Source of the DNA: Hydrocarboniphaga sp.
GTDB taxonomy: Bacteria; Pseudomonadota; Gammaproteobacteria; Nevskiales; Nevskiaceae
Reading direction: 5' to 3'
DNA length: 64,000 bases
NCBI RefSeq assembly: GCF_028291725.1
Contig: NZ_JAQGNT010000059.1
Coordinates: 1 to 64,000, forward strand
Under the pieces are notes generated by a model that had not been told where the DNA came from, searched no databases, and saw only the letters and a program-made list of their open reading frames with translations. The translations under genes were made by a program, and so were the position numbers. Of the stretch, positions 1 through 64,000 are shown one piece after another (within the stretch, counting starts at the first letter, position 1; every line of letters begins with the position of its first letter).

Positions 1-116
1 AGAAAGATCATGCGCTCGATGGCAACGGCCGCCGCCATCGCCAGCACCAGCGCGATCGGGTACATAAACGCGCCGCCACCTTGAAAAAAACGGATGACGT
101 GATTGAAAAACTCCAT
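1..116 (-). CDS. MotA/TolQ/ExbB-type proton channel protein, N-terminal part only
   Basis: Only the first 38 codons are present; the gene leaves the window at its left edge. The start ATG at 116 opens with MEFFNHVIRFFQGGGAFMYP, followed by a hydrophobic stretch rich in Ala/Val and then AIERM. This is the usual start of the MotA/TolQ/ExbB family: a short amphipathic N-terminus, first membrane helix and an 'ERxxxL'-like motif. Family members form the inner-membrane stator that turns proton flow into mechanical work on the envelope, usually with an ExbD/TolR partner, which would lie outside the window. It is the last visible gene of a minus-strand operon of exported TPR proteins. Which subfamily it belongs to cannot be decided from 38 residues. 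Confidence 0.8.
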   Translation of the reverse strand, partial: MEFFNHVIRFFQGGGAFMYPIALVLAMAAAVAIERMIF

Positions 117-157
117 GGAGCTCGCTCTTCTATGTAGTGAATCGTGGGTGAGAGTGA

Positions 158-457
158 CTAGTTGCGATTGACGCCGGCGCGCCGGTACGCGGCGATCGAC
201 GCATCGGTGCGCACCTGGCCTTCGAACTGCGTGGTATCGACCGGCTTCAGCGGCTCGTCGACCAGCGCGGGCGGACGATCGACGTCGCCGGCGGTTTCTT
301 CCTGCCAGGGCATCAGGTACAGGCCGACGGCGGATTCCTGCTCGCCGACGATGTTGCTGCCGGCCGCGGCCTGGGTGTCCACCGAGGGCTTTTCGCCGGG
401 CGCCGCGATCACCGGCGCGGCAATCAGGCCCAGTATCAGCATGGCTGCAAATTTCAT
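158..457 (-). CDS. small exported protein of unknown function in the TPR/ExbB operon
   Basis: This is a 99-residue protein read from the ATG at 457, which overlaps the stop of the upstream TPR lipoprotein gene in an ATGA arrangement. That overlap decides the start over a longer in-frame reading. The N-terminus MKFAAMLILGLIAAPVIAA is a clear Sec signal peptide. The mature part is short, acidic and rich in Pro and Asp, with no motif I recognise. It is probably periplasmic. Translational coupling and position between a TPR lipoprotein and an ExbB/TolQ-type channel suggest it belongs to the same envelope machine. No function can be assigned. Confidence 0.7.
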   Translation of the reverse strand: MKFAAMLILGLIAAPVIAAPGEKPSVDTQAAAGSNIVGEQESAVGLYLMPWQEETAGDVDRPPALVDEPLKPVDTTQFEGQVRTDASIAAYRRAGVNRN

Positions 458-1110
458 TGCGCGTCTCCGGCGGAGGCGGTGCGCTGCGTCGAGCTGGTTT
501 CGAGTTCCTTGATCCACACGCCGACCATCAGGTTGTCGTTGCCGGCGATGCGCTGGTACTCGCGGTATTCCTTGACCGCATCCTGCGGCCGGCGCATCGC
601 GACGTCATACAGAATGCCGAGATTCAGATGGGCGGCGGCGTAGTCGGAACGCGCTGCGAGCGCCTTGCGATACGCGTCTTCCGCCTGCTTGAAGTTGTTG
701 TTCTCGCGATACAGCGAACCCAGCCAGTTCCAGGCCACGGCGTTGTTCGGATTCGCCGCTGCGGCCTTGGCGAAACTCGCCAGCGCCTGATCGCGCTGCT
801 TGCCCTGCGCGTACAGAATGCCGAGTGCCGTCAGCGGGCCCGAATACTCGGGAAAATCGGTTGCCAGGGACTGGAACGCGGCCTGGGCTTCCGTGGGCTG
901 CTTGTCCTTCATCAGCTTCAGGGCGGCGCTGAAACGGCGGTCCGCATCTGCGACATTCTTGGCCGATGGCGCTTTGGCGGGTGCAGGTGTACTGGTGACC
1001 ACTTTCTTTGGAGCGCTGAAGCTGCTGCTGCGAGGTGGCGGGCCATTGGAGCAGGCCGTCATCGCCGCGATCAGCAGCGCGCCGACGCAGGAACTAAAGG
1101 AGCGAGTCAT
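454..1110 (-). CDS. TPR-repeat lipoprotein
   Basis: This is a 218-residue protein read from the ATG at 1110, chosen because a lipoprotein signal follows at once: MTRSFSSCVGALLIAAMTAC, with Cys20 the likely lipidated residue. A Ser/Pro/Ala-rich linker leads to three or four TPR units, visible as repeats of the type 'A..LGILYAQGKQRDQALASFAKAAA', 'AWNWLGSLYRENNNFKQAEDAY' and 'AHLNLGILYD'. TPRs are protein-protein interaction scaffolds, so this is probably a membrane-anchored periplasmic adaptor. It overlaps the upstream 958-aa TPR gene by 17 bp and the downstream small gene by 4 bp, so the operon is tightly coupled. Its partners are unknown. Confidence 0.8.
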   Translation of the reverse strand: MTRSFSSCVGALLIAAMTACSNGPPPRSSSFSAPKKVVTSTPAPAKAPSAKNVADADRRFSAALKLMKDKQPTEAQAAFQSLATDFPEYSGPLTALGILYAQGKQRDQALASFAKAAAANPNNAVAWNWLGSLYRENNNFKQAEDAYRKALAARSDYAAAHLNLGILYDVAMRRPQDAVKEYREYQRIAGNDNLMVGVWIKELETSSTQRTASAGDAQ

Positions 1111-3973
1111 AGATGGTCTCGCGCTGATCGTGCTTGCCGTATTTGGCCGGCGCCAGTTCGACCAGCGCATTGGCGCTGCGGTGTATCCAGTCATTCCAGA
1201 GGCCTTGCTTCATACGGCCCAGATTGGCTTCATAGGTCTCGATCGCTTTTTCTTCGAAGGGGTTGGCCTGCTCTTCGAGCAGCAGCTTGTATTGTTCGAG
1301 CGGTTCGCCTTTGAGGTTGGCCGGTCGCGCGGAATCCAAGATCGCCTTGCCGAAATCGCGGTAGACCGTGCCGAGCTCGTAAGTCGCCGCGGTGGTGACA
1401 TCGGCGTAGCCGTAGCCAGCCGCGCTGGACAGGCTCGCGACCGCCGCATCAGTCGCGGATTTGCGTGCTGCCAGACTCTTCTCTAGCGGCTGCGACAGCG
1501 CCAGCTGCCGCGCCGTCTGTGCCTGACCCCGGCCGATTTCCAGGTTCGCCTGCGCGGCCATCAGCTTGGATGCGTCGTTGCGCGCGCTGCCGGCATTGCG
1601 GTCGGCGACCACGATTTCGCTGAGGTAGCGCTCGTAGCGGGCGGTGTCGTGCAGATCGTCGCGCGCGATATCCGCAAGCCGGCGACGTGCCTGCATCCCG
1701 CGGTCCAGCGATGGTGTGAACGTCGTCAGATAGAACTCGTAGGCCTGCGAACTCATCGCCGGCTGCTTGCTGGTGTCGTACAGCGTGGCGGCCGCCCATG
1801 CGGCCTCGCGCCGCGTATCGACTGTCTCCGATGGGCGACGCGCCACGCGCGTGTACACATCGGCGGCCTGGTGCGGCTTGCTGTCCTTCTCGTAGGCGGA
1901 AGCGAGTCGCTTGTCGACGTCCGCGGCCAGCGCGTGCTGCGGATAGCGGCTGCGGAAATCTTCCAGCGTGGCTTCGGTCGCCGGCCAGTTTTTCAGCTCG
2001 TAGTACGCGGACGCGGCGTCGTAATCGGCATTGACGCGGATCGCGGACTGCGGCGCGACTTTGCCGACCCTGAGGAAACTCGCGGCAGCCGTATTCAGAT
2101 CGCCGGCATCACGCGCCTTCTCGGCCTGCTTGTAGACCGAGGCGGCGAGCTGGTCGACTGCGATGCTGCGCTCCGGCGCATCGGCGGGCATCACTTTGAG
2201 CAATTCGACGTAGGCGGCTTCGGCTTCGGGATATTGCTTCTTCGCGAACTGCGCGTCGGCCACCACGGCCAGGTTTTGCCGACGCAGCTCGTTGCTCAAG
2301 GGCTGCCCGGAGCCGAGCACGCGATTGGCAACCGTGATCGCCTGCTCGTGATCGTTCAAGGCATACAGATCCTGCGAAGCGCGAGTCAGCGTCGTGCTCC
2401 ATTGCGGATGGCTGGCAAACGTGTCGGCGAGCTTCAGGCTCGAGTTGACCGATTCACGCAGCGCCGCATCGTGACCGGCACCCTGGGTTTCCGTGGCGAG
2501 GCGTTGATAGGCCTGCACCGATGCGTAGGCGGCTTCCGGTGCCTTGGCGAAACCGGGGCGGTTATAGGCCGTGTTTGCGTATTGCTGCGCGGCGAGTTGG
2601 GTCTGGCCGCCGTCGTACAGCGCGTCGGCGTACAGCAGATTCAGATCGGCCGCTTTGGGATCGTTCGGGAATAGCTCTAGCGTGCGCTGATACCAGTTGG
2701 CCGCAGTCAGGAAACGCTCGCGACGTTTTGCGGCGTCGCTGATCGGAGTCGATTGCGCGAATGCCTGATAGTGGTGCGCGATGTCGTCCATATGAGTGCG
2801 CACCTGTGCCAGAATTTCCGGCCTCGGTGCGCTGCTCCCTGCGCTGCTCCAATAGGGACTGCCCGGCGCGTAACGCGTGGCATAGGTTTCTTTTGCCTGC
2901 AGCACCAGGTCGTTGAAGCCGCCTTGCTTGTACGCGGCGATGACCTGGGCCTGAAAGTCCGGTGCGCGCTCGCTGCCCGGGTGGCGTTCGACGAACGCGG
3001 TGTAGACACCGGCTGCATCGGTGTAACGCTGCTTCTCGAGCAGGCGATTGCCGACTGAGTTGTACAGCAGCGTTGAATAGCGTGGCTCGCCGGACTTGGC
3101 GAAATAGTCGTTCAGCGCGGGACCGCCGCCCAGCGCGGCGAACGACAGGCTGGCAACGCGCAGCGAATCCTGCGCGACTTCGACCCGGCGCCTCGAGACG
3201 CCGTCGAACGCGTGTGCCGGATCGGCGATATCACCCTGCGGCAGTTCGCGGTCGAGAATGCCGAGGAACACCGGCAGCGCCTGCGGATAATGCCCCTGCT
3301 GGTAGATAGCCCAGCCGTACTTGTATTCGGCCGGCTGGAAATACGGCGTGTCGCTGCCGAGATTCAGTACCGTGCGGTAATTGGATTCAGCCTCGGCGTA
3401 ACGCTCTCGCGAATACAGCAGTTCGGCGACGCGGAACACGCCGTCCCCGGTCATCGCCGAATGCGGATAGCGCCGGCCGAGATCCTGCAGCTGAGCGATC
3501 GAGTTGTCGGTCTCGTTGACCAGCTGATACGCCCGCGCCAGCTGATACAGGGTGCGATCGTTGCCCGGATCGTTCGGCGATTCCTTCAGCAACTGGTTAT
3601 AGATCGCGATCGCGCGGCGCACTTCGCGCGCGTCGAACTCGCCGCCGTCGGCGCGCTGGACCCGCAGATAGGCGGTGCGGCGCATCGCTTCGGCGCGCAG
3701 CTCGGGATCTACGTTCGGCAGCTCGAGAATGCGGTCGTAGTGGGTGATGGCGGCCGGGATGTCGGTTGGCACCGCGTCCGACATCTCGATGCGCAGAATG
3801 CTCGGCGTCTTCACGATCGCCCAGCCGTTCTGCTTCAGGCCATTGTCTTCGGCGACCGAGCCGACGGTCGACGCGTCGTCGCGAGCCGCGGTGGCGACAC
3901 CGGCGACCGACAGCGTCAGCACTGCCAGCAGCAACCGAGACAGGCGAGAAACTCTCATCGTGCGCGGCTTCAT
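1094..3973 (-). CDS. large exported TPR protein
   Basis: This is a 959-residue protein. A Sec signal peptide is visible in the first 30 residues (LLLAVLTLSVAGVATAA). The rest is almost entirely helical TPR/TPR-like repeats, with recurring 'A...Y..LL...P..' and 'A.Y.LA.AY....' patterns, for example NQLLKESPNDPGNDRTLYQL and EAAYVELLKVMP. It resembles the long TPR proteins found next to ExbB/TolQ-type motors in gammaproteobacterial and myxobacterial envelope systems. It overlaps the upstream gene by ATGA (3970-3973) and the downstream lipoprotein by 17 bp. A role as a periplasmic scaffold of an energised envelope complex is inference from context. The start could alternatively be the Met at residue 6. 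Confidence 0.8.
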   Translation of the reverse strand: MKPRTMRVSRLSRLLLAVLTLSVAGVATAARDDASTVGSVAEDNGLKQNGWAIVKTPSILRIEMSDAVPTDIPAAITHYDRILELPNVDPELRAEAMRRTAYLRVQRADGGEFDAREVRRAIAIYNQLLKESPNDPGNDRTLYQLARAYQLVNETDNSIAQLQDLGRRYPHSAMTGDGVFRVAELLYSRERYAEAESNYRTVLNLGSDTPYFQPAEYKYGWAIYQQGHYPQALPVFLGILDRELPQGDIADPAHAFDGVSRRRVEVAQDSLRVASLSFAALGGGPALNDYFAKSGEPRYSTLLYNSVGNRLLEKQRYTDAAGVYTAFVERHPGSERAPDFQAQVIAAYKQGGFNDLVLQAKETYATRYAPGSPYWSSAGSSAPRPEILAQVRTHMDDIAHHYQAFAQSTPISDAAKRRERFLTAANWYQRTLELFPNDPKAADLNLLYADALYDGGQTQLAAQQYANTAYNRPGFAKAPEAAYASVQAYQRLATETQGAGHDAALRESVNSSLKLADTFASHPQWSTTLTRASQDLYALNDHEQAITVANRVLGSGQPLSNELRRQNLAVVADAQFAKKQYPEAEAAYVELLKVMPADAPERSIAVDQLAASVYKQAEKARDAGDLNTAAASFLRVGKVAPQSAIRVNADYDAASAYYELKNWPATEATLEDFRSRYPQHALAADVDKRLASAYEKDSKPHQAADVYTRVARRPSETVDTRREAAWAAATLYDTSKQPAMSSQAYEFYLTTFTPSLDRGMQARRRLADIARDDLHDTARYERYLSEIVVADRNAGSARNDASKLMAAQANLEIGRGQAQTARQLALSQPLEKSLAARKSATDAAVASLSSAAGYGYADVTTAATYELGTVYRDFGKAILDSARPANLKGEPLEQYKLLLEEQANPFEEKAIETYEANLGRMKQGLWNDWIHRSANALVELAPAKYGKHDQRETIYDSLL

Positions 3974-5793
3974 TTCGATGACTTGCCGGCTGGCAGCGTG
4001 TTGCCGATCGCGTTCGGTGGCCGATCGTTGAAGCGCGCCATCGCAAAATGCGCTTCCACCAGATACTTCTCGGTCTGCTTCTTCAGTGTCTGCACCTGGT
4101 CGGCTGCGATCATTGCCAGCAGCTGACGCTGGGATGAGGCAAGGCTTGCAAGTTTTGGACGAAGTGCGTTGATGCGCGAGTTCAACGCCGGATCGGAATC
4201 ACCAAGCTGCACGCCGCGCCGCACCAGCAGGCGGTCGAGTTCATAAAGGCGATGGCAGCTCTGCAGTTGAGCGCGGAAGGCGTCGTTCTCGAACAGACGC
4301 TCGATGTAGAAGTTGTCGGGCGCGTTCGGCGGTGCCGTCAGCCACCAGCGCGGCTCCGGCAGCGCCGCGAACCACCAGGCCCAGCCGTTACCGGGCTCTT
4401 CGTCGCGGTCGACCACCTGCTGCGCCATGACGCCGCTGTTGATGTGCACCAGCGCCGCTTCCAGATGGCTGCGAGTGTGTTCGAGCTGATCGATTGCGCG
4501 CTGCGTGTAGGCCTGCGCCTGCTTGTGTGCGCCCAGGTGATCGAGCGCATACGGGATTGCCAGGCTGCCTTCCTGCACGGCGGCTTCGGTCGGGTCGCGG
4601 CCGATCAGCTCGGTCCATGGCACCAGCGCGCGGCGCAGATCGTCGGCCTGCTTGTCGTCGGCGACCACCCAGGATGACGAGAACGGCGAAGGGCTGGTGC
4701 CGATCGAGGTCTTGACCGTGCTTGCGACGGTTTGCGGCACTCTCTGCGCGCCGGCGCCTTTGGCGGGTACCAGCTGTGCCCAGCCCAGGCCGAGCAAGGC
4801 CAGCTCAGAATACGGGCCGGGGCTGCGCACGCGGCGAAAGGCGGCGTCGGCGGCCTCGCCCTGCTGGTCGTCCAGCAGCTGGAAGCCCAGGGCGGCGTTC
4901 GCCTTGTCGCGCAGCGCCAGCGCTTCGGGATCGGTGGTCTTGGTGTCCTTGCCGATGCGGTCCAGCGCGGTGATGTCGCCCGATGCGGATGCGGCCTGAT
5001 ATTCGCCGATGATCGCCGACGTGCCCTGCCGTGCCGGCGCTATGGGGGAGCGCAGTTCGGCCATCGCCCGGGCGAATCGCTGGCCGAATTCCGCCGGCAG
5101 GCTGCCGCCGCTGCGCTGTTGCAGCGCCAGCAGGTCGCCGGCCGCCGTCAGCTCGCGGCCGGTTGCCAGCAACAGGTCGATCGAATGCAGCTCGGCGTCA
5201 TCCAGGCCGCCGGCCGGCGGTATCCACTGGCGCAGGTTGACGGCCGGTGCGCGAGCCCAGCTCTGTGCGACCAGGCTGACTTCCACCGCACTGGCTCCGG
5301 CGGGCTGCTCGAAATTCTGGTTGACGCGCGACCGCAGGCGCGGCGTGCCGGGGCGGTCTTCCGGATAGCGCGCGATGTACTCGGCGTACAGCGTATGGCG
5401 GCCTGGCGCGATGGGCACATCGGCAAGCCGTTGCACGGCGTCGGTCTGCAGAGCAATACCTTCCGCCTCGCCATAGGTGTAGCGGATCGGCTTGGTGGCA
5501 TCGACCTGCAGCGTGATCTGCAACAACTGGAGGCGCGGCTGCTTGTTGTCAATGTAGAACGTGGTGTGCGACGAGCTGCCGGCCGGCCGCGCCACATCGA
5601 GCCTTGCGCGCACACTCTGGTCGACCGACAGCACGTCGGCGATCAGATCGGCCGGTATCTCCATCGGCGTGGCGGTCGGCGCGGCGCTGGTCTGGGCAAG
5701 ACTGACAGGCGTCGCGAAAGCGGCAGCGAGGGCCGACGCGGCTAAACCGCAGCCACGTGCCAAATTGATATGGGTGTTGTGCTTAACGCGCAT
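3970..5793 (-). CDS. exported protein of unknown function, first gene of the TPR/ExbB operon
   Basis: This is a 607-residue protein. Its N-terminus is basic, then hydrophobic, and ends in FATPVSLAQ, a plausible signal peptide of about 34 residues. Residues about 75-190 look like a beta-rich domain ('TFYIDNKQPRLQLLQITLQV', 'PIAPGRHTLYAEYIARYPED'). The remainder is helical and TPR-like, with Ala/Leu-rich stretches. I do not recognise a named family. It is the promoter-proximal gene of the minus-strand run that ends in the proton-channel gene and shares a 4-bp overlap with the next gene. It probably supplies a periplasmic part of the same complex. Confidence 0.7.
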   Translation of the reverse strand: MRVKHNTHINLARGCGLAASALAAAFATPVSLAQTSAAPTATPMEIPADLIADVLSVDQSVRARLDVARPAGSSSHTTFYIDNKQPRLQLLQITLQVDATKPIRYTYGEAEGIALQTDAVQRLADVPIAPGRHTLYAEYIARYPEDRPGTPRLRSRVNQNFEQPAGASAVEVSLVAQSWARAPAVNLRQWIPPAGGLDDAELHSIDLLLATGRELTAAGDLLALQQRSGGSLPAEFGQRFARAMAELRSPIAPARQGTSAIIGEYQAASASGDITALDRIGKDTKTTDPEALALRDKANAALGFQLLDDQQGEAADAAFRRVRSPGPYSELALLGLGWAQLVPAKGAGAQRVPQTVASTVKTSIGTSPSPFSSSWVVADDKQADDLRRALVPWTELIGRDPTEAAVQEGSLAIPYALDHLGAHKQAQAYTQRAIDQLEHTRSHLEAALVHINSGVMAQQVVDRDEEPGNGWAWWFAALPEPRWWLTAPPNAPDNFYIERLFENDAFRAQLQSCHRLYELDRLLVRRGVQLGDSDPALNSRINALRPKLASLASSQRQLLAMIAADQVQTLKKQTEKYLVEAHFAMARFNDRPPNAIGNTLPAGKSSK

Positions 5794-6259
5794 TGGACAG
5801 CTGTGGCCGATGGTCCCGAATGTCGAACGAGCCTGTGGCTCGAATCTCCCGTGATTGCGCCTGGGCGAAGCACGGATGGATGACTTCCTGAGGACCCTCG
5901 TTGGTCCGATTCAAACCGAGCCAGCTAACAACCAGACTGGGATGACAAGTCTGCATCGAGCAACCATCGTGCCATTCAGCCTGAACGGAACTGCGGCCGG
6001 GCGTATGCAGGCTCTTGAAATGGCATGTTGTTTGCTGCCCCAACATGAGCCATGATTCATGGCGTCGCGGTAGCCGAAAGGCCGTCGCGGGACCAACGGC
6101 GGTCCAATCTGGCAACGACGTCCACCCTACGTCTCGACATTAAGTTCGAGGTGGCGGTGGATTTTTTTTGTCTTTCGGGGAGCCGATGATCCGGTACAGA
6201 GACAACCAAAACCAGCCACACACAGCTTCAACAATAAACAAGAGAGAAGGGACCTCAGC
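5794..6259. other. divergent intergenic region, 466 bp
   Basis: This gap separates the divergently read TPR operon and the ompA-like gene, so it should hold promoters for both. Small reading frames here have no recognisable start signals or coding character. The stretch before the ompA-like start is A-rich (AATAAACAAGAGAGAAGGGACCTCAGC), with AGAGAAGGGA as the likely ribosome binding site. A run of eight T at about 6163-6170 follows a GC-rich segment but lacks a strong hairpin. No repeat or RNA gene is evident. Confidence 0.5.
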
Positions 6260-7660
6260 ATGAAAACATTCCGCCTCGCATTGATTCCACTGGTGATCGC
6301 ATCCGCGTATAGCCCCGCTTACGCGCTGGATGACGACCGCATCTACGTGGCTCCGATGTTCTCGTATGCGTTGTCCGACAATGACCGACAGGCCGACGAC
6401 GGCCTCGGCGGTACTCTGGGTGTCGGCGTCATGCTGACCGACACGGTCTCGTTTGAACTACGTGGCACCTATCTGAAGTACGGCGATCCCGACTCCGACA
6501 CCGGCTCGAAGAAGAGCAACTATTTCGGCGGCGCCGGCATCAACTTCTATCTGGCTCCGAGTGGCAGTGGCCCCTATATCCACGGCGACGTGATGGCCGG
6601 CACCGGCACCGCGTTCAACGCCGGCCTCGGTTGGGACTTCGCGTTCAGCCCGGGCGGCTGGGGTATCCGCGCCGAAGCGCTGTACCACGTGCAGAAAACC
6701 GACAGCAACACCGAGCGTGATTTCAACGAGCCGCTGTTCAACCTCGGCCTGCGCATCCCGTTCGGTGCGCCGCCGGTAGCGCCGCCGCCGCCGCCGCCGC
6801 CCGTGCAGGTCGTGCCGCCGCCGCCGCCCCCGCCGCCGCAGTGCAGCGACGGCATCGACAACGATGGCGATGGCCAGATCGACTACCCGGCTGACAAGGG
6901 TTGCACCGACGCCAACGACAACGACGAATACAATCCGATCTGCAAGGCCCCGGATCCGGGCCAGCCGATGACGCTGGAAGGCTGCGGCGTGGGTGACACC
7001 ATCGTGCTGCAGGGCGTGACCTTCGAGTTCGACAAGTCGCGGCTCACGCCGAACGCCAAGGTGATCCTCGACGGCGTCGGTACTGCACTCGACAGCCGTC
7101 CGGACATCAAAGTCGAGATCGGTGGTCACACCGATTCCAAGGGCTCTGACGAGTACAACCTGAAGCTGTCCGATCGTCGTGCCGCCTCGGTCAAGACCTA
7201 TCTGGAATCCAAGGGTGTCGCCGCGTCCCGGATGACTTCGCACGGTTACGGTGAAGCGATCCCGGTCGCCGACAACGCCACCGACGAAGGCCGCGAGCTG
7301 AATCGCCGAGTCGAGCTGAAGGTCACCGAGTCCAGTGGTGCGGTCACGATTGCCCCGACGGTTCGTACCGCCGAGAACGCCGCGCCGTTGCCGGCGGAGT
7401 CCGCGCCGGCCCCGGCCGCCGCCGCTTCCGTGACGATCAAGGACTTCGCCTTCTCGCCGTCGACGCTGACGGTTCCGGTCGGCACGACGGTGACCTGGAC
7501 CAATGCCGACGGCTCCAACCACTTCGTGGCATTCCCGGATCAGAAGAGCGATCGTCTGAAGATGGGCGCGACGTATAGCCGGACGTTCTCGTCGCCCGGC
7601 GTCTACGAGTACGCCTGCATCCTGCACCCGGAGATGAAGGGCACGGTGGTGGTGCAGTAG
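6260..7660 (+). CDS. OmpA-family outer-membrane protein with a C-terminal cupredoxin domain
   Basis: This 466-residue protein has five visible parts. Residues 1-22 are a signal peptide (cleavage after AYA). About 23-168 is an OmpA-type beta-barrel with alternating hydrophobic strands. About 169-194 is a polyproline linker. About 195-230 is an Asp-rich, Cys-containing segment (DGIDNDGDGQIDYP, DANDNDEYNPIC) like thrombospondin-type-3 calcium loops. About 250-355 is an OmpA C-terminal peptidoglycan-binding domain (GVTFEFDKS, GHTDSKGSDEYN, LSDRRA, ELNRRVEL). Residues 389-466 then form a plastocyanin-like fold with a complete type 1 copper ligand set: His421, Cys453, His456 and Met459 (CILHPEM). 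OmpA proteins tie the outer membrane to the wall; the cupredoxin tail is unusual and suggests copper binding or electron transfer in the periplasm. The gene is monocistronic and followed by a strong terminator. Confidence 0.93.
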   Translation: MKTFRLALIPLVIASAYSPAYALDDDRIYVAPMFSYALSDNDRQADDGLGGTLGVGVMLTDTVSFELRGTYLKYGDPDSDTGSKKSNYFGGAGINFYLAPSGSGPYIHGDVMAGTGTAFNAGLGWDFAFSPGGWGIRAEALYHVQKTDSNTERDFNEPLFNLGLRIPFGAPPVAPPPPPPPVQVVPPPPPPPPQCSDGIDNDGDGQIDYPADKGCTDANDNDEYNPICKAPDPGQPMTLEGCGVGDTIVLQGVTFEFDKSRLTPNAKVILDGVGTALDSRPDIKVEIGGHTDSKGSDEYNLKLSDRRAASVKTYLESKGVAASRMTSHGYGEAIPVADNATDEGRELNRRVELKVTESSGAVTIAPTVRTAENAAPLPAESAPAPAAAASVTIKDFAFSPSTLTVPVGTTVTWTNADGSNHFVAFPDQKSDRLKMGATYSRTFSSPGVYEYACILHPEMKGTVVVQ

Positions 7661-7700
7661 GTTTCAGCGCTTGAGCTAGCGCAGTAGCAGACGTACGAAA

Positions 7701-7729
7701 CCCGCCGGCTGAAAAGCCGGCGGGTTTTT
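7701..7729 (+). terminator. intrinsic terminator of the ompA-cupredoxin gene
   Basis: CCCGCCGGCT (7701-7710) pairs perfectly with AGCCGGCGGG (7715-7724) around a GAAA tetraloop and is followed by TTTTT. It lies 40 bp after the stop codon at 7660. Confidence 0.93.
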
Positions 7730-7746
7730 GTTGGCCCGGGGGTTGC

Positions 7747-7813
7747 GTAGGGTGGGTCGTGACTCGCCGCTTTGACCTCGGATACAAGAACGGCGGGTCC
7801 CGACCCGCCCTAC
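7747..7813. repeat. REP-type palindrome, GTAGGGTGGG variety
   Basis: The arms 7747-7769 (starting GTAGGGTGGGTCGTGAC) and 7791-7813 (ending CCCGACCCGCCCTAC) are inverted copies matching at about 20 of 23 positions around a 21-bp centre. Both outer ends read GTAG, the hallmark of REP elements mobilised by RAYT transposases. It lies between two terminators in the convergent gap between the ompA-like gene and nasS. Confidence 0.75.
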
Positions 7814-7814
7814 G

Positions 7815-7842
7815 AAAAAGGCCGCTTTCGCGGCCTTTTTTT
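7815..7842. terminator. bidirectional hairpin terminator
   Basis: AAAAAGGCCGC - TTTC - GCGGCCTTTTTTT forms a perfect GC stem extended by an A-tract on one side and a T-tract on the other, so it can end transcription from both directions. It separates the plus-strand ompA-like gene from the minus-strand nasS. Confidence 0.85.
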
Positions 7843-7917
7843 ATCTCGGAGATTTGTTCGCAGAAAAACAGCTACGTAAAAACAACTACGTGGTGAAGAT
7901 TTTTACCGCGCCCGCGA

Positions 7918-9081
7918 TCAGTTCGGATCGTAAGTGGCACCGTCGAAGAAACGATCGGAGCCAACCTCGATGACGTGCTCCGGCGGCAAGGTGCGCGGCA
8001 TCGAATGATGGCCTTCGGACTTGATGTCGGACGACGGATAAGCTTGCCCAAGCCTGGCTGCAGCCGCGCGATACAGGTCAGGACGATAGCAGGCGTCGGC
8101 GATCGCGCGCGCATCGACATTGGCGGGCAGCTGGTTCCAGCGGCGCATCTGGCTGATGAACCACATTGCGTGCGAAACCCAGGGGAAAGTCGCAGCGCCG
8201 GCGTGAAACACCAAGCCGGCATTTTCAGGCTTGGAGGGAAGATCGACCAACAGCGATTCGTGCACGGTTTCGGGTGTTGCCTCCAGGTAATGGCCTTCGA
8301 CAACCAGGCGCGCAGCCTCGGCGCGATGTTCGGGTTTATCGAGCCAGCGCGCGGTTTCGATCAGCGCCGCGATCAGCGCAAGATGGGTTTCAGGATGAGC
8401 TTCGGCCCAGGCGCGTGTCACACCCAGCACTTTTTCCGGGCTGTTGTTCCAGATCTGGTACTTGTTGACGACGACGCGGCCGATGCCGGCGGCTTGAGCA
8501 ACCGCGCCCCAGGGTGCGCCGACGCAGAAACCGTCGATGCTGCCGTCGCGCAACGCGCTGACCATCTGCGGCGGCGGAATCACCACCAGTTGCAGATCGC
8601 GATCGGGGTCGATATCGCAGCCGGCGAGCCAGTAACGCAGCTCGTAATAGTGCGGAGAAAACGGGAAGACGTGGGCAAAGACTCGCGGCGGCGCACCGGC
8701 AGCACGGTCGGCATCGAGCACGCGTTTGAGACGCTCGCCGACCGATCGCGGACTCAGTTCGTCGAGTTGCAGGCGCCAGTACAGCGACTGCGAAACCGCG
8801 ATGGCGTTGCCATTCAGGTTCAGCGACAGCGCAGTCAGCATCGGTACACCGACACCGTCCACGCCGGCCGTCGCCGCGATCGGCATCGGCGCCAGCATAT
8901 GGGCCGCGTCGAGCAGACCGGCGGCGACCTTGTCGCGGATGCTCGCCCAGGAAGCTTCTATTGACAGCGTGACGTCGAGACCGTGTGCTTCAAAGAAACC
9001 TTTTTCTTTGGCAATGATCAGCGGCGCCGCGTCGATCAGCGGAACCAGCCCCAATTTGATGTTGTTCTTTTCGAGTGCCAT
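7918..9081 (-). CDS. nasS: nitrate sensor protein, NrtA/NasS-like
   Basis: This 387-residue protein has the fold of the nitrate/bicarbonate-binding NrtA/CmpA family (LGLVPLIDAAPLIIAKEKGFF, DGFCVGAPWG, GVTRAWAEAHP). It has no signal peptide or lipobox, so it should be cytoplasmic, as NasS is. In known systems NasS binds the ANTAR antiterminator NasT when nitrate is absent and releases it when nitrate or nitrite binds, allowing read-through into nitrate-assimilation genes. The gene lies 6 bp after nasT, which supports the NasS reading over a transporter subunit. No permease or ATPase gene is adjacent. The gene order (nasT first) is the reverse of the common nasS-nasT order. Confidence 0.87.
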   Translation of the reverse strand: MALEKNNIKLGLVPLIDAAPLIIAKEKGFFEAHGLDVTLSIEASWASIRDKVAAGLLDAAHMLAPMPIAATAGVDGVGVPMLTALSLNLNGNAIAVSQSLYWRLQLDELSPRSVGERLKRVLDADRAAGAPPRVFAHVFPFSPHYYELRYWLAGCDIDPDRDLQLVVIPPPQMVSALRDGSIDGFCVGAPWGAVAQAAGIGRVVVNKYQIWNNSPEKVLGVTRAWAEAHPETHLALIAALIETARWLDKPEHRAEAARLVVEGHYLEATPETVHESLLVDLPSKPENAGLVFHAGAATFPWVSHAMWFISQMRRWNQLPANVDARAIADACYRPDLYRAAAARLGQAYPSSDIKSEGHHSMPRTLPPEHVIEVGSDRFFDGATYDPN

Positions 9082-9087
9082 AGCGGT

Positions 9088-9657
9088 CTAGAGCAGTTCA
9101 GCAGCGGCGATCAGCGTGCGTGCGGCATCGCCTAATTTCAGATTGCGATCCATGGCCATACGCCGCAGCAATTCGTAGGCGCCGTTTTCATCCAGGCTAC
9201 GGCGCTTCATCAACAGACCTTTCGCTTTCTCGATATCGCGGCGATCAGCCAGCTTGTTCTTGGTTTCTTCCAGTTCGTTGCGCAGCGCCTGAAACTCCTC
9301 GAAGCGCGCGATCGCGACGTCGATGATCGGCTTGAGCCGTGCGGGATTCAGGCCATCGACGACGTAGGAAGTGACGCCGGCCTGCAGGGCCTTGCGGATG
9401 GTATCGGGGTCGCTGCGGCTGGCGAACAGCACGACCGGCCGCGGCCTGTCGCGCGTTACCTGGCCCAGTGATTCGAGCGTGTCGCGGCCAGGGACTTCGA
9501 CGTCGATCAAGATCACGTCCGGTTGGTGGCGCTTGACCGCTGCGGCCAGATCCGACGTCGATGTGCTGAAACCAACGACTTCGTGGCCGAGCATACGTAA
9601 TGGAGCCTCCGTGGCCGCGCGCCGTTCCGGCTCGTCGTCGACGAGCATCACGCGCAT
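9088..9657 (-). CDS. nasT: ANTAR-domain RNA-binding antiterminator, NasT-like
   Basis: This 189-residue protein has a response-regulator-like receiver domain at residues about 1-115 (MLVDDEP, LIDVEVP), a coiled-coil linker, and an ANTAR domain at about 130-189 (DIEKAKGLLMKRR, AYELLRRMAMDRNLKLGDAARTLI). ANTAR domains bind paired hexanucleotide-loop hairpins in leader RNAs and prevent termination. The usual receiver Lys near the end appears replaced (SYVVDGL), as in other NasT proteins, so control is probably by partner binding rather than phosphorylation. The partner is the adjacent NasS-like protein. No nitrate-reductase operon is in the window, so its RNA targets must be elsewhere. Confidence 0.9.
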   Translation of the reverse strand: MRVMLVDDEPERRAATEAPLRMLGHEVVGFSTSTSDLAAAVKRHQPDVILIDVEVPGRDTLESLGQVTRDRPRPVVLFASRSDPDTIRKALQAGVTSYVVDGLNPARLKPIIDVAIARFEEFQALRNELEETKNKLADRRDIEKAKGLLMKRRSLDENGAYELLRRMAMDRNLKLGDAARTLIAAAELL

Positions 9658-9788
9658 GGATTGAGAGTCCTGGGTTGATGCACCTGGGCTGCCTCGCTGC
9701 GGAAAAAAGTCCGGTTGGTACTACGGTGCCGGATGTCATAAATGCGCAGCTTTCATGCCACTCGGCGAATTTTTTCGATGGCACCTGA

Positions 9789-10565
9789 TCAGAGCGCTTC
9801 GATGATCCGGCGCAGCGCTGCGTAGCCTTCGACCAGACGTGGTCCAGGGCGCCCGAGCCAGGCTTCGGTCACTGCGTAAATCTGATTGTTCGACAGCGCC
9901 GGCCAGTGTCTCCAATGCTCGCGCCGACGCACGATTTCCGGCCGGTACTTGGATTGCTGCACGCCGCACCACGACATCACGATGGCATCCGCGGTGTAGG
10001 TCTGATGATCATCGTCGGGCAAGGCCCAGCTTTTGGCGTCGATATCGCCGCAAGGATTGCAGCCGCCGGCGAGTTCGATGATGTCGGTGACCCACGAGCG
10101 ACGCGCCGGCACAATGACGGGCTTGGGCCACCACTCGACCAGTATCCGTGGACGATGGTGTCGGGTTCCGACAGCGGGCATCTGCGCGCGCATTTGCCTG
10201 ATCAGATGCGCGCCGCGCTCCGACACTTCAAGAACATCGGCGATCGTCGCGATGCTGGCGAAAACATCGTCGAGACTTTGCGGGTCGATCGTGATCGTCT
10301 TCAGGCCCATCGCCTTGAACTCGTCGACGATCCGTTCATGGCCCGGCACGGTCAGCGAAGTCAGCACCAGATCGGGTTGCAGCGCCAAAACCGCGCCGGT
10401 ATCCAGATCAAGATCGCGGCCCGGCTGTGGCAGGCGCGACACGATCTCCGGCGGATAGTCGGAGTCGGCGTCGACGCCGATCAGTTGATCGCCGCAGCCC
10501 AGCGCGCAAACGATTTCGGTGTTCGAGCAGGTGTGGCTGAAAACCCGCAATGCCGGACTCTTCAC
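9789..10565 (-). CDS. BtuF-like periplasmic-binding-fold protein without signal peptide
   Basis: This 258-residue protein reads from a GTG at 10565 that overlaps the upstream stop (GTGA); an ATG 51 bp further upstream gives only an Arg-rich tail. It matches the helical-backbone metal/cobalamin receptor family (class III, BtuF/FhuD-like): TEIVCALGCGDQLIGVD near the start, 'LQPDLVLTSLTVPG', and an Ala/Leu-rich C-terminus. Trp residues typical of cobalamin receptors occur (VEWWPKP, AEAWLGRPG). Family members deliver vitamin B12 or metal chelates to ABC importers, but this one has no visible export signal and no transporter neighbours. A cytoplasmic ligand-binding role is possible. It forms an operon with a SRPBCC protein and a NUDIX hydrolase. 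Confidence 0.75.
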   Translation of the reverse strand: MKSPALRVFSHTCSNTEIVCALGCGDQLIGVDADSDYPPEIVSRLPQPGRDLDLDTGAVLALQPDLVLTSLTVPGHERIVDEFKAMGLKTITIDPQSLDDVFASIATIADVLEVSERGAHLIRQMRAQMPAVGTRHHRPRILVEWWPKPVIVPARRSWVTDIIELAGGCNPCGDIDAKSWALPDDDHQTYTADAIVMSWCGVQQSKYRPEIVRRREHWRHWPALSNNQIYAVTEAWLGRPGPRLVEGYAALRRIIEAL

Positions 10566-11005
10566 ACTGCGCGTGCCGCGAGCCGGTCGACCGCGCCCGC
10601 GACGCCGCGCAGCCACGCCGCATGCAGCACGCCAGCAACGAAACTGCCGAGCATCGGCCAGCGCGAATCGAACTCGATGCTGTAATCGAGTTGGGTTCCA
10701 CCGGGCACTTCGCTGAAGTGCATGCGGCCGAGATGGTTCTTGAAGGGCCCGCCCTGCGTGACCCGGTATTCGATGCGTTCTTCAGGATCGAAGGCGGTGA
10801 TCGTCTCCTGAAAACGGATGCCGCCGATGCGCATCTCGCGCACTGATCCAACACCGCAGGGCTCGTCGCCCGATGACAGTTTCAACACGCGACAACGCGC
10901 CGGCCACCATAAACGGCCGAAATGCTCGTGATCCGAGAAGTGGCGGAATACCGTCGTTCTCGGTGCCGCGAAGAATTGCTGAAGTCTGATGTTTTGCTGA
11001 GCCAT
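10562..11005 (-). CDS. SRPBCC (START-like) family protein
   Basis: This 147-residue protein is read from the ATG at 11005 (MAQQNIRLQQFF). The pattern fits SRPBCC/polyketide-cyclase-like lipid or ligand-binding folds: 'FAAPRTTVFRHFSDHEHFGRLW' near the N-terminus, a central 'GVGSVREMRIGG' and 'ITAFDPEERIEYRV', and a long C-terminal helix. These proteins have a deep hydrophobic cavity and very varied ligands. It overlaps the BtuF-like gene by GTGA, so the two are translationally coupled, and follows the NUDIX gene by 31 bp. Its ligand cannot be predicted. Confidence 0.8.
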   Translation of the reverse strand: MAQQNIRLQQFFAAPRTTVFRHFSDHEHFGRLWWPARCRVLKLSSGDEPCGVGSVREMRIGGIRFQETITAFDPEERIEYRVTQGGPFKNHLGRMHFSEVPGGTQLDYSIEFDSRWPMLGSFVAGVLHAAWLRGVAGAVDRLAARAV

Positions 11006-11036
11006 TTGGCCGACTGTAGCATCCAGGCATCTCAAA

Positions 11037-11633
11037 TCAAGATGGTGACAGCGGCTCGCCGGTGCTTACTTCCTGCGCTCGCGGATCGCGCGGTTTGCGC
11101 TCGAGGTTCAGCGTATGGATTTGCGGATTTCCGCTGGCGCGATCCGCGAAGAAATACTTGAGGCTGTGCCAAACCGTCGGAAACGCGATCGTATCCCAGG
11201 GAATCTCGTCCTCGCGCATCAGCCGGGTTTCGCTGCTTTCCGGCGTCGTGCCGTGATGCGGCGTGAGCATGCGGCCGCGATGCACCATGTAAACCTGCGA
11301 CACGTACGGCACGTTGATCACCGCAACCAGTTCGCCGACATCGACATCGGCCTGCGATTCCTCAAAGGCCTCGCGGGCGGCGCCCTGTGCCGTGGTTTCG
11401 TTGAGCTCCATGAAACCCGCCGGGAACGTCCAAAGGCCGAGACGCGGCTCGATGTTGCGCTTGCACATCAGCACGCGGCCATCTTCCCATTCGGGAATCA
11501 CGCCGACGATCACACGCGGGTTGAAATACTGAACGTGACCGCAGGACGGGCACAAGGCGCGCGTTAGATGGTCACCCTCCGGCACGCGGTGCTCCACGGC
11601 GTGCCCACATAGATTGCAGAAATTGGCCTTCAT
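11037..11633 (-). CDS. NUDIX hydrolase with N-terminal zinc ribbon
   Basis: This 198-residue protein starts at the ATG at 11633 (MKANFCNLCG); a longer in-frame extension lacks coding character. A four-cysteine zinc ribbon (CNLCG ... CPSCG) precedes the NUDIX domain. The NUDIX box reads G-FMELN-E-TTAQGAA-REAFEE, which keeps the catalytic REx2EE core although the terminal Gly is replaced. The family hydrolyses nucleoside diphosphates linked to another group; the zinc-ribbon type resembles ADP-ribose/NADH pyrophosphatases (COG1051-like). It is the first gene of an operon with the SRPBCC and BtuF-like genes. Its exact substrate is unknown. Confidence 0.87.
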   Translation of the reverse strand: MKANFCNLCGHAVEHRVPEGDHLTRALCPSCGHVQYFNPRVIVGVIPEWEDGRVLMCKRNIEPRLGLWTFPAGFMELNETTAQGAAREAFEESQADVDVGELVAVINVPYVSQVYMVHRGRMLTPHHGTTPESSETRLMREDEIPWDTIAFPTVWHSLKYFFADRASGNPQIHTLNLERKPRDPRAQEVSTGEPLSPS

Positions 11634-11866
11634 TTCGATTCGGTGGCGTGTTGCTTGTGAGGTCCGGATGTAGGGTAGGCAGACCGCTGCGGGCGTTGCT
11701 CGTCCGCTATTGTGCACCACGTGGCCGCCGCGACGGTCGCTTACGGCGCCACGGGGGCATACCCGGTTGGCGGTGCTGGGTATGCTGCGGCTGTCGTGCG
11801 GCTGACAGTAGAATCGCGATCAGAGCCGCCCGACAGGCGGACGCAGAAAATACAAGGGAGGAGTGC

Positions 11867-12703
11867 ATGTCAAAGATCATCATCACTTTGGGCCTGGCTG
11901 TTTTGCTGGCGGTACCGCTCAGTGTGCTGGCCCAGAACGAAAGCACCGCGTCAGGCGACGAGCCGCCACCGACCGCGGACAGCCCGCCGGTATCGACCGA
12001 ACCCGTTGCGGATGCCGTACCGGCTGATGCCGTACCGGCTGATGCCGCCACCAGCGACGCCTCGTCCTCGGGTTCGGCTGATTCGTCCACGACGGACACT
12101 ACTTCGGCTTCGTCGGCCGCCAGCGGCAGCGGCGAGACCCCGGACTCTTCGGCTGCCACCGACGCTGCCGACGTCGCCAGCAGTGATGCCGCCGCCAGTT
12201 CCGGCAGTGATGACGGCTTGAAGCTGTATTTCGGCGCCGAGCGCGTCGAGGCCACGCTAGATCTGTCCAAGCAGTCGCTGGAGGATCGCTACGGCGATGA
12301 CAAACTCCAGGGCGGCTTCTATCGCGGCCGCGTCGGTCTTCGTCTGGTGCCGGGTATCGCCATCGAAGGGCAGGGCGGCTTCCTGCCCGACGACGACAAG
12401 GCATCCAACGACGTCAAGTTCAAGCACTTCTACGCGGCCTATCTGGTGACCACTGGCACTGTGCTGGATATGGTCGAGATCAGCGGCCGTGTCGGCTGGG
12501 CCTGGATCGGCGCCAAGAACAGCGGTGCCGACGAGAGCTTCAACAGCGTCAGCTACGGTGTCGAGGCGGCGTTCCCGCTGCGCGTGATCTCCGAATCGCT
12601 GCCGGACATCCGTTTCATCGCCGGCGCGACCGTCTTCACCCAGGACAGCAAGCAGCGCAGCTACGGCTGGTCCTACGGCCTGCGCTACGACTTCAACATC
12701 TGA
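11867..12703 (+). CDS. outer-membrane beta-barrel protein with a Ser/Ala/Thr-rich N-terminal spacer
   Basis: This 278-residue protein is read from the ATG at 11867, behind a very strong ribosome-binding site (AAGGGAGGAG); upstream in-frame codons are intergenic. Residues 1-22 form a signal peptide (LAVLLAVPLSVLA). Residues about 23-120 are low complexity in Ser/Ala/Thr/Pro/Asp, including a tandem repeat PADAVPADAVPADA encoded by 15-bp repeats. From about 125 on, alternating residues and ending aromatic (YGLRYDFNI, terminal Ile) suggest an eight-stranded OMP beta-barrel related to OmpX/OprF-like surface antigens. Function unknown. It is divergent from the NUDIX operon. Confidence 0.78.
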   Translation: MSKIIITLGLAVLLAVPLSVLAQNESTASGDEPPPTADSPPVSTEPVADAVPADAVPADAATSDASSSGSADSSTTDTTSASSAASGSGETPDSSAATDAADVASSDAAASSGSDDGLKLYFGAERVEATLDLSKQSLEDRYGDDKLQGGFYRGRVGLRLVPGIAIEGQGGFLPDDDKASNDVKFKHFYAAYLVTTGTVLDMVEISGRVGWAWIGAKNSGADESFNSVSYGVEAAFPLRVISESLPDIRFIAGATVFTQDSKQRSYGWSYGLRYDFNI

Positions 12704-12735
12704 CGCCGGCTGCGGACTCATCGCGCAGCGATTCG

Positions 12736-12764
12736 TTGCTGCGCGGTGATCGGGCCGCTATCAT
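12736..12764 (+). promoter_or_regulatory. sigma70-type promoter of tRNA-Leu
   Basis: TTGCTG (12736-12741), a 17-bp spacer and TATCAT (12759-12764) place the start point just before the mature tRNA 5' end at 12775. Confidence 0.7.
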
Positions 12765-12774
12765 CGCGCCCCTT

Positions 12775-12862
12775 GCCTGAGTGGCGGAATCGGTAGACGC
12801 AGCGGACTCAAAATCCGCCGAGGTAACCCCTCGTGAGAGTTCGAGTCTCTCCTTAGGCACCA
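12775..12862 (+). tRNA. tRNA-Leu(CAA)
   Basis: An 88-nt cloverleaf with CCA encoded. The acceptor GCCTGAG pairs with CTTAGGC (one G-T), the anticodon stem GCGGA/TCCGC encloses loop CTCAAAA giving anticodon CAA, the T arm is GAGAGTTCGAGTCTCT, and the long variable arm is expected for class II leucine tRNA. It reads the codon UUG. Confidence 0.96.
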
Positions 12863-12908
12863 ACGCAGCGTTCCAGGGCATCCGGCAGCCCGACAAACGC
12901 ATCCGAAG

Positions 12909-12927
12909 CCCCGCTTTGCGGGGTTTT
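12909..12927 (+). terminator. intrinsic terminator after tRNA-Leu
   Basis: CCCCGC - TTT - GCGGGG followed by TTTT, 47 bp after the tRNA. Confidence 0.85.
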
Positions 12928-12990
12928 CTGTTCCTGGATATCGATTCGGCCTGCTCCGAGTGGGCTCGAAGGCGACGGCGGCCCAAAACA

Positions 12991-13019
12991 AAAGCCGCCT
13001 CGATGGCTCGGGCGGCTTT
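12991..13019. terminator. hairpin, possible bidirectional terminator
   Basis: AAAGCCGCC (12991-12999) pairs with GGCGGCTTT (13011-13019) across an 11-nt loop. A-rich sequence before it and a short T run within the 3' arm fit a weak terminator in either direction. Confidence 0.5.
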
Positions 13020-13315
13020 CACAGCGTGGATCATCTCCAGAATCGCAATCGTCACTTTTGGGGCAGCTTTGCCCCGGTACATCGGCGCTTCTTTGCGCTA
13101 AGGCCCGGTGAGTGACGCGTATTCTAGCGAGCGAGCATGAATAATCAATGACCGACGCTGCAAATTGGTGCGAGAACGCACCGCTAAGGGTAACGGCGAG
13201 TCCCGCGCTCTCCGGAATGATGCAGGGATCAGGGTCGGGGCCCCGTCAGGCAGAACATCAGGCAGTACAATCGTGTTTTGTCTGTGGCGGACTGGCGACA
13301 CCAGTGGACCTTGCA

Positions 13316-14362
13316 ATGCGGCGTTCGGATTTCAGTTACGACCTCCCGGCCGAGTTGATCGCCCAATATCCCGCCGAGCGGCGCAGCGGCAGTCGCCTGC
13401 TCGACCTGGGCCTGTCGCGGGACGCCGGTTTTACCGATCGGGCGATGCTCGATCTGCCGGATCTGATCGACGCCGGCGACCTGCTGATCTTCAACGATAC
13501 GCGGGTGATCCCGGCGCGGCTGTTCGGGCGCAAGCCAAGCGGTGGCCGCGTCGAAATGCTGATCGAGCGCGTGCTCGACGATCGCGAGGCGCTGGCGCAG
13601 ATCGGCGCGTCGAAGACGCCGAAGGCCGGCGGGCTGATTCTGGTCGATGCCGGTGATGGGGCCGTGGCCGAGATCGTGATGCTGTCTCGCAGCGACGATC
13701 TGTTCCATCTGCGTCTGCAGACACCGGGCACGTTCATGCAATTGCTCGAGCGCGTCGGCCGCCTGCCTCTGCCGCCTTACATCGACCATGTTCCGGGCAG
13801 CGAGGACGGCGAGCGATATCAAACGGTATTCGCCACCCAGCCGGGCGCGGTCGCGGCACCGACGGCCGGGCTGCACTTCGACGACGATCTGCTGGCGCGC
13901 CTGCGTGGCCGGGGTATCGCCACCGCGACGCTGACGCTGCACGTCGGCGCCGGCACGTTCCAGCCGCTGCGCGTCGACGACCTGAGCGAGCACCGCATGC
14001 ATGCCGAGCGCTACGACATTCCGGCGACCCTGGTCGCCGCAATTGCGCACACTCGTGCGGCCGGCAAGCGCGTCGTCGCGGTCGGCACGACCGTGGCCCG
14101 GGCTTTGGAATCGGCTGCGGCGGGAGATGGCGTGGTCCGTGTCGGCGAGGGCGAGACGCGTTTGTTCATCACGCCCGGGTATCGTTTCCGGATCGTCGAT
14201 CGCCTGCTGACCAATTTCCATCTGCCCGAGAGCACATTGCTGATGCTGGTCAGCGCGTTCGGTGGCTACGAGCAACTGATGGCGGCGTATCGGTACGCGG
14301 TGGCGCAGCGCTATCGTTTCTTCAGCTATGGCGACGCCATGCTGATCACCCGAGCGGGCTAG
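13316..14362 (+). CDS. queA: S-adenosylmethionine:tRNA ribosyltransferase-isomerase
   Basis: QueA transfers and isomerises the ribose of SAM onto preQ1 in tRNA, making epoxyqueuosine at the wobble position of Asp, Asn, His and Tyr tRNAs. The protein is 348 residues from the ATG at 13316, close to the E. coli length of about 356. The family signatures are all present: [19 protein letters not shown] at the N-terminus, [33 protein letters not shown], and a C-terminal [17 protein letters not shown]. An upstream extension in frame is not part of the family. In many genomes tgt follows queA; here a glutathione peroxidase gene follows, 67 bp downstream. Confidence 0.97.
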
Positions 14363-14429
14363 AATCGGGTCATCAAGCCGCCACAAAAAAGCGCGGCCGC
14401 TGCTGAGCAGACACCACTGGAGCGAGAAC

Positions 14430-14972
14430 ATGGGCGTTTACGACTATCAGGCCAGGGATATCAAGGGCGAGCAGCGCTCGCTGGGCGATTACCGCGGCAA
14501 GCTGCTGCTGATCGTCAACGTCGCCAGTAAATGCGGCCTGACGCCGCAGTACCAGGGTTTGGAGGCGCTGTATCAGAAGTACCATGCCCAGGGCCTGGAA
14601 ATCCTTGGCTTTCCCTGCGACCAGTTCAGCCACCAGGAGCCGGGCAGCGAGGCTGAAATCGCCGAGTTCTGCGAGCTGAACTATGGCGTCAGCTTCCCGC
14701 TGTTCGCGAAGATCGAGGTCAACGGTGAAGATGCGCACCCGCTGTATCGCTATCTGCGTACGCAGCAGCCCGGGCAGGTCGACGAGAACACGCCCGGCGC
14801 GGAGCGTCTGGTCAGCCATCTGAAGAAGACCTACCCGGAGTTGCTCGGGACCGATGCGGTCAAATGGAACTTCACCAAATTCCTGGTGGCCCCGGACGGC
14901 GCGGTGATCGAGCGCTTCGAGCCGGTGGTCACGCCGGAAGAAATCGAGCGCAGCATCGCGGCTCGACTTTAG
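14430..14972 (+). CDS. glutathione peroxidase (cysteine type)
   Basis: This 180-residue enzyme reduces hydrogen peroxide or organic peroxides using glutathione or thioredoxin. The peroxidatic residue is Cys35 in VNVASKCGLT, encoded by an ordinary Cys codon, so this is not a selenoprotein. The catalytic Gln/Trp motifs are visible (FSHQEPG, WNFTKFL). The FPCDQF motif (Cys63) is typical of the family and close to the position of a resolving cysteine in BtuE-like proteins. No signal peptide is present, so it is cytoplasmic. It is preceded by a weak purine-rich site (GGAGCG) and may be co-transcribed with queA. Confidence 0.95.
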   Translation: MGVYDYQARDIKGEQRSLGDYRGKLLLIVNVASKCGLTPQYQGLEALYQKYHAQGLEILGFPCDQFSHQEPGSEAEIAEFCELNYGVSFPLFAKIEVNGEDAHPLYRYLRTQQPGQVDENTPGAERLVSHLKKTYPELLGTDAVKWNFTKFLVAPDGAVIERFEPVVTPEEIERSIAARL

Positions 14973-15023
14973 GCCAAACAGGGCCGCGGCGCTTGCGCCG
15001 ACATGGCCGCTTTGCCAGGCCGT

Positions 15024-15236
15024 TCAGTCGATGTCGAAGTCGTCGCCGACGCGCTTGCGCAGCTCGCGCATCTCTTTGTAGCGCTCCACGTCGCGCCAGT
15101 CGCGTGAGCGACTGGCCGGGACGACTTCGACCGGTTCGACCGTGACGTCGTCGTCGAGTGGCTCGCCGTCCTCGGCGAATTCGTCGAAGGATTTTGCAGG
15201 CTCGGCTTGGGGCTTCGGTTTAGGCTTTCGGGCCAT
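15024..15236 (-). CDS. small charged protein, PA3496-like
   Basis: A 70-residue cytoplasmic protein read from the ATG at 15236. The N-terminal third is Lys/Pro-rich (MARKPKPKPQ), the middle is very acidic, and the C-terminus 'RDWRDVERYKEMRELRKRVGDD' is a charged helix. That layout recalls a family of short gammaproteobacterial proteins typified by PA3496 that end in a conserved 'Rxxx(E/D)xxxExxRLRxELxD' helix. The match is by eye and tentative, and function is unknown. It is a single gene between glutathione peroxidase (convergent) and the protease gene. Confidence 0.6.
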   Translation of the reverse strand: MARKPKPKPQAEPAKSFDEFAEDGEPLDDDVTVEPVEVVPASRSRDWRDVERYKEMRELRKRVGDDFDID

Positions 15237-15371
15237 CGAGGTCTCGTGAAAAAACAGTCGCCAGTTCTGCACTTTTCGGGTGCGTTGCGGCGCCTATTTA
15301 ACAGGGTTTTTTCCGAGCGGGAAGTGCCCCCGTTGGCGGCCTCGGCGAGTTCGATGCAAAAGCGTCTTCGC

Positions 15372-17504
15372 TCAAGCGTTTCCCGCGCATCTTGCGCGCG
15401 TTAATTTCCGCCGCAAGGCGGCCGCCAGCGCCATCAATAGCGATGCACCCGCGCCGAAGCTGCCACCTCCGCCGCTGCTGCTGGCCTTGCCGCAGATGTT
15501 CGAGGTGTAGGCACTGAGCCGATAGCTCAGCGGCGCCGGCAGCTGCGCGAAGTTGACGGCGACGATGTGGTAGGTGCCGGCGCCCGGATTCGCAATGCAG
15601 ACGCGCTCCAGGCCGGTCTGGGTCGCGCCGCCGACGTAGGTGTCGGGGTCCAGGCATTTGCTGGCGGTGCCGCTGGTGCAGAAAAAGCCGTCTTCATCGT
15701 CCGAATCCGGATCGATGCCGACGGTGATGTCGTACTGCGGCGGGGTCGAGCGCTTCACCAGCAGATCGATGTCGTCATTGGCCTCGCTCTCGATCACCAG
15801 ATAGCGCGCATCGGCGTTGGGTACGTCGACATGCCAGGCCTGGTACTCGTCGTACAGGTCCGCGCTGCTGCCGGCAAAGCCGGCGTCGACGTCGGTGCCG
15901 AGCGGCAGCTTGCCGACTTCGTCCTCGTAGCCGCGCGTGGTGCTGTAGCCGCCGTCGGCCGTCAGCGTGAACCTGAAGTGCTCGTACTGGTGGCCCGTGA
16001 TGCCGGCCGGGACGGTGATGCTGAAATCGGCGCTGGCGGTGCCGTTCTGCGCGATGCTGCCTAGAGCGACCGACCCGCCGTTCACGGTGATGCCGTTCAC
16101 GGTGATGCCGTTCTCGGCGGCCGTGCTGATGCGGACATTGCTGGCCGCCAGCCACAGGTTCTGCACGACCACGTGCATCAATACGGTTTCGCCCGGATCG
16201 AGCACGTGATTGCCGGCCGCATCAAGCGTCACCGATTTGACGATCAGCGACGGACGCGCGGCCATGTCGAGCGCGGCGTCGGCGTCGACGCGCCCGCCGA
16301 TGCTCATCTGCTTGGCGTTGTCGCCGTTCTGGCCGCTCTCGATCAGGCGCGCCTTCACCTCGTGAACCGTGGCGCTCGGGTACTGCGAGCGGATCAGCGC
16401 CGCGACGCCGGCGACGTAGGGCGCGGAGAACGACGTGCCGGAGACGCCGCCGGTGGTGTAGCTGTCGTGGATTGCGGTGGTGACGATCTGCAGGCCCGGC
16501 GCCGCGACATCGACGCTGAGCGGGCCATACTGGCTGAAGCTGGTGATCTGGCCCTGGCGGCTGATCGACGCGACCGACACGATGTTGTCGGCGTCGTAAT
16601 TGGCCGGATAGTTGAGCTGGCCGCGGTCGATGTTGGAGTCGTCGTTGCCGGCGGATGCGACATACAGGATGTCGTGCGTGGCGAGATCCTTGATCGCGTT
16701 CAGCTCGGTCTGCGAGTAGCCCGGCCCGCCGAAGCTGGCATTGACGATCTTGGCGCCGTGGTCGCGCGCGTATTCCATCGCCTCGACGTGCGTCGCCACG
16801 TCGTAGTCGAAGCGCAGCGGCATGATCTTGGATTTCCACGACACGCCGGCGACGCCCAGGCCGTTGTTGCCGACCGCGCCGATACAGCCAGCCACCGCGG
16901 TGCCGTGCGTGTCCTCGTCGCTGCTGGGATTCGGATCGTCGTCGTTGTCCTTGAAGTCGTAGCCGGCGACGATGTTGGCGGCCAGATCCTCGTGCCTGGT
17001 TTCGACCCCGTCGTCGATCACCGCGACGATCACGGCGGTGCTGCCGACGCGAGTCGGCGTGCGGTTGTTGCTGCCGTCCCAGGCATTGACCATGTTCAGG
17101 TCGGCACCCGGCACGCCGGCCTGGCCGCCGCTGACGAAGTTGGCCTGCCCGGTGTTCTGCAGGCCCCATTGCTGCGGGAACAGCGGATCGTTCGGTGTGA
17201 AGGCGAACTTGTGCCGGCGGAAATTGGGCTCGGCGTACTCGACGCGCGGGTCCTGGCGCAGCATCTCCGCAGTTGCGTCGGCGCTCGTGATCAAGGGCAG
17301 CGACACCAGCTCGACACGGCCCTTCTGCAGGCTGCGCTTGGCGGTGATGCCGAGGCTGCCGCGCAGATCGGCGGCGGCCTCACTGTTGCGATACTTCACC
17401 AGCAACTCGTCCTGCCGGTAATCCTGCGCCGGCTGTATCGCAAACACCGGCATCGAGCACAGGCCGAGCACGCTCAGCAGCATGGAAGGGGCGATGCGTC
17501 TCAT
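15372..17504 (-). CDS. secreted subtilisin-like (S8) serine protease with GlyGly-CTERM sorting signal
   Basis: This is a 710-residue exported protease. Residues 1-22 are the signal peptide; about 23-105 a prodomain (DELLVKYRN). About 110-400 is the S8 catalytic domain, with triad Asp164 (AVIDDGV), His200 (DTHGTAVAG) and Ser358 (GTSFSAPYVAG) and the SAGN motif at about 284-287. Beta-rich domains follow, including an NEW3/CARDB-like segment and a Cys-rich PPC-like region near 580-680. The C-terminus SSSGGGGSFGAGASLLMALA followed by AALRRK is a GlyGly-CTERM signal: a Gly run, a transmembrane helix and basic residues, recognised by rhombosortase after type II secretion. A 15-bp tandem repeat encodes the doubled 'NGITV'. 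The gene is monocistronic. Confidence 0.93.
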   Translation of the reverse strand: MRRIAPSMLLSVLGLCSMPVFAIQPAQDYRQDELLVKYRNSEAAADLRGSLGITAKRSLQKGRVELVSLPLITSADATAEMLRQDPRVEYAEPNFRRHKFAFTPNDPLFPQQWGLQNTGQANFVSGGQAGVPGADLNMVNAWDGSNNRTPTRVGSTAVIVAVIDDGVETRHEDLAANIVAGYDFKDNDDDPNPSSDEDTHGTAVAGCIGAVGNNGLGVAGVSWKSKIMPLRFDYDVATHVEAMEYARDHGAKIVNASFGGPGYSQTELNAIKDLATHDILYVASAGNDDSNIDRGQLNYPANYDADNIVSVASISRQGQITSFSQYGPLSVDVAAPGLQIVTTAIHDSYTTGGVSGTSFSAPYVAGVAALIRSQYPSATVHEVKARLIESGQNGDNAKQMSIGGRVDADAALDMAARPSLIVKSVTLDAAGNHVLDPGETVLMHVVVQNLWLAASNVRISTAAENGITVNGITVNGGSVALGSIAQNGTASADFSITVPAGITGHQYEHFRFTLTADGGYSTTRGYEDEVGKLPLGTDVDAGFAGSSADLYDEYQAWHVDVPNADARYLVIESEANDDIDLLVKRSTPPQYDITVGIDPDSDDEDGFFCTSGTASKCLDPDTYVGGATQTGLERVCIANPGAGTYHIVAVNFAQLPAPLSYRLSAYTSNICGKASSSGGGGSFGAGASLLMALAAALRRKLTRARCAGNA

Positions 17505-17597
17505 GGCGAGTCCGGGGCAGGGGGCTGCCGAATCATACTGCGCGTCCCGGGGCCGAAAGCGTTCTGTAACAGGCGTAAGCCATGACGGTCCCGAGGG

Positions 17598-17627
17598 CTG
17601 TCATCCGCCGCAATCAGTCGCTATACT
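17598..17627 (+). promoter_or_regulatory. probable promoter of tRNA-Ala
   Basis: TATACT at 17622-17627 is a good -10 placed 15 bp before the tRNA 5' end. The best -35 is a weak CTGTCA at 17598-17603 with an 18-bp spacer. Confidence 0.5.
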
Positions 17628-17642
17628 TCGCGCCCTGTTTGT

Positions 17643-17718
<76 letters not shown>

Positions 17719-17939
17719 TTTCAAGCTCATGAACCGCAATAGCGGGATGGCTTGGAGGTGGTTCCCCACGTGGACAACATCACTCCAGGCCAGTGCTAGC
17801 AATTTCGCTCGCCGGCGCTGTCCGGCCAAGCCGGATCCAAATCGCTTCGCTGCACGGCCGTCATGCCTCCTCGTTAAGTCAGCGCGCGCGGGCCGGCGAT
17901 CATTATGCTGGTGCCAGTCCACGAGTTGGGGGAGAGCCG

Positions 17940-18539
17940 ATGCGAAGCCTGATGACCGGTCTCGGCAGACTGCGGGCTGCGATGGCCCGGCATTCTGTCG
18001 GTGATTCGGGGCCGCGGATGCGCTGCCTGGCAATGGCCTTGGTTCTGCTTGCTTTGCCGAGCCTGGGCACTGCGGCCGATTTCGTTTATCGGCCCGTCGG
18101 GCTGAAGGTCTATCAGGCGGACGACGTGATTCGTGCGCGCGTTCCGGGCGGCCCGTCGCAGCTGGGTGCTTACGTTCACGGCATCTCGCACACGCTGCGC
18201 GATGTGTTGACCCAAGGCGCCGCTGGCCCGGGATTCGGCGCCGCGGTTCTCGTCGTCGTGATGCCGGGGCAGCAGTCGCGGAAATGGATACTGACTCCGG
18301 CGCAGCTGCCGTCCGATCTGATGGACCGCATTCAGCAGGCGGTGGACAAGCTGGCCGCTCCGCTCGTGCAGAACGGCCCGGTCGCGTTCGCGGTGCAGTT
18401 CGAGGCCTGGGGCGGTGGACCGCTACCCAGCGCCACCGCGCCCGAGTTGCCGACGCCGGTAGCATGGCTCAGGGCTTTGGGCGCTCAGGCCCGCTACCCG
18501 ATGCAGGACGCCGATCTGGCGAAGGTCTGGGGGCAGTAG
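17940..18539 (+). CDS. exported protein of unknown function
   Basis: A 199-residue protein. The ATG at 17940 is preceded by a strong GGGGGAGAG site. A signal peptide is visible at residues about 27-46 (MRCLAMALVLLALPSLGTAA), so the Met at 18018 is an alternative start. The mature part of about 150 residues begins DFVYRPVGLKVYQADD and contains 'LVVVMPGQQSRKW', where the strand pattern suggests an alpha/beta or beta-sandwich fold. I do not recognise a family. It lies between tRNA-Ala and the DUF1295 gene with no obvious operon partner. Confidence 0.65.
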   Translation: MRSLMTGLGRLRAAMARHSVGDSGPRMRCLAMALVLLALPSLGTAADFVYRPVGLKVYQADDVIRARVPGGPSQLGAYVHGISHTLRDVLTQGAAGPGFGAAVLVVVMPGQQSRKWILTPAQLPSDLMDRIQQAVDKLAAPLVQNGPVAFAVQFEAWGGGPLPSATAPELPTPVAWLRALGAQARYPMQDADLAKVWGQ

Positions 18540-18708
18540 TGAGCCCCCGCCTTTAGACCGGGTCGTAAAACGCTAGAGTCACGATGGCCGCTGCGCAATT
18601 CGGCGGCGCGGATGCGGCCTCATCCGCACAGAGTAGGCCTGCCCCTCAGGCTCCCAGCATAGTGCCCGCATTCACGAGCGGCGCTTGCGTGCGGAGGGGG
18701 CGAACACG

Positions 18709-19578
18709 ATGGCCGGTAAAGCGGATTTCGGGCCGATTTTTGCGGCCTATGCGCTGTGCATCGTCGCGGCCGCTGCCGTCTTGTTCGGGCTCGATATTCC
18801 GCAGCCCTGGGACGCTCTCGTGGCCGATCTGGTCGCGACGCTGGTGGTCTTCGCCTACAGCGTCCGCTACCGCAACTCGAGCTTCTACGACGCCTACTGG
18901 AGCGTGATCCCGCCGCTGCTCGCGGTGTATTGGATGGGGGCTCACGCGCCGCAGGCGGTCGACAGCGCTCGCGCGATGCTGGTGATGGTACTGGTCTGGC
19001 TGTGGGCGATCCGGCTGACGACGAACTGGGCGCTGCACTGGGGCGGATTGCAGCACGAGGACTGGCGTTACCCGCTGGTCCGTGCACGCGCGGGCAAGGC
19101 CGCGTTCTGGGCCGACCTGTTCGGCATTCACCTGTTCCCGACCGTGCAGGTTTTTCTCGGCTGCCTGCCGATCTACGCGGTGATGTCGCGCACCGAGGTG
19201 CCGCTTGGCTGGCTCGATATCGCGGCCGGCGTGGTCACGCTGTCGGCGATCGCGATCGAGACCATCGCCGATCTGCAACTGCATGCGTTCATCGCCAGGC
19301 GCCAGCCAGGCACGTTCATCAGCAGCGGCCTGTGGTCCTGGTCGCGGCATCCGAATTATTTCGGCGAGCTGGGTTTCTGGTGGGGCTTGATGCTGTTCGG
19401 GCTCGCGGTCGCGCCGGAACACTGGTACTGGATCCTGCCGGGCGCGCTGGCGATGACCGGCATGTTCGCGTTCGCGAGCATTCCGTTCATGGACAAGCGC
19501 AGCATCGAGCGGCGCCCCGCGTATCGCGCGCACATGCAAAAAGTGTCCGCGCTGTTTCCGCTGCCGCCGCGGCGCTAG
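18709..19578 (+). CDS. DUF1295 integral membrane protein (steroid 5-alpha-reductase-like fold)
   Basis: A 289-residue protein from the ATG at 18709, behind GGAGGGGG. At least six or seven membrane helices are visible. The signature of the DUF1295/steroid-reductase C-terminal and isoprenylcysteine methyltransferase-like superfamily is present near the C-terminus: ADLQLHAFIARRQPGTFISS, then GLWSWSRHPNYFGE and a long 'PFMDKRS...R..Y..' tail. In eukaryotic relatives this region binds NADPH or SAM. The bacterial substrate is unknown, probably a lipid or isoprenoid. The next gene starts 22 bp later, so the two probably form an operon. Confidence 0.88.
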   Translation: MAGKADFGPIFAAYALCIVAAAAVLFGLDIPQPWDALVADLVATLVVFAYSVRYRNSSFYDAYWSVIPPLLAVYWMGAHAPQAVDSARAMLVMVLVWLWAIRLTTNWALHWGGLQHEDWRYPLVRARAGKAAFWADLFGIHLFPTVQVFLGCLPIYAVMSRTEVPLGWLDIAAGVVTLSAIAIETIADLQLHAFIARRQPGTFISSGLWSWSRHPNYFGELGFWWGLMLFGLAVAPEHWYWILPGALAMTGMFAFASIPFMDKRSIERRPAYRAHMQKVSALFPLPPRR

Positions 19579-19600
19579 GCGCTAGACAACAGGAGTCGAC

Positions 19601-20116
19601 ATGACGGGGCAATGGAGTCGTTTTTTCGCAATGGCGGCCCGCGATGGCGTGATCGTCGCGATCACGGTCGCGCTGTGGATACTGACGATCCAGGTCGGCA
19701 AGGCCCACGATCTGGCGACGTTGAGCCTGCATCTGGGCACCGCGGCGCTGACGGTGGTTGCCAGCTATCTGGCACACGAATGGGGGCACCTGATCGGCGC
19801 GTGGCTGATTCACAGCCGGTTCTTCCTGCCGGGCAGCGTGATCGAAAGCCCGTTCCTGTTCCGCTTCGACAACATCCGCAACACGCGCGAGCACTTCGTC
19901 TGGATGGCCTGGGGAGGCTTCGTCTCCAGCGGCGTTCTGGTCGTGTTCCTGGTCATCGTACTGCCCAAGGATCTGCTCGCCGCACAGCTCGCACTCGGCC
20001 TGACCGCGCTCGGTGTGCTGGCGACTTTGGTGATCGAGGTGCCCGGATTCTGGCGCGTTTACCGCGGTGCGCCGCTGCCCAAAGGCGCGGCCTTCATCTC
20101 GCCGCCGGAAGTCTGA
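19601..20116 (+). CDS. membrane protein with HEWGH (HExxH) motif
   Basis: A 171-residue protein with four probable membrane helices. Within the second hydrophobic segment lies AHEWGHLIGAW, an HExxH motif at about residue 60 with Gly and hydrophobic neighbours, as in membrane-embedded site-2 (M50) metalloproteases. A second conserved Asp motif of M50 enzymes (NPDG) is not visible. An FDNIRNTREHFVWM segment with acidic and His residues follows helix two. It may be a degenerate or compact metalloprotease-like protein, or an unrelated membrane protein with a chance motif. It directly follows the DUF1295 gene. Confidence 0.6.
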   Translation: MTGQWSRFFAMAARDGVIVAITVALWILTIQVGKAHDLATLSLHLGTAALTVVASYLAHEWGHLIGAWLIHSRFFLPGSVIESPFLFRFDNIRNTREHFVWMAWGGFVSSGVLVVFLVIVLPKDLLAAQLALGLTALGVLATLVIEVPGFWRVYRGAPLPKGAAFISPPEV

Positions 20117-20150
20117 TCGCGGCCGGCAAGGCGCAATGCTGATCCGGCTC

Positions 20151-20435
20151 TCAAGCTCCCGGCGACGGCTGCGGCCGAACAGGTTCCGCGCCAGGGCTGC
20201 CGGGCGCCGGCGTCTGCCCGGGTATCGCCTTCCCGTCCAGCGGAAACAGCTTGGGAAAGAAGATGGGGTCCGGCAGCTTGTCGCTGCGGATATAGACCAC
20301 GGTCAGGATCACCACGTGCAGCAGCACGGTCAGCGCAATGCCGATGAAAGGCAGCTTGCGGTTGCGCGGCAACGGCACATGCAGGGCCTGCGAGCGCAGC
20401 AGCGGCGGCAGGTGGTCCAGGTTTTTGCTGTGCAT
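20151..20435 (-). CDS. small single-span membrane protein with Pro-rich C-terminus
   Basis: A 94-residue protein from the ATG at 20435; an upstream in-frame extension to 20519 lacks a clear start signal. The N-terminal basic segment is followed by one hydrophobic helix (FIGIALTVLLHVVILTVVYI) and a Pro/Gly/Ala-rich tail (GQTPAPGSPGAEPVRPQPSP). The layout is like the N-terminal half of TonB proteins (inner-membrane anchor plus periplasmic proline-rich region), but no TonB C-terminal domain is present. Function unknown. Confidence 0.55.
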   Translation of the reverse strand: MHSKNLDHLPPLLRSQALHVPLPRNRKLPFIGIALTVLLHVVILTVVYIRSDKLPDPIFFPKLFPLDGKAIPGQTPAPGSPGAEPVRPQPSPGA

Positions 20436-20605
20436 TTTTCCGTTCTTGTCGGCGATGACGAGATCCTGCCCTGAACAAAGAAAAGGGCCGGTGATTATCC
20501 GGATGGCCGGTGTCATCACAAGCCCTTGATAGGGTGGAGTCTATGATATCGGCGGCACGATACAAAAATTGTTTGCCCCGTTCCCTGTCGGTGAGGGTGC
20601 TGCTT

Positions 20606-21010
20606 CTACGGCATGAAAGCGTCGGCCGGCAGATTGAAGCGTGATGCCAGCCCTGCAATCTGACGAACGTTGAGCGTGCGCTTGCCGCTCAATACCGCGC
20701 TTACGACGGACTGCGCGCCGATCTCCGGCAAGTCCTGTTGCGTCAGGCCGCGCTGCTTCATCAGTTCGCGCAGGAAATCGGCGGCAGGCATTTCCCGTAC
20801 CGGCTGATGTGTGGCTTCGTAGTCCGCCACCAGATCGCCCAGGTAGTCGGCGAGGCTGGCGAGCGGGTGTGCCTGATCGGCGCCGCCGGAGTCGAGTACC
20901 TGATCCAGCGCTTCCACCAGGCGGCGGAACGCGGCCTTGCTGCGCGGGCGCTCCAGTAGCGGCGCCACATGCGGCCAGTGCCGGATCGCCTCGTTCACCT
21001 GAATGTTCAT
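20606..21010 (-). CDS. higA: HigA-type antitoxin
   Basis: A 134-residue protein read from the ATG at 21010, overlapping the toxin stop by ATGA. The C-terminal half carries a helix-turn-helix of the Xre type (LMKQRGLTQQDLPEIGAQSV and 'VLSGKRTLNVRQIAGLASRF'). The N-terminal half (VNEAIRHWPHVAPLLERPRS, 'DYLGDLVADYEATHQPV') is typical of HigA proteins that neutralise HigB. The toxin gene comes first, the usual reversed order for HigBA. HigA should bind the palindrome upstream of higB and repress its own operon. This is the first gene at the left edge of the defence region. Confidence 0.9.
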   Translation of the reverse strand: MNIQVNEAIRHWPHVAPLLERPRSKAAFRRLVEALDQVLDSGGADQAHPLASLADYLGDLVADYEATHQPVREMPAADFLRELMKQRGLTQQDLPEIGAQSVVSAVLSGKRTLNVRQIAGLASRFNLPADAFMP

Positions 21011-21309
21011 TGCAGACCTTCCTTGCGCTTCCATTGCTCGCTGTCGTATTCGGTGTGACTCAGGACGTGGCGGATAAAAACCTTGCCGGTGTTGAAGTGC
21101 AGGGCCGCCACCAGCCGCAGCTTGTTGCCGCCGACATCGAAGACGTACAGCGCACCCACCTTGTCCACGCTGCCGAACGCGGCCCGCAATCCGGCGAAGG
21201 TCTGGAACTGTCCGCGCTTCATTGCTCGATACCAAAAGTCCAAGGCCGTGGCGCACTCCGGAAAGCGTGCCTGCGCTTCGACGATACGGGTATGAGTGAT
21301 GACGTGCAT
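21007..21309 (-). CDS. higB: HigB-type mRNA interferase toxin
   Basis: A 100-residue protein from the ATG at 21309 (MHVITHTRIVEAQARFP); a longer frame upstream crosses the promoter and operator. The sequence fits the HigB/RelE-fold toxins that cut mRNA on the ribosome: LDFWYRAMKRGQFQTF, 'VGGNKLRLVAALHF', and 'KVFIRHVLSHTEYDSEQW', with basic residues along the catalytic face. It is translationally coupled to higA. A palindromic operator lies 11 bp upstream of its start. Confidence 0.9.
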   Translation of the reverse strand: MHVITHTRIVEAQARFPECATALDFWYRAMKRGQFQTFAGLRAAFGSVDKVGALYVFDVGGNKLRLVAALHFNTGKVFIRHVLSHTEYDSEQWKRKEGLQ

Positions 21310-21319
21310 CGGTTTGGAT

Positions 21320-21336
21320 AATAGCAGATTGCTATT
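21320..21336. promoter_or_regulatory. probable HigA operator
   Basis: AATAGCA - GAT - TGCTATT is a perfect 7-bp inverted repeat located 11 bp upstream of higB, where a HigA autorepressor would cover the promoter. Confidence 0.65.
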
Positions 21337-21571
21337 CTGCAGGAGTGCGGCAACGGCCGACGTGTTCCGGGCTGGGTTCCGGGCGCGAAAGCGATGTGGG
21401 TGGCCAAGCAGTTCGGCCACGCCAGCCTGCCAGATGATGCGAAAGGGTTTACAGCAGGTTGCTCGACAAAGCCGACCAAGGCGGGGAGTTGGCCAAGCTC
21501 AATTTCCACGTCACTTCGCGTCCACCGTTTTGCATCGACACAATCGGATGCCCATCCGCATCTAAATACTG

Positions 21572-23299
21572 CTACGGCCCGCCAAGAAACAAATCGTTGG
21601 CCGGACTCGCATTGCCATCGACGAGTTCATACCCCATCGCACGGTACCCCCGCTGGCGCTTATCCCACATGCGCAACAACGCCGGGTGGCCGCGGTCCAC
21701 GACATCGATGATCTGAACTCTGGATTTCGACGCATGCTCGCGGTGCAATCGGCCCGCGTACTGCTGCAGCGTGCCTTTCCACGAGATCGGCATGGCCAGC
21801 ACCAAAGTATCGAGCGGTGGATGGTCGAAGCCCTCGCCAATGAGCTTGCCGGTGGCGAGCAGCACGCGCGGGGCATCGCCCGCGAGTGCTTCGAGGTTGG
21901 CGAGAACCGCCGCGCGTACCTTCTTCGGCATGCGCCCATGCAACGCGAATAGGTTGCCCACGCGCTCACCCAATGCGGTCCGGATTGCATCGATGTGGCC
22001 GGTGCGCTCGGTGAGCACCAAGACTTTTCGACCGGCTTGGAACGCGCCGACGATTTCCGCCGCGATGGCGGCCGTCCGCGCGGTGTCGTCAGCCAGCCGG
22101 CGGAACACGTCCTGGATTCCGGCGTCTGCCGGCACATCAATCCTGCCATCCAGGTAGCGTGGCACGACTTCCAGGATGGTCGGCGCGCCCTCCGGTTTGG
22201 CCGCCGTATGCCGCACCGGCCCGCACTGCATGAAGATGATCGGCTGCTGGCCATCCCGGCGGAACGGCGTTGCGGTCAGGCCCAGCACATACCTCGCCTT
22301 GACCCGCTTGAGGATCGCCTCGAACGATGCCGCCGACAGGTGATGGCACTCGTCTACGATGACGTGTCCGTACTGCTCGACCCGCTCACTGGTTTCGCCT
22401 TGACGGAATAGCGACTGCATGACTGCAACATCGATTTTGCCAGTGGGCTTCGCCTTGCCCGCGCCAATAGTGCCAACGATCTCTTGGCCGACCTGAAGGA
22501 ACGAATATAGACGCTCCTTCCATTGCTTCAACAGTTCCGCGCGGTGAACCAGGACCAGGGTATTGACGCCGCGCGCAGCGATCAGCGCCGCCGCCGTGAC
22601 GGTCTTGCCGAACGCGGTGGGCGCGCACAGCACGCCGATGTCGTGCCGAAGCATCGCATCGGCCGCAGCTTGCTGGTCGGGCCGGAGCGTTCCGGCGAAG
22701 CTCGCCTTCAAAGGCTCGCCACTGAATCGCTCATCGCGCAACTGCAGGGCAATCTTGTTGTCGCGCAGCAGTTCACGCACCGCATCCAAGCAGCCACGCG
22801 GCAGGGCAACGTGCTTCGGATAATTTTCGGCGCAGCCGATCACGCGCGGCTTGTTCCAGGTCGTGAGGCGCATTGCTTGTGCGCGGTAGAACTCCGGATT
22901 CTGGAACGCCGCCAGCCGGATCAAGCGATTGACCAGGGGCTGCGAAAGCTGTGCCTTCTCGAAGTAGAGTTGGTTGGCGAGCGTCACGGTCAATGCCGTC
23001 GGCAACGGACTGGGCAGGTGCTTGGGCACCTTGGCGGTTCGCCGCCAGGGTTCGGCCTCGTCTTCGTCCGGAATGAACGTAACATCAAGCGGGTGGCCGC
23101 CGCCGGTGACGTTTGAGATGACGGCTTCCAGCGATTCGGTGGTCAAAGTTCTCACTGCGGCGAGGTATCCCCACTGATCCGGGTAAGGCTGAAGCCACTC
23201 GTCCACGAAAGTGCTGTGTCGCCTCCACGGTGCCGGAGCGAAGCGACGTGGGTGCGGGAGGCGACACTGCCACGGCTCCCGCACCCATTGCTGACGCAA
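21572..23299 (-). pseudogene. TOTE-type primase-helicase, C-terminal (SF2 helicase) part, frameshifted by insertion
   Basis: This is the downstream part of a broken gene. It encodes a superfamily 2 helicase with Walker A APTAFGKT, DEAD-box variant DECHH, GLTATPFRRDG, and helicase-C motifs (LATGKLIGEGFDHP, QYAGRLHREH). The genuine sequence resumes at STFVDEWLQPYPDQWGYLA; residues before that come from an inserted 89-bp element. The natural N-terminus, the AEP-primase domain, lies upstream in another frame. A TTG at 23299 or an internal GTG could start a helicase-only product, so residual activity is possible. Intact relatives are the primase-helicases of the TOTE conflict systems. Confidence 0.82.
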
Positions 23300-24081
23300 A
23301 CGCCGTGTCGCCGTGGCCCTTGTTCGCGCGGTTTTTTCTGCAGGGGTAGTGCGATCAGATTTCCGAACCCTCCCTTGGGCATCGTGTCCTGGTTGGGGAA
23401 CAGACGGTCGTAGGAGCTGAGCCTGAGTTGGCGCGTGCGGATGCAGGTGTGGCTGATGATCGCCGTGCCCAGCCGACGCGCATCGCGCGCGGCCACCGCC
23501 GATGCGAAGAACACCCAGGCATGCGCCCCTTTGCCTGAGCGTGAGATTTCCAGCGATGCGGGCACTTGCAGTTCCTGGCAGGAAAGCATGAAGGCCTGCG
23601 CATCCTCACGCCAATCCGCCTCGTCGAAATCCGCGGCAAGGAAATGACAGGTTTCATCCTGCAGCAGCGGGTAGACGCCGATGGTGATTTTCCCCGCCAG
23701 GTGCTCGTGGATGGCCCGGTCGGTCACGGGCAGAAATTGACGATGCGGGCACTCCGCGCATTTGATGCGTGGCTTCTCGCAGATGCCGGCCTTCCATTCG
23801 TTGGCGCAGGCTGGCGCGTATCCGGTCTTGCCGGACTTGCCCTCCCAACGCAGGGCGTAGACATCGGGCCGGCCGCGGAACAGGCGGCGGAACAGCGCGA
23901 CTTTCTCGTCGGTCGAGAGCCGCGATACGTCAGGCGACGCAGCTGCCTGAGGAGCGATTGCTTCGGGCTCGCACCAGTCGATGCCATTCCGCTCCAGGAT
24001 ACTGACGAGGCGAGCATTCTCCGTGCGCAGTCGGTTCAGGGCGTCTGCGGAATCGTCAGCATGGATCGGGAGAATGTTCAT
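23152..24081 (-). pseudogene. TOTE-type primase-helicase, N-terminal (AEP primase) part, frameshifted
   Basis: This part encodes a coiled-coil start (NRLRTENARLVSILERNGI), a zinc-binding Cys cluster (CANEW...CEKPRIKCAECPHRQF) and an archaeo-eukaryotic-type primase domain. The domain carries the catalytic DxD (FLAADFDEADW) and the GKGAHAWVFF His motif. The reading stays good to LPLQKKPREQG and then runs through the inserted palindrome into a nonsense tail ending at 23152. The start is taken at the ATG at 24081; an alternative at 24114 overlaps the upstream gene. AEP-helicase proteins of this kind occur in TOTE conflict elements; their exact activity is not well known. Together with the helicase fragment this was one gene of about 2.4 kb. 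Confidence 0.82.
23216..23304. mobile_element. 89-bp palindromic insertion flanked by an 8-bp direct repeat
   Basis: The octamer GTGTCGCC occurs at 23216-23223 and again at 23305-23312, exactly 89 bp apart. Deleting 89 bp joins the primase and helicase frames (89 is not divisible by 3). The insert contains two overlapping inverted repeats, GTGTCGCCTCC/GGAGGCGACAC (23216-23226 and 23256-23266) and GGGTGCGGGAG/CTCCCGCACCC (23249-23259 and 23276-23286), which are mutually exclusive hairpins. It looks like a REP-type or MITE-like miniature element. Confidence 0.75.
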
Positions 24082-24097
24082 GCGCGATGGAGCAGCG

Positions 24098-24658
24098 TCA
24101 GAGCAAATCGACAAATCCGGCCTTGGCCATCAGGTCGCTCATGTCCTCGCTGACGCCGTAACCGAAATTGCTGCAAGTGTGCCGCACGTCGTCCAGGCGC
24201 GCGGCCAGTTCATCGCGTTCGTCGTCCGGTAGCGTGTTCGCCTGCTTGAGAGCCTGCTCGAACATCCGCACCAGGGCATTGAAGTAGCCCTCATCCTCCA
24301 GGCCCACGTCGTTGCTGAAACCAGCCGCCTGCTCGCAATAGAACACCATCAGCTCGGCCAACTCCGCCGGCCGCGCGATGGCCTTGCGGTAGTCGGCAAT
24401 CGCTTTCTTCGCGGTTGAAACAGATATGTTCTGGTTCCTGGTGACGTCAGGCCACAGCCAGCGCTGGATCGTCGCCTTGTAAGGCTTCAGTACGTCATCA
24501 GCCGAGCCGAAGCGCGCGTGCAGAAATGTCTGGTTGTCCTTGCTCACGGCGTAAAGATCCTGAACCAGCCCCAGCAGCCCGGCGCGATCGAATTCGGCGA
24601 GCTGAGCCTTGATGTCGCTCCAGCCCGGCTTGGCTTTGCGTGGAGTCGCCGGCTTCAT
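24098..24658 (-). CDS. helical protein of unknown function, possibly DUF6155-like
   Basis: A 186-residue, mostly helical protein. The opening KPGWSDIKAQLAEFDRAGLLGLVQDLYAVSKDNQTFLHARF resembles proteins annotated DUF6155 ('L...L..l....Li.lI.dLY..n...k.fl...f'); this match is by eye. The C-terminal half 'LARMFEQAL...'-like helices (ALVRMFEQALKQANTLPDDE, HTCSNFGYG) suggest a four-helix bundle. It lies just upstream of the primase gene (16-bp gap to its ATG) and overlaps the small frameshifted gene upstream by 4 bp, so it may be an accessory of the TOTE-like locus. Confidence 0.6.
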   Translation of the reverse strand: MKPATPRKAKPGWSDIKAQLAEFDRAGLLGLVQDLYAVSKDNQTFLHARFGSADDVLKPYKATIQRWLWPDVTRNQNISVSTAKKAIADYRKAIARPAELAELMVFYCEQAAGFSNDVGLEDEGYFNALVRMFEQALKQANTLPDDERDELAARLDDVRHTCSNFGYGVSEDMSDLMAKAGFVDLL

Positions 24659-24962
24659 ATGCGGCCCTTCGCGCCGGCCCTGAGCGCGCGGAACCCGGAA
24701 TCGTCACCGAGGTGAATGTAGATGCGCCCGGTCAGTTCTCCATCGTTCAATTCCGCATGCCCCCGGCCGCCGACCTCAGTCATCTCGTCCATCCCTGCCC
24801 ACGAAAACTCGGCACGACCGTTCTGGTAGCGCACATCCATCCCCCCTGCACATAGCCGAACTGAAAGCTGCCCATTCCCCGCGTGGCGAAGGTGAAATGG
24901 CCCTGAACTTCATCGGCCGATTGCCCGTTTTCTTCGGTGGCGGCATCTTTGCTGCGGCCTCG
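24655..24962 (-). pseudogene. truncated and frameshifted small conserved protein
   Basis: The readable part from the ATG at 24840 (MDVRYQNGRAEFSWAGMDEM ... GRIYIHLGDDSGFRALR) matches the C-terminal half of a small conserved hypothetical family. Directly upstream, in another frame, lies EVQGHFTFATRGMGSFQFGY, which is the preceding part of the same family. One base is missing in the run of G around 24841-24847. The 5' end is cut off at the vapC stop codon. This is a remnant left by insertion of the adjacent toxin-antitoxin pair or by deletion. Confidence 0.6.
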
Positions 24963-25340
24963 TCAGACCAGCGTCACGAGTTCGGAATAACCCACCAGCG
25001 CCGAATCGTGAGTCAACAGCCGCAGGGGTTCGCTCATAGCCTGCGCCACGAGCATGCGGTCGAACGGATCGCGGTGCAGTGGTGGCAACTCGCGCAATTT
25101 GAGGGTGTGGCGCCAGCTAACCGGCAGCTGCTGGAACCCAGCTTCGGCAAGCTTTTGCTCCAGCCGCGCGCTATCCACATCCAGTTTGCCCAAGCTCGCC
25201 TTGATCGCCATTTCCCACAGGCTGGCGGCGCTGACGAAAACCGCATCGGCCCCGTGCAGATGTGCCCTTGCAGCTGCAGATAAAGCCCGCGAATCCTGCA
25301 TGGCCCACAGCACCAGGTGAGTATCCAGCAGCAGCCTCAC
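24963..25340 (-). CDS. vapC: PIN-domain toxin, VapC family
   Basis: A 125-residue PIN-domain ribonuclease. It opens MRLLLDTHLVLWAM with the first catalytic Asp (Asp6), carries 'SAASLWEMAIKASLGKL' with the conserved Glu, and ends with 'HRDPFDRMLVAQA', containing the second Asp pair, and 'LLTHDSAL'. This is the subgroup that pairs with Phd-type antitoxins. The antitoxin gene lies upstream and overlaps by 4 bp (25337-25340). It should cut tRNA or rRNA when free of antitoxin; the target is unknown. Confidence 0.92.
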   Translation of the reverse strand: MRLLLDTHLVLWAMQDSRALSAAARAHLHGADAVFVSAASLWEMAIKASLGKLDVDSARLEQKLAEAGFQQLPVSWRHTLKLRELPPLHRDPFDRMLVAQAMSEPLRLLTHDSALVGYSELVTLV

Positions 25341-25579
25341 GATTTGCCTTTGCCTTCAAAGGCGTCCAGCACCTCGTCGGACAATGGCGCATCAAAATCC
25401 TTCGCGATCCTGATGCCGCCCTTCATCAATCCGAGCTGGATGCGGCGGCGCGGCGCCTCGATCGGCCCCAGCTTCGCCAGGGCTTTCCCCGCCTTGGCTA
25501 TTGTGACCGTTTCGCCCTTGCTGGCGGCGTCCACCAGTTCCGACAGGCGGGTCTTGGCTTCATAGAGATTGATCTGCAT
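25337..25579 (-). CDS. Phd/YefM-family antitoxin
   Basis: An 80-residue protein from the ATG at 25579 (MQINLYEAKTRLSELVDAA), a canonical Phd/YefM DNA-binding start. The C-terminal part (FDAPLSDEVLDAFEGKGKS) would wrap the VapC toxin. An upstream in-frame Met at 25609 would start inside the operator repeats and is less likely. The gene precedes and overlaps vapC by 4 bp. Tandem TTGACCAAC boxes directly upstream are the likely autoregulatory site. Confidence 0.9.
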   Translation of the reverse strand: MQINLYEAKTRLSELVDAASKGETVTIAKAGKALAKLGPIEAPRRRIQLGLMKGGIRIAKDFDAPLSDEVLDAFEGKGKS

Positions 25580-25591
25580 GGCGGGCCTCAC

Positions 25592-25610
25592 TTGACCAAC
25601 ATTGACCAAC
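25592..25610. promoter_or_regulatory. tandem operator boxes of the Phd/VapC pair
   Basis: TTGACCAAC occurs twice, at 25592-25600 and 25602-25610, with a 10-bp period (one helical turn), 12 bp upstream of the antitoxin ATG. Confidence 0.55.
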
Positions 25611-25840
25611 TCAGTCTAGCATGTGGAAAGCTTTAGCTGACGAGCACTGTCAAAAGTTGCGAGGTGCTGTGCGGCAATGCGCTGGTCAGCTACGACGTGG
25701 GCTCTCGGAATTTGCAAAGGCGATGACTTTAGGCGTGGGTGGGCAATGGGTTGGCTGAGGTGGTGAATGCGGCCGCTGGGCTGGCCAACGGACATTCCAG
25801 AACGCAACGCATGGTGCGCTCGCGGCGAGTCATGCTAATG

Positions 25841-25858
25841 TGGTCACCTAAATGACCA
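25841..25858. promoter_or_regulatory. operator palindrome of the second Phd/VapC pair
   Basis: TGGTCA - CCTAAA - TGACCA is a perfect 6-bp inverted repeat ending 13 bp before the antitoxin ATG at 25872, the usual place for Phd autorepression. Confidence 0.65.
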
Positions 25859-25871
25859 TATGGAGTCGGCC

Positions 25872-26111
25872 ATGAACAAGGTGTCGGTAGTGCAGGCCAA
25901 GGCCCATTTCAGCGAGATCCTGGCGAAGGTGGAATCCGGGCACGACGTGCTCATTACCCGTCGCGGTGCGCCCGTGGCGCGGTTGTCGGGCGTTGAACGG
26001 GTCAAGAATCCGCTGCGGCTGGATGCGATTGACGCCTTCCGTGCAAGCCTGAAGCCGACGCAAGAGCGCAGCGCAGACCTGATCCGGCGCATGCGCGACG
26101 AATCGCTCTGA
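25872..26111 (+). CDS. Phd/YefM-family antitoxin
   Basis: A 79-residue protein from the ATG at 25872 (MNKVSVVQAKAHFSEILAKV), with the typical Phd core 'HDVLITRRGAPVARL' that forms the DNA-binding dimer. The C-terminal helix (ADLIRRMRDESL) should occupy the VapC groove. An ATG 12 bp upstream is possible but adds no family residues. The stop TGA overlaps the ATG of the toxin (TGATG). It is the only plus-strand module within the island. Confidence 0.9.
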   Translation: MNKVSVVQAKAHFSEILAKVESGHDVLITRRGAPVARLSGVERVKNPLRLDAIDAFRASLKPTQERSADLIRRMRDESL

Positions 26112-26539
26112 TGCTTTACCTTGATACCAGTGTCCTGGTTCCGCTATTCGTGCCGGAACCGGAGTCAGGTTCAATGCGTGCGTGGTTTGATGCGCGGGCT
26201 GGGGAAACGTTGGCGATCAGCGATTGGACTCTGACGGAGTTCGCCAGCGCGATGGGAATCAAGGTTCGAGACAAAGGCCTCAAGGCAGGCCAGGCTCACA
26301 AGGCCTGTGCTCTGATGGAAAAACTGGCCGCTGACAGCTTAAAAGTTTTCACGCCGACGCGCGGCGATTACAGCAGGGCGACTGAACACCTCGGGCATCA
26401 TGCGCTGGGCCTGCGCGCCGGTGATGCGCTCCACCTGGCAATTGCCCAAAACGAAGACGCGGAGTGCCTCTATACGTTGGACCGTCGTCTCATTGAGGCG
26501 GCTCGCAAGCTCAAGGTCAAGGCTGCGAGCCCGATTTGA
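26111..26539 (+). CDS. vapC: PIN-domain toxin, VapC family
   Basis: A 142-residue PIN-domain ribonuclease: MLYLDTSVLVPLFVPE with catalytic Asp5, 'ISDWTLTEFASAMG' with the conserved Glu, 'LRAGDALHLAIAQ' with the second Asp, and 'YTLDRRLIEAA' with the third. The gene is translationally coupled to the Phd antitoxin. It differs clearly in sequence from the vapC at 24963-25340, so the two pairs are not a recent duplication. Confidence 0.92.
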   Translation: MLYLDTSVLVPLFVPEPESGSMRAWFDARAGETLAISDWTLTEFASAMGIKVRDKGLKAGQAHKACALMEKLAADSLKVFTPTRGDYSRATEHLGHHALGLRAGDALHLAIAQNEDAECLYTLDRRLIEAARKLKVKAASPI

Positions 26540-26641
26540 TTGTGGCAGCCGAGAAGACAGCGGGCCTGGCTACCGTCAGAAACACCGCCAGCCGACGGTC
26601 TCTGTCAACGTATGGCCCTGTAGGCCTATGGATGTGGGGCA

Positions 26642-26669
26642 ATAAAAAACCCCGTAGTTTCACGGGGTT
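26642..26669 (-). terminator. intrinsic terminator (minus direction)
   Basis: Read on the minus strand, AACCCCGT - loop - ACGGGGTT is followed by TTTTTTATT. It is placed to end the abiE transcript and closely resembles the ssrA terminator at 38032-38059. Confidence 0.8.
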
Positions 26670-26716
26670 GATGTATTCCAGCGTAAGCCGCTGGATGCTT
26701 GAATGGTGGGGCGGGG
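26670..26716 (-). other. degenerate ssrA 3'-end copy, possible attachment-site remnant
   Basis: On the plus strand TGGTGGGGCGGGG (26704-26716) matches the ssrA 3' end TGGTGGAGGCGGGG (38095-38108) with one base missing. In both places it is followed (minus direction) by about 35-40 bp and then an AACCCCG hairpin terminator. A small palindrome CCAGCG-TAAGC-CGCTGG lies between. This order is what integration into the 3' end of ssrA leaves at the far end of an island. Homology stops soon after, so the identification is tentative. Confidence 0.45.
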
Positions 26717-26771
26717 TCTATTGGATAAGACTCTCAAGAGATTGTTACACCTTGACTTTGTGCATCTTGTT

Positions 26772-27800
26772 TCAGTCAGATGCCCCCAAACGTGCCCCCG
26801 CGTTGATCTCATGCTCCAGGGCGCGCAGCCGTCCGATGATTTTCTCGAACGACGGGCGCTCACCGTAGAACATCCCGGCATCAATCATCGCGCGCAGATC
26901 GCTGGCGACGGCGTCGAGCAGGCGTTGATCTGGAAGCAGGCGTATGCCGCCGGTCTGGCAGGCGTCGTAGTTTGCGTAGCCAGCCCCGAAGAACACTTTC
27001 TTGTGTTTCACCACGTCGGCGAGCAGCGCGCGATCCGCCAAGGCCTGACGTCCGATGTCATGGTCGGCGAGCAGGGCCAAGTCATACCAATGGCGCGACT
27101 GGCGGTTGGCATCGGCCTTCAGATCGGGCCTGTGGCATTCGACGTGGATCAGCGTCACCTTCTCCCAAAATGTGCGGGCGGGCGAGAGCACGGTTACCGT
27201 CGCCGAGGGCAGGTCGAGGCTTGGAAGCCGATCCGCGATATACGGACGAACCTGATATTCGGCGTTCGGCTCGGTGATGTTGCGGCCGCCGAATTCGATC
27301 AGCACGCTGTTGCCGACATAGCCGGCTGCCTGGTCGAGGGCCGACGGATAGTAGATGCGGAACTCCTCGCCGTTATCGCTGACTTCAACGCGAGCATGCT
27401 GGGGATCGAACTGCTCTCTCAGTTGCTCGGTGAAGTAGGGCGTTGCCACCTCGTGCGCGTGGTCGCGGACGAATCCCTTCAGTGATTCGCCGAGCTTCTT
27501 GATCTGCGACTTGGACGTGTTGGCGTCGAAGGGATCAATGTCGGTGTCGAATCCGCGGTAGTCGAGCGTGACGTCCACGTCCTCCGAGAAGCGGCTGATC
27601 GCGTCGAAAACCTTCGATAGCGATGTGCCGCCTTTGAAAGCCATGGGCAGCCGACCCGGCATCTGGAAAAGGTGCTGCAGAACCCAGCAGACCCAGACGT
27701 CCTTTTCCAGGACGACTGCCGCGCGGCCCAACTCTGGCGCCAGGCCATTCAGAATCTCGGCCTGCTCTGCTAGCGGCAGCCGCAGAAAAGCCTCAGCCAT
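26772..27800 (-). CDS. AbiEii/AbiGii-type nucleotidyltransferase toxin
   Basis: A 342-residue protein of the AbiEii family. The nucleotidyltransferase signature is clear: 'AFKGGTSLSKVF' followed by 'RFSEDVDVTLDY', where the Asp residues bind the metal. The Lys/Trp/Asp motif 'RTFWEKVTLIH' and 'HWYDLALL' are also typical. AbiEii enzymes add nucleotides to tRNA acceptor stems (related toxins) and arrest growth, giving abortive infection. The antitoxin gene lies directly upstream and overlaps by 8 bp. The terminator at 26642-26669 follows. Confidence 0.92.
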   Translation of the reverse strand: MAEAFLRLPLAEQAEILNGLAPELGRAAVVLEKDVWVCWVLQHLFQMPGRLPMAFKGGTSLSKVFDAISRFSEDVDVTLDYRGFDTDIDPFDANTSKSQIKKLGESLKGFVRDHAHEVATPYFTEQLREQFDPQHARVEVSDNGEEFRIYYPSALDQAAGYVGNSVLIEFGGRNITEPNAEYQVRPYIADRLPSLDLPSATVTVLSPARTFWEKVTLIHVECHRPDLKADANRQSRHWYDLALLADHDIGRQALADRALLADVVKHKKVFFGAGYANYDACQTGGIRLLPDQRLLDAVASDLRAMIDAGMFYGERPSFEKIIGRLRALEHEINAGARLGASD

Positions 27801-28401
27801 TGACCGCCTGCTGCTCGTAGCGATAGAACACTGCCGCCATCCAGCCGGGCATCGATGCCTTGGCTGCCGAAAGCGCCTCGAACTCGCTGGCTGGCAGCTT
27901 CCGGCGAATTTTCTCGATGGTGCTGAGCGTCACTTCGTTCTTGCCCAGATACCAGAGCGCCGACAGTGCCACGCCCGCCGGGCGGCCAGCGAAGGCCAGC
28001 TTGCGCGACGCAGCGTGCTTGAGCACGACTTCCATTTTGCCCATCCGGAATCGTTTGCTCGGCCCGCTGGTGTAGAAGACCGGCTGCGTCGGGGTCTGGG
28101 TGGTCAGCTCAAAGCGCCGCGCCGCCTCCGCGCCATGCACCTGGAGTGACGCGCCCTTGGCCTTGGCCACCGTTTCCGCGACCTTGCTCGGCTCCGGCAG
28201 CACCTTGCCCAGATGCCGACTTTCTGTGGCGCGCACGAACACCCCGCGGGTCACGCGCGTGATCGCGCCAGCCTTCGCTAGGCGCGACAGCACCTGATCC
28301 ACGGACGCACGCGCGCCCATGCCCAGGAATGCGGCAGGGGTGAACGGCTCCCCGGCGGGTAGTTTCTGGACGTACTGGCGGATGAGTTCGGATGTGCTCA
28401 T
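27793..28401 (-). CDS. AbiEi-type antitoxin / transcriptional repressor
   Basis: A 202-residue protein from the ATG at 28401 (MSTSELIRQYVQKLP). The N-terminal winged helix (FTPAAFLGMGARASVDQVLSRLAKAG) and the following 'ITRVTRGVFVR' are typical of AbiEi/DUF6088 antitoxins. The C-terminal domain 'LSALWYLGKNEVTLSTIEKI' is the antitoxin part. AbiEi represses its own promoter by binding inverted repeats, and an inverted repeat overlaps the start codon here (28401-28429). A longer reading to 28437 would run through that operator and is rejected. Confidence 0.9.
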   Translation of the reverse strand: MSTSELIRQYVQKLPAGEPFTPAAFLGMGARASVDQVLSRLAKAGAITRVTRGVFVRATESRHLGKVLPEPSKVAETVAKAKGASLQVHGAEAARRFELTTQTPTQPVFYTSGPSKRFRMGKMEVVLKHAASRKLAFAGRPAGVALSALWYLGKNEVTLSTIEKIRRKLPASEFEALSAAKASMPGWMAAVFYRYEQQAVNG

Positions 28402-28429
28402 GTCAGAAAACATACAGAAATATCTGACA
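28401..28429. promoter_or_regulatory. operator of the abiE operon
   Basis: TGTCAGA (28401-28407) and TCTGACA (28423-28429) are perfect inverted repeats 15 bp apart, immediately upstream of the AbiEi start. The AT-rich spacing fits a repressed promoter. Confidence 0.6.
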
Positions 28430-28543
28430 GACGGCAATCACACCTGGGAAATTTTGACCTGTCCCCAACATTCGCAAACGCCAAATCGTTGCGGGCCAGC
28501 GGAGAGCATGTCGCAGTGTTCATGCGAGAACGGCGTCCGTTGA

Positions 28544-29995
28544 TCACATGAATAGTCGATACGCATAGGCATTGCCCGGCAGGCTTGGCACATTGGCGAT
28601 TGTTCGTGCTAATCGTTGTGAATATCGAATGGTGACGGGCACTGGGTCGTACAGGGCATCGTTGTTCCAATCCATCTTGGTTAACGCAAGGGCTTCAAGC
28701 GCGGTTATCTCCAATGGACCTATGCCAGCATGACGCACAAGACTGATCGGGCGCGGGATGCTCTTCTTGCCCTGGTAGTAGTCGCCCTGTAGCGCGGCAC
28801 GGGGAGCATTGCCAGCCACCCAGACCAGTACAGAATGTCCGGAGCGTTGCAGCACCGTGCCACGAGGGACCGGGTAGCCATCAGGCTCGCTGCGTACCCC
28901 CTGTTTCCGGCCTTGGTTCAGCCACACGCCGCGCCAGCCTGGGCTGCTCGCGACCTCAATGCATTCGACCTCAGGCACGGCCGACAAGGCATCCAGAGCA
29001 CCTTCCAGTTCCTCGGGCCTGAAGGCGGTCGTTTTGTGAACCACGAGGCGGCGAGGTAGCTGTCCACCGTTTCGACCCTGATAGAGGTGCAGACTGCGTG
29101 CCAGCACTGCGCGCATATCGTTCCGGCTCAGGAAGGGATTGCGTCGCGCCTCTTCGATGTCCTTGACAGGGTCTCGTGCCTCGAATGCAACGAATTGCAT
29201 TCCGCCGCCATCTGCGTCAAAGACCTGCGAGCAGCAGGTCACGTAATGAGCGTCCTTGGGGTCGCCCCGCAGGGCGTAAGCGAGGCCAATATAGGCCGTC
29301 CCTTCCGGAACCTCCGGAAGAGACGCCAGCTTCCAGGGTATGCCGCCTGCCTTCACATACAGGGCGATTGACAGGCGCCACGCCAGAGAGGCCTTGTACA
29401 GATAGTTGATCGCTCGGTCATTGATCACCTGCGTCGGGATGCTATATGCCGCTCCCAAGGCCTTGAGCGCATCGTGGGCATCGAAGCCCGGTGCCCTAAA
29501 AGCCGCTTGCCAGGCGTCTGGCAGATGGACGAGGGCGACATCGAACTGATCACGTACCAGCATCAGCCGATCCATTCCTCCTCGAAGGGCCTGCAACAAC
29601 CGCTCGTGCGCCAGTCCGCCCTCGCCTAGCGCGTTGAGATCATCAGGCAGCTTGATGTGAGCGCTGCCGGTTGGTGCTCCTATCAAGGGGACTCCAAAGA
29701 CGCCGACGAAACCCCGGAAGTACGGGACATACTCTTTTCGGTCCCCGGGCTTCTGACTCGATCGCAGAGTCTCGATCAAATCCCGCAACCCAGCCCATCC
29801 ACTCGCGGGTGCGATAGTTGCTATCCGCAAAGCCGGGGTATAGGCCCGGAACGTAGAGGAACTGTAGGGGCCATGGTGGTCGAGCCCACGTAGCGGGTTC
29901 ACGTCGAGTGACGTATCGGTCGGATCGAACGTCAACTGAGGTTCTTCCAGCAGAGCGAAGGGGGCCAGCTTCGACGCATCGAAAATAGCGCTCAT
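28544..29995 (-). CDS. short prokaryotic Argonaute (MID-PIWI)
   Basis: This 483-residue protein has the layout of short pAgos: MID then PIWI, with no N or PAZ domains. A MID-like segment 'YVPYFRGFVGVFGVPL' and 'VALVHLPDAW' is followed by 'YSIPTQVINDRAINYLYKA', then the PIWI hallmark 'ALYVKAGGIPWKLA' (about 211-224). The catalytic region reads AYIGLAYALRG where active Argonautes have an Asp, so the DEDX tetrad is absent and the protein should bind but not cut nucleic acid. It ends with 'RTIANVPSLPGNAYAYRLFM', typical of PIWI C-termini. Its start overlaps the SIR2 gene by ATGA. With that partner it forms a SPARSA-like pair: guide-directed target recognition should trigger NAD+ depletion by SIR2. 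The call rests on motifs read by eye. Confidence 0.87.
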   Translation of the reverse strand: MSAIFDASKLAPFALLEEPQLTFDPTDTSLDVNPLRGLDHHGPYSSSTFRAYTPALRIATIAPASGWAGLRDLIETLRSSQKPGDRKEYVPYFRGFVGVFGVPLIGAPTGSAHIKLPDDLNALGEGGLAHERLLQALRGGMDRLMLVRDQFDVALVHLPDAWQAAFRAPGFDAHDALKALGAAYSIPTQVINDRAINYLYKASLAWRLSIALYVKAGGIPWKLASLPEVPEGTAYIGLAYALRGDPKDAHYVTCCSQVFDADGGGMQFVAFEARDPVKDIEEARRNPFLSRNDMRAVLARSLHLYQGRNGGQLPRRLVVHKTTAFRPEELEGALDALSAVPEVECIEVASSPGWRGVWLNQGRKQGVRSEPDGYPVPRGTVLQRSGHSVLVWVAGNAPRAALQGDYYQGKKSIPRPISLVRHAGIGPLEITALEALALTKMDWNNDALYDPVPVTIRYSQRLARTIANVPSLPGNAYAYRLFM

Positions 29996-31860
29996 CGACG
30001 ATCCCGTAGAAAGTAGTCGTGCTCATGACTCGGGCGGCTCCAAGCCGTGGCCGGAGACAAGCGGAACTCGGCATCCTGACCTGCCCCGTCCTTCAGCCCA
30101 ACCGCGCGCAGGGAATAGGACCCATCTCCAGCTAGCATCTTTGCCCAGGCAGCGATGATCTGAGCCCAGGCTTGGTTGCGGCGCAAAACCCATCGTTCGC
30201 GCCGCCAATTGATCGCCGGGTCACCTTGTCGAAGAACCTGGAATGCGAGATCACCCGATGCAGCTTCGGCATCGCCGTCGTTATCCGCATCGCGGTGCGG
30301 GAACTCCACAGAGGTGAATGGCTCGAACGCGCACCACCACTGACCGTTCAAGGACTCCAGGCGGATCTGCACACCCTCATTGAAGGGATAGTCGAGGTCG
30401 GGAATATTGCCGACCAGGGCAGTGTTGTACGCACGCTTGAGCTCCGCAAGCTGCTTATCGCGACGAGTAGCGACTTCCGGCGTGTCGTTCGGAAACCCGC
30501 TTTGCACCAGCAGGGAGTGGCCTTTACGGCGTAGCCGGGCAAAAAGCGGTCGCCTGCGGCACAACGCGCGGACCAGCGCGTCGTAGAGCAGTCCGCGAGC
30601 CCAGCTATCTTTGTCAGGGTCCAATTCGAGCGTTCCTTCGACACGGCCCCCTACACTTGCAAAGGCGCGCTCGAGATCGATGTCAGTCCCGAAAGCCGCC
30701 AATTCACGCCCGGCGCTGGCGACGATGCCCCAGACCTTGGCCTCGCGTAGCAGTTCTCGCGCACGAGAAGTTGAAACTGGCTGATCGACCTGGATACGAC
30801 GCGCGATGGTCGGCAGGGCAAGTATCGGAAGCGCCGAGCATTGCAGCACGGGAAACTTCCGCCGCTCCGCCGTCGGCAGCGGAACCTCGCGGAGGACCGG
30901 ATCGGGACGCGCCTGATACACATGGGTCTGCAGTGGCCCCGGAAGCTCGATGCCGTCGGCAATGTCGGCCGCCAGTTCATCGAACGTCTGGGACTCTACG
31001 ACAGCAACGGAAACACCGGCTTTATCTGCCGTTTCCAGCAACTGCGTTACGGCGGGCAAGAGCGAATCTGCTGCTCGAGTCACCCAGAAAAGCCCGCCCG
31101 GAAATGCCTTGGGCTGCGCCAATGTTTCGGTCAGGGCTTCCATAACCGAGGCGTCGCGCCCGCTATAGCCGACCACCACGAGGCCGAAGCGCGCGCAAGC
31201 TGCCGACAATAGCCGCCGCATCTGCGAGTCCTGCGTTTTCAGTTCCGCGGTCGTGTTCTTCAGTTCGACCGATTGAAAGTCGCCATGCAGTTTGGCAAGC
31301 AAGGGCCAACGAGACTCGCGCATACACAGCTCGGCTCGAGAGGCGTTGTCGATGGCCGCAACGGTCAGATGGGCACGCTCAGCAGGCTCGACTAACTGGT
31401 CGGTCAGCGTTGCAGCGGTCTCTACCAGAGAGTCGAAGTTTGTTGTGAAGACGCAGGGAATCCGCTGGGTAGTGAGCAGTGCCGCGAGTACCCGGTGTGC
31501 GAAGGACGGGCTGCCTTTCTTGATCGCGGCCTCGACATACAGGCGACGATCTTCAGTAGTGGGGTAGACGGCCTCGAATGCCGCTGCGTATTCGGTTGGA
31601 TCGTTTGGCGTGGGGAGCGCCGAACGTGTACTGAGGAACGCATTGATCCTTTCGGTCCATAGTGGATCATTGGCATCGACTTCGCGCAGCGACATGCCGG
31701 AAAGCTGGCAGAACAACCGCTTCTTGAAGTCCGTGATCATCGCGTAGCCGGTGGGAACTCCGGCTGATGCGGAGGCTCCGGCGCCAAGGAACCAGGCCAG
31801 CATTTGCGGTCGCAGGCCGAACTGCCTCGCGAACTCTGGTCCCTTCAGCGTGCGGATCAC
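29992..31860 (-). CDS. SIR2-domain NADase with APAZ-like C-terminus (partner of short pAgo)
   Basis: This is a 622-residue protein. Residues about 20-280 are a SIR2 domain: FLGAGASASAGVP (25-36) binds NAD, TNFD (140-143) gives the catalytic Asn, LHGDF (191-195) the catalytic His192, and VVVGYSGRDASV (228-239) closes the fold. Residues about 300-620 lack known motifs but match in size and position the APAZ region that docks short pAgos ('EVPLPTAERRKFPVLQC', 'HSLLVQSGFPNDT', 'RRNQAWAQIIAAWAKML'). In SPARSA systems the SIR2 subunit hydrolyses NAD+ when the Argonaute finds its target, killing the infected cell. The gene overlaps hsdS by 4 bp and the pAgo gene by 4 bp, so it is built into the restriction operon. 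Confidence 0.88.
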   Translation of the reverse strand: MIRTLKGPEFARQFGLRPQMLAWFLGAGASASAGVPTGYAMITDFKKRLFCQLSGMSLREVDANDPLWTERINAFLSTRSALPTPNDPTEYAAAFEAVYPTTEDRRLYVEAAIKKGSPSFAHRVLAALLTTQRIPCVFTTNFDSLVETAATLTDQLVEPAERAHLTVAAIDNASRAELCMRESRWPLLAKLHGDFQSVELKNTTAELKTQDSQMRRLLSAACARFGLVVVGYSGRDASVMEALTETLAQPKAFPGGLFWVTRAADSLLPAVTQLLETADKAGVSVAVVESQTFDELAADIADGIELPGPLQTHVYQARPDPVLREVPLPTAERRKFPVLQCSALPILALPTIARRIQVDQPVSTSRARELLREAKVWGIVASAGRELAAFGTDIDLERAFASVGGRVEGTLELDPDKDSWARGLLYDALVRALCRRRPLFARLRRKGHSLLVQSGFPNDTPEVATRRDKQLAELKRAYNTALVGNIPDLDYPFNEGVQIRLESLNGQWWCAFEPFTSVEFPHRDADNDGDAEAASGDLAFQVLRQGDPAINWRRERWVLRRNQAWAQIIAAWAKMLAGDGSYSLRAVGLKDGAGQDAEFRLSPATAWSRPSHEHDYFLRDRR

Positions 31861-33026
31861 GCGGCAGATTCTCCATTTGTGGCCGCGCCAAACAGGCGCT
31901 CCAGCGTCGCCGGAATCAGGGACTGGTTCGCTTCGCGGATGGCCGAGTGCTTGGCTTTCAGTTCTGCGACCTTGGATTGGAGAGCGTCAAAGGCGCGCCG
32001 TGTTTCGATCGGTGGCACTGGAACCTCAATCACTGCGAGCTTTTCAATACCCAGCGTGCGGTTGCGGCCGGCTCCGCCCGGTGACGCTTCGCCGATCTTT
32101 TCCAAGCCTGCCTCGGTCAGGAAGTAGTAGCGGAGGAACTCTGCGCTGGAGAGTTGCTGGTTGACCACGCAGGTGATGAACCGGTGCGACCCGAAGCGGC
32201 TGGCATCCTCTGGCTGGGCGATGGCGATGGCGCCTTCCCAGGCGAAAACGTTGGAGAAAAGAAGGTCGCCGGGTTCGATGTGGAACAGACGCTTGCTTCC
32301 CGCTTCGGCTCCGCTCAATGGTGGCTTGTGGAACGTGCCTTTTCCGAATGAACGGATGCCGAGTTCAGGGTAGCTGCCCTCCAAGGACACTGCCTCCTCG
32401 CGCCGCACCAGCGGTGCGACCTCCGACATGGGCCGGACGGTGGCGGAGGCAACGGCGTCGCGGAAGCGCACGGCCAGCAGGCGGTCGGAATCGGCTTCGA
32501 TGTCGTCAAGATGCTTGTTCACCTGCCGCGCTTTGTCGGCCAGCGTGTCGAGGTGGGCAACGACGGCTTGCTGCTCGGCAAGCGGCGGGAGCGGAACAAC
32601 TATTTCCTGCAGCTTTTCGAGCCCGAGAGTTCGATTCCTGCCGGCTCCGCCCGGAGAGGCACGTTGAAGCTGGGCTAGACCATCTGGAGTTCCCAGATAG
32701 CGGACAAGGTAATTGGCGTCTGCGCGTTTGGAATCGACCGCACAGGTGATGAAGCGATGGGAACCGTAGCGCCCTCCATCGTCAGCGCCAGCAACGGCTA
32801 CAGCGCCTTCCCATGCGAACACATTGGAGAGAATCAGGTCGCCTTTCTCGATACGGAAAAGTCGCTTGCTACCTACTTGTGCTCCCTGTAGCGGCGGCTT
32901 ATGGAATGTGCCCTTTCCGAACGAGCGAACTCCCAACTCGGGGTATACGGCATCAAGGTCAATATCCACTGGTCGCCTGACGAGTGGAGCAATCTCCCCG
33001 AAGCGAACCTTGGGGTGCGGCTTCAT
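31857..33026 (-). CDS. hsdS: type I restriction-modification specificity subunit
   Basis: HsdS chooses the DNA site for the HsdM/HsdR complex. This 389-residue protein has two target-recognition domains (about 1-150 and 195-340), each followed by a helical spacer (LAEQQAVVAHLDTLADKARQ; 'ETRRAFDALQSKVAELKAK'). The two TRDs are strikingly alike: YPELGVRSFGKGTFHKPPL versus YPELGIRSFGKGTFHKPPL, LILSNVFAWEGA versus LLFSNVFAWEGA, GSHRFITC in both, and ASPGGAGRNRTLG in both. Two near-identical TRDs predict a bipartite site with identical half-sites in inverted orientation. Start overlaps hsdM (ATGA) and the stop overlaps the SIR2 start. Confidence 0.95.
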   Translation of the reverse strand: MKPHPKVRFGEIAPLVRRPVDIDLDAVYPELGVRSFGKGTFHKPPLQGAQVGSKRLFRIEKGDLILSNVFAWEGAVAVAGADDGGRYGSHRFITCAVDSKRADANYLVRYLGTPDGLAQLQRASPGGAGRNRTLGLEKLQEIVVPLPPLAEQQAVVAHLDTLADKARQVNKHLDDIEADSDRLLAVRFRDAVASATVRPMSEVAPLVRREEAVSLEGSYPELGIRSFGKGTFHKPPLSGAEAGSKRLFHIEPGDLLFSNVFAWEGAIAIAQPEDASRFGSHRFITCVVNQQLSSAEFLRYYFLTEAGLEKIGEASPGGAGRNRTLGIEKLAVIEVPVPPIETRRAFDALQSKVAELKAKHSAIREANQSLIPATLERLFGAATNGESAA

Positions 33027-34813
33027 GTAGCGGTCTCGCTGACCAGTATGTCGATCTCACCGAGCAGTCGCATCACCTCCTGCTCTTTGACACGCATAGC
33101 GGCCACCAGGTCCTTCGGATCGGCGTGTTCCAGTCCCTGCCTGGCGTTGGGATTCTTGAGGTCGAGGTTGTAGAGCGGCCAGTAGAGGGCGTCGCCACGG
33201 ACCTGAGCTGCTTTCGCAGTGGCCTCGTGCGCCTGCTGTCTGGCTTTCACCTCCCGCTGTTGCGCAGTCAACGCAGCCTTATCGCTGTTGCTTGCGTTGC
33301 TTAGTGCAAGTTCCAGATCGCGCAGCGGCTTGCCGAGCGCCATCGCGTTTGTGCGCTCGGCCTCAGCGTGCTGCCAGTGCGGCGTGGCAGCGGCGACCGC
33401 TGCGGCCTTGCGAGTGGCGAAGTCCAGCTTCCAGGCTTGAGGTCCTTCCTCGCGCTGGTTCCACCAGGCCTGTGCCGCGGCGAATTCCTCGAATTGCAGG
33501 GGTGCGGTCTTGGAGTATTTCTTTCGGCCTTCCGGCAACGGCAGCTCGTAGTACCAGATGTCCTGCGTCGGTCCGCCGCGCTCGAAGAACAGCAGGTTGG
33601 CCGGGATATCGGTATAGGGCGCGAACACACCTTGCGGCAGGCGCACGATGGTGTGGAGCCGGAACTCCTTGAGCATCTCTTCTTTGATGACGGCACAAAC
33701 ACCGTCACCGAATAGCATGCCGTGAGGTACGACCACGGCGGCGCGTCCGCCGCGCTCGGCGCCGAAGCCGGCCACGCGCAGCTTGCGCATGATGAATTGC
33801 AGGAACAGCAGCGCGGTTTCCGACGTCTGCATATTGGCGGGGAAGTTGGCCTTGATGCCAGCCTCCTCCTCGCCGCCGAAGGGTGGATTGGTGAGAATGA
33901 CGTCCACGCGCTCGCTGTGGCCGATTTCGCTGACGCGGCGCTCCAGCGTATTGCCGTAGGCGATCTGCGGCGCCTCCAGCCCGTGAAGCAGAAGATTCAT
34001 CTGTACCAACATATACGGCAGTGGCTTGGCTTCCTGCCCGAACAGGGTTTCGCGTTGCAGTGTGTGTCGCTCTTCGGTCGTCTTGATCGATTTAGCAATG
34101 TGGTCGTAAGCCTCTACCAGGAAGCCGCCGGTGCCGCAGGCCGGGTCCAGCAGGGTTTCGCCGAGCTTGGGGTCGGTGACCTGCACCATGAAGCGCACGA
34201 CCGGACGCGGCGTGTAGAACTCGCCGGAGTCGCCGGCCGCGTCGCGCATTTCGCGCAGCATGGATTCGTACAGGTGCGAGAGGGTGTGAATCTCCTCGCT
34301 GCTGCTGAAGTGAATTCCGTTGATCTTGTTGACGATATCGCGCAACAGATAGCCGCTGACCATGCGGTTCTGCACGCCCTTGAAGACGTTGGCGATGACC
34401 TCGCGCTGGCTGCCTTTCTCACTCTCTCCCGAGAGACTGCGCAGATAGGCAAACAAACCCTTGCCGTGCTGGCCGTCCGGGCGGATGGTTTCTTCCTGGT
34501 TGATGAAAGCCAGCAGCTCATCGCCGCTCAGACCGTCCTGGCGCGTGCCCCAGTCGCGCCAGCGATACGGTGCATCGACGATGGCGTGATATGGTCGGCC
34601 GTCGAGTTCGCATTCTTCGGCGTGGACGATTTCGAGGTCGTCGAGGAACTTGAGGAACATCACCCAGGTGAGCAGCGGCAGGCGATCCACGTCGCCGTTG
34701 AGGCCCTTATCCTTACGCAGAATCTTGCGCGCGCTGCCGATCAGCGCGGTAAGGTTCTCGCGCGTGGTGAGCTGGACCTTGGCTTTCCTGGTCGTCTTTT
34801 CCTTCGGGGGCAT
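33023..34813 (-). CDS. hsdM: type I restriction-modification methyltransferase subunit
   Basis: This 596-residue N6-adenine methyltransferase protects host DNA and forms the M2S core of the restriction complex. The N-terminal helical domain (about 1-150) is followed by the SAM-binding motif LLDPACGTGGFLVEA and the catalytic motif NPPFGGEEE. The C-terminus contains a long Ala/Gln/Lys-rich coiled coil (about 480-540) and ends with 'AAMRVKEQEVMRLLGEIDIL'. It starts 9 bp after the hsdR stop and overlaps hsdS by 4 bp. Confidence 0.96.
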   Translation of the reverse strand: MPPKEKTTRKAKVQLTTRENLTALIGSARKILRKDKGLNGDVDRLPLLTWVMFLKFLDDLEIVHAEECELDGRPYHAIVDAPYRWRDWGTRQDGLSGDELLAFINQEETIRPDGQHGKGLFAYLRSLSGESEKGSQREVIANVFKGVQNRMVSGYLLRDIVNKINGIHFSSSEEIHTLSHLYESMLREMRDAAGDSGEFYTPRPVVRFMVQVTDPKLGETLLDPACGTGGFLVEAYDHIAKSIKTTEERHTLQRETLFGQEAKPLPYMLVQMNLLLHGLEAPQIAYGNTLERRVSEIGHSERVDVILTNPPFGGEEEAGIKANFPANMQTSETALLFLQFIMRKLRVAGFGAERGGRAAVVVPHGMLFGDGVCAVIKEEMLKEFRLHTIVRLPQGVFAPYTDIPANLLFFERGGPTQDIWYYELPLPEGRKKYSKTAPLQFEEFAAAQAWWNQREEGPQAWKLDFATRKAAAVAAATPHWQHAEAERTNAMALGKPLRDLELALSNASNSDKAALTAQQREVKARQQAHEATAKAAQVRGDALYWPLYNLDLKNPNARQGLEHADPKDLVAAMRVKEQEVMRLLGEIDILVSETAT

Positions 34814-34822
34814 TCAGTGCTC

Positions 34823-37195
34823 TTATTGGTATAGGGCGGATTGCAAACGGGACACCGCGTCCTTCATGCCCTTCACGCCGCCGAAATGACGCGCGGCGAT
34901 TTCGGAAGGGCTGCCATAACGGTCGAAGGGTTTCACCTTCATCAGCTCGGAGAGCGCGCTGAACTGTACGATACCGCGCTCCACATATTTCTCCAGTAGC
35001 AGCGAGAGAACGTCGCGGGCGGTTTCACCGTGTTGCGCGAATAAATCCTGCGCCGCTTTGCGGGCACGCTCGGCACGCTGGCGGCGCGTGAGTAGCGGTG
35101 CGTTCCAGGCGAGATGGCAGAGCAGATCGAAGGGATCGGCGTCGGGCTGGTCGCTGGCGGCGGCGAGTTCCTCGAAGCTGATGCCGCGCTCGGTCAGCTC
35201 CCGCAGGACTTCGACACGGGTGTCCGGGTTCGACCAGGCGGATTGCAGGGCATCGCGGCTGGGATACATTGAGCGCACCGCTCGGCCGGAATACTCGGTG
35301 TAGCTCGCCACCTGGAGCTTCTTGCCCTCGGTGTCGAGGTCGTAAACCAAGTGGCCGATGATCTCGACTTCGCCACCATCGACGTAGAACTTGCGTGGCT
35401 CGTCGGGTGGGTCGGTGATGATTTCGGCATCGCCGTCAGCAGGCTCGACGACGTATTCGGCTTCTGGCTCCGCGATGCCGGGGGTGGGCTCGACGACTGT
35501 CTCCACCGTCTCGCCTTCCGGGCCGATGATGACCTCTTCGATTTGCGCAGGATCGCCGTCGAATTCCGGGTCGGCGAAATGGCGGGTGGCCGTGCCGGTG
35601 AAATCGACGATGTTGAAGTATTCCTTGCCGTAGTCGGTCTTCAGGCGCGTGCCGCGGCCGATGATCTGCTTGAACTCCGAGCGCGAGCCGACCACGCGGG
35701 CGAGCACGACGTTCTTCACCATCTCCGCATCCACGCCGGTTGTCAGCAATTGCGAGGTGGTGAGGATGACCGGTGTGGGCTTGTCCACGTCCTGGAAATA
35801 GCCAAGGTGCGTAAGCCCGATCGTGCCCTCGTCGGCGGTCACGCGGCAGACGTAGTCGGGGTATTGCTTGACGAGGTCGCTGTTGAGATTCACCAGCTCC
35901 TGGCGGAATTCGGCGGCGTGTTCCTGATCGACGCAGAACACGAGGGTCTTGGCGAAGCGATCCGTGCCCTTGAGGAAGTCGGTCAAATGCCGGGCCATGG
36001 CCTTGGTGCGCGCGCGGAGTGCGACAACACGCTCGAAGTCCTTGGTCTGGTACTCGTCATCCGGCACCGCGCGGCCGAACCGATCCAGTTCATCCTTCGA
36101 GGGCCTCCAGCCAGCGGCATCGACTGAGGTAATGACGCGGTGCACGCGATAGGGTGCGAGGAAGCCATCCTCAATGCCCTGGCGCAGGCTGTAGGTGTAG
36201 ACCGGGTTGCCGAAGTAGTTGTAGCTGTCGCGCGACTCCTCGCGCAGCGGCGTGGCGGTCATGCCGAACTGCACGGCAGGCGTGAAGTAATCCAGAACCG
36301 CGCGCCAGCTGCTGGTGTCCCGCGCGGACCCGCGATGGCATTCGTCGATGACGATCAGGTCGAAGAAATCCGGCCGGTACTGGCGAAAGACATCTTCCGA
36401 AGCCGTGGAGAGCGACTGGTAGATGCCGAAGTACATGTCGCGGCTTTGGCTGGTGTCGCCACCGCTGATCTTGTGCCGGGCGTCGCCAAAGGGCGCGAAC
36501 ATCTTCGCCATCGGGTCGTCGACCAGGATGTTGCGGTCGGCGAGGAACAGGATCTTGGGGCGCCGGTATTCGCCGGTGCGGTTCCAGCGGCTGTTCCACA
36601 GCTTCCAGCAGATCTGGAAGGCCACACAGGTTTTGCCCGTGCCGGTGGCCAAGGTCGCGAGGATGCGTTTCTGACCGAGCAGGATGGATTCGATAACGCG
36701 GTTGATGGCAATCTGCTGGTAATAGCGTGGCACCTTGCCGGACACCAGGTTGAACGGTTCCAGCAGGTGGGGCTCAGCGGTTTCTGGAATCGCCGCGGCT
36801 CCACTCAGTCGCTGCCACAGCTCAGCGGGGGTCGCGTATCGCTCAACCTGCTGCTCGGTGCCGATGAGGTAGTCGATCTCGATGATGCGGCTGCCGTTGG
36901 TGGCATAAGCGAACTTGAGCCCGAGCATTTCGGCGTACTCGCGCACCTGCTGCACACCGGTTTCGGCAGGCAGGCCAAGTTCCTTGGCCTCGACAACGGC
37001 GAGCGGAAAATCGCGGCGGTAGTACAGCAGGTAGTCCGGCTTGCGCTGCTTTCCACGCCGGACCTTGCCTCCAGCCACAATGATCCGGCCGTTCGTGATG
37101 CTGCGTTGCTCACCGATGGAGTGCGGAGACGTGGACCAGCCGCTTTCGACGATTTTCGGTGTGACCAACTCTCGGCAGGTGTCCGCTTCTGTCAT
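34823..37195 (-). CDS. hsdR: type I restriction endonuclease, motor/nuclease subunit (EcoEI-like)
   Basis: This 790-residue protein runs from the ATG at 37195 (MTEADTCRELVTPKI), the usual EcoEI-type start; a GTG at 37225 overlapping the vapC stop (GTGA) would add ten residues. Counted from that GTG, the nuclease domain has PDYLLYY then AVVEAKE (63-81, PD...ExK). The SF2 motor has Walker A ATGTGKT (about 193-199), DECHRG, GMTATPLRE and 'QIIGRGTRLKTDYG'. An acidic Glu/Val/Pro-rich insertion (about 560-615) precedes the C-terminal HsdM-binding domain. The enzyme translocates DNA and cuts unmodified invaders at distant sites. It is the first restriction gene of the operon, preceded by vapB-vapC. 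Confidence 0.95.
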   Translation of the reverse strand: MTEADTCRELVTPKIVESGWSTSPHSIGEQRSITNGRIIVAGGKVRRGKQRKPDYLLYYRRDFPLAVVEAKELGLPAETGVQQVREYAEMLGLKFAYATNGSRIIEIDYLIGTEQQVERYATPAELWQRLSGAAAIPETAEPHLLEPFNLVSGKVPRYYQQIAINRVIESILLGQKRILATLATGTGKTCVAFQICWKLWNSRWNRTGEYRRPKILFLADRNILVDDPMAKMFAPFGDARHKISGGDTSQSRDMYFGIYQSLSTASEDVFRQYRPDFFDLIVIDECHRGSARDTSSWRAVLDYFTPAVQFGMTATPLREESRDSYNYFGNPVYTYSLRQGIEDGFLAPYRVHRVITSVDAAGWRPSKDELDRFGRAVPDDEYQTKDFERVVALRARTKAMARHLTDFLKGTDRFAKTLVFCVDQEHAAEFRQELVNLNSDLVKQYPDYVCRVTADEGTIGLTHLGYFQDVDKPTPVILTTSQLLTTGVDAEMVKNVVLARVVGSRSEFKQIIGRGTRLKTDYGKEYFNIVDFTGTATRHFADPEFDGDPAQIEEVIIGPEGETVETVVEPTPGIAEPEAEYVVEPADGDAEIITDPPDEPRKFYVDGGEVEIIGHLVYDLDTEGKKLQVASYTEYSGRAVRSMYPSRDALQSAWSNPDTRVEVLRELTERGISFEELAAASDQPDADPFDLLCHLAWNAPLLTRRQRAERARKAAQDLFAQHGETARDVLSLLLEKYVERGIVQFSALSELMKVKPFDRYGSPSEIAARHFGGVKGMKDAVSRLQSALYQ

Positions 37196-37221
37196 CACCG
37201 CGGGGTGAGTCGCCTGGCTGT

Positions 37222-37629
37222 TCACTTGGCCTCCGGTGTCACCAGCGGGACAGTGGGGAAGTAGTTCTTGTAGCGCCGGGTGTCGCGGGTCAGGATTCCG
37301 CAGCCAAGCACTGCCGCATGGGCGCCAATGAAAAAGTCCGCCAGAATGCTCGTTCGCTGACCGCCGCCGTGACGGTACTTCACGAAGGCGCGGCCGGCCA
37401 GGAAGAGCGCGGGGCGGGGTAGCTCCTGGTATGCGAGTCCTATGTCGTCGATCACGTCGTCGAGAGCATCGACAGAATCGAAGGTTAACGACAGTTCTGA
37501 ATAGATCACCGGATTGATGAGCAGCTCATGCACTTGGGCCTGAGCCCGTAGCTGGCGCACCGACCAGTCCGCCCATGCCGGGTCGTCTTCGAGCACGTCC
37601 AGCAGGACGTTGGTGTCCACGAGCATCAT
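37222..37629 (-). CDS. vapC: PIN-domain toxin, VapC family, leading the restriction operon
   Basis: A 135-residue PIN-domain protein (MMLVDTNVLLDVLEDDPAW with catalytic Asp5, 'INPVIYSELSLTF' with Glu, 'SILADFFIGAHAAV' with Asp, 'ILTRDTRRYKNYFP'). This subgroup (VapC of the type paired with AbrB-like VapB) is usually a tRNA- or rRNA-cutting RNase. It follows vapB by 10 bp, and its stop lies 26 bp before the hsdR ATG or overlaps a possible hsdR GTG. It is thus part of the same transcript as the restriction and SIR2-Ago genes. Confidence 0.92.
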   Translation of the reverse strand: MMLVDTNVLLDVLEDDPAWADWSVRQLRAQAQVHELLINPVIYSELSLTFDSVDALDDVIDDIGLAYQELPRPALFLAGRAFVKYRHGGGQRTSILADFFIGAHAAVLGCGILTRDTRRYKNYFPTVPLVTPEAK

Positions 37630-37639
37630 GGGGCGTCGC

Positions 37640-37879
37640 TCAGTCTGCCCCGCGTAGAAGCGCCATCAGTTCATCGGTGCGCCACTTGACCTGTGCCTTG
37701 CCACGCGCCGACTCAAAGCGGTCACGTTTGCTGGCGGGCCGCCCGCCAGCCTTCTGCACGACGACCTGACCCTCGCGGTTCACATCAAAGTCCACGCCAT
37801 CGCCTGGTGACAGGCGCAGCGCGTCCCGCACCTTCTTGGGGATGGTGACTTGCCCTTTGACCGTCATTGTCGTAGCCAT
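37640..37879 (-). CDS. vapB: AbrB/MazE-like antitoxin, VapB family
   Basis: A 79-residue protein from the ATG at 37879 (MATTMTVKGQVTIPKKVRDA), the swapped-hairpin AbrB DNA-binding fold. The C-terminal tail 'AQVKWRTDELMALLRGAD' would bind and block VapC. It is the first gene of the island operon. A GTAATAC inverted repeat directly upstream is the likely site of autorepression, which would also set expression of the restriction and SIR2-Ago genes downstream if no internal promoter exists. Confidence 0.92.
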   Translation of the reverse strand: MATTMTVKGQVTIPKKVRDALRLSPGDGVDFDVNREGQVVVQKAGGRPASKRDRFESARGKAQVKWRTDELMALLRGAD

Positions 37880-37893
37880 GACCGGCTCCATGC

Positions 37894-37920
37894 GTAATAC
37901 GGAAGGTTTAAGTGTATTAC
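37894..37920. promoter_or_regulatory. VapB operator at the head of the defence operon
   Basis: GTAATAC (37894-37900) and GTATTAC (37914-37920) form a perfect 7-bp inverted repeat, 14 bp upstream of the vapB ATG. The site would be bound by VapB or the VapBC complex. Confidence 0.65.
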
Positions 37921-38031
37921 TCGAAATGGTGTTGCGCTATAGAGTCAGGCGAGAGCCTGTTTATACCGCCGGCAAGGGCTTGGGCTGGATGTGAACCAGC
38001 TGAGAATCCCGTCCCGCCGTTGATAAAAAAC

Positions 38032-38059
38032 ATAAAAAACCCCGCAATTACGCGGGGTT
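38032..38059 (-). terminator. terminator of ssrA
   Basis: On the minus strand AACCCCGC - loop - GCGGGGTT is followed by TTTTTTATG, 36 bp after the ssrA 3' end. Confidence 0.88.
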
Positions 38060-38094
38060 CAAGTACATCTTCGGTTCCTCTTGGAACCTTGATT

Positions 38095-38451
38095 TGGTGG
38101 AGGCGGGGGGAATTGAACCCCCGTCCGCCAATGCTCCGCCTTCGGTTCTACATGCGTAGCCTAGTCTTTGGTTTTCATCCCCAGCTGCCGAACAGGCACG
38201 GAACGCTGAGGCCTATCCCCTTGAGGTTTTCGAGCATCGGCGAAGGGCGCGCGTCAGCCTTATTCGGTAAGAGTCGACGTTTGATTCCGGAGTACCGACA
38301 CTGCCGGGTCAAACGCTCACCGGAGTTTAGGCGGCGAGGGCGTAGTTGGAGTCGTTCGCAACTAGCTTGTTTGCAGACCGTTTAACGAGCAGATCTGCAG
38401 CTCGGCATGCCCCTCGGGTTTTGCGATCGACGTCGAAACCATGTCGCCCCC
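38095..38451 (-). ncRNA. ssrA: transfer-messenger RNA (tmRNA)
   Basis: The 357-nt RNA rescues stalled ribosomes. Its 5' end GGGGGCG pairs with 3' CGCCTCC to form the tRNA-like acceptor, CCA is encoded, and the T arm reads GGGGGTTCAATTCCCCC. The 5' segment GGGGGCGACATGGTTTCGAC is a classic tmRNA start. The tag reading frame (minus strand, 38360 to 38328) is GCG AAC GAC TCC AAC TAC GCC CTC GCC GCC TAA, giving ANDSNYALAA. smpB, which encodes its partner, lies 2.4 kb upstream on the same strand. The 3' end is also the boundary of the defence island. Confidence 0.97.
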
Positions 38452-38503
38452 GTGAAGTCCCGGTAAGACTACCACGCCGCGGACGAGTTCCGTCGGCCGC
38501 ATA

Positions 38504-38533
38504 CCAGAACGGCGGCTTGCGCCGTCGTTCTGG
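38504..38533 (-). terminator. hairpin between the secreted-protein gene and ssrA
   Basis: CCAGAACGGCGGC - TTGC - GCCGTCGTTCTGG forms a 13-bp stem with one G-T pair, 25 bp after the stop of the upstream gene. There is no U-tract, so termination strength is uncertain. Confidence 0.45.
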
Positions 38534-38557
38534 TCACTCCGGAAACCTAAACCGGAA

Positions 38558-40435
38558 TCACGGCACGATGTTGAAGAAGAAGCCGTAGGCGTGACTGAGG
38601 GTGTTGGTCGGCGAGCCCGACACGCTGACCCACAGCTCGGTGCTGGCGCTGGCGCCGGACTTGAGCTGCGTCGCCAGCGGAATGCTCTGCGTCACCGACA
38701 CCGTTGCACCCGGGTCCAGCGTCAGCGTCATCGGAGCGGCGCCGTCTTTCTTGCCGATGTCGTAGCTGGCAATGCCGTAGGCCGAGCCGGTGGGCGAGGC
38801 GTAGACGCTGGTCCACAGGTCCACGGTCTGCGTAGCACCGGTGGTGTTGGTCACATCGTAGGTGAAGTTGCAGGCGCTGCCAGCCGGCAGGCTGCTGTAG
38901 TTGTCGCAGGGGATCAGGTTGGTGATGCTGATCGGCAGAATCTGCGCCCAGATCGTCTGGCCGGTGACGCTGGTGCCGCTGAACTCGAAGTTCGCCGCAT
39001 ATGAGGTCGCTTCGCCGCGATGCGCCCACAGCTGGTAGCGGCCGCTGGCCAGGCCGGTAGCGCGGAACGAGAACTTACCGCTGCTGTTGGGTGTGATGTT
39101 GCCGAGGTTGATCGTGCACAGGTCATAGCTCGGGTCGGCGCAGAGCTGCAGTGAGACGTAGGCGCTGCCGTCGCCGAGCGGCTGGCCGGTGCTGGCGTCC
39201 ATCGCGGTGCCGGCGATGACCACCGGCGAGGGCTTGGATACCGACATCGGCGCGCGCTTTGTGGCCCGGGCGATCATCGGCGCTCGGTTCTTGCCGGTGG
39301 CAACCGTCAGCGTGGCGTTGGGGCCGACGGTGAAGGTGAAGCCATCGGCGTGGCCGGTGGTCTGCGCCAGTTTGTCGCTGCTGGCGGCGAAGATCTGCAC
39401 CGTTGCCACAGCGCCCGACGCCATGCCGGCCAGCGACAGCGACTGCTTCACCTTGGTCGAAGCGCCCGGTTCCAGCGTCACCACGAACGGCTTACGCGCG
39501 GCGCTTTTGCCGACCATGAAGGAGCTGAATCCTTCCACGGAGCTGTTGGGCTGGGCGTACGTCGTCGACCACAGCGAGGCGGTGACCGCCGCCGTGGTCG
39601 TATTGGTCACGATGTAGCTGTAACTGCAGCTGCCACCGCTACCGGCGCTGGTGCAGGGCAGCACATCACTGATCTGCAGCGGCAGGCCGCTCATCTTGAA
39701 GTTCAGCTTGCTCGACTCGGTGTTCTCGTCGATGGTGAATTTCTTCGAATACAGGATGGCGTAATTGCTGGCCTGTGCCCACAGCTGATAAGTGCCCGGA
39801 GCGAATCCGAGCAGCGGCAGGCTGTACTGACCCTCGGCATCGGGGAAGACGGCAGTCGTCGTCGAGGCGCAAAGCTTCGCGTCGGGTGAACTGCAGGACA
39901 TCAGCTGCACATAGGCGGCGTTGTCGCTGGTCAGCGGCGCCAAGGTTACGGCGTCTAGCAGCTTGCCGCTGATGACCGCGGTGGTCGGCTCGCCAACGGT
40001 GAGTTGGTAGGTGCCGGTGGCGCTGTTGGCGCCATTGAAGCTGAAATCAGGGAAGCCGCCGGCGGCGATGGTGACGACGCCGTCGCTGGGCACGGTGATC
40101 AGCAACAGCGATTCGGTGCCGACGCCGGAATCGTCGTCCGATGCGAGCTGCGTGCAGGACGAGTCGAAGAAGCCGAGCACGGTGTCGCTGATGGTGCCGA
40201 CGCCCGAGGGCGCGCCCTTCATATCGATCTGCAGCGCGGCGCCGGGCGTGGCGGTGAAGCGGTAGTAGTCGACGTCGCCGAGGTCGATCGTGCCGTCGGC
40301 GGTAAAACTGCTGCCGGCGACGGGCTGGGCGGTGGCGCAGCTGTTGTTCGGTTCGGTTTCGGCGATGTCGGCCCATACGCTGGGGCTGGCAAGTGCTGCG
40401 ACGAGCAGCAGCAGACTGTGGAATGGCTTGATCAT
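38558..40435 (-). CDS. secreted protein with PPC domain and duplicated beta-sandwich module
   Basis: This is a 625-residue protein from the ATG at 40435 (MIKPFHSLLLLVAALASPS). After the signal peptide comes a bacterial pre-peptidase C-terminal (PPC) domain of about 110 residues (AETEPNNSCATAQPV, GDVDYYRFTATPGA, GTYQLTVG). Two homologous units of about 230 residues follow. Each has a carboxypeptidase-regulatory-like fold ('VISGKLLDA' / 'VIAGTAMDAST', 'YQLWAQASNYA' / 'YQLWAHRGEAT') and a second sandwich containing a Cys pair ('LPCTSAGSGGSCSYSY' / 'IPCDNYSSLPAGSACNFTY'). The units arose by internal duplication. There is no catalytic domain, so a binding or surface role is likely; function unknown. 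Confidence 0.75.
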   Translation of the reverse strand: MIKPFHSLLLLVAALASPSVWADIAETEPNNSCATAQPVAGSSFTADGTIDLGDVDYYRFTATPGAALQIDMKGAPSGVGTISDTVLGFFDSSCTQLASDDDSGVGTESLLLITVPSDGVVTIAAGGFPDFSFNGANSATGTYQLTVGEPTTAVISGKLLDAVTLAPLTSDNAAYVQLMSCSSPDAKLCASTTTAVFPDAEGQYSLPLLGFAPGTYQLWAQASNYAILYSKKFTIDENTESSKLNFKMSGLPLQISDVLPCTSAGSGGSCSYSYIVTNTTTAAVTASLWSTTYAQPNSSVEGFSSFMVGKSAARKPFVVTLEPGASTKVKQSLSLAGMASGAVATVQIFAASSDKLAQTTGHADGFTFTVGPNATLTVATGKNRAPMIARATKRAPMSVSKPSPVVIAGTAMDASTGQPLGDGSAYVSLQLCADPSYDLCTINLGNITPNSSGKFSFRATGLASGRYQLWAHRGEATSYAANFEFSGTSVTGQTIWAQILPISITNLIPCDNYSSLPAGSACNFTYDVTNTTGATQTVDLWTSVYASPTGSAYGIASYDIGKKDGAAPMTLTLDPGATVSVTQSIPLATQLKSGASASTELWVSVSGSPTNTLSHAYGFFFNIVP

Positions 40436-40832
40436 GATGACGTGGTTCCCCTGATTGTTTTCACGCAAAGAAAATCCATTCCCGAAGGCGGCCACCGGTT
40501 TCGACGCTGGCCGTGTGACGGCGCGACAACCCGGCTGCCTTCAGGCGGTGCGCACAAAAAGCAATGCGCCTGCCAGCGCGCGGCGAAAGCTCGGGTAATC
40601 CCGGGGGGCTGAGTGGAAGCAGGTTCGCGGCTGCAGGTAGCAGCCGGTCATCTCTGGGGGAAACCCCCGCGGGGTCGCGAAACGCTGTAGTTTTTGCCCT
40701 ACAGCGTCGAGTTGAATGGGGCTGGCACGTCGTGCTCAATCGGGTTTCGGCTTTGCTTCAGCCGCGATGGTGGCCGAGCGTTCACGTCCCCCGCTTAGGG
40801 CTCGTCTCGGCCAGGATGCAGCGTCCGCCGGA
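40436..40832. other. intergenic region between the secreted-protein gene and smpB
   Basis: A 397-bp gap upstream of the minus-strand secreted-protein gene and downstream of smpB. It contains several short hairpins, including CGCTGTAG-TTTTTGCC-CTACAGCG (about 40684-40707), which may terminate smpB weakly, and GGCTGCAGGTAGCAGCC. I tried to fit a GEMM-type riboswitch and could not. No gene is supported. Confidence 0.4.
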
Positions 40833-41309
40833 TCAGCGGGCGCGCATGATCCGGCCTTTCTGCCGGTCCCAGTCGCGTTCCTTCAGCGTGGCGCGCTTGT
40901 CGTGCTGCTTCTTGCCCTTGGCCAGGCCGATCTGGATCTTGGCGAAGCCCCGCGTCCAGTGCATGTCCAGCGGTACCAGGGTGTAGCCGGCGCGCTCGAC
41001 CTTGCCGATCAGCTGGCCCAGTTCCTTGGCGTTGAGCAGCAGCTTGCGCGAGCGCGTCGGGTCGGCGACGACGTGGGTCGAGGCCGACAGTAGCGGCGAG
41101 AACTGTGCGCCGATCAGCCAGGCTTCGCCCTTCTTCAGCACCACGTAGGCTTCGGCAATGTTGCCGTGGCCTTCACGCAGGCTTTTGACCTCCCAGCCGA
41201 CCAGCATCAACCCGGCTTCGTAGGTTTCTTCGATGAAGTAGTCGTGCCGCGCGCGCCGGTTGACGGCGATCAGGCGGTCGGCATCCTTATCGTCTTTCTT
41301 CTTGCTCAT
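40833..41309 (-). CDS. smpB: SsrA-binding protein
   Basis: SmpB binds the tRNA-like end of tmRNA and delivers it to stalled ribosomes. The 158-residue sequence has all family marks: [18 protein letters not shown], '[15 protein letters not shown]', 'RSRKLLLN', and the basic tail '[16 protein letters not shown]' that probes the mRNA channel. It is encoded on the same strand as ssrA. The 323-bp structured repeat at 41361-41683 lies just upstream of its start, in the divergent gap with the NSS transporter gene. Confidence 0.98.
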
Positions 41310-41360
41310 CCGGCCATTATAGGGGCGCCGGCCCGGCGCCCGTGGGCACGACTACAGCCC

Positions 41361-41683
41361 TAAGGGCTCGTAAATGGATAACTTGGACGAACGTTGCCGC
41401 CCCGGAACGCGCCAGGCAAGGCGCGAGGAGCGCCGATGGCTTATCTCGCCATGACATTGAGTCATGACTCGCCGGGGCCATCGGCTGTGCTCATTGCACA
41501 TGAGCGACGAGCAACGCCGCCTGGCGCGCTCCGGGGCGGCAACCCGAAGGGCCGGGGTCTGTTGTCGCGCACTGCCGCGTCATTCCTCGCTTATGTACGT
41601 TAAGTACATCGCGCTCGTCATTCCTTACATTGCACGACAACAGACCCCGGCGTTCGTCCACGTTATCCATTTACGAGCCCTTA
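41361..41683. repeat. large three-stem palindromic element, copy A
   Basis: A 323-bp element. The outer arms 41361-41393 and 41651-41683 are inverted repeats matching at 32 of 33 positions (ends TAAGGGCTCGTAAATGG). Inside lie two further stems: left, 41393-41417 with 41519-41543 (GTTGCCGCCCCGG...; 24 of 25), and right, 41552-41567 with 41635-41650 (CCGGGGTCTGTTGTCG; perfect). The left stem encloses AAGGCGCGAGGAG and GACGAGCAACGC; the right stem encloses a palindrome ATGTAC-GTTAA-GTACAT (41593-41609). It has the same plan as copy B at 47699-47969, with different stem sequences. No credible protein is encoded. Confidence 0.85.
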
Positions 41684-41693
41684 CACTACGGCC

Positions 41694-43076
41694 GTGAACA
41701 TCCGCGAAAGCAGCTACGGTTACTGGAGTTCCGCACGCGCCTTCGTCTGGGTGGCCGCGGGCGGCTGTATCGGCATCGGCAATATCGCCCGCCTGCCATA
41801 TTTGATGGGCCAGTATGGAGGCTGGGTGTTTCTGGCGGTCTATGTCGGCGCGCTGCTGCTGCTTGGGCTGCCTTTGCTGGTCGCGGAATGGGCGCTGGGC
41901 CGCTGGATGCGCGACGACGTCATCACCGGATTCGGGCGCATGGCACAGACCGCGGATGCGAGCCGGCGCTGGCGCCTGCTCGGCGGCTGCGCGCTGCTCG
42001 GCGCTTTGATGATCCTGTCGTACTACAGCGTCGTCGCCGGCTGGAGCCTCGGTTACGTGTTCCGCGCCGCGTCCGGTGGTCTCGACGGCGATGCGGCCGC
42101 GGCCGCCGGGCGCTTCCTGGAACTGGCGCAGGACCCGGAGCGCTCGCTGGCCTGGCACACGCTGTTCATGGTGATGACCTGCATCATCGTCGCCCAGGGT
42201 TTCCGCGAGGGCATGGAGCGCGCCGCCGGCTACTTCGTGCCGGTGGCCTTCGTTGCACTGGTGGCGATCGTGCTGGCCGCCGCGCACTACGGCGACACCT
42301 ATGCCGCGGCCGAGTACATGTTCGTCGGCGACGCTGGACGGCTCGGCTGGCGCGGCGTGATGGAGGCGCTGCAGCAGGCATTCTTCACCTTGGCGCTGGG
42401 CTTTGGATCGATGCTGACGCTGGGCGCCTACCTGCCGGCGAGTATGCCGCTGGGGCGGCTGGCCCTGACCGTGATCGTGCTCGACACGCTGTTCAGCCTG
42501 CTCTGCGGCCTGGTGCTGCTGGCCTTCGTGCTCGGCGCCGGGCTGCAGCCGTCGCCGGGCATCGGCATGGTGTTCCAGACCTTGCCGCAGGCCCTGCCGC
42601 CGGGCTGGGCGGGCATCGCGGTTGCCACGTCGTTCTATCTGGTCATCTTCGTCGTCACCTTGTTGTCGGCGGCGGCCTTGCTGGAGCCGCTGACGCGGTA
42701 CCTGATGGAGCGGCTGAGGCTGACGCGGGTGTTCGCCGCGACGGCGGCGGCGATCATGGTCTGGTATCTCGGCCTGGGCTCGATGCTGTCGTTCAACGTG
42801 CTGGCCGATCTGCGGCTGTTCGGCCAGAACTTCTTCGAATGGATGCAGCTGCTCAGCGCCACGCTGATCGCGCCGCTGTCGGGCCTGATGATCTGCGTGC
42901 TGATCGGCCATGTGCTGCCCACGGAACTCGCGCGCTCCGTGGCCGGGCCCCGTGAGGAGCGCTGGACCGGGCTATGGATTTTCATGTTGAGTTATCCGGC
43001 TCGGCTCGGCTTGCTCGCGATCCTGCTGTATGCGCTCGGTGCGTTCGACTGGCTCGCCCGGCTGTGGGCCGCCTGA
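41694..43076 (+). CDS. sodium-dependent transporter of the NSS/SNF family
   Basis: A 460-residue integral membrane protein with about 11-12 helices, like LeuT-fold neurotransmitter:sodium symporters. The N-terminal motif 'AFVWVAAGGCIGIGNIARLPYLMGQYGGWVF' corresponds to the Na+-binding unwound helix 1 ('GNxWRFPYL' in the family). Helix 6 reads 'QQAFFTLALGFGSMLTLGAYLP', matching the substrate-site signature. Bacterial members import amino acids. The start is a GTG at 41694, only 10 bp after repeat element A, so promoter and ribosome site must lie within or against that element. Substrate unknown. Confidence 0.9.
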   Translation: MNIRESSYGYWSSARAFVWVAAGGCIGIGNIARLPYLMGQYGGWVFLAVYVGALLLLGLPLLVAEWALGRWMRDDVITGFGRMAQTADASRRWRLLGGCALLGALMILSYYSVVAGWSLGYVFRAASGGLDGDAAAAAGRFLELAQDPERSLAWHTLFMVMTCIIVAQGFREGMERAAGYFVPVAFVALVAIVLAAAHYGDTYAAAEYMFVGDAGRLGWRGVMEALQQAFFTLALGFGSMLTLGAYLPASMPLGRLALTVIVLDTLFSLLCGLVLLAFVLGAGLQPSPGIGMVFQTLPQALPPGWAGIAVATSFYLVIFVVTLLSAAALLEPLTRYLMERLRLTRVFAATAAAIMVWYLGLGSMLSFNVLADLRLFGQNFFEWMQLLSATLIAPLSGLMICVLIGHVLPTELARSVAGPREERWTGLWIFMLSYPARLGLLAILLYALGAFDWLARLWAA

Positions 43077-43098
43077 TGCTCACGATCGCAGACCCGGC

Positions 43099-43551
43099 AT
43101 GAGAACGCTGGAGCGCTCCGCTCTGATGCCGTTCGCCGCCGCCGATCTGTTCGGCCTGGTGGCCGACGTCGGCGCCTATCCCGAATTTCTGCCGGGCTGC
43201 GTGTCGGCGCAGATCGAGTCCGACGAGCCACTTGCCGATGGCTGCCGCCGGGTCCGGGCTCGCGTCGGCTTCCGCGTCAGCGCGCTGTCTGACAGCTTCG
43301 CCACCGAGAACCTGATGCAGCACGGCACGCGCATCGAGATGCGGCTGGTGCAGGGCCCGTTCCGCAAGCTCGAAGGCGTCTGGGACTTCCAGGTGCTGGA
43401 CGAGCGCGCCTGCAAGGTGTCGCTGGCGCTGACGGTGGATTTCGCCAGCCGGATCATGGAGGCGACGCTGGCGCCGTGGATGGACCGCGCCGTCAACGGC
43501 ATCATCGATGCGTTCCGGCAGCGCGCGGAGCAGCGGCTGACGCGTGGCTGA
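43099..43551 (+). CDS. ratA: RatA/Coq10-like START-domain protein
   Basis: A 150-residue protein (MRTLERSALMPFAAADLFGL from the ATG at 43099). The START-like fold of the COQ10/RatA family is clear from 'VADVGAYPEFLPGC', 'ARVGFRVSALSDSFAT', 'LVQGPFRKLEGVWDF' and the C-terminal helix. In E. coli RatA was described as blocking 70S assembly; mitochondrial relatives bind coenzyme Q. It overlaps rnfH by 8 bp, the conserved ratA-rnfH pair of gammaproteobacteria beside smpB. Confidence 0.94.
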   Translation: MRTLERSALMPFAAADLFGLVADVGAYPEFLPGCVSAQIESDEPLADGCRRVRARVGFRVSALSDSFATENLMQHGTRIEMRLVQGPFRKLEGVWDFQVLDERACKVSLALTVDFASRIMEATLAPWMDRAVNGIIDAFRQRAEQRLTRG

Positions 43552-43828
43552 GATGCTGAAGCTGCAGGTGGTCTACGCGTCCGAGGACCAGCAGACCGTC
43601 GTCGTGCTGGAACTGCCGGCCGGCGCCAGCCTGGCCGACGCGATCGATGCATCGGGATTGCGCGAGCGTTTCGATCTGGGCGATCTGAGCGGCCGCACCG
43701 GCATCTACGGCCGCTTGCGGCCCGAGCGCGAACCGCTGTGCGATGGCGATCGGGTCGAAATCTACCGGCCGCTGCTGGCCGACCCGAAGGACACGCGGCG
43801 CAAGCGGGCGCGGCTGCGCCGGCGCTGA
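43544..43828 (+). CDS. rnfH: RnfH family (UPF0125) protein
   Basis: A 94-residue ubiquitin-like-fold protein: 'LQVVYASEDQQTVVVLELP', 'ASLADAIDASGL' and the end 'GRLRPEREPLCDGDRVEIYRPLLADPKDTRRKRA', which is diagnostic of the family. Function is poorly known (also called RatB). It overlaps ratA by 8 bp and is convergent with bamE, whose stop lies 34 bp beyond its stop. Confidence 0.95.
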   Translation: MAEMLKLQVVYASEDQQTVVVLELPAGASLADAIDASGLRERFDLGDLSGRTGIYGRLRPEREPLCDGDRVEIYRPLLADPKDTRRKRARLRRR

Positions 43829-43861
43829 GGTTTTCCCTGTTGCGGACCTGTTGCGGACCCG

Positions 43862-44314
43862 TTACGGAGCGCCTTGCGGCGTCGGTGTCTGCTCGCCGCC
43901 GTCGTCCGGCGGTCTCGGGCCGCGAACCGCTTCGGCCGCGTCCTTCTTCTCTTCGGACTTGACGAAGTTCAGGTCGGGCTTGGCCAGCTCGTCCACCTTG
44001 CCGGCCGAGGCCTGTTCGATGCCGTCCATCTTCGCCAGGCGATTGGCGTTGTCGAAATACAGGCTGATCGTGCGCGTGGTGACGTCGCCGCGCGGCGACT
44101 TGTAGTAACCGAAATAATCCCAGCGGTCGTCGCGGAACGGATTGCCGGCGACCGGCGTGCCCATCACGTACTTGACCTGGTCGCGGGTCATACCGACCTG
44201 CAGCTTGGCAAGGTCACGCTGGTCGATCACGTTGCCCTGGCGGGTCGGCAGGCGATACAGCAGCGAGCAGGCGGAGAGACTCAGGGCCAGAAGGCCGAGC
44301 AGCAGAATACGCAT
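43862..44314 (-). CDS. bamE: outer-membrane assembly lipoprotein BamE
   Basis: BamE is a lipoprotein of the BAM complex that inserts beta-barrels into the outer membrane. The 150-residue protein from the ATG at 44314 begins MRILLLGLLALSLSAC, with Cys16 the lipidation site. The fold signature is present: 'YRLPTRQGNVIDQRDLAKLQVGMTRDQVKYVMGTP', 'DRWDYFGYY', 'RTISLYFD'. A long acidic/Pro-rich tail follows. It is divergent from fur, a common arrangement. Confidence 0.97.
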   Translation of the reverse strand: MRILLLGLLALSLSACSLLYRLPTRQGNVIDQRDLAKLQVGMTRDQVKYVMGTPVAGNPFRDDRWDYFGYYKSPRGDVTTRTISLYFDNANRLAKMDGIEQASAGKVDELAKPDLNFVKSEEKKDAAEAVRGPRPPDDGGEQTPTPQGAP

Positions 44315-44452
44315 TGGGGACTTAAGGCTCGTTGTTTGCGTCGTGAAGACGCTGGAAGACTGCAAGAAGACTGCGATAATACCTAAACGTTCAAGGCGGC
44401 GGGCAACCGGCCCTCGCTACAGCCGGCCGCGAGCCTTTCAGGAGTGGGTCCA

Positions 44453-44905
44453 GTGGAATCATCCGATCTCAGAAGCGTCGGCCTCAAAGTCACGCTGCCG
44501 CGCCTCAAGATTCTGGAAATGCTGGAAAACAGTCCGACGCGCCACCTGTCCGCCGAAGACATCTACCGCCGCCTGATGGACGGTGGCGAAGACATCGGCC
44601 TGGCCACGGTTTACCGGGTGCTGACCCAGTTCGAGACCGCCGGCCTGGTCACGCGCCATCACTTCGAGGGCGGGCACGCGGTGTTCGAGCTTGAGCGCGG
44701 CCAGCATCACGATCACCTGGTGTGCATGAACTGCGGGCGCGTCGAGGAGTTCGAGGACGAGACCATCGAAAAGCGCCAGCGCGACCGGGCCAAGGAACTC
44801 GGCTTCAAGATGACCGAGCACAGCCTGATCATCTACGGCGAATGCCAGCGCGAAAGCTGCCCGAACCTGAAGGCACTGCGACCGCCACGCTCAGCGGCCC
44901 CGTAG
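44453..44905 (+). CDS. fur: ferric uptake regulator
   Basis: Fur is the iron-responsive repressor. The 150-residue protein begins at a GTG at 44453 (V/MESSDLRSVGLKVTLPRLKI), spaced 9 bp from AGGAG; a GTG at 44444 overlaps that site and is less likely. The winged helix ('LATVYRVLTQFETAGLV'), metal-binding HHDHLVC and 'FEGGHAVFELE', and the structural zinc cysteines (CMNCG, CQRESC) are present. The stop TAG is supplied by the GTAG end of the adjacent REP element at 44902. It is divergent from bamE. Confidence 0.98.
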   Translation: MESSDLRSVGLKVTLPRLKILEMLENSPTRHLSAEDIYRRLMDGGEDIGLATVYRVLTQFETAGLVTRHHFEGGHAVFELERGQHHDHLVCMNCGRVEEFEDETIEKRQRDRAKELGFKMTEHSLIIYGECQRESCPNLKALRPPRSAAP

Positions 44906-44968
44906 GAGCGGTCCTTGACCGCGATCGAGGCCGCAGAGAGCACAATCGCGGACAAGGTCCGCTCCTAC
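44902..44968. repeat. REP-type palindrome, GTAGGAGCGG variety
   Basis: The arms 44902-44925 (GTAGGAGCGGTCCTTGACCG) and 44945-44968 are inverted repeats with two mismatches in 24. Both ends read GTAG/CTAC. The left GTAG contains the stop codon of fur. The element probably doubles as a transcriptional boundary between convergent fur and recN. Confidence 0.85.
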
Positions 44969-44984
44969 AGTTGCGGATCTAGCC

Positions 44985-46664
44985 CTAGCCGCCCGCGCGC
45001 TCCAGCAGTTCCTTTGCATGTGCCTGCGTCGAGGCCGTGATCTCGACCCCGCCCATCATTCTGGCCAGCTCCTGCACGCGCTGTGCCTGATCCAGCGGCA
45101 TGACGCGGGTGTAGGTGCTGCCGGCGCGCACTTCCTTGGCGATACCGTGGTGGCTGAGGCCCTGGGCCGCGACCTGGGCCAGATGGGTTACGCACAGCAC
45201 CTGGCGGTCCTGGCCCAGCGCGCGCAACTGCTGGCCGACGATCTCGGCGACACCGCCGCCGATGCCGGCATCGACTTCGTCGAAGATCATCGTCGCGGCA
45301 CCGCCGGCGTTGCTGCCGGCGACCTGGATCGCCAGCGACAGGCGTGACAGCTCGCCGCCGGAGGCGACCTTGGCGATCGGCCTGGGCGGCTGGCCGGGGT
45401 TGGCGGAAAAATCGAAGCGCACTTCATCGGCGCCATGAGCGCGCGGTGCCGCGCCGGCATCCAGCTCGACCGCGACGACGAACTCGGCGTTGGCCATGCC
45501 CAGGCTGCGCACGCCGCGCGTGACCTGTTCGGAGAATTGGCTGGCGGCCTTGCGGCGCTGGGCGCTGAGTTGCTGCGCGGCGGCGCGCCAGGCGGTTTCG
45601 ACTTCGCCTTGTTCCTTGACCAATTTTTCGGCGCCACCGGCCGCGGCTTCGGCCTCGTCGAGTTCGGCGCGCAACGCGATCAGGCGCTCCGGCAGATCAT
45701 CGGCGCGCAGGCGGTGCTTGCGCGCCATGTCGTGCACGTCGGTCAGGCGCTGCTCGACCTGCTGCAGCTGCGCCGGGTCCAGGTCGAGCCGGTCGAGCAG
45801 GCGCTGCAGCGCCTGCGTGGCTTCGCGCAGCTGGCTCTGCGCCGCGCCGACGCTGCTCTCGATGTCAGCGAAGCCGGCATCGATCGCGCTCAGCGAGGCC
45901 AGCAGCAGGTTAGCGCTCGACAGCTGGTCGTAGGCGCTGGATTCGCCGCCGTACAAAAGCTCGAGCGCGCGGCCGCCGTCCTCGAGCAGGCGTCCGGCAT
46001 TGGCGAGCCGGCGATGATCGATGTCGAGCTGCTCGAGTTCGCCGGGCTGCAGGTTCAGCGCGTCGAGTTCGCGGATCTGGTAGCGCAGGAACTCGAGCTG
46101 CGCCGGATCGCGGGTGCTGGCCTTGCCGAGTTTTTCGATCTGCGCGCCAAGCAGGCTCCAGCGCTGCGCCAGCTCGGCGGTTTGCGCAAGCTCGCGCGCG
46201 TGCTCGCCATAACTGTCGAGCAGGCTGCGCTGGGTATCGGCGCGCACCAGGGTCTGGCTCTGGTTCTGGCCGAAGACTTCGATCAGGGTTTCGCCGAGTT
46301 CGCGCAGTGCGCTCGCGGCCACTGGCGCGTTGTTGACGAAGGCGCGGGTGCGGCCCTCGGCATAGACCACGCGGCGCAACACGCAGGCGTTGGTGTCGTC
46401 GGCGTCGAGCATTTCCTGATCCTGCAGCCAGGCGCGGGCGGCGGGTGCGTCGCTCAGTGAAAACTCCGCGCTGATTTCGGCGCGCTCCTGGCCGCTGCGC
46501 ACCAGCGCGGCTTCGGCGCGGGTGCCGATGGCCAGGCCGATGGCGTCGATCAGGATCGACTTGCCGGCGCCGGTCTCGCCGGTGAGCACGGTGAAGCCAC
46601 GCCCGAACTCGAGGTCCAGGGCGTCGATGATCGCCAGATTCTTGATCGAAAGGCCGAGCAGCAT
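44985..46664 (-). CDS. recN: DNA repair protein RecN
   Basis: RecN is an SMC-like ATPase of double-strand-break repair. The 559-residue protein starts at the ATG at 46664 (MLLGLSIKNLAIIDALDLEF); the open frame upstream runs through nadK in a wrong frame. Walker A is GETGAGKS (about 31-38). Two coiled-coil arms occupy the middle. The C-terminal ATPase half has 'ASGGELSRLSLAIQV' (signature) and 'TMIFDEVDAGIGGGVAE' (Walker B). It follows nadK by 11 bp, a conserved pair. Confidence 0.97.
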   Translation of the reverse strand: MLLGLSIKNLAIIDALDLEFGRGFTVLTGETGAGKSILIDAIGLAIGTRAEAALVRSGQERAEISAEFSLSDAPAARAWLQDQEMLDADDTNACVLRRVVYAEGRTRAFVNNAPVAASALRELGETLIEVFGQNQSQTLVRADTQRSLLDSYGEHARELAQTAELAQRWSLLGAQIEKLGKASTRDPAQLEFLRYQIRELDALNLQPGELEQLDIDHRRLANAGRLLEDGGRALELLYGGESSAYDQLSSANLLLASLSAIDAGFADIESSVGAAQSQLREATQALQRLLDRLDLDPAQLQQVEQRLTDVHDMARKHRLRADDLPERLIALRAELDEAEAAAGGAEKLVKEQGEVETAWRAAAQQLSAQRRKAASQFSEQVTRGVRSLGMANAEFVVAVELDAGAAPRAHGADEVRFDFSANPGQPPRPIAKVASGGELSRLSLAIQVAGSNAGGAATMIFDEVDAGIGGGVAEIVGQQLRALGQDRQVLCVTHLAQVAAQGLSHHGIAKEVRAGSTYTRVMPLDQAQRVQELARMMGGVEITASTQAHAKELLERAGG

Positions 46665-46675
46665 AGATCGGTTTT

Positions 46676-47590
46676 TTAGCGCTCCAGCACGGTCTGGCCG
46701 CGGCCCCAGCGCAGCTTGTTGCGCAGGATCGCGAAGTAGCTGTAGCCCGCCGGGTGGATCAGCCGCAGCGCCGCGGCGCCGCGCGTGATCTCGACCGCGT
46801 CGCCGGTCGCCAGCGATTCGCCGATCTGGCCGTCGATCGTCATCATCGCCTGCAGCGACGTCGGCGGCAGGGTTTCGTCGCCGCAGACCACCAGGCGCAC
46901 GCGCTGCTCGCCGCCGACCACGATCGGGCGATCCGACAGCGTATGCGGGCAGATCGGCACCAGCGCCATCGCCTGCAGGCTCGGATGCATCAGCGGGCCG
47001 CCGCCGGACAGCGCGTACGCGGTCGAGCCGGTCGGCGAGCACACGATCATGCCGTCGGCACGGTGCAGGCTGATGAAATCCTCGTCCATCCAGCTCTCGA
47101 ACTCGAGCATCCGGATCGACGCCTGGTTGCGCAGCACCACGTCGTTGATCGCGATGCGCGGCATCGCATCGGCGGAGCTGCCGTCTCCGCCGGCGCGGAT
47201 GATGCGTGCGCTCAGCACCATGCGCTCCTCGGTTTCGTATTCGCCGCGGATCACCGCGGCCAGCGAGTCGGCGATCTGCTCCGGCAGCAGGTCGGCCATG
47301 AAGCCGAGACGGCCCTGGTTGACGCCGAGCAGCGGCACGCCGGCCGGCGCCATCGAGCGGCCGGCGTCGAGCAGGGTGCCGTCGCCGCCGACGACGATCG
47401 CCAGTTCGACCGAGCGCGCCAGTTCCTGGCGCGATACGCGGCGGCCGGCCGGTGCTTCGGCCAGCGCGGCATTGTCTTCGACCAGCACTTCGCAGCCCTG
47501 CGCACGCAGCGCAAGACACAGGCTCGCGAGCGTCGGCAGATGCGGTTCGCGCCGTTTGCCGATCACCCCGACGGTGCGGAATGGCTTCAT
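46676..47590 (-). CDS. nadK: NAD kinase
   Basis: NadK phosphorylates NAD to NADP. The 304-residue enzyme carries the GGDGTLL motif (about 68-74), 'LGVNQGRLGFMAD', 'NDVVLRN', and the NAD-binding 'SPTGSTAYALSGGGPLMHP', with the end 'LRNKLRWGRGQ'. It starts at the ATG at 47590 and leads a nadK-recN operon on the minus strand. The three-stem repeat copy B sits about 110 bp upstream, between this gene and divergent hrcA. Confidence 0.98.
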   Translation of the reverse strand: MKPFRTVGVIGKRREPHLPTLASLCLALRAQGCEVLVEDNAALAEAPAGRRVSRQELARSVELAIVVGGDGTLLDAGRSMAPAGVPLLGVNQGRLGFMADLLPEQIADSLAAVIRGEYETEERMVLSARIIRAGGDGSSADAMPRIAINDVVLRNQASIRMLEFESWMDEDFISLHRADGMIVCSPTGSTAYALSGGGPLMHPSLQAMALVPICPHTLSDRPIVVGGEQRVRLVVCGDETLPPTSLQAMMTIDGQIGESLATGDAVEITRGAAALRLIHPAGYSYFAILRNKLRWGRGQTVLER

Positions 47591-47698
47591 GGTGACTGTG
47601 GTTTATGGAACGCCAACACGATACAGGATGCCATGCCTGCCGGCGCGTCCTGTACGCCGTTTGCACAGGTCTGTCTTGACGCATTTTTTGCAGTCTGC

Positions 47699-47969
47699 AG
47701 GGCCTGTTAACCATCTTCCGGTCGCTGCGTTGTCACCCAACAAGGGGGCCAGACAAGGCGCGAGGAGGAGGCATAGTGGTGACTATGGTGACGACGAGCA
47801 ACGCGGTATGGCCCCCTTGTTGGGTGGCAACCCTCCGGGCTGGCCCGAAAAAGGGCGCATTGCGGCGTCTCTCCTTCCTCGTGTACGTCCAGTACACTTC
47901 GTCAGTCGATCCTTGCACTGCGCCCTTTTTCGGGCCAGCGCAGCGATCGGATGATGGTTAACAGGCCCT
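47699..47969. repeat. large three-stem palindromic element, copy B
   Basis: A 271-bp element with the plan of copy A. The outer arms 47699-47728 and 47940-47969 pair at 28 of 30 positions (AGGGCCTGTTAACCATC). The left stem is 47729-47750 with 47810-47831 (GTTGTCACCCAACAAGGGGG; 21 of 22), the right stem 47839-47859 with 47919-47939 (21 of 21). The left loop again holds AAGGCGCGAGGAG and GACGAGCAACGC; the right loop holds GTGTAC-GTCCA-GTACAC (47881-47897). The stems differ from copy A almost everywhere, yet all pair. Confidence 0.85.
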
Positions 47970-47999
47970 ACCGTCAGCTGCGTATCCCCTGAGAAACCC

Positions 48000-49037
48000 A
48001 TGGCCGAACCCCTGGAACGACGCGCCGCTGATCTGCTGAAACTGCTGGTCGAGCGCTACATCGCCGATGGTCAGCCGGTCGGCTCGCGCACGCTGTCGCG
48101 CTCGGCCAGCCTGAACCTGTCGCCGGCGACCATCCGCAACGTGATGGCGGATCTCGACGAGCTTGGCCTGGTGGTGTCGCCGCACACCTCGGCCGGGCGC
48201 GTGCCGACCACGCGCGGCTATCGTTACTTCGTCGACTCGCTGCTGGCGCCGGAGCCGCTGTCGGACGCCGAGCGCGACCGCATTGCCGAGGATCTGGTAC
48301 CGCGCGGCCGCAGCACCCAGGACATGGTGCAGGCGGCGTCGGCCTTGATCTCGCGGCTGTCGAAGATGGCCGGCGTGGTCACCACGCCGCGGCGCAATCT
48401 GGCGATCCTGCGCCGCATCCAGTTCATGCCGCTGTCGGACCGCCGCGTGCTGGTGATCCTGGTGGTCAACCAGAGCGAAGTGCAGAACCGCATCGTCGCC
48501 ACCGACCGGCCCTACGGCGCGGATGAACTCGAGCGCTACGCCAACGTGCTCAACGAACATTTCGCCGGCCGCGACCTGGTCAGCCTGCGCAGCGCGCTGC
48601 TGCAGGACGCCAACGACACCCAGGTGCGCGTCAACCAGACCCTGCGCGACGCGGTGTTCATGGCCGAGCAGGCATTCAAGGGCGACAAGCCCAGCGGTGG
48701 CGATTACGTCTATGCCGGCGGCGGCAATCTGCTCGGCTTCCAGGAACTGGGCGATGTCGGCCGCCTGCGCGGGCTGTTCGACGCACTGGACCGCAAGCGC
48801 GATCTGCTGCAGTTGTTCGATTCCTGCCTGGCGGCGGAAGGCTTGCAGATCTTCATCGGCGAGGAATCGGGCTACCGGGTGCTGGATGAAGTCAGCGTGG
48901 TGACAGCGCCTTACTTTGTCGAAGGCCAGATCGCCGGCGTGCTCGGTGTGATTGGGCCGACGCGGATGGCGTACAGCCGGATCATCCCACTGGTGGCGGA
49001 GACGGCACGGCGGCTGACGGCGGGGTTGGACAATTGA
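48000..49037 (+). CDS. hrcA: heat-inducible transcription repressor HrcA
   Basis: HrcA represses chaperone genes by binding CIRCE elements. The 345-residue protein has the N-terminal winged helix 'LLKLLVERYIADGQPVGSRTL' and 'LSPATIRNVMADLDELGLV', the conserved 'SPHTSAGRVPTTRGYRYFVD', and a GAF-like C-terminal domain ending 'GVIGPTRMAYSRIIPLV'. No CIRCE (TTAGCACTC-N9-GAGTGCTAA) is visible near it or near grpE in this window, so its operator is probably at groES elsewhere. In relatives hrcA directly precedes grpE-dnaK-dnaJ; here about 7.8 kb intervene. Confidence 0.97.
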   Translation: MAEPLERRAADLLKLLVERYIADGQPVGSRTLSRSASLNLSPATIRNVMADLDELGLVVSPHTSAGRVPTTRGYRYFVDSLLAPEPLSDAERDRIAEDLVPRGRSTQDMVQAASALISRLSKMAGVVTTPRRNLAILRRIQFMPLSDRRVLVILVVNQSEVQNRIVATDRPYGADELERYANVLNEHFAGRDLVSLRSALLQDANDTQVRVNQTLRDAVFMAEQAFKGDKPSGGDYVYAGGGNLLGFQELGDVGRLRGLFDALDRKRDLLQLFDSCLAAEGLQIFIGEESGYRVLDEVSVVTAPYFVEGQIAGVLGVIGPTRMAYSRIIPLVAETARRLTAGLDN

Positions 49038-49057
49038 AGCGCAGAACGTCAATTTCC

Positions 49058-49441
49058 ATGGAATCTCGGATTTTCGCCTGTCTATTTCTCGCCGTGCCAA
49101 TTGTGGCAGCAGCTGAAGATCCCACTGGCTGCCTTCAATCTGAACAGCAATCGGAGTTTCAACAGAAGGTATCTAAGCTCTCAGACACATTTGAAGTTAC
49201 GTCAATCGCCACAGAAATGCGTCAGCTCATGCCCCAGATTCAGGAGGCACTCGACAAAGAACATCAGTGTCGTGCTCATCTTCCACTGTTTGGGGTCGAT
49301 CCATGCTCAAAAGAAGCCGACACCTACAAATTTCTTACTATGCGCTACGACGCTCTTGAGTCGCAGATGCGTACATTCAATGAAACTTTGCAAACTCAGC
49401 TGAGCATCCTTCGTGCAGCCTATCCGGCGGGCAGTCGCTAA
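49058..49441 (+). CDS. small exported protein of unknown function, base composition unlike neighbours
   Basis: A 127-residue protein from the ATG at 49058, 20 bp after hrcA. The signal peptide is FACLFLAVPIVAAAED. The mature part contains four Cys (GCLQSEQQ, HQCRAHLP, DPCSKEAD), is helical, and has 'LMPQIQEALDKEHQCRAHL' and 'FLTMRYDALESQMRTF'. It is visibly richer in A and T than hrcA and glgX on either side, suggesting recent acquisition. No family recognised. A TTG at 49034 would extend it by eight residues without a signal advantage. Confidence 0.6.
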   Translation: MESRIFACLFLAVPIVAAAEDPTGCLQSEQQSEFQQKVSKLSDTFEVTSIATEMRQLMPQIQEALDKEHQCRAHLPLFGVDPCSKEADTYKFLTMRYDALESQMRTFNETLQTQLSILRAAYPAGSR

Positions 49442-49479
49442 CTTGGCACCGCAGCCGACGTGAAGAGCTAGAGCGTTCC

Positions 49480-49590
49480 GATGCGTCCCTCGATACGCCC
49501 GCTGTGCGGGCTACTCGGGAGGAACGGACTTCCCCTACCGCCCTCCGTTCCTCCCGAGTAGCGGCGTAGCCGCGTATCGAGGGACACATC
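49480..49590. repeat. 111-bp cruciform-type inverted repeat
   Basis: The left arm 49480-49528 and right arm 49544-49590 share GATGxGTCCCTCGATACGC and CTACTCGGGAGGAACGGA as inverted copies. Between those blocks each arm has its own small hairpin (CCCGCTGTGCGGG on the left, CGGCGTAGCCG on the right). These do not match each other but occupy the same place. The central loop is 15 bp. It lies between the orphan exported protein and glgX. Confidence 0.8.
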
Positions 49591-49705
49591 GCTGCCGGGA
49601 CAGGTTGAATTCAGTTGTGGCCGTTAAGGTTGGACCTGCTCTGCTGGCCCGTTACGTCTTGCGACTCTCGCATGACCGCCGGTGGACGACAGGGAAAGTC
49701 CTTGC

Positions 49706-51991
49706 ATGGAATCGACTGTTCGGCAGAAAGCACGCACCGTGGTCTGGCCGGGTCGCTCGTATCCGCTGGGAGCAAGCTGGGACGGTGAAGGGGTCAATTT
49801 CGCGCTGTTTTCCGCCAATGCGGTAGCGGTGGATCTGTGCCTGTTCGACCCCAGCGGTCAGCATGAAATCGCCCGCGTCAGGCTGCCCGAATACAGCGAT
49901 CAGATCTGGCACGGTTATCTGCCCGATGCGCGCCCGGGCCTGCTTTACGGCTACCGCGTGCATGGCCCTTACGCGCCCGAGCACGGGCATCGCTTCAACG
50001 CGAACAAGCTGCTGCTCGATCCTTACGCCAAGTCCATCGCCGGCGATCTGAACTGGAGCGACGCCAACTTCGGCTATCGCATCGGCCATACCAAGGACGA
50101 TCTGTCTTTCGACAAGCGCGACAATGCGCGCTATATGCCGAAGTGCCGCGTCGTCGACACCTCTTTCACCTGGGGCGAGGACCGCCGGCCGCGCACCAGC
50201 TGGGAAGAAACCGTGATCATGGAAACCCATGTGAAGGGTTTCACCAAGCTGCATCCCGGCGTCGCCCAGAACAAGCGCGGCACCTTCGCCGGCCTGGTCG
50301 CGCCACCGGTGCTCGATCATCTGGTGCGCACCGGCGTCACTGCGGTGGAGCTGCTGCCGGTTCATCACTTCCTCAACGACCGGCATCTGGTCCAGCGCAA
50401 CCTGACCAATTACTGGGGCTACAACTCGATCGGGTTTTTTGCGCCCGATCCGCGGTTTCTTTACAGCGGCCTGGTCGAAGAGTTCAAGACCACGGTCAAG
50501 CGCCTGCACGGCGCCGGCATCGAGGTGATTCTCGACGTGGTCTACAACCACACGGCCGAAGGCAATCATATGGGCCCGACCTTGTCGCTGCGCGGCATCG
50601 ACAACGCCAGCTACTACCGGCTCACCGAAGATCCGCGCTACTACATGGATTTCACCGGCACCGGCAATACGCTCAACGTCGATCATCCGCGCGTGCTGCA
50701 GATGGTGATGGATTCGCTGCGCTACTGGGTCAGCGAGATGCATGTCGACGGCTTCCGGTTCGATCTGTGCTCGACGCTGGCGCGCGAGCACGGCAACTTC
50801 GATCCGGGTGCGGCTTTTCTCGATGCAGTGCGCCAGGATCCGCTGCTGAACACGGTGAAGATGATCGCCGAGCCCTGGGACCTGGGCCCTTACGGCTATC
50901 AGGTCGGCGGCTTTCCACCGGGCTGGGCGGAATGGAACGGCGCGTTCCGCGACACCGTGCGCAAGTTCTGGAAAGGCGATGGCGGCCTGCTCGCCGAGAT
51001 GGGCAACCGCGTCACCGGCTCGTCGGATATCTACGATCACAACGGCCGCAGGCCGTGGTCGTCGATCAATTTCGTCACCGCGCACGACGGCTTCACCTTG
51101 CAGGATCTGGTGTCGTACAACGACAAGCACAACCAGGCCAACGGCGAAGACAATCGCGACGGCACCGACGACAACCTGTCGTGGAACTGCGGCGTCGAGG
51201 GACCGACCGATGACCCTGTGATCGTGAAGATTCGCGATCAGCTCAAGCGCAATCATCTGGCGACGCTGATCCTGTCGCTGGGTGTGCCGATGCTGCTGGC
51301 CGGCGACGAGATGGGCCGCTCGCAGAATGGCAACAACAATGCCTACTGCCAGGACGATGCGATCTCGTGGACGCAGTGGGAAAACCTGCGGCCCGAGGAT
51401 CAGCGCCTGCAGGATTTCGTGCGCCGGGTGATCGCGCTGCGCCGCAGGCACCGGGTGTTTTCACGGCCCGGTTTCTTTCGCGGCAAGGTCATGGCCGCCG
51501 ACGGGCTCAAGGACATTACCTGGCTTGCGCCCAGCGGTAACGAGCAAACCCACGAGGATTGGAACAACGGCATGGCGCGCTGTCTCGGCTGGGTGCTCGG
51601 CGGCGCGGCGGGCGAGTACTACACCCCGGGCGGCCAGCGCGACATCGACGACAGTTTCATGGTGCTGATGAATGCGCATCACGAAGAGATCGAGTTCTGC
51701 ATGCCCGACATGAAGACCGAAATGCGCTGGGAATTGCTGATCGATACCGCGCTGGAATCGGGCTTTTCCGAAGAAGGCCGGTTCTTCTCCAGGGGCCAGT
51801 GCTACAGGATCCAGGGCCGCTCGATGGCACTGTTGATCAATCGCGCGGAGCCCGCCGGCTTCGCACGGATGACGCAGGCGGAAGCCGTCGGCCCGCCGAC
51901 GATCGCCGAAGAGCCCGCCAACGACGAGAGTATCGACGCCGAGCCGGACGCCGAGCCGCTGGTGGCGCGCGCGCAGGCGGGCGCGGCGTGA
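49706..51991 (+). CDS. glgX: glycogen debranching enzyme GlgX
   Basis: GlgX hydrolyses alpha-1,6 branches left after phosphorylase action on glycogen. The 761-residue protein from the ATG at 49706 has an N-terminal CBM48 domain ('GEGVNFALFSANAVAVDLCLF') and a GH13 barrel: DVVYNHTAEGN, the nucleophile region DGFRFDLCS, acid AEPWDLGPYG, and FVTAHDGFTL. A C-terminal beta-domain and an Ala/Glu-rich tail follow. The stop overlaps the treZ GTG (GTGA), so debranching is coupled to trehalose formation. Confidence 0.96.
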   Translation: MESTVRQKARTVVWPGRSYPLGASWDGEGVNFALFSANAVAVDLCLFDPSGQHEIARVRLPEYSDQIWHGYLPDARPGLLYGYRVHGPYAPEHGHRFNANKLLLDPYAKSIAGDLNWSDANFGYRIGHTKDDLSFDKRDNARYMPKCRVVDTSFTWGEDRRPRTSWEETVIMETHVKGFTKLHPGVAQNKRGTFAGLVAPPVLDHLVRTGVTAVELLPVHHFLNDRHLVQRNLTNYWGYNSIGFFAPDPRFLYSGLVEEFKTTVKRLHGAGIEVILDVVYNHTAEGNHMGPTLSLRGIDNASYYRLTEDPRYYMDFTGTGNTLNVDHPRVLQMVMDSLRYWVSEMHVDGFRFDLCSTLAREHGNFDPGAAFLDAVRQDPLLNTVKMIAEPWDLGPYGYQVGGFPPGWAEWNGAFRDTVRKFWKGDGGLLAEMGNRVTGSSDIYDHNGRRPWSSINFVTAHDGFTLQDLVSYNDKHNQANGEDNRDGTDDNLSWNCGVEGPTDDPVIVKIRDQLKRNHLATLILSLGVPMLLAGDEMGRSQNGNNNAYCQDDAISWTQWENLRPEDQRLQDFVRRVIALRRRHRVFSRPGFFRGKVMAADGLKDITWLAPSGNEQTHEDWNNGMARCLGWVLGGAAGEYYTPGGQRDIDDSFMVLMNAHHEEIEFCMPDMKTEMRWELLIDTALESGFSEEGRFFSRGQCYRIQGRSMALLINRAEPAGFARMTQAEAVGPPTIAEEPANDESIDAEPDAEPLVARAQAGAA

Positions 51992-53811
51992 AGCGCCATC
52001 GCGAGTTGCCGTTCGGTGCCGAATGTGTGGAGAACGGCGTGCGCTTCCGGCTGTGGGCGCCGGGTGTCGATGCCGCGGAGCTGGTTATCGACGGCGGCGA
52101 AACATGGAGGATGAATCGGGCCGGGCAGGGTTTCTTCGAGCTGATCACCGATCAGGCCAGGGCCGGCACTCGCTATCGCTATCGCGTCGCCGACATACTG
52201 GTGCCCGATCCGGCATCACGCTATCAGCCCGAGAGCGTTGCCGGCCCCAGCGTGGTGGTCGATGCGCGGGCCTTCGACTGGCAGGACCGCGACTGGCGCG
52301 GCCGACCCTGGCACGAGGCCGTCGTCTACGAGTTGCACGTGGGCTGCTTCTCGCAGGCGGGTACTTTCGACGGCGTCATCGCGCACTTCGATCATCTGCT
52401 GGATATCGGCATCAATGCGATCGAGTTGATGCCGGTCGCCGAGTGCCCGGGCCGCTGGAACTGGGGCTACGACGGCGTGCTGTTGTTTGCGGTCGAGGAG
52501 CGCTACGGCGGGCCCGATGGCCTGAAGCGCCTGGTCCAGGCGGCGCATCGTCGCGGCATCTCGGTGATCCTCGACGTGGTCTACAACCACTTCGGACCGG
52601 ACGGCAACTACCTGTCACTGTATGCGCCGGATTTCTTCACATCCAGGCATCAGACGCCCTGGGGCGCCGCGATCAATTTCGACGACGCGCGTTCCGATAT
52701 CGTGCGCTCGTTCTTCATCGAGAACGCGCTGTACTGGCTGCAGGAGTATCACCTCGACGGCCTGCGCTTCGATGCGGTGCACGCGATCCGCGACGACAGC
52801 CGGCCCGACATCGTCGTCGAACTCGGCCAGCGTATCCGCGAGACGATCAGGGAGCGGCCGATCCATCTGATCCTGGAGAACGACCAGAATCGCAGCAGCG
52901 TGATCGGCCAGGCTTATCAGGGCCCCGGTCCGCATACCGCGCAATGGAACGATGATTTTCATCATGTGCTGCGGGTGTCGATCACCGACATGCGTGGTGG
53001 CTATTACGACGACTACACGCTCGGCGAGGGTCAGCCGCAGCAATACGTCGCGCGAGTGCTCGCCGAAGGCTTCGCGTATCAGGGCGAGGCATCGAAACAT
53101 CGCGATAACACCACGCGCGGTGAGCCGAGCGCTGCCTTGCCGCCGACCGCGTTCGTATCCTTCATCCAGAATCACGACCAGGTCGGCAATCATGCATTTG
53201 GCTGGCGGCTCGGCAAATTCGCCAAGCCAGAAGCAATACGCGCCGGCACTGCGGTGCTGCTGCTGGCGCCGCAGATTCCGATGCTGTGGATGGGCCAGGA
53301 ATGGAACAGCGAGCAGCCATTCCCGTTCTTCTGCGATTTTGGCGGCGAGCTTGCGGACGCGGTGCGCAAGGGGCGCATCGAGGAGTTCAAATCCTTCCCC
53401 GAGTTTCAGGACCCCGAGGCGATCAAGCGCATTCCCGATCCGCTCGCCGAGACAACGTTTCAAAGCGCGGTGCTCGACTGGTCCGAGCCGGCGCGCAAAG
53501 CGCAGTGGACGAAGCTGCATCGAGACATGCTTGCGGTGCGCCGCGAGCATGTGGTGCCGCGCATGGCAACTTCGCGTGGCGGCTCGGGGACCAGTGCCGT
53601 CGACGAGCAGGGCGCGATCTATGTGCACTGGCGCTTCGGTGATGGCGCGGTGCTGCAGCTGGTTGCGAATCTGAGCGACAGCAGCGTTGCAGTCGATGCT
53701 GGCAAAGTGCTCGGCCGCCGCGTTTATGCGACGGCCGATCTGGACGGCGGCGATCTGCCGCCCTGGTATGTCGCGCTCAACGTCGTCGACCGGCAAGGAG
53801 CGCTAGCATGA
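51988..53811 (+). CDS. treZ: malto-oligosyltrehalose trehalohydrolase
   Basis: TreZ releases trehalose from maltooligosyl-trehalose. The 607-residue protein starts at the GTG at 51988, overlapping the glgX stop; the much longer open frame upstream is a shadow of glgX. N-terminal sandwich 'GVRFRLWAPGVDAAELV', then GH13 motifs 'DVVYNHFGPDGNYL', 'GLRFDAVHAI', 'LILENDQN' and 'FIQNHDQVGNHA', plus the TreZ-typical 'GQEWNSEQPFPFFCDF'. The stop overlaps the treY ATG (ATGA). The two enzymes act in sequence on the same chain. Confidence 0.97.
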   Translation: MKRHRELPFGAECVENGVRFRLWAPGVDAAELVIDGGETWRMNRAGQGFFELITDQARAGTRYRYRVADILVPDPASRYQPESVAGPSVVVDARAFDWQDRDWRGRPWHEAVVYELHVGCFSQAGTFDGVIAHFDHLLDIGINAIELMPVAECPGRWNWGYDGVLLFAVEERYGGPDGLKRLVQAAHRRGISVILDVVYNHFGPDGNYLSLYAPDFFTSRHQTPWGAAINFDDARSDIVRSFFIENALYWLQEYHLDGLRFDAVHAIRDDSRPDIVVELGQRIRETIRERPIHLILENDQNRSSVIGQAYQGPGPHTAQWNDDFHHVLRVSITDMRGGYYDDYTLGEGQPQQYVARVLAEGFAYQGEASKHRDNTTRGEPSAALPPTAFVSFIQNHDQVGNHAFGWRLGKFAKPEAIRAGTAVLLLAPQIPMLWMGQEWNSEQPFPFFCDFGGELADAVRKGRIEEFKSFPEFQDPEAIKRIPDPLAETTFQSAVLDWSEPARKAQWTKLHRDMLAVRREHVVPRMATSRGGSGTSAVDEQGAIYVHWRFGDGAVLQLVANLSDSSVAVDAGKVLGRRVYATADLDGGDLPPWYVALNVVDRQGALA

Positions 53812-56651
53812 GGCAGCCGCCGACGCTGCCGCGCGCGACCTATCGCGTGCAGCTGCATCAGGACTTCCGCTTCGACGATGCGGCCGCCCTGGCCGGTTAT
53901 CTGGCCGATCTCGGGTTCTCGCATCTGTACGCCTCGCCGATCATGGCGGCCAAGCCGGGCTCGATGCATGGCTACGACATCGTCGATCACAACCGCTTCA
54001 ATCCCGAACTGGGCGGCGAGGAGGGTTTTGAACGCCTGATTGCGGCGCTCGACGAACACGGCCTGGGCCTGATCCTCGACATCGTGCCCAACCACGTCGG
54101 CATCGGCGTCGACAACGCCGCCTGGATGGACGTGCTCGAATGGGGCCAGCGTTCGCCGCATGCGCTGGATTTCGACATCGACTGGAAATCCAGCCGGCGC
54201 AATCTCGAAGGCAAGGTTCTGCTGCCGGTGCTCGGCGACCAGTTCGGCCTGGTGCTGGAGCGCGGTGAAATCGCGCTGAAGTTCGACGCCCGAACCGGCA
54301 GCATCAGCGCCTGGTACTACGAGAACCGTCTGCCGATCTCGGCCATGGATTACGCGGAGCTGCTGGAGCCCGCCTTGCTGACGGCGGTGGGCGAGGGCAG
54401 GCACCGGCTGGCCAATCTGGTTCGCGACTTCCAGTTGCTGAAGGAGCAGCCCGGCTCGGATACCGCGGTGCGCGAAACCGCGGCCTCGCTGAAGCAGCAG
54501 CTGGCCGAAACCCTGGCCGACGAGTCCGGCCTGGGCGACCTGATCCAGCAGGCGCTCGCCAGCGTCGGCGGACACGAAGGCGACCGGCAGAGCTGGGACC
54601 GGCTCGGCCTGCTGCTCGACCGGCAGAGTTATCGCGCCGCGTACTGGCGCGTGTCGTCGGACGAGGTCAACTACCGGCGCTTCTTCGACATCAACGAACT
54701 CGCCGGCCTGCGCGTCGAACGCCGCGAGCTGTTCGACGAAGTGCATCGCACGACGCTGCGCCTGGTCGCCGAAAACAAGGTGCAGGGCCTGCGCATCGAT
54801 CATATCGACGGCCTGTTCGATCCGCGCCAATACAGTGAGCGCCTCAGTGAACGCCTCGCGCGGTGCCTGCAGGACGCGGCCGGCAAGCTCGACGCACCGG
54901 CGTACATCCTGCTCGAGAAAATCCTCGCGCACTACGAAGAGTTGCCCGGCGACTGGCCGGTCGCCGGCACCACTGGCTACGACACGCTGAACCTGCTCGG
55001 CGGCCTGTTCGTCGACCCGGATTCCGAGCGTGCGCTGTCGACGATCTACCGCCGCTACAGCGGCGAGCGCAAGCCCTATGACGAGATCCTGTACGAGTGC
55101 AAGAAGCTGATCGTGCAGAACAACCTGGCCAGCGAGATGGGTGTGCTTGCCAACGCGGTGCAGACGCTCAGCGCCAGCCAGTGGCGCTCGCGCGATTTCA
55201 CTTACGCGGCGATCCGCAAGGGGCTGGAAGAACTGGTGGCGCGCTTCCCGGTGTATCGCACGTATCTGGACGAGAGCGGGCGCCTGTCTGCGGCGGACCG
55301 CCGCTATATCGAGTGGGCGGTGGGCCTGGCCAAGAAGAACGCGGGGCCGATCGAAACCTCGATCTTCGATTTCATCGGCAGCATCCTGAGCGGCGATCTG
55401 GCGGCCGAAGGCTCGCCGTATTCGGGCCAGGCGGTGCGGCTGGCGGCGATGCGCTTTCAGCAGCTGTCCGGCCCGGCGATGGCCAAGGGCCTGGAAGACA
55501 CCAGTTTCTATCGCTACTTCCGGCTGCTGGTGCACAACGAAGTCGGCGGCGACCCGCGCCGCTACGCGGTGTCGCCGTCGGCGTTTCACAAGGCCAATGC
55601 CCAGCGCCTGCAGCAGCATCCGCTGGACATGATCGGCGGCAGCACGCACGACACCAAGCGCGGCGAAGACGCGCGGGCGCGCATCGCCTGCCTGAGCGGC
55701 CTGAGCACCGAATGGGCGGCGCGGCTGCGCTTCTGGTCGCGCAGCAACCGGCGGCTGGCCGGCGAGGTCGACGGCGAGCCGGCGCCAGACTTCAATCACC
55801 AGTACTACTTCTATCAGACGCTGATCGGCGCCTGGCCCGCGGATCTGGCGATCGACGACGCGGCCGGCCTGGCCTCGCTGGCCGAGCGGGTCGAGGGCGC
55901 GATGCTGAAGGCGGCGCGCGAAGGCAAGCAGCGCTCGAGCTGGACCCAGCCCAACGAGGCCTACGAACAGGCCCTGGCGCGCTTCGTCAAAGGTGCGCTG
56001 ATGCCGGGCGCCGGCAACCCGTTTCTGGCCGACTTCCAGCGCTTTGCTGCGCGCGTCGCCTGGTTCGGCGCACTGACTTCGCTGTCGCAGACCCTGCTGC
56101 GGCTGACCATGCCCGGCGTGCCCGACATCTATCGCGGCTCCGAGCTGTGGGAGCTGTCGATGGTCGATCCGGACAATCGCCGGCCGGTGGATTACGCCGA
56201 CGTCCGCGCCAAATCCGCATCGCTGGCCCGGCTCAGCGGCGCGGGGGCCGCCAGCGAGCTGCTGGCGCACTGGCAGGACGGCCGGGTGAAGCTGCACCTG
56301 ATCCGCAGCGTGCTGCGCCTGCGCCGCGAGCGGCCCGGCCTGTTCGCGTCCGGCAGCTACGAGGCGATCACCGCCACCGGAGCCAGGGCCGAGCTGCTGC
56401 TCGCGTTCCGCCGGCAGGGCGAGGACGCGGCGCTGATCGTGCTGGCGCCGCGGCTGTGGCCGCAGTTGGCGGGCGAGACCCAGACCGCCGCGTCCGCGGC
56501 GGCCGGCTGGGCCGATACCTCGATCACGCTGGCGGCCGGCCGCTATTGCGACGTGTTGAGCGGCCGGGGCCTCGAGTTGCCGTCCGATCAGTCCCTGCCG
56601 CTGGCCCGGCTGCTGGCCGATTTTCCCGTGGGACTGCTGCTGAAGGCCTGA
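53808..56651 (+). CDS. treY: malto-oligosyltrehalose synthase
   Basis: TreY turns the reducing-end glucose of malto-oligosaccharides into an alpha,alpha-1,1 (trehalose) linkage. The 947-residue protein is of the expected size and has '[18 protein letters not shown]', '[18 protein letters not shown]', '[11 protein letters not shown]', '[16 protein letters not shown]' and '[16 protein letters not shown]', all TreY signatures. With glgX and treZ it forms a three-gene, translationally coupled operon for making trehalose from glycogen or maltodextrin, an osmotic, desiccation or heat-stress route. Confidence 0.97.
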
Positions 56652-56723
56652 GGTCGCTACAATCGCGGCCCCAACGGCTGGCGCGTTTGCTAACGGCCAG
56701 CGGCGGCTTCGGCTGTTTTGGGG

Positions 56724-56750
56724 CTTGAACGACCTGTTTTTGCCCCCAAA
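56724..56750 (+). promoter_or_regulatory. probable sigma32 heat-shock promoter of grpE
   Basis: CTTGAA (56724-56729), a 13-bp spacer and CCCCCAAA (56743-56750) match the sigma32 consensus CTTGAA-N11-15-CCCCATNT well, about 65 bp before the grpE ATG. Confidence 0.7.
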
Positions 56751-56816
56751 ACAAGCCGCACACGACGTTTTTCATACAAAACCCCTACAGAACCCAGACA
56801 TCATTCGACTCAGACC

Positions 56817-57350
56817 ATGACGGCGACTCCCGAACCTTCGATAGACGAGACCGCTACCGCGGCCGACGCCCCGCCCGACCTGGCCGCGCTGACTGCCCAG
56901 ATCGAGGATCTGCGTGCCCAGGCCCAGGCCGCCCGCGAGGCGCAACTGCGGGCGCTGGCTGAACTCGACAACGTGCGCAAGCGCGCCGAACGCGAGATCG
57001 GCGCGGCGTCCAAGTTCGGGGCCGAGAAGCTGCTCGGCGAGTTGCTCGGCATTTCCGACTCCGTCGATCTGGGCCTGCAGGCCGCATCGGCACCCGACGT
57101 GCAGGTCAAGACCATCGTCGAAGGTCTGGAGCTGACGCGCCGCCAGCTGGTGGCGCTGCTGGAGAAGCAGGGCGTGACCCAGGTCGACCCCAGGGGTCAG
57201 CCGTTCAACCCCGACTTCCACGAGGCGGTCAGCATGGTGCCTTCGGCCGATGTGCCGCCCAACCATGTGCTCAACGTGATGCAGAAGGGCTACAAGCTGC
57301 ACGAGCGGCTGCTGCGTCCGGCAATGGTGATCGTCGCTCGCGCACCCTGA
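56817..57350 (+). CDS. grpE: nucleotide exchange factor GrpE
   Basis: GrpE releases ADP from DnaK. The 177-residue protein from the ATG at 56817 ([20 protein letters not shown]) has the acidic disordered start, the long coiled coil ('[20 protein letters not shown]', '[15 protein letters not shown]'), and the beta-domain signature '[45 protein letters not shown]'-type C-terminus. Upstream in-frame codons belong to the promoter region. A sigma32-like promoter precedes it. It leads grpE-dnaK-dnaJ. Confidence 0.97.
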
Positions 57351-57390
57351 CCTGCGTCAAGGCTTTATGGCGGTACCCGGTAAAAACTCT

Positions 57391-57417
57391 CTTGAATGCC
57401 GACGACCGGCCACTAGA
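57391..57417 (+). promoter_or_regulatory. possible sigma32 promoter of dnaK
   Basis: CTTGAA (57391-57396), 13-bp spacer, then CCACTAGA (57410-57417). The -35 is perfect; the -10 matches CCCCATNT only partly. It lies 50 bp before the dnaK ATG. Confidence 0.5.
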
Positions 57418-57466
57418 TAGGCAGCAGTCGTCGGCAATACGAACCAATATTTTCGGAGTTACTCAA

Positions 57467-59389
<1,923 letters not shown>

Positions 59390-59407
59390 GTCGGCGATGA
59401 GCGAACG

Positions 59408-59439
59408 GGAGACGGGCGAGAAATCGCCCGTCTCCTTTT
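59408..59439 (+). terminator. intrinsic terminator after dnaK
   Basis: GGAGACGGGCGA - GAAA - TCGCCCGTCTCC is a perfect 12-bp stem followed by TTTT, 19 bp after the dnaK stop. Confidence 0.93.
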
Positions 59440-59533
59440 GCGTCTCTAGCGCGGTCCTTGCTTCCACCAAGTTGTTCGCCAAACTATTCGCCGATCCATA
59501 CCCCGTTCCAACTCTTCTGGATTTCCCGGTCTC

Positions 59534-60658
59534 ATGAGCAAGCGTGACTATTACGAAGTTCTCGGTGTCAGCCGCCAGGCCAGCGACGAGGAACTGAAAA
59601 AAGCTTATCGCCGCCTGGCGATGAAGCTGCACCCGGACCGCAATCCGGGTGACACCGCTGCCGAAGAGAAATTCAAGGAGGCCAACGAGGCCTACGAAGT
59701 GCTGACCGACGCGCAGAAGCGCGCGATCTACGACGAGCACGGTCACGAAGGCCTGCAGCGCGGTGGTGCCGGCGGTGGTTTCGGCGAAGGCGGTTTCAGC
59801 GACATCTTCGGCGACGTCTTCAGCGACATTTTTGGCGGCGGCGGTGGCCGTCGCAGCGGGCCGCGCCGCGGCTCCGACCTGCGCTACATGATGGAGCTGA
59901 GCCTGGAGCAGGCGGTGTTCGGATCGGCCGAGACGATCCGCATTCCGACTTTGGCAGACTGCGCCAGCTGCAACGGCCAGGGCACCGCCGACGGCAAGGC
60001 GCCGCCCAAGTGCATCAGCTGTGCAGGCAGCGGCCAGGTGCGCGTGCAGCAGGGTTTCTTCGTTCTGCAACAGACCTGCCCGCATTGCCGCGGTCGCGGC
60101 ACCCAGATCAGCGATCCCTGCAAGACCTGCCGCGGCGCCGCCAAGATCCGCCGCGAGAAGACCCTCGAGGTCAAGATCCCGGCCGGCGTCGATACCGGCG
60201 ATCGCATCCGCCTGACCGGCGAAGGCGAGGCCGGCGAGCGCGGCGCACCTCCGGGTGATCTGTACGTGCAGGTCAACGTCAAGCCGCACGAGTTCTTCGA
60301 GCGCGATGGCAGCGATCTGTACTGCACGGTGCCGATCGACTTCGTCACCGCCGCGCTCGGCGGCGAGCTCGACGTGCCGACCCTGGCCGGCCGCGCCCAG
60401 CTCAAGCTGCCGGAGGAAACCCAGACCGGCAAGGTGTTCCGCCTGCGCGGCAAGGGCGTCAAGTCGGTGCGCGGCGGTGCGATCGGCGACCTGCTATGCA
60501 CGGTCGTGATCGAGACGCCGGTGCGCCTGAACAAGAAGCAGCGCGAGAGCCTGCGCGAGTTCGGCGCCTCGCTACAGGGCGACGGCAGCACCCGCCACAA
60601 TCCCGAAGCCGCAGGCTGGCTGGACCGGGCCAAGAAGTTCTTCGGCGCGGCGGATTAG
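59534..60658 (+). CDS. dnaJ: co-chaperone DnaJ (Hsp40)
   Basis: A 374-residue type I J-protein. The J domain (about 1-70) has the HPD tripeptide in KLHPDRNPG. The Gly/Phe-rich region follows ('[20 protein letters not shown]'). The four zinc motifs [24 protein letters not shown] and CKTCRGAA span about 138-205 (the last deviates from CxxCxGxG). The C-terminal peptide-binding domains end with the dimer helix. It activates DnaK ATPase and hands over substrates. A REP element follows 18 bp after the stop. Confidence 0.98.
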
Positions 60659-60675
60659 CGGCGCGATGCCTGACG

Positions 60676-60743
60676 TGTAGGAGCGGGTCATACCCGCGAC
60701 TGCGGCCCCACCGGCGCAGTCGCGGGTATGACCCGCTCCTACA
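60676..60743. repeat. REP-type palindrome, GTAGGAGCGG variety
   Basis: Arms 60676-60704 and 60715-60743 (TGTAGGAGCGGGTCATACCC...) are a perfect 29-bp inverted repeat around a 10-bp centre, ending in GTAG/CTAC. Same family as 44902-44968. Confidence 0.88.
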
Positions 60744-60963
60744 ACTGCGGGAAATATCCGGCGTGGTTGTGGAGCAAATTGCCCAGCGGCGCGCACGGCG
60801 CTGACATCGAGTTCAATATGCGCCCCAGCCGTAGCGCTGACATGGGCGATGCGTATGCCTGTAAGTTACGGCCTTGGCATTGTTATCAAAGCTTTCCCCG
60901 ATTAACTTAACGGCATTCGCAGCGCGCTCGCCTGACCCGGGGCGAACGCGAACAAGGGACCGC

Positions 60964-61446
60964 ATGAGCGATTTGGAACAGGGCAGTCTCCAGTATTTCC
61001 ACAGCCGGGCGTCCCACAGCCTGTGGTTGCCTCTGCTGCGTGCGCTTGCCGATGAACTCAATGCGCAGATGCCGCCGGAAGAGCTGCGTTCGTTTTTCTT
61101 CGCGATCGGCGGGCGCATCGCGGCGGCCGACCCGCTGCCGGCCGGCACCTCGCTGGCCGATCTGGAGCGCAACGCCAACCATTGGTTCGGCTACGCCGGC
61201 TGGGGCTGGGTCAAGATCCGCGATCTGCAGTCCTCGCTCGAGTTTGTCCATGCCTGCGCTCCGCTGCGCCAGGCTTTCGGCGACGTCGCGCTGGCCTGGT
61301 CGCCGGCCGTCATCGAAGGCATCTACGCGGCCTGGCTGAAACGACTGGGCGCAAGCGGCCCGCTGGAACTGCACCAGGTCGGCGGCGTCGAGGGCCCGGT
61401 CGACGTGCTGCGTTTCCGCCTGGCTCATCCCAGCTACTTCGTCTGA
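60964..61446 (+). CDS. bcsD: cellulose synthase complex subunit BcsD
   Basis: BcsD is a periplasmic octameric ring that helps order glucan chains during export in cellulose producers such as Komagataeibacter. The 160-residue protein from the ATG at 60964 (MSDLEQGSLQYFHSRASHSL) has 'LRALADELNAQMPPEELRSF', 'WGWVKIRDLQSSLEFVHACAPLRQAFG' and 'WSPAVIEGIYAAWL', matching the family. No signal peptide, as is usual for BcsD. It is the first gene of the bcs cluster here, and bcsP follows 19 bp later. Confidence 0.9.
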   Translation: MSDLEQGSLQYFHSRASHSLWLPLLRALADELNAQMPPEELRSFFFAIGGRIAAADPLPAGTSLADLERNANHWFGYAGWGWVKIRDLQSSLEFVHACAPLRQAFGDVALAWSPAVIEGIYAAWLKRLGASGPLELHQVGGVEGPVDVLRFRLAHPSYFV

Positions 61447-61465
61447 GCGCCCGAGCCCGTCCGCC

Positions 61466-62278
61466 ATGGCCGATCGTAGCGACGACATCAAGCAGCTGTT
61501 CTCGCATCTGGGTCTGAACCCGGGCGACTACCAGGAGCTGCGCGAGAAAACCCGCGCCGCGACTCGTGGCGGATCGCTGATGCCGCCGACCGTCGCACCG
61601 ACGACCCTTGCTGCGGCCACCGTCCAGCTGCCGCCGACCGTTCCGGCCGCGGTACCGATGCCGCCGCCGATCGCGCCCACGACGATCGCGCCGCCGCCGG
61701 TGCGTCTGCAGGCGCCGACCGTGACACCGGTTGCGGCTGCTGCGACCGACTTGTCCACGCGCTGGTCCTTGCTGCGTGCCGCGGTGGAAACACCGACTCG
61801 CGTTGCCCAGATCGAACGCAGTCAGGCACCGATCGCGCCCGTCGAAATGCCGATTCCGGTGATCAGCGAGGACCAGCCGACGCGCCGCCTGTTCATGGAG
61901 TTGAGCCGTCGTCCGGTCGCCGAAGCCGTCGATCAGCTCACCGAGGCGGCTCGCCGGCGCTGGCGGGAGCCGGTGGCTCCGGCCGAGCCCATGCGGCCGC
62001 CCGCAGCAGCGCCGGTTTCGGCCGAGGCGCCGCAAGCCCCGGCGCCTGGCGCGCCGACTTTTGCCGATGCCGGGCCGTCTGCAGAGGTGCCGGCCAGCGG
62101 CGAACTGCTCAGCACCTTCCGTCGCCTGGTCGCGCCCGAACGCGTAGCGCAGCAGAAGCCGGCACATCTGCACTTCAACTACAGTGCCGATTCCATCGCG
62201 CCACGTGCCATGCAGGCGCGCGAGGAGAATCTGGGCGATGTATTCAGCCGGATTTCCGACCCGCGTCCGCCGCGCTGA
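61466..62278 (+). CDS. bcsP: cellulose biosynthesis protein BcsP-like
   Basis: A 270-residue protein whose short N-terminal motif 'DDIKQLFSHLGLNPGDYQEL' is the BcsR/BcsP signature ('DDIxxLFxxLG...YQEL'). The rest is Pro/Ala/Thr-rich and disordered. Short conserved blocks recur, such as 'STRWSLLRAAVETP', 'GELLSTFRRLVAPERV' and 'LGDVFSRIS'. BcsP proteins occur mainly in proteobacterial bcs operons containing BcsQ and probably act in localising the synthase; the mechanism is unclear. It is 21 bp before bcsQ. Confidence 0.8.
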   Translation: MADRSDDIKQLFSHLGLNPGDYQELREKTRAATRGGSLMPPTVAPTTLAAATVQLPPTVPAAVPMPPPIAPTTIAPPPVRLQAPTVTPVAAAATDLSTRWSLLRAAVETPTRVAQIERSQAPIAPVEMPIPVISEDQPTRRLFMELSRRPVAEAVDQLTEAARRRWREPVAPAEPMRPPAAAPVSAEAPQAPAPGAPTFADAGPSAEVPASGELLSTFRRLVAPERVAQQKPAHLHFNYSADSIAPRAMQAREENLGDVFSRISDPRPPR

Positions 62279-62299
62279 GCGCTCGGCGGCGTATCGCAC

Positions 62300-63076
62300 G
62301 TGAATCCACGCTCAACGCTCGTTGCCGTCGTATCGCCCAAGGGTGGAGTCGGCAAGACGAGCGTCGTCGCCAATCTGGCGATGGCCCTGGTCGATCGCCA
62401 GCGGCCGGTGCTCGCGGTCGATCTCGATCCGCAGAACGCGCTGCGCCTGCATCTGCGCATGCCGGTCGACGATGCGCGCGGCCTGGCGGTGCAGGGCCTG
62501 CAGCAGTGGACGCTGGCAGGCGCGGAATTCGCCAGCCCTTATGGGGTACGCCTGCTGCCTTACGGCTCGCTGGCCGAGTCGGATCGCCGCGACTTCGAGC
62601 GCGGCCTCGATCGCGATCCAGATTGGCTGCGGCGCAATCTGCAACAGGTTCCGGCCGAGCCGGGCACGATCACGCTGATCGACACGCCGCCCGGCGGTTC
62701 GCTGTATCTGCAGCAGGCTCTGCTCGCTGCCGATGTCGCGCTGACGGTGCTGCTGCCCGATGCGGCTTCGTTCGTCACCATCGCCAGTATGGAAAGATGG
62801 CTAGCCGAGTACTGCCGTTCCCGTTCAGAGTTCGCGAGTTCCTATTACCTGGTCAACCGGATGAACGCGGCCCGCCCGCTGTGCCGCGACGTGCTGGCCG
62901 CGATGCAAGGCGAGCTCGGCTACCGGCTGGTACCGTCGGTGCTGCGCTTCGACGCGTTGGTGGAGGAGGCCCTGGCCTCGCAGGCTCCGGTTTCGCGTTA
63001 TGCGCCAGACTCGATCGCCGCGCAGGATGCCGGCCAGATCGCCGACTGGCTACTGAACCAGCCAGAGTTTAGGTAA
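62300..63076 (+). CDS. bcsQ: cellulose biosynthesis ParA-like ATPase BcsQ
   Basis: A 258-residue MinD/ParA-type ATPase from a GTG at 62300. The deviant Walker A 'SPKGGVGKTSVVANLAMAL' lies at residues about 12-30, with 'LAVDLDPQNAL' (A') and 'TLIDTPPGGSLYL' (Walker B region) following. BcsQ localises cellulose synthase at the pole in E. coli. The stop is 6 bp before bcsA, so the genes are coupled. Confidence 0.94.
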   Translation: MNPRSTLVAVVSPKGGVGKTSVVANLAMALVDRQRPVLAVDLDPQNALRLHLRMPVDDARGLAVQGLQQWTLAGAEFASPYGVRLLPYGSLAESDRRDFERGLDRDPDWLRRNLQQVPAEPGTITLIDTPPGGSLYLQQALLAADVALTVLLPDAASFVTIASMERWLAEYCRSRSEFASSYYLVNRMNAARPLCRDVLAAMQGELGYRLVPSVLRFDALVEEALASQAPVSRYAPDSIAAQDAGQIADWLLNQPEFR

Positions 63077-63082
63077 AGACCG

Positions 63083-64000
63083 ATGCCCCTGATCAACAAT
63101 CTGGACCGCCGCATCGAGCATCTGATCGAGAAGCCGCTCTGGGAGCATCCCTGGGCGCTGTGGGGCGTGCTGCTGGTCTGTGTGCTGCCGATCTACGTGG
63201 TGGTCACGGTGCCCTTGTCGCTGAGTTGGCAGTTTGCTTTCGGCGTCGCGATGTTCCTGGCCGCGACCTGGCTGAACCGCATCGAAGGGCGCCTGGTGTC
63301 CTTGATGATGATGGGCATCTCGGTGCTGGTTTCGACCCGCTACATGTACTGGCGCGTCACCGAATCGGTGAGTTTCTCGGCGCATTCGGTGTTCGACAAC
63401 GGCTTCGCGATCGGCCTGATCCTGGCTGAGTTCTATGCCTATGTCGTGCTGGTGCTCGGCTATTTCCAGGTGCTGTGGCCGCTGCAGCGCAAGCCCAGCC
63501 CGCTGATGTCGCCGCCGACGCAGTGGCCGACGGTCGACATCTATATCCCGACCTACAACGAGCCGCTGAAAGTGGTGCGGCCGACGGTGCTCGCCGCGCT
63601 GGCGATGGACTGGCCGAAAGATCGCTTCAACGTCTACGTGCTCGACGACGGACGCCGCCAGGAGTTCAAGGACTTCTGCGCCGCGGTCGGCGTCACCCAC
63701 ATTACGCGCAACGACTCCAAGCACGCCAAGGCCGGTAACCTGAACCGGGCGATGGAGAAGACCCACGGCGAGTACATCGCGATCTTCGACTGCGATCACG
63801 TGCCGACGCGCTCGTTTCTGCAGATCACGCTCGGCTGGTTTTTGAAGGACAAGAAGCTGGGCATGCTGCAGACGCCTCACCATTTCTTCTCGCCCGATCC
63901 GTTCGAGCGCAACCTCGGCACGTTCCGCAAGGTGCCCAACGAGGGCGAACTGTTCTACGGCCTGCTGCAGGACGGCAACGATTTCTGGAACGCGACCTTC
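63083..64000 (+). CDS. bcsA: cellulose synthase catalytic subunit BcsA, N-terminal part
   Basis: The window ends inside the gene after 306 codons from the ATG at 63083. Four N-terminal membrane helices are followed by the GT2 domain: 'VDIYIPTYNEPLKVVRPT', 'VYVLDDGRRQEFKDF' (first Asp motif), 'HAKAGNLNRAM' and 'IAIFDCDHVPTRSFLQ' (DxD). The QxxRW and PilZ c-di-GMP domains expected of BcsA would be to the right. It polymerises UDP-glucose into beta-1,4-glucan and extrudes it through its own membrane channel. Confidence 0.96.
   Translation, partial: MPLINNLDRRIEHLIEKPLWEHPWALWGVLLVCVLPIYVVVTVPLSLSWQFAFGVAMFLAATWLNRIEGRLVSLMMMGISVLVSTRYMYWRVTESVSFSAHSVFDNGFAIGLILAEFYAYVVLVLGYFQVLWPLQRKPSPLMSPPTQWPTVDIYIPTYNEPLKVVRPTVLAALAMDWPKDRFNVYVLDDGRRQEFKDFCAAVGVTHITRNDSKHAKAGNLNRAMEKTHGEYIAIFDCDHVPTRSFLQITLGWFLKDKKLGMLQTPHHFFSPDPFERNLGTFRKVPNEGELFYGLLQDGNDFWNATF

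Follow-up and report, generated by a model that had tools for sequence, protein, structure and literature searches.

A type I restriction-modification operon with a SPARSA pair behind hsdS, a probable composite defence operon

The window, i.e., the whole stretch of 64,000 nucleotides of Hydrocarboniphaga sp. that was analysed, carries an EcoAI-like type I restriction-modification (R-M) operon in which hsdS is followed by genes for SIR2-APAZ and a short Argonaute. We consider it probable (about 0.7) that this is a composite defence operon, with SPARSA as a cargo behind hsdS, whose two systems are most likely independent layers joined by expression. HsdRMS would cut unmethylated incoming DNA first. 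Where DNA escapes restriction, e.g., through methylation or an anti-restriction protein of the phage, SIR2-APAZ/Ago loaded with a guide RNA would recognise the foreign DNA and hydrolyse NAD+, and the infected cell would be stopped. The hsdS/SIR2 junction would keep SPARSA output proportional to HsdS, and both the leading toxin-antitoxin pair and the trailing AbiE would be exchangeable neighbours.

Organisation of the locus

Seven genes run along the minus strand from 37879 to 28544, in the order vapB, vapC, hsdR, hsdM, hsdS, SIR2-APAZ and short Argonaute. The features of the region are:

38095-38451, minus strand: ssrA (tmRNA; ARAGORN)
38037-38060, minus strand: ssrA terminator-like hairpin, between ssrA and the operon (terminator scan)
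37640-37879, minus strand: vapB-like antitoxin of the AbrB/MazE type (Pfam MazE_antitoxin, 2.4e-9), with an alternative in-frame ATG at 37891
37222-37629, minus strand: vapC-like PIN toxin (Pfam PIN, 1.5e-9), overlapping hsdR by 4 bp and not conserved in the second genome described below (G046)
34823-37225, minus strand: hsdR, EcoAI/EcoEI-like translocase-nuclease (Pfam ResIII, 6.3e-38, and EcoEI_R_C, 8.6e-34; PADLOC; PD...EAK and DECH motifs)
33023-34813, minus strand: hsdM, N6-adenine methyltransferase (Pfam N6_Mtase, 7.5e-60; PADLOC; DPACGTG and NPPF motifs)
31857-33026, minus strand: hsdS, specificity subunit (Pfam; PADLOC Specificity_I, 8.8e-180)
29992-31860, minus strand: SIR2-APAZ, predicted NADase by orthology, GTG start (PADLOC Aga_SIR2-PNTD1-PNTD2, 4e-216; PDB GsSir2, 1.9e-67)
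28544-29995, minus strand: short prokaryotic Argonaute (MID-PIWI) of SPARSA type (PADLOC pAgo_I, 1.5e-201; PDB GsAgo 8in8, 5.1e-97)
27793-28437, minus strand: AbiEi antitoxin (PADLOC AbiEi, 6.4e-61)
26772-27800, minus strand: AbiEii nucleotidyltransferase toxin (Pfam AbiEii, 2.4e-39)
26648-26669, minus strand: terminator-like hairpin 3' of AbiEii, lying within a 34-nt imperfect copy of the ssrA terminator

All seven reading frames of a preliminary description of this DNA are in place on that strand, and its account of their junctions needs some correction. It had joined hsdM/hsdS, hsdS/SIR2 and SIR2/Ago by ATGA overlaps, with the remaining gaps at 9-26 bp or less. The first and the last of these ATGA overlaps are present, but hsdS/SIR2 is a GTGA overlap (4 bp), and a further one joins vapC to hsdR; the gaps are 10 bp for vapB/vapC and 9 bp for hsdR/hsdM.

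The hsd genes are predicted to encode a complete EcoAI-like (type IB) R-M system. Between them, hsdR, hsdM and hsdS contain the nuclease, helicase, methylase and specificity parts of a type I system (Pfam, PADLOC and motifs), the two halves of HsdS are 55% identical over 180 aa when compared with each other, with a near-symmetric recognition motif as the prediction, and the HsdR of related plasmid loci is in most cases annotated as EcoAI/FtnUII family.

The SIR2-APAZ/Argonaute pair

Judged by sequence comparison, the two downstream proteins are the orthologues of GsSir2/Ago, the SPARSA pair of Geobacter sulfurreducens whose structure is solved (PDB 8in8 and others). Residues 7-483 of the 483-aa Ago align with residues 5-473 of GsAgo (PDB sequence comparison), and by this alignment and the pAgo_I match the Argonaute is short, consisting of MID and PIWI and lacking PAZ, as in SPARSA; a Pfam search assigned it no family (E up to 0.01). 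The adjacent SIR2 has an APAZ C-terminal half (PADLOC profile covered over 1-555 of 558), its match with GsSir2 spans 7-517 of 622, and its N141 and H192 align with the catalytic N142 and H186 of GsSir2 (PMC10781750). The catalytic residues of the GsAgo PIWI domain are reported to be substituted (PMC10781750), and from orthology those of the window Ago are probably replaced too. Profile and structure-sequence searches thus matched both proteins (SIR2 in Pfam and PADLOC, Argonaute in PADLOC and the PDB), and the earlier claim of a SPARSA pair directly after hsdS is borne out by orthology and position. No match to the window Ago was found in phage records.

The pair shares with GsSir2/Ago the adjacency of the two genes, the aligned catalytic N/H and the length of the matches, and the biochemistry of SPARSA, i.e., NAD+ hydrolysis triggered by guide RNA and target DNA, would carry over from this orthologue. 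The contrast lies in the context: SPARSA is described in the accessible part of the source as a two-gene operon (PMC10781750), whereas in the window the pair forms the end of a type I R-M operon.

The GTG start of SIR2 lies within the stop of hsdS and is preceded, inside hsdS, by a sequence resembling a ribosome-binding site (GGAG ten bases ahead in the window, AAGGAGG six bases ahead in G046), from which a SPARSA output proportional to that of HsdS is predicted. A promoter and terminator isolating SIR2-Ago would speak against the single transcript proposed in the preliminary description. Neither was seen: from the ssrA hairpin to the one that follows AbiEii we found no promoter-like site on the minus strand and only weak terminator-like sites, although the promoter scan proves little because it covered the sigma-70 consensus only and gave 1 site where shuffled sequences averaged 2.5. 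We infer a shared transcript, translational coupling and layered action.

Recurrence in a second genome

The linkage between hsd and SPARSA was seen in 2 of the 85 genomes searched within the order. The other one, G046, is the second case that the preliminary description had called for: it belongs to another genus of the same family and carries hsdR-hsdM-hsdS-SIR2-Ago in identical order, with the 4-bp GTGA overlap of hsdS and SIR2, at a different genomic site and behind a different toxin-antitoxin pair. Its SIR2/Ago junction is a 6-bp gap, in contrast to the overlap in the window, and its flanks hold genes of metabolic type; the stretches read contain neither a tRNA nor a tmRNA. The two Argonautes are 82% identical; the lowest identity of all the proteins is that of HsdS (44%), and the SIR2-Ago cargo is retained. 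Synonymous divergence is high (dS of 0.87 to 2.3, not computable for Ago), and in careful trees built from 27 chosen rows the two genomes are sisters with support of 100/99 for SIR2 and for Ago. Both the gene order and the overlap of hsdS with SIR2 are thus found again in a genome with strongly diverged synonymous sites, which is more than chance would give.

One could suppose that the systems are adjacent by chance in a crowded island and expressed separately, the overlaps reflecting compaction only. The region is indeed dense in defence-type genes and next to the variable ssrA site, and two genomes are all that show the linkage. Yet the order and overlap are kept in two genera at different sites, among different neighbours and despite the divergence of synonymous sites, and cargo recurs in the same operon region of hsd relatives (see below), which makes such crowding a quite improbable account.

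The five genes may not share one history, because third positions are 55-63% identical between the two genomes in HsdR/HsdM versus 41-45% in SIR2/Ago, with the step down at hsdS. A history compatible with the other readings would be that an hsdS-SIR2-Ago block entered different hsdRM backbones by recombination, as opposed to the persistence of an old five-gene unit. The step in identity fits this, as does the third-codon G+C of the window (0.79-0.81 for hsdR/hsdM versus 0.66-0.68 for hsdS/SIR2/Ago). However, a most divergent HsdS is what specificity swapping alone would give, and the two genomes group as sisters for SIR2 as well as for Ago, which leaves block recombination conceivable but doubtful.

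Other cargo and other neighbours

Nearly half of the related hsd operons (14 of 30) have a non-hsd gene between the hsd genes or right after hsdS, encoding SIR2-HerA, Septu, a DUF262 pair, NucS-like, AAA_13 and other proteins. In G374, the AAA_13 gene overlaps the hsd operon in the slot equivalent to that of SPARSA. We therefore favour the view that SPARSA would be exchangeable cargo in this EcoAI-like hsd family. Embedded defences are already published; in the portions of the literature searched we found no description of SPARSA as cargo of an hsd operon. TgvAB (VPI-2 type I R-M cluster, Vibrio cholerae) and DarTG2 (type I R-M island, EPEC) are likewise two-gene defence modules embedded in type I R-M operons (PMC11411939, PMC12255303), but the former is a type IV restriction pair and the latter a toxin-antitoxin pair, and both are placed between hsd genes. 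HsdS is listed among the proteins of pAgo operons (orthogroup og_11), although the accessible part of that source describes no hsdRMS-SIR2-Ago operon and gives no figure for og_11 alone (PMC6299218).

Among the 97 other SPARSA-type loci fetched (93 without copies), the probes used found none with hsd genes adjoining SIR2 on the same strand, and in most of them no R-M gene was found nearby by probes and motif screen. The absence of Hsd upstream is based on these probes, as the family listings covered 25 of 42 Pfam and 25 of 92 PADLOC families. Some of the probes had been derived from the same loci, so we added a screen by motifs alone, which missed the methylase following Ago in L046. Since hsd genes are not seen near most of the SPARSA relatives fetched, the SIR2-Ago pair is, by this survey, a module of its own. 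The suggestion that restriction fragments feed the guides gained nothing from these data.

The closest relatives differ in this respect. In the six-row SIR2 clade around the window (support 96/97), a DNA-methylase system lies next to SPARSA in every row: a same-strand type I system in two, a same-strand operon of helicase, IIG-like methylase and ATPase in three (near-copies), and a divergent, unrelated type I system in one. Treating the nearest relatives as stand-alone proved wrong for L039, L040 and L042, where the helicase/methylase/ATPase operon is upstream on the same strand. L041, whose Argonaute is 77% identical to that of the window, has no detected restriction neighbour. We favour the assignment of the window to a putative restriction-associated SPARSA subclade, and since its nearest relatives adjoin other restriction-type systems, a functional tie closer than mere co-expression may exist.

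Such a tie could make R-M and the Argonaute pair one sensor-effector machine, in which restriction blockage or its DNA ends license Argonaute-guided NAD+ destruction. The model is PrrC, the second-line effector encoded with the PrrI type I system, which Hsd keeps latent within its complex until an anti-restriction peptide activates it (PMC3506569). By analogy, the Hsd complex or HsdS would restrain or tether SIR2-Ago, and phage block of restriction would free NAD+ hydrolysis, or ends made by HsdR would be the preferred target. PrrC is an anticodon nuclease, whereas the effector of the window is a predicted Argonaute-guided NADase whose contact with Hsd is hypothetical. The methylase systems throughout the six-row clade, the AAA_13 gene of G374 and the hsdS/SIR2 overlap kept in two divergent genomes are in line with guarding. 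But the restriction partners differ within the clade, so no single Hsd contact can explain it, and HsdS is merely 44% identical between the two cargo hosts. SIR2 of the two hsd-linked genomes has no insert or extra domain relative to eight relatives without same-strand hsd genes, leaving no candidate adapter for Hsd, and instead of an effector linked to hsd in diverse bacteria we found, by the probes used on the loci fetched, same-strand linkage in the window and G046 only. Outside the clade, most of these loci have no restriction neighbour by probes and motif screen. We thus regard guarding as unlikely. If it were true, the SPARSA subclade of the window would be specialised in guarding several restriction types, and each EcoAI-like operon would be watched over by one of a set of exchangeable effectors.

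The window operon could serve to test whether embedded systems function jointly: both parts have known biochemistry in relatives, L041 offers a comparison, and the near SPARSA relatives beside other restriction systems and the hsd relatives with other cargo are natural comparison sets.

Toxin-antitoxin pairs, AbiE and the ssrA site

The toxin-antitoxin pair that the preliminary description had put at the operon head is there in the window as VapBC but is not fixed. In G046 the antitoxin is of another family (Phd/YefM) and the PIN protein has no significant similarity to that of the window (22.7%, E 0.73), so we rejected VapBC as an essential head. A VapB operator driving the operon was also discarded: the inverted repeat GTAATAC-N13-GTATTAC 5' of vapB (about 37920-37894) is not significant (41 of 300 shuffles gave equally long arms), and a repeat of this size was not seen upstream of the toxin-antitoxin pair of G046. 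AbiEi/AbiEii, unmentioned in the preliminary description, lie on the same strand 106 bp after Ago and before the hairpin at 26669-26648. Their membership in the unit is not supported: AbiE was not seen beside Ago in G046, where a convergent alcohol-dehydrogenase-like gene follows.

The gene set begins beside ssrA, a variable site in comparison with G002. A search of the window for the tmRNA 3' end (28 nt, allowing 3 mismatches) gave a single occurrence, and its last 17 nt, with 1 mismatch allowed, were likewise single in the genome. Scanning 3.1 kb at the ssrA site of G002 for repeats gave nothing similar to the 34-nt terminator-like repeat, whose 82% match is the sole sign of a possible attachment-site duplication. 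The region also holds a TOTE-type primase and helicase and three PIN-containing pairs, which with AbiE make it rich in defence-type genes.

Organisation of the operon

Seven minus-strand genes, with a largest gap of 10 bp, begin directly beyond ssrA and its hairpin and are followed on the same strand by an AbiE pair.

Features in and around the operon
38095-38451, ssrA (tmRNA)
38060-38037, terminator-like hairpin of ssrA, between ssrA and the operon
37879-28544, minus strand, vapB, vapC, hsdR, hsdM, hsdS, SIR2-APAZ and short Argonaute
106 bp after Ago, minus strand, AbiEi/AbiEii pair, before the hairpin at 26669-26648
26669-26648, terminator-like hairpin 3' of AbiEi/AbiEii

The gene families were confirmed by Pfam and PADLOC; the Argonaute has no Pfam match and was identified by PADLOC (pAgo_I, 1.5e-201). 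The SIR2 and short Argonaute identities given in the preliminary description hold: among solved structures, the two proteins match GsSir2 (1.9e-67) and, over nearly the full length, GsAgo (5.1e-97), and N141 and H192 of the SIR2 protein align with the Asn and His reported as catalytic in GsSir2 (PMC10781750). GsSir2 and GsAgo together make up SPARSA in Geobacter sulfurreducens. HsdR has the motifs PD...EAK and DECH, and HsdM has DPACGTG and NPPF. The vapC/hsdR overlap is 4 bp, and the hsdS/SIR2 overlap, first described as ATGA, is GTGA. On the minus strand between the two hairpins, a scan turned up three weak terminator-like sites (35067-35050, 35368-35354 and 27806-27794) and nothing resembling a promoter; this is weak evidence, because promoter-like sites were fewer than in shuffled sequences (1 vs 2.5) and terminator-like sites equally frequent (11 vs 10.4).

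The two hairpins bracketing the vapB-to-AbiEii block lie in an imperfect 34-nt direct repeat (82%; 26642-26675 and 38032-38065). The halves of the window HsdS (31857-33026) are 55% identical over 180 aa, compared with 18-29% in G046 (a second genome of the same family) and five plasmid relatives, so that a near-symmetric two-part recognition site is predicted.

Conservation in a second genome

A search of 58 genomes from the family recovered HsdM (E <= 1e-100) in five, one of which, G046, has the cluster; across 85 genomes from the order, SIR2 (E <= 1e-60) was recovered in two, G046 and the source genome of the window. The hsdS-SIR2-Ago arrangement is thus present in a second genome, of a different genus. 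G046 keeps the gene order and the overlaps ATGA (hsdM/hsdS) and GTGA (hsdS/SIR2), with 6 bp separating SIR2 from Ago, and its proteins are 90% (HsdR), 90% (HsdM), 44% (HsdS), 71% (SIR2) and 82% (Ago) identical to those of the window. VapBC, proposed as the operon head, is not a fixed part of it: the G046 cluster starts with a Phd/YefM antitoxin and a PIN toxin that has no significant similarity to that of the window. Metabolic-type genes flank it, and the stretches read contain neither tRNA nor tmRNA. Given this other head and these other flanks, the conserved unit is hsdR-hsdM-hsdS-SIR2-Ago.

The arrangement from hsdR to Ago is not recent, because dS between the two genomes (Nei-Gojobori) is 0.87 for hsdM, 1.3 for hsdR, 1.5 for hsdS and 2.3 for SIR2 (not computable for Ago). 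Third-position identity and third-position G+C are lower in hsdS, SIR2 and Ago than in hsdR and hsdM, a contrast that leaves room for recombination. The link between hsd and SPARSA appears to have one origin: careful trees of 27 chosen rows place the window and G046 as sisters, with support of 100/99 in both the SIR2 and the Ago tree, and a quick tree of 90 Ago rows groups them likewise (support 98).

SPARSA pairs elsewhere

A profile scan of public genomes (best 80 loci of 517 confirmed relatives), nine loci on viral contigs (three of them distant, 24-34% identity), four on plasmids and four in further genomes (G282, G428, G229 and G519) gave 97 listed loci, window and G046 aside. Some share identical or nearly identical DNA (L035/L086, L036/L096, L121/L092 and L073/L071) and two more pairs share parts, leaving about 93 distinct loci; six of the 90 with a usable SIR2 match show no upstream ORF, being short stretches. 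When probed with the window Hsd proteins (tblastn) and with HsdS and HsdM profiles built for this analysis, none of the 97 had same-strand hsd genes adjoining SIR2, which were seen in G046 only. Twenty other short-pAgo loci had no hsd genes on the pAgo strand; in one of them, G374, the opposite strand carries an EcoAI-like system at a distance of 3.5 kb. SPARSA pairs elsewhere keep other neighbours, e.g., SoFic.

SoFic (Fic) matches make up 9 of the 46 same-strand upstream genes of SIR2-APAZ among the loci listed, and lie just upstream of it in L062, L064, L067, L078, L079 and others.

Weak HsdM-profile matches pointed to methylase neighbours at some of the listed loci.

Methylase systems near SPARSA pairs
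L039:25-11458 (Azospira), helicase/methylase/ATPase operon then SPARSA, same strand
L040:12-11458 (Pollutimonas), helicase/methylase/ATPase operon then SPARSA, same strand
L042:6-11458 (Achromobacter), helicase/methylase/ATPase operon then SPARSA, same strand
L043:1711-8139 (Erwinia typographi), divergent type I R-M of another kind, opposite strand to SIR2
L046:9759-20077, type II-like methylase 86 bp downstream of Ago on its strand (PADLOC MTase_II, 7.8e-179)

The first three are near-copies in three genera and were scored as one case. Their upstream operon encodes a helicase-domain protein (700-821 aa), an Eco57I-type methylase (about 1310 aa) matching type IIG restriction-methyltransferases of PADLOC (2.8e-98 in L039, 1.3e-104 in L040) and an SMC/RecF-like ATPase (535-668 aa), with the SPARSA pair 77-117 bp downstream. 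In L043, HsdM is 28% identical to the window's and hsdR starts 196 bp from SIR2. These four loci, the window and G046 form one clade in the SIR2 tree (96/97), and the same six rows are less supported in the Ago tree (85/83). A methylase system, of three different kinds, adjoins SPARSA in all six rows of the SIR2 clade. A motif-only methylase screen covering L011 in addition to the 97 (98 loci in all; reversed-sequence control 0/98) gave eight positives: L011, L039, L040, L042 and L043, and also L052, L122 and L124, which lie outside the clade with the methylase ORF on the opposite strand. The screen is incomplete: probes also revealed methylases that it missed, one in L046 and one in L065, the latter well downstream and on the other strand. 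Neither probes nor screen showed a methylase neighbour in L041 (Burkholderia), whose Ago is 77% identical. This restriction-associated subclade, noticed post hoc and covering few lineages, is a lead.

Beyond the methylase, L046 continues with a 922-aa gene that matches no Pfam family, followed by a helicase-domain gene.

Probable independent layers or a possible guard

HsdRMS and SPARSA are most likely two independent layers that are co-expressed. In the window and in G046, the SIR2 start codon lies inside the hsdS stop, and an RBS-like sequence lies within hsdS (AAGGAGG in G046 and GGAG in the window, six and ten bases ahead of the start, respectively); SPARSA output would thus be expected to follow HsdS translation. 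By analogy with PrrC, the Hsd complex could instead restrain the SIR2-Ago pair. Such a guard fits the restriction-associated subclade and the immunity-suicide coupling proposed by Makarova et al. 2012, who also noted links of Sir2 enzymes with both type I R-M and pAgo (PMC3506569). We consider it unlikely, though not far-fetched: SIR2 has no added domain relative to eight relatives without same-strand hsd genes, HsdS has diverged between window and G046 beneath the same cargo, restriction partners differ within the subclade, and none was seen at most other loci listed.

The hsd operon as a site for cargo

Thirty related hsd loci, with HsdM identities to the window of about 42-81%, were examined: 21 of the 23 plasmid records matched, the two omitted being near-copies of read ones, and nine other genomes. 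Cargo was defined as a same-strand non-hsd gene that is separated from an hsd gene by no more than 60 bp and either sits among the hsd genes or comes immediately after hsdS. It was found in 14 of the 30 loci (7/21 plasmids, 7/9 genomes), or 13 without G306.

Cargo of related hsd loci
Azotobacter plasmid, DUF1016-type nuclease
Polaromonas plasmid, hypothetical gene, then MqsA antitoxin
Aliarcobacter plasmid, RNA-binding-domain protein and DUF4297
Paracoccus plasmid, FRG, NucS-like and hypothetical genes
Pseudoalteromonas plasmid, AAA ATPase and nuclease-domain gene
Vibrio aerogenes plasmid, DUF262 pair
Pseudanabaena plasmid, RNA-binding-domain protein; Phd/YoeB pair further on, before hsdS
G326 (L182:6980-11210), SIR2 and HerA directly after hsdS, gap 4 bp
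G040 (L141:2650-7234; the window's family, genus code of G046), Septu (PtuA, PtuB) immediately following hsdS
G004, PDC-S11
G340, DUF1016-type
G047, DUF3800
G374 (L185:3520-9777), AAA_13 overlapping an HsdM-HsdS ORF by 4 bp
G306, DUF6119, at exactly 60 bp

Cargo was absent or unclear in 14 plasmids, among them an unannotated Pseudorhodobacter record, and in G510 and G416 (no HsdS found in the latter); in a Pseudomonas aeruginosa record, hsdM and hsdS are separated by a short hypothetical gene, which was left uncounted. The window SIR2 and Ago were absent by tblastn from the hsd operons of all 30 loci, the pAgo of G374 being separate. This recurrence of cargo makes SPARSA one module among many at a repeatedly occupied hsd-operon position.

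In L185:3520-9777, a short-pAgo gene and an overlapping upstream gene converge on the AAA_13-bearing hsd operon.

Embedded defences have been described (Payne et al. 2024 preprint, as cited in PMC11411939 and PMC12255303), and TgvAB and DarTG2 are reported within type I R-M operons (PMC11411939, PMC12255303). HsdS (og_11) is listed among proteins of pAgo operons (Ryazansky et al. 2018, PMC6299218), and pAgo is reported as statistically associated with R-M, abortive infection and toxin-antitoxin genes (Makarova et al. 2009, PMC2743648). We found no report of SPARSA inside an hsd operon in the literature searched, which included few subscription papers and preprints.

Genomic setting

The region forms a defence island that adjoins a variable site. 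From ssrA to 20418 the window spans 17.6 kb, and the equivalent in G002, of the same genus, spans 1.75 kb. In G001, another comparison genome, the 12 kb after ssrA have no nucleotide match to window 20001-45000, and the G003 contig stops at the ssrA site. ssrA may be an attachment site.

Further features of the region
25860-26539, plus strand, Phd-like/PIN pair, near the AbiE end of the block
24963-25609, minus strand, Phd-like/PIN pair, likewise near the AbiE end
21572-24114, minus strand, TOTE-type archaeo-eukaryotic primase and ResIII helicase

The primase (Pfam AEP-TOTE, 1.4e-90) and helicase genes are adjacent and overlapping. In the minus-strand pair, PIN was assigned by Pfam and its Phd-like partner by similarity to the G046 antitoxin.
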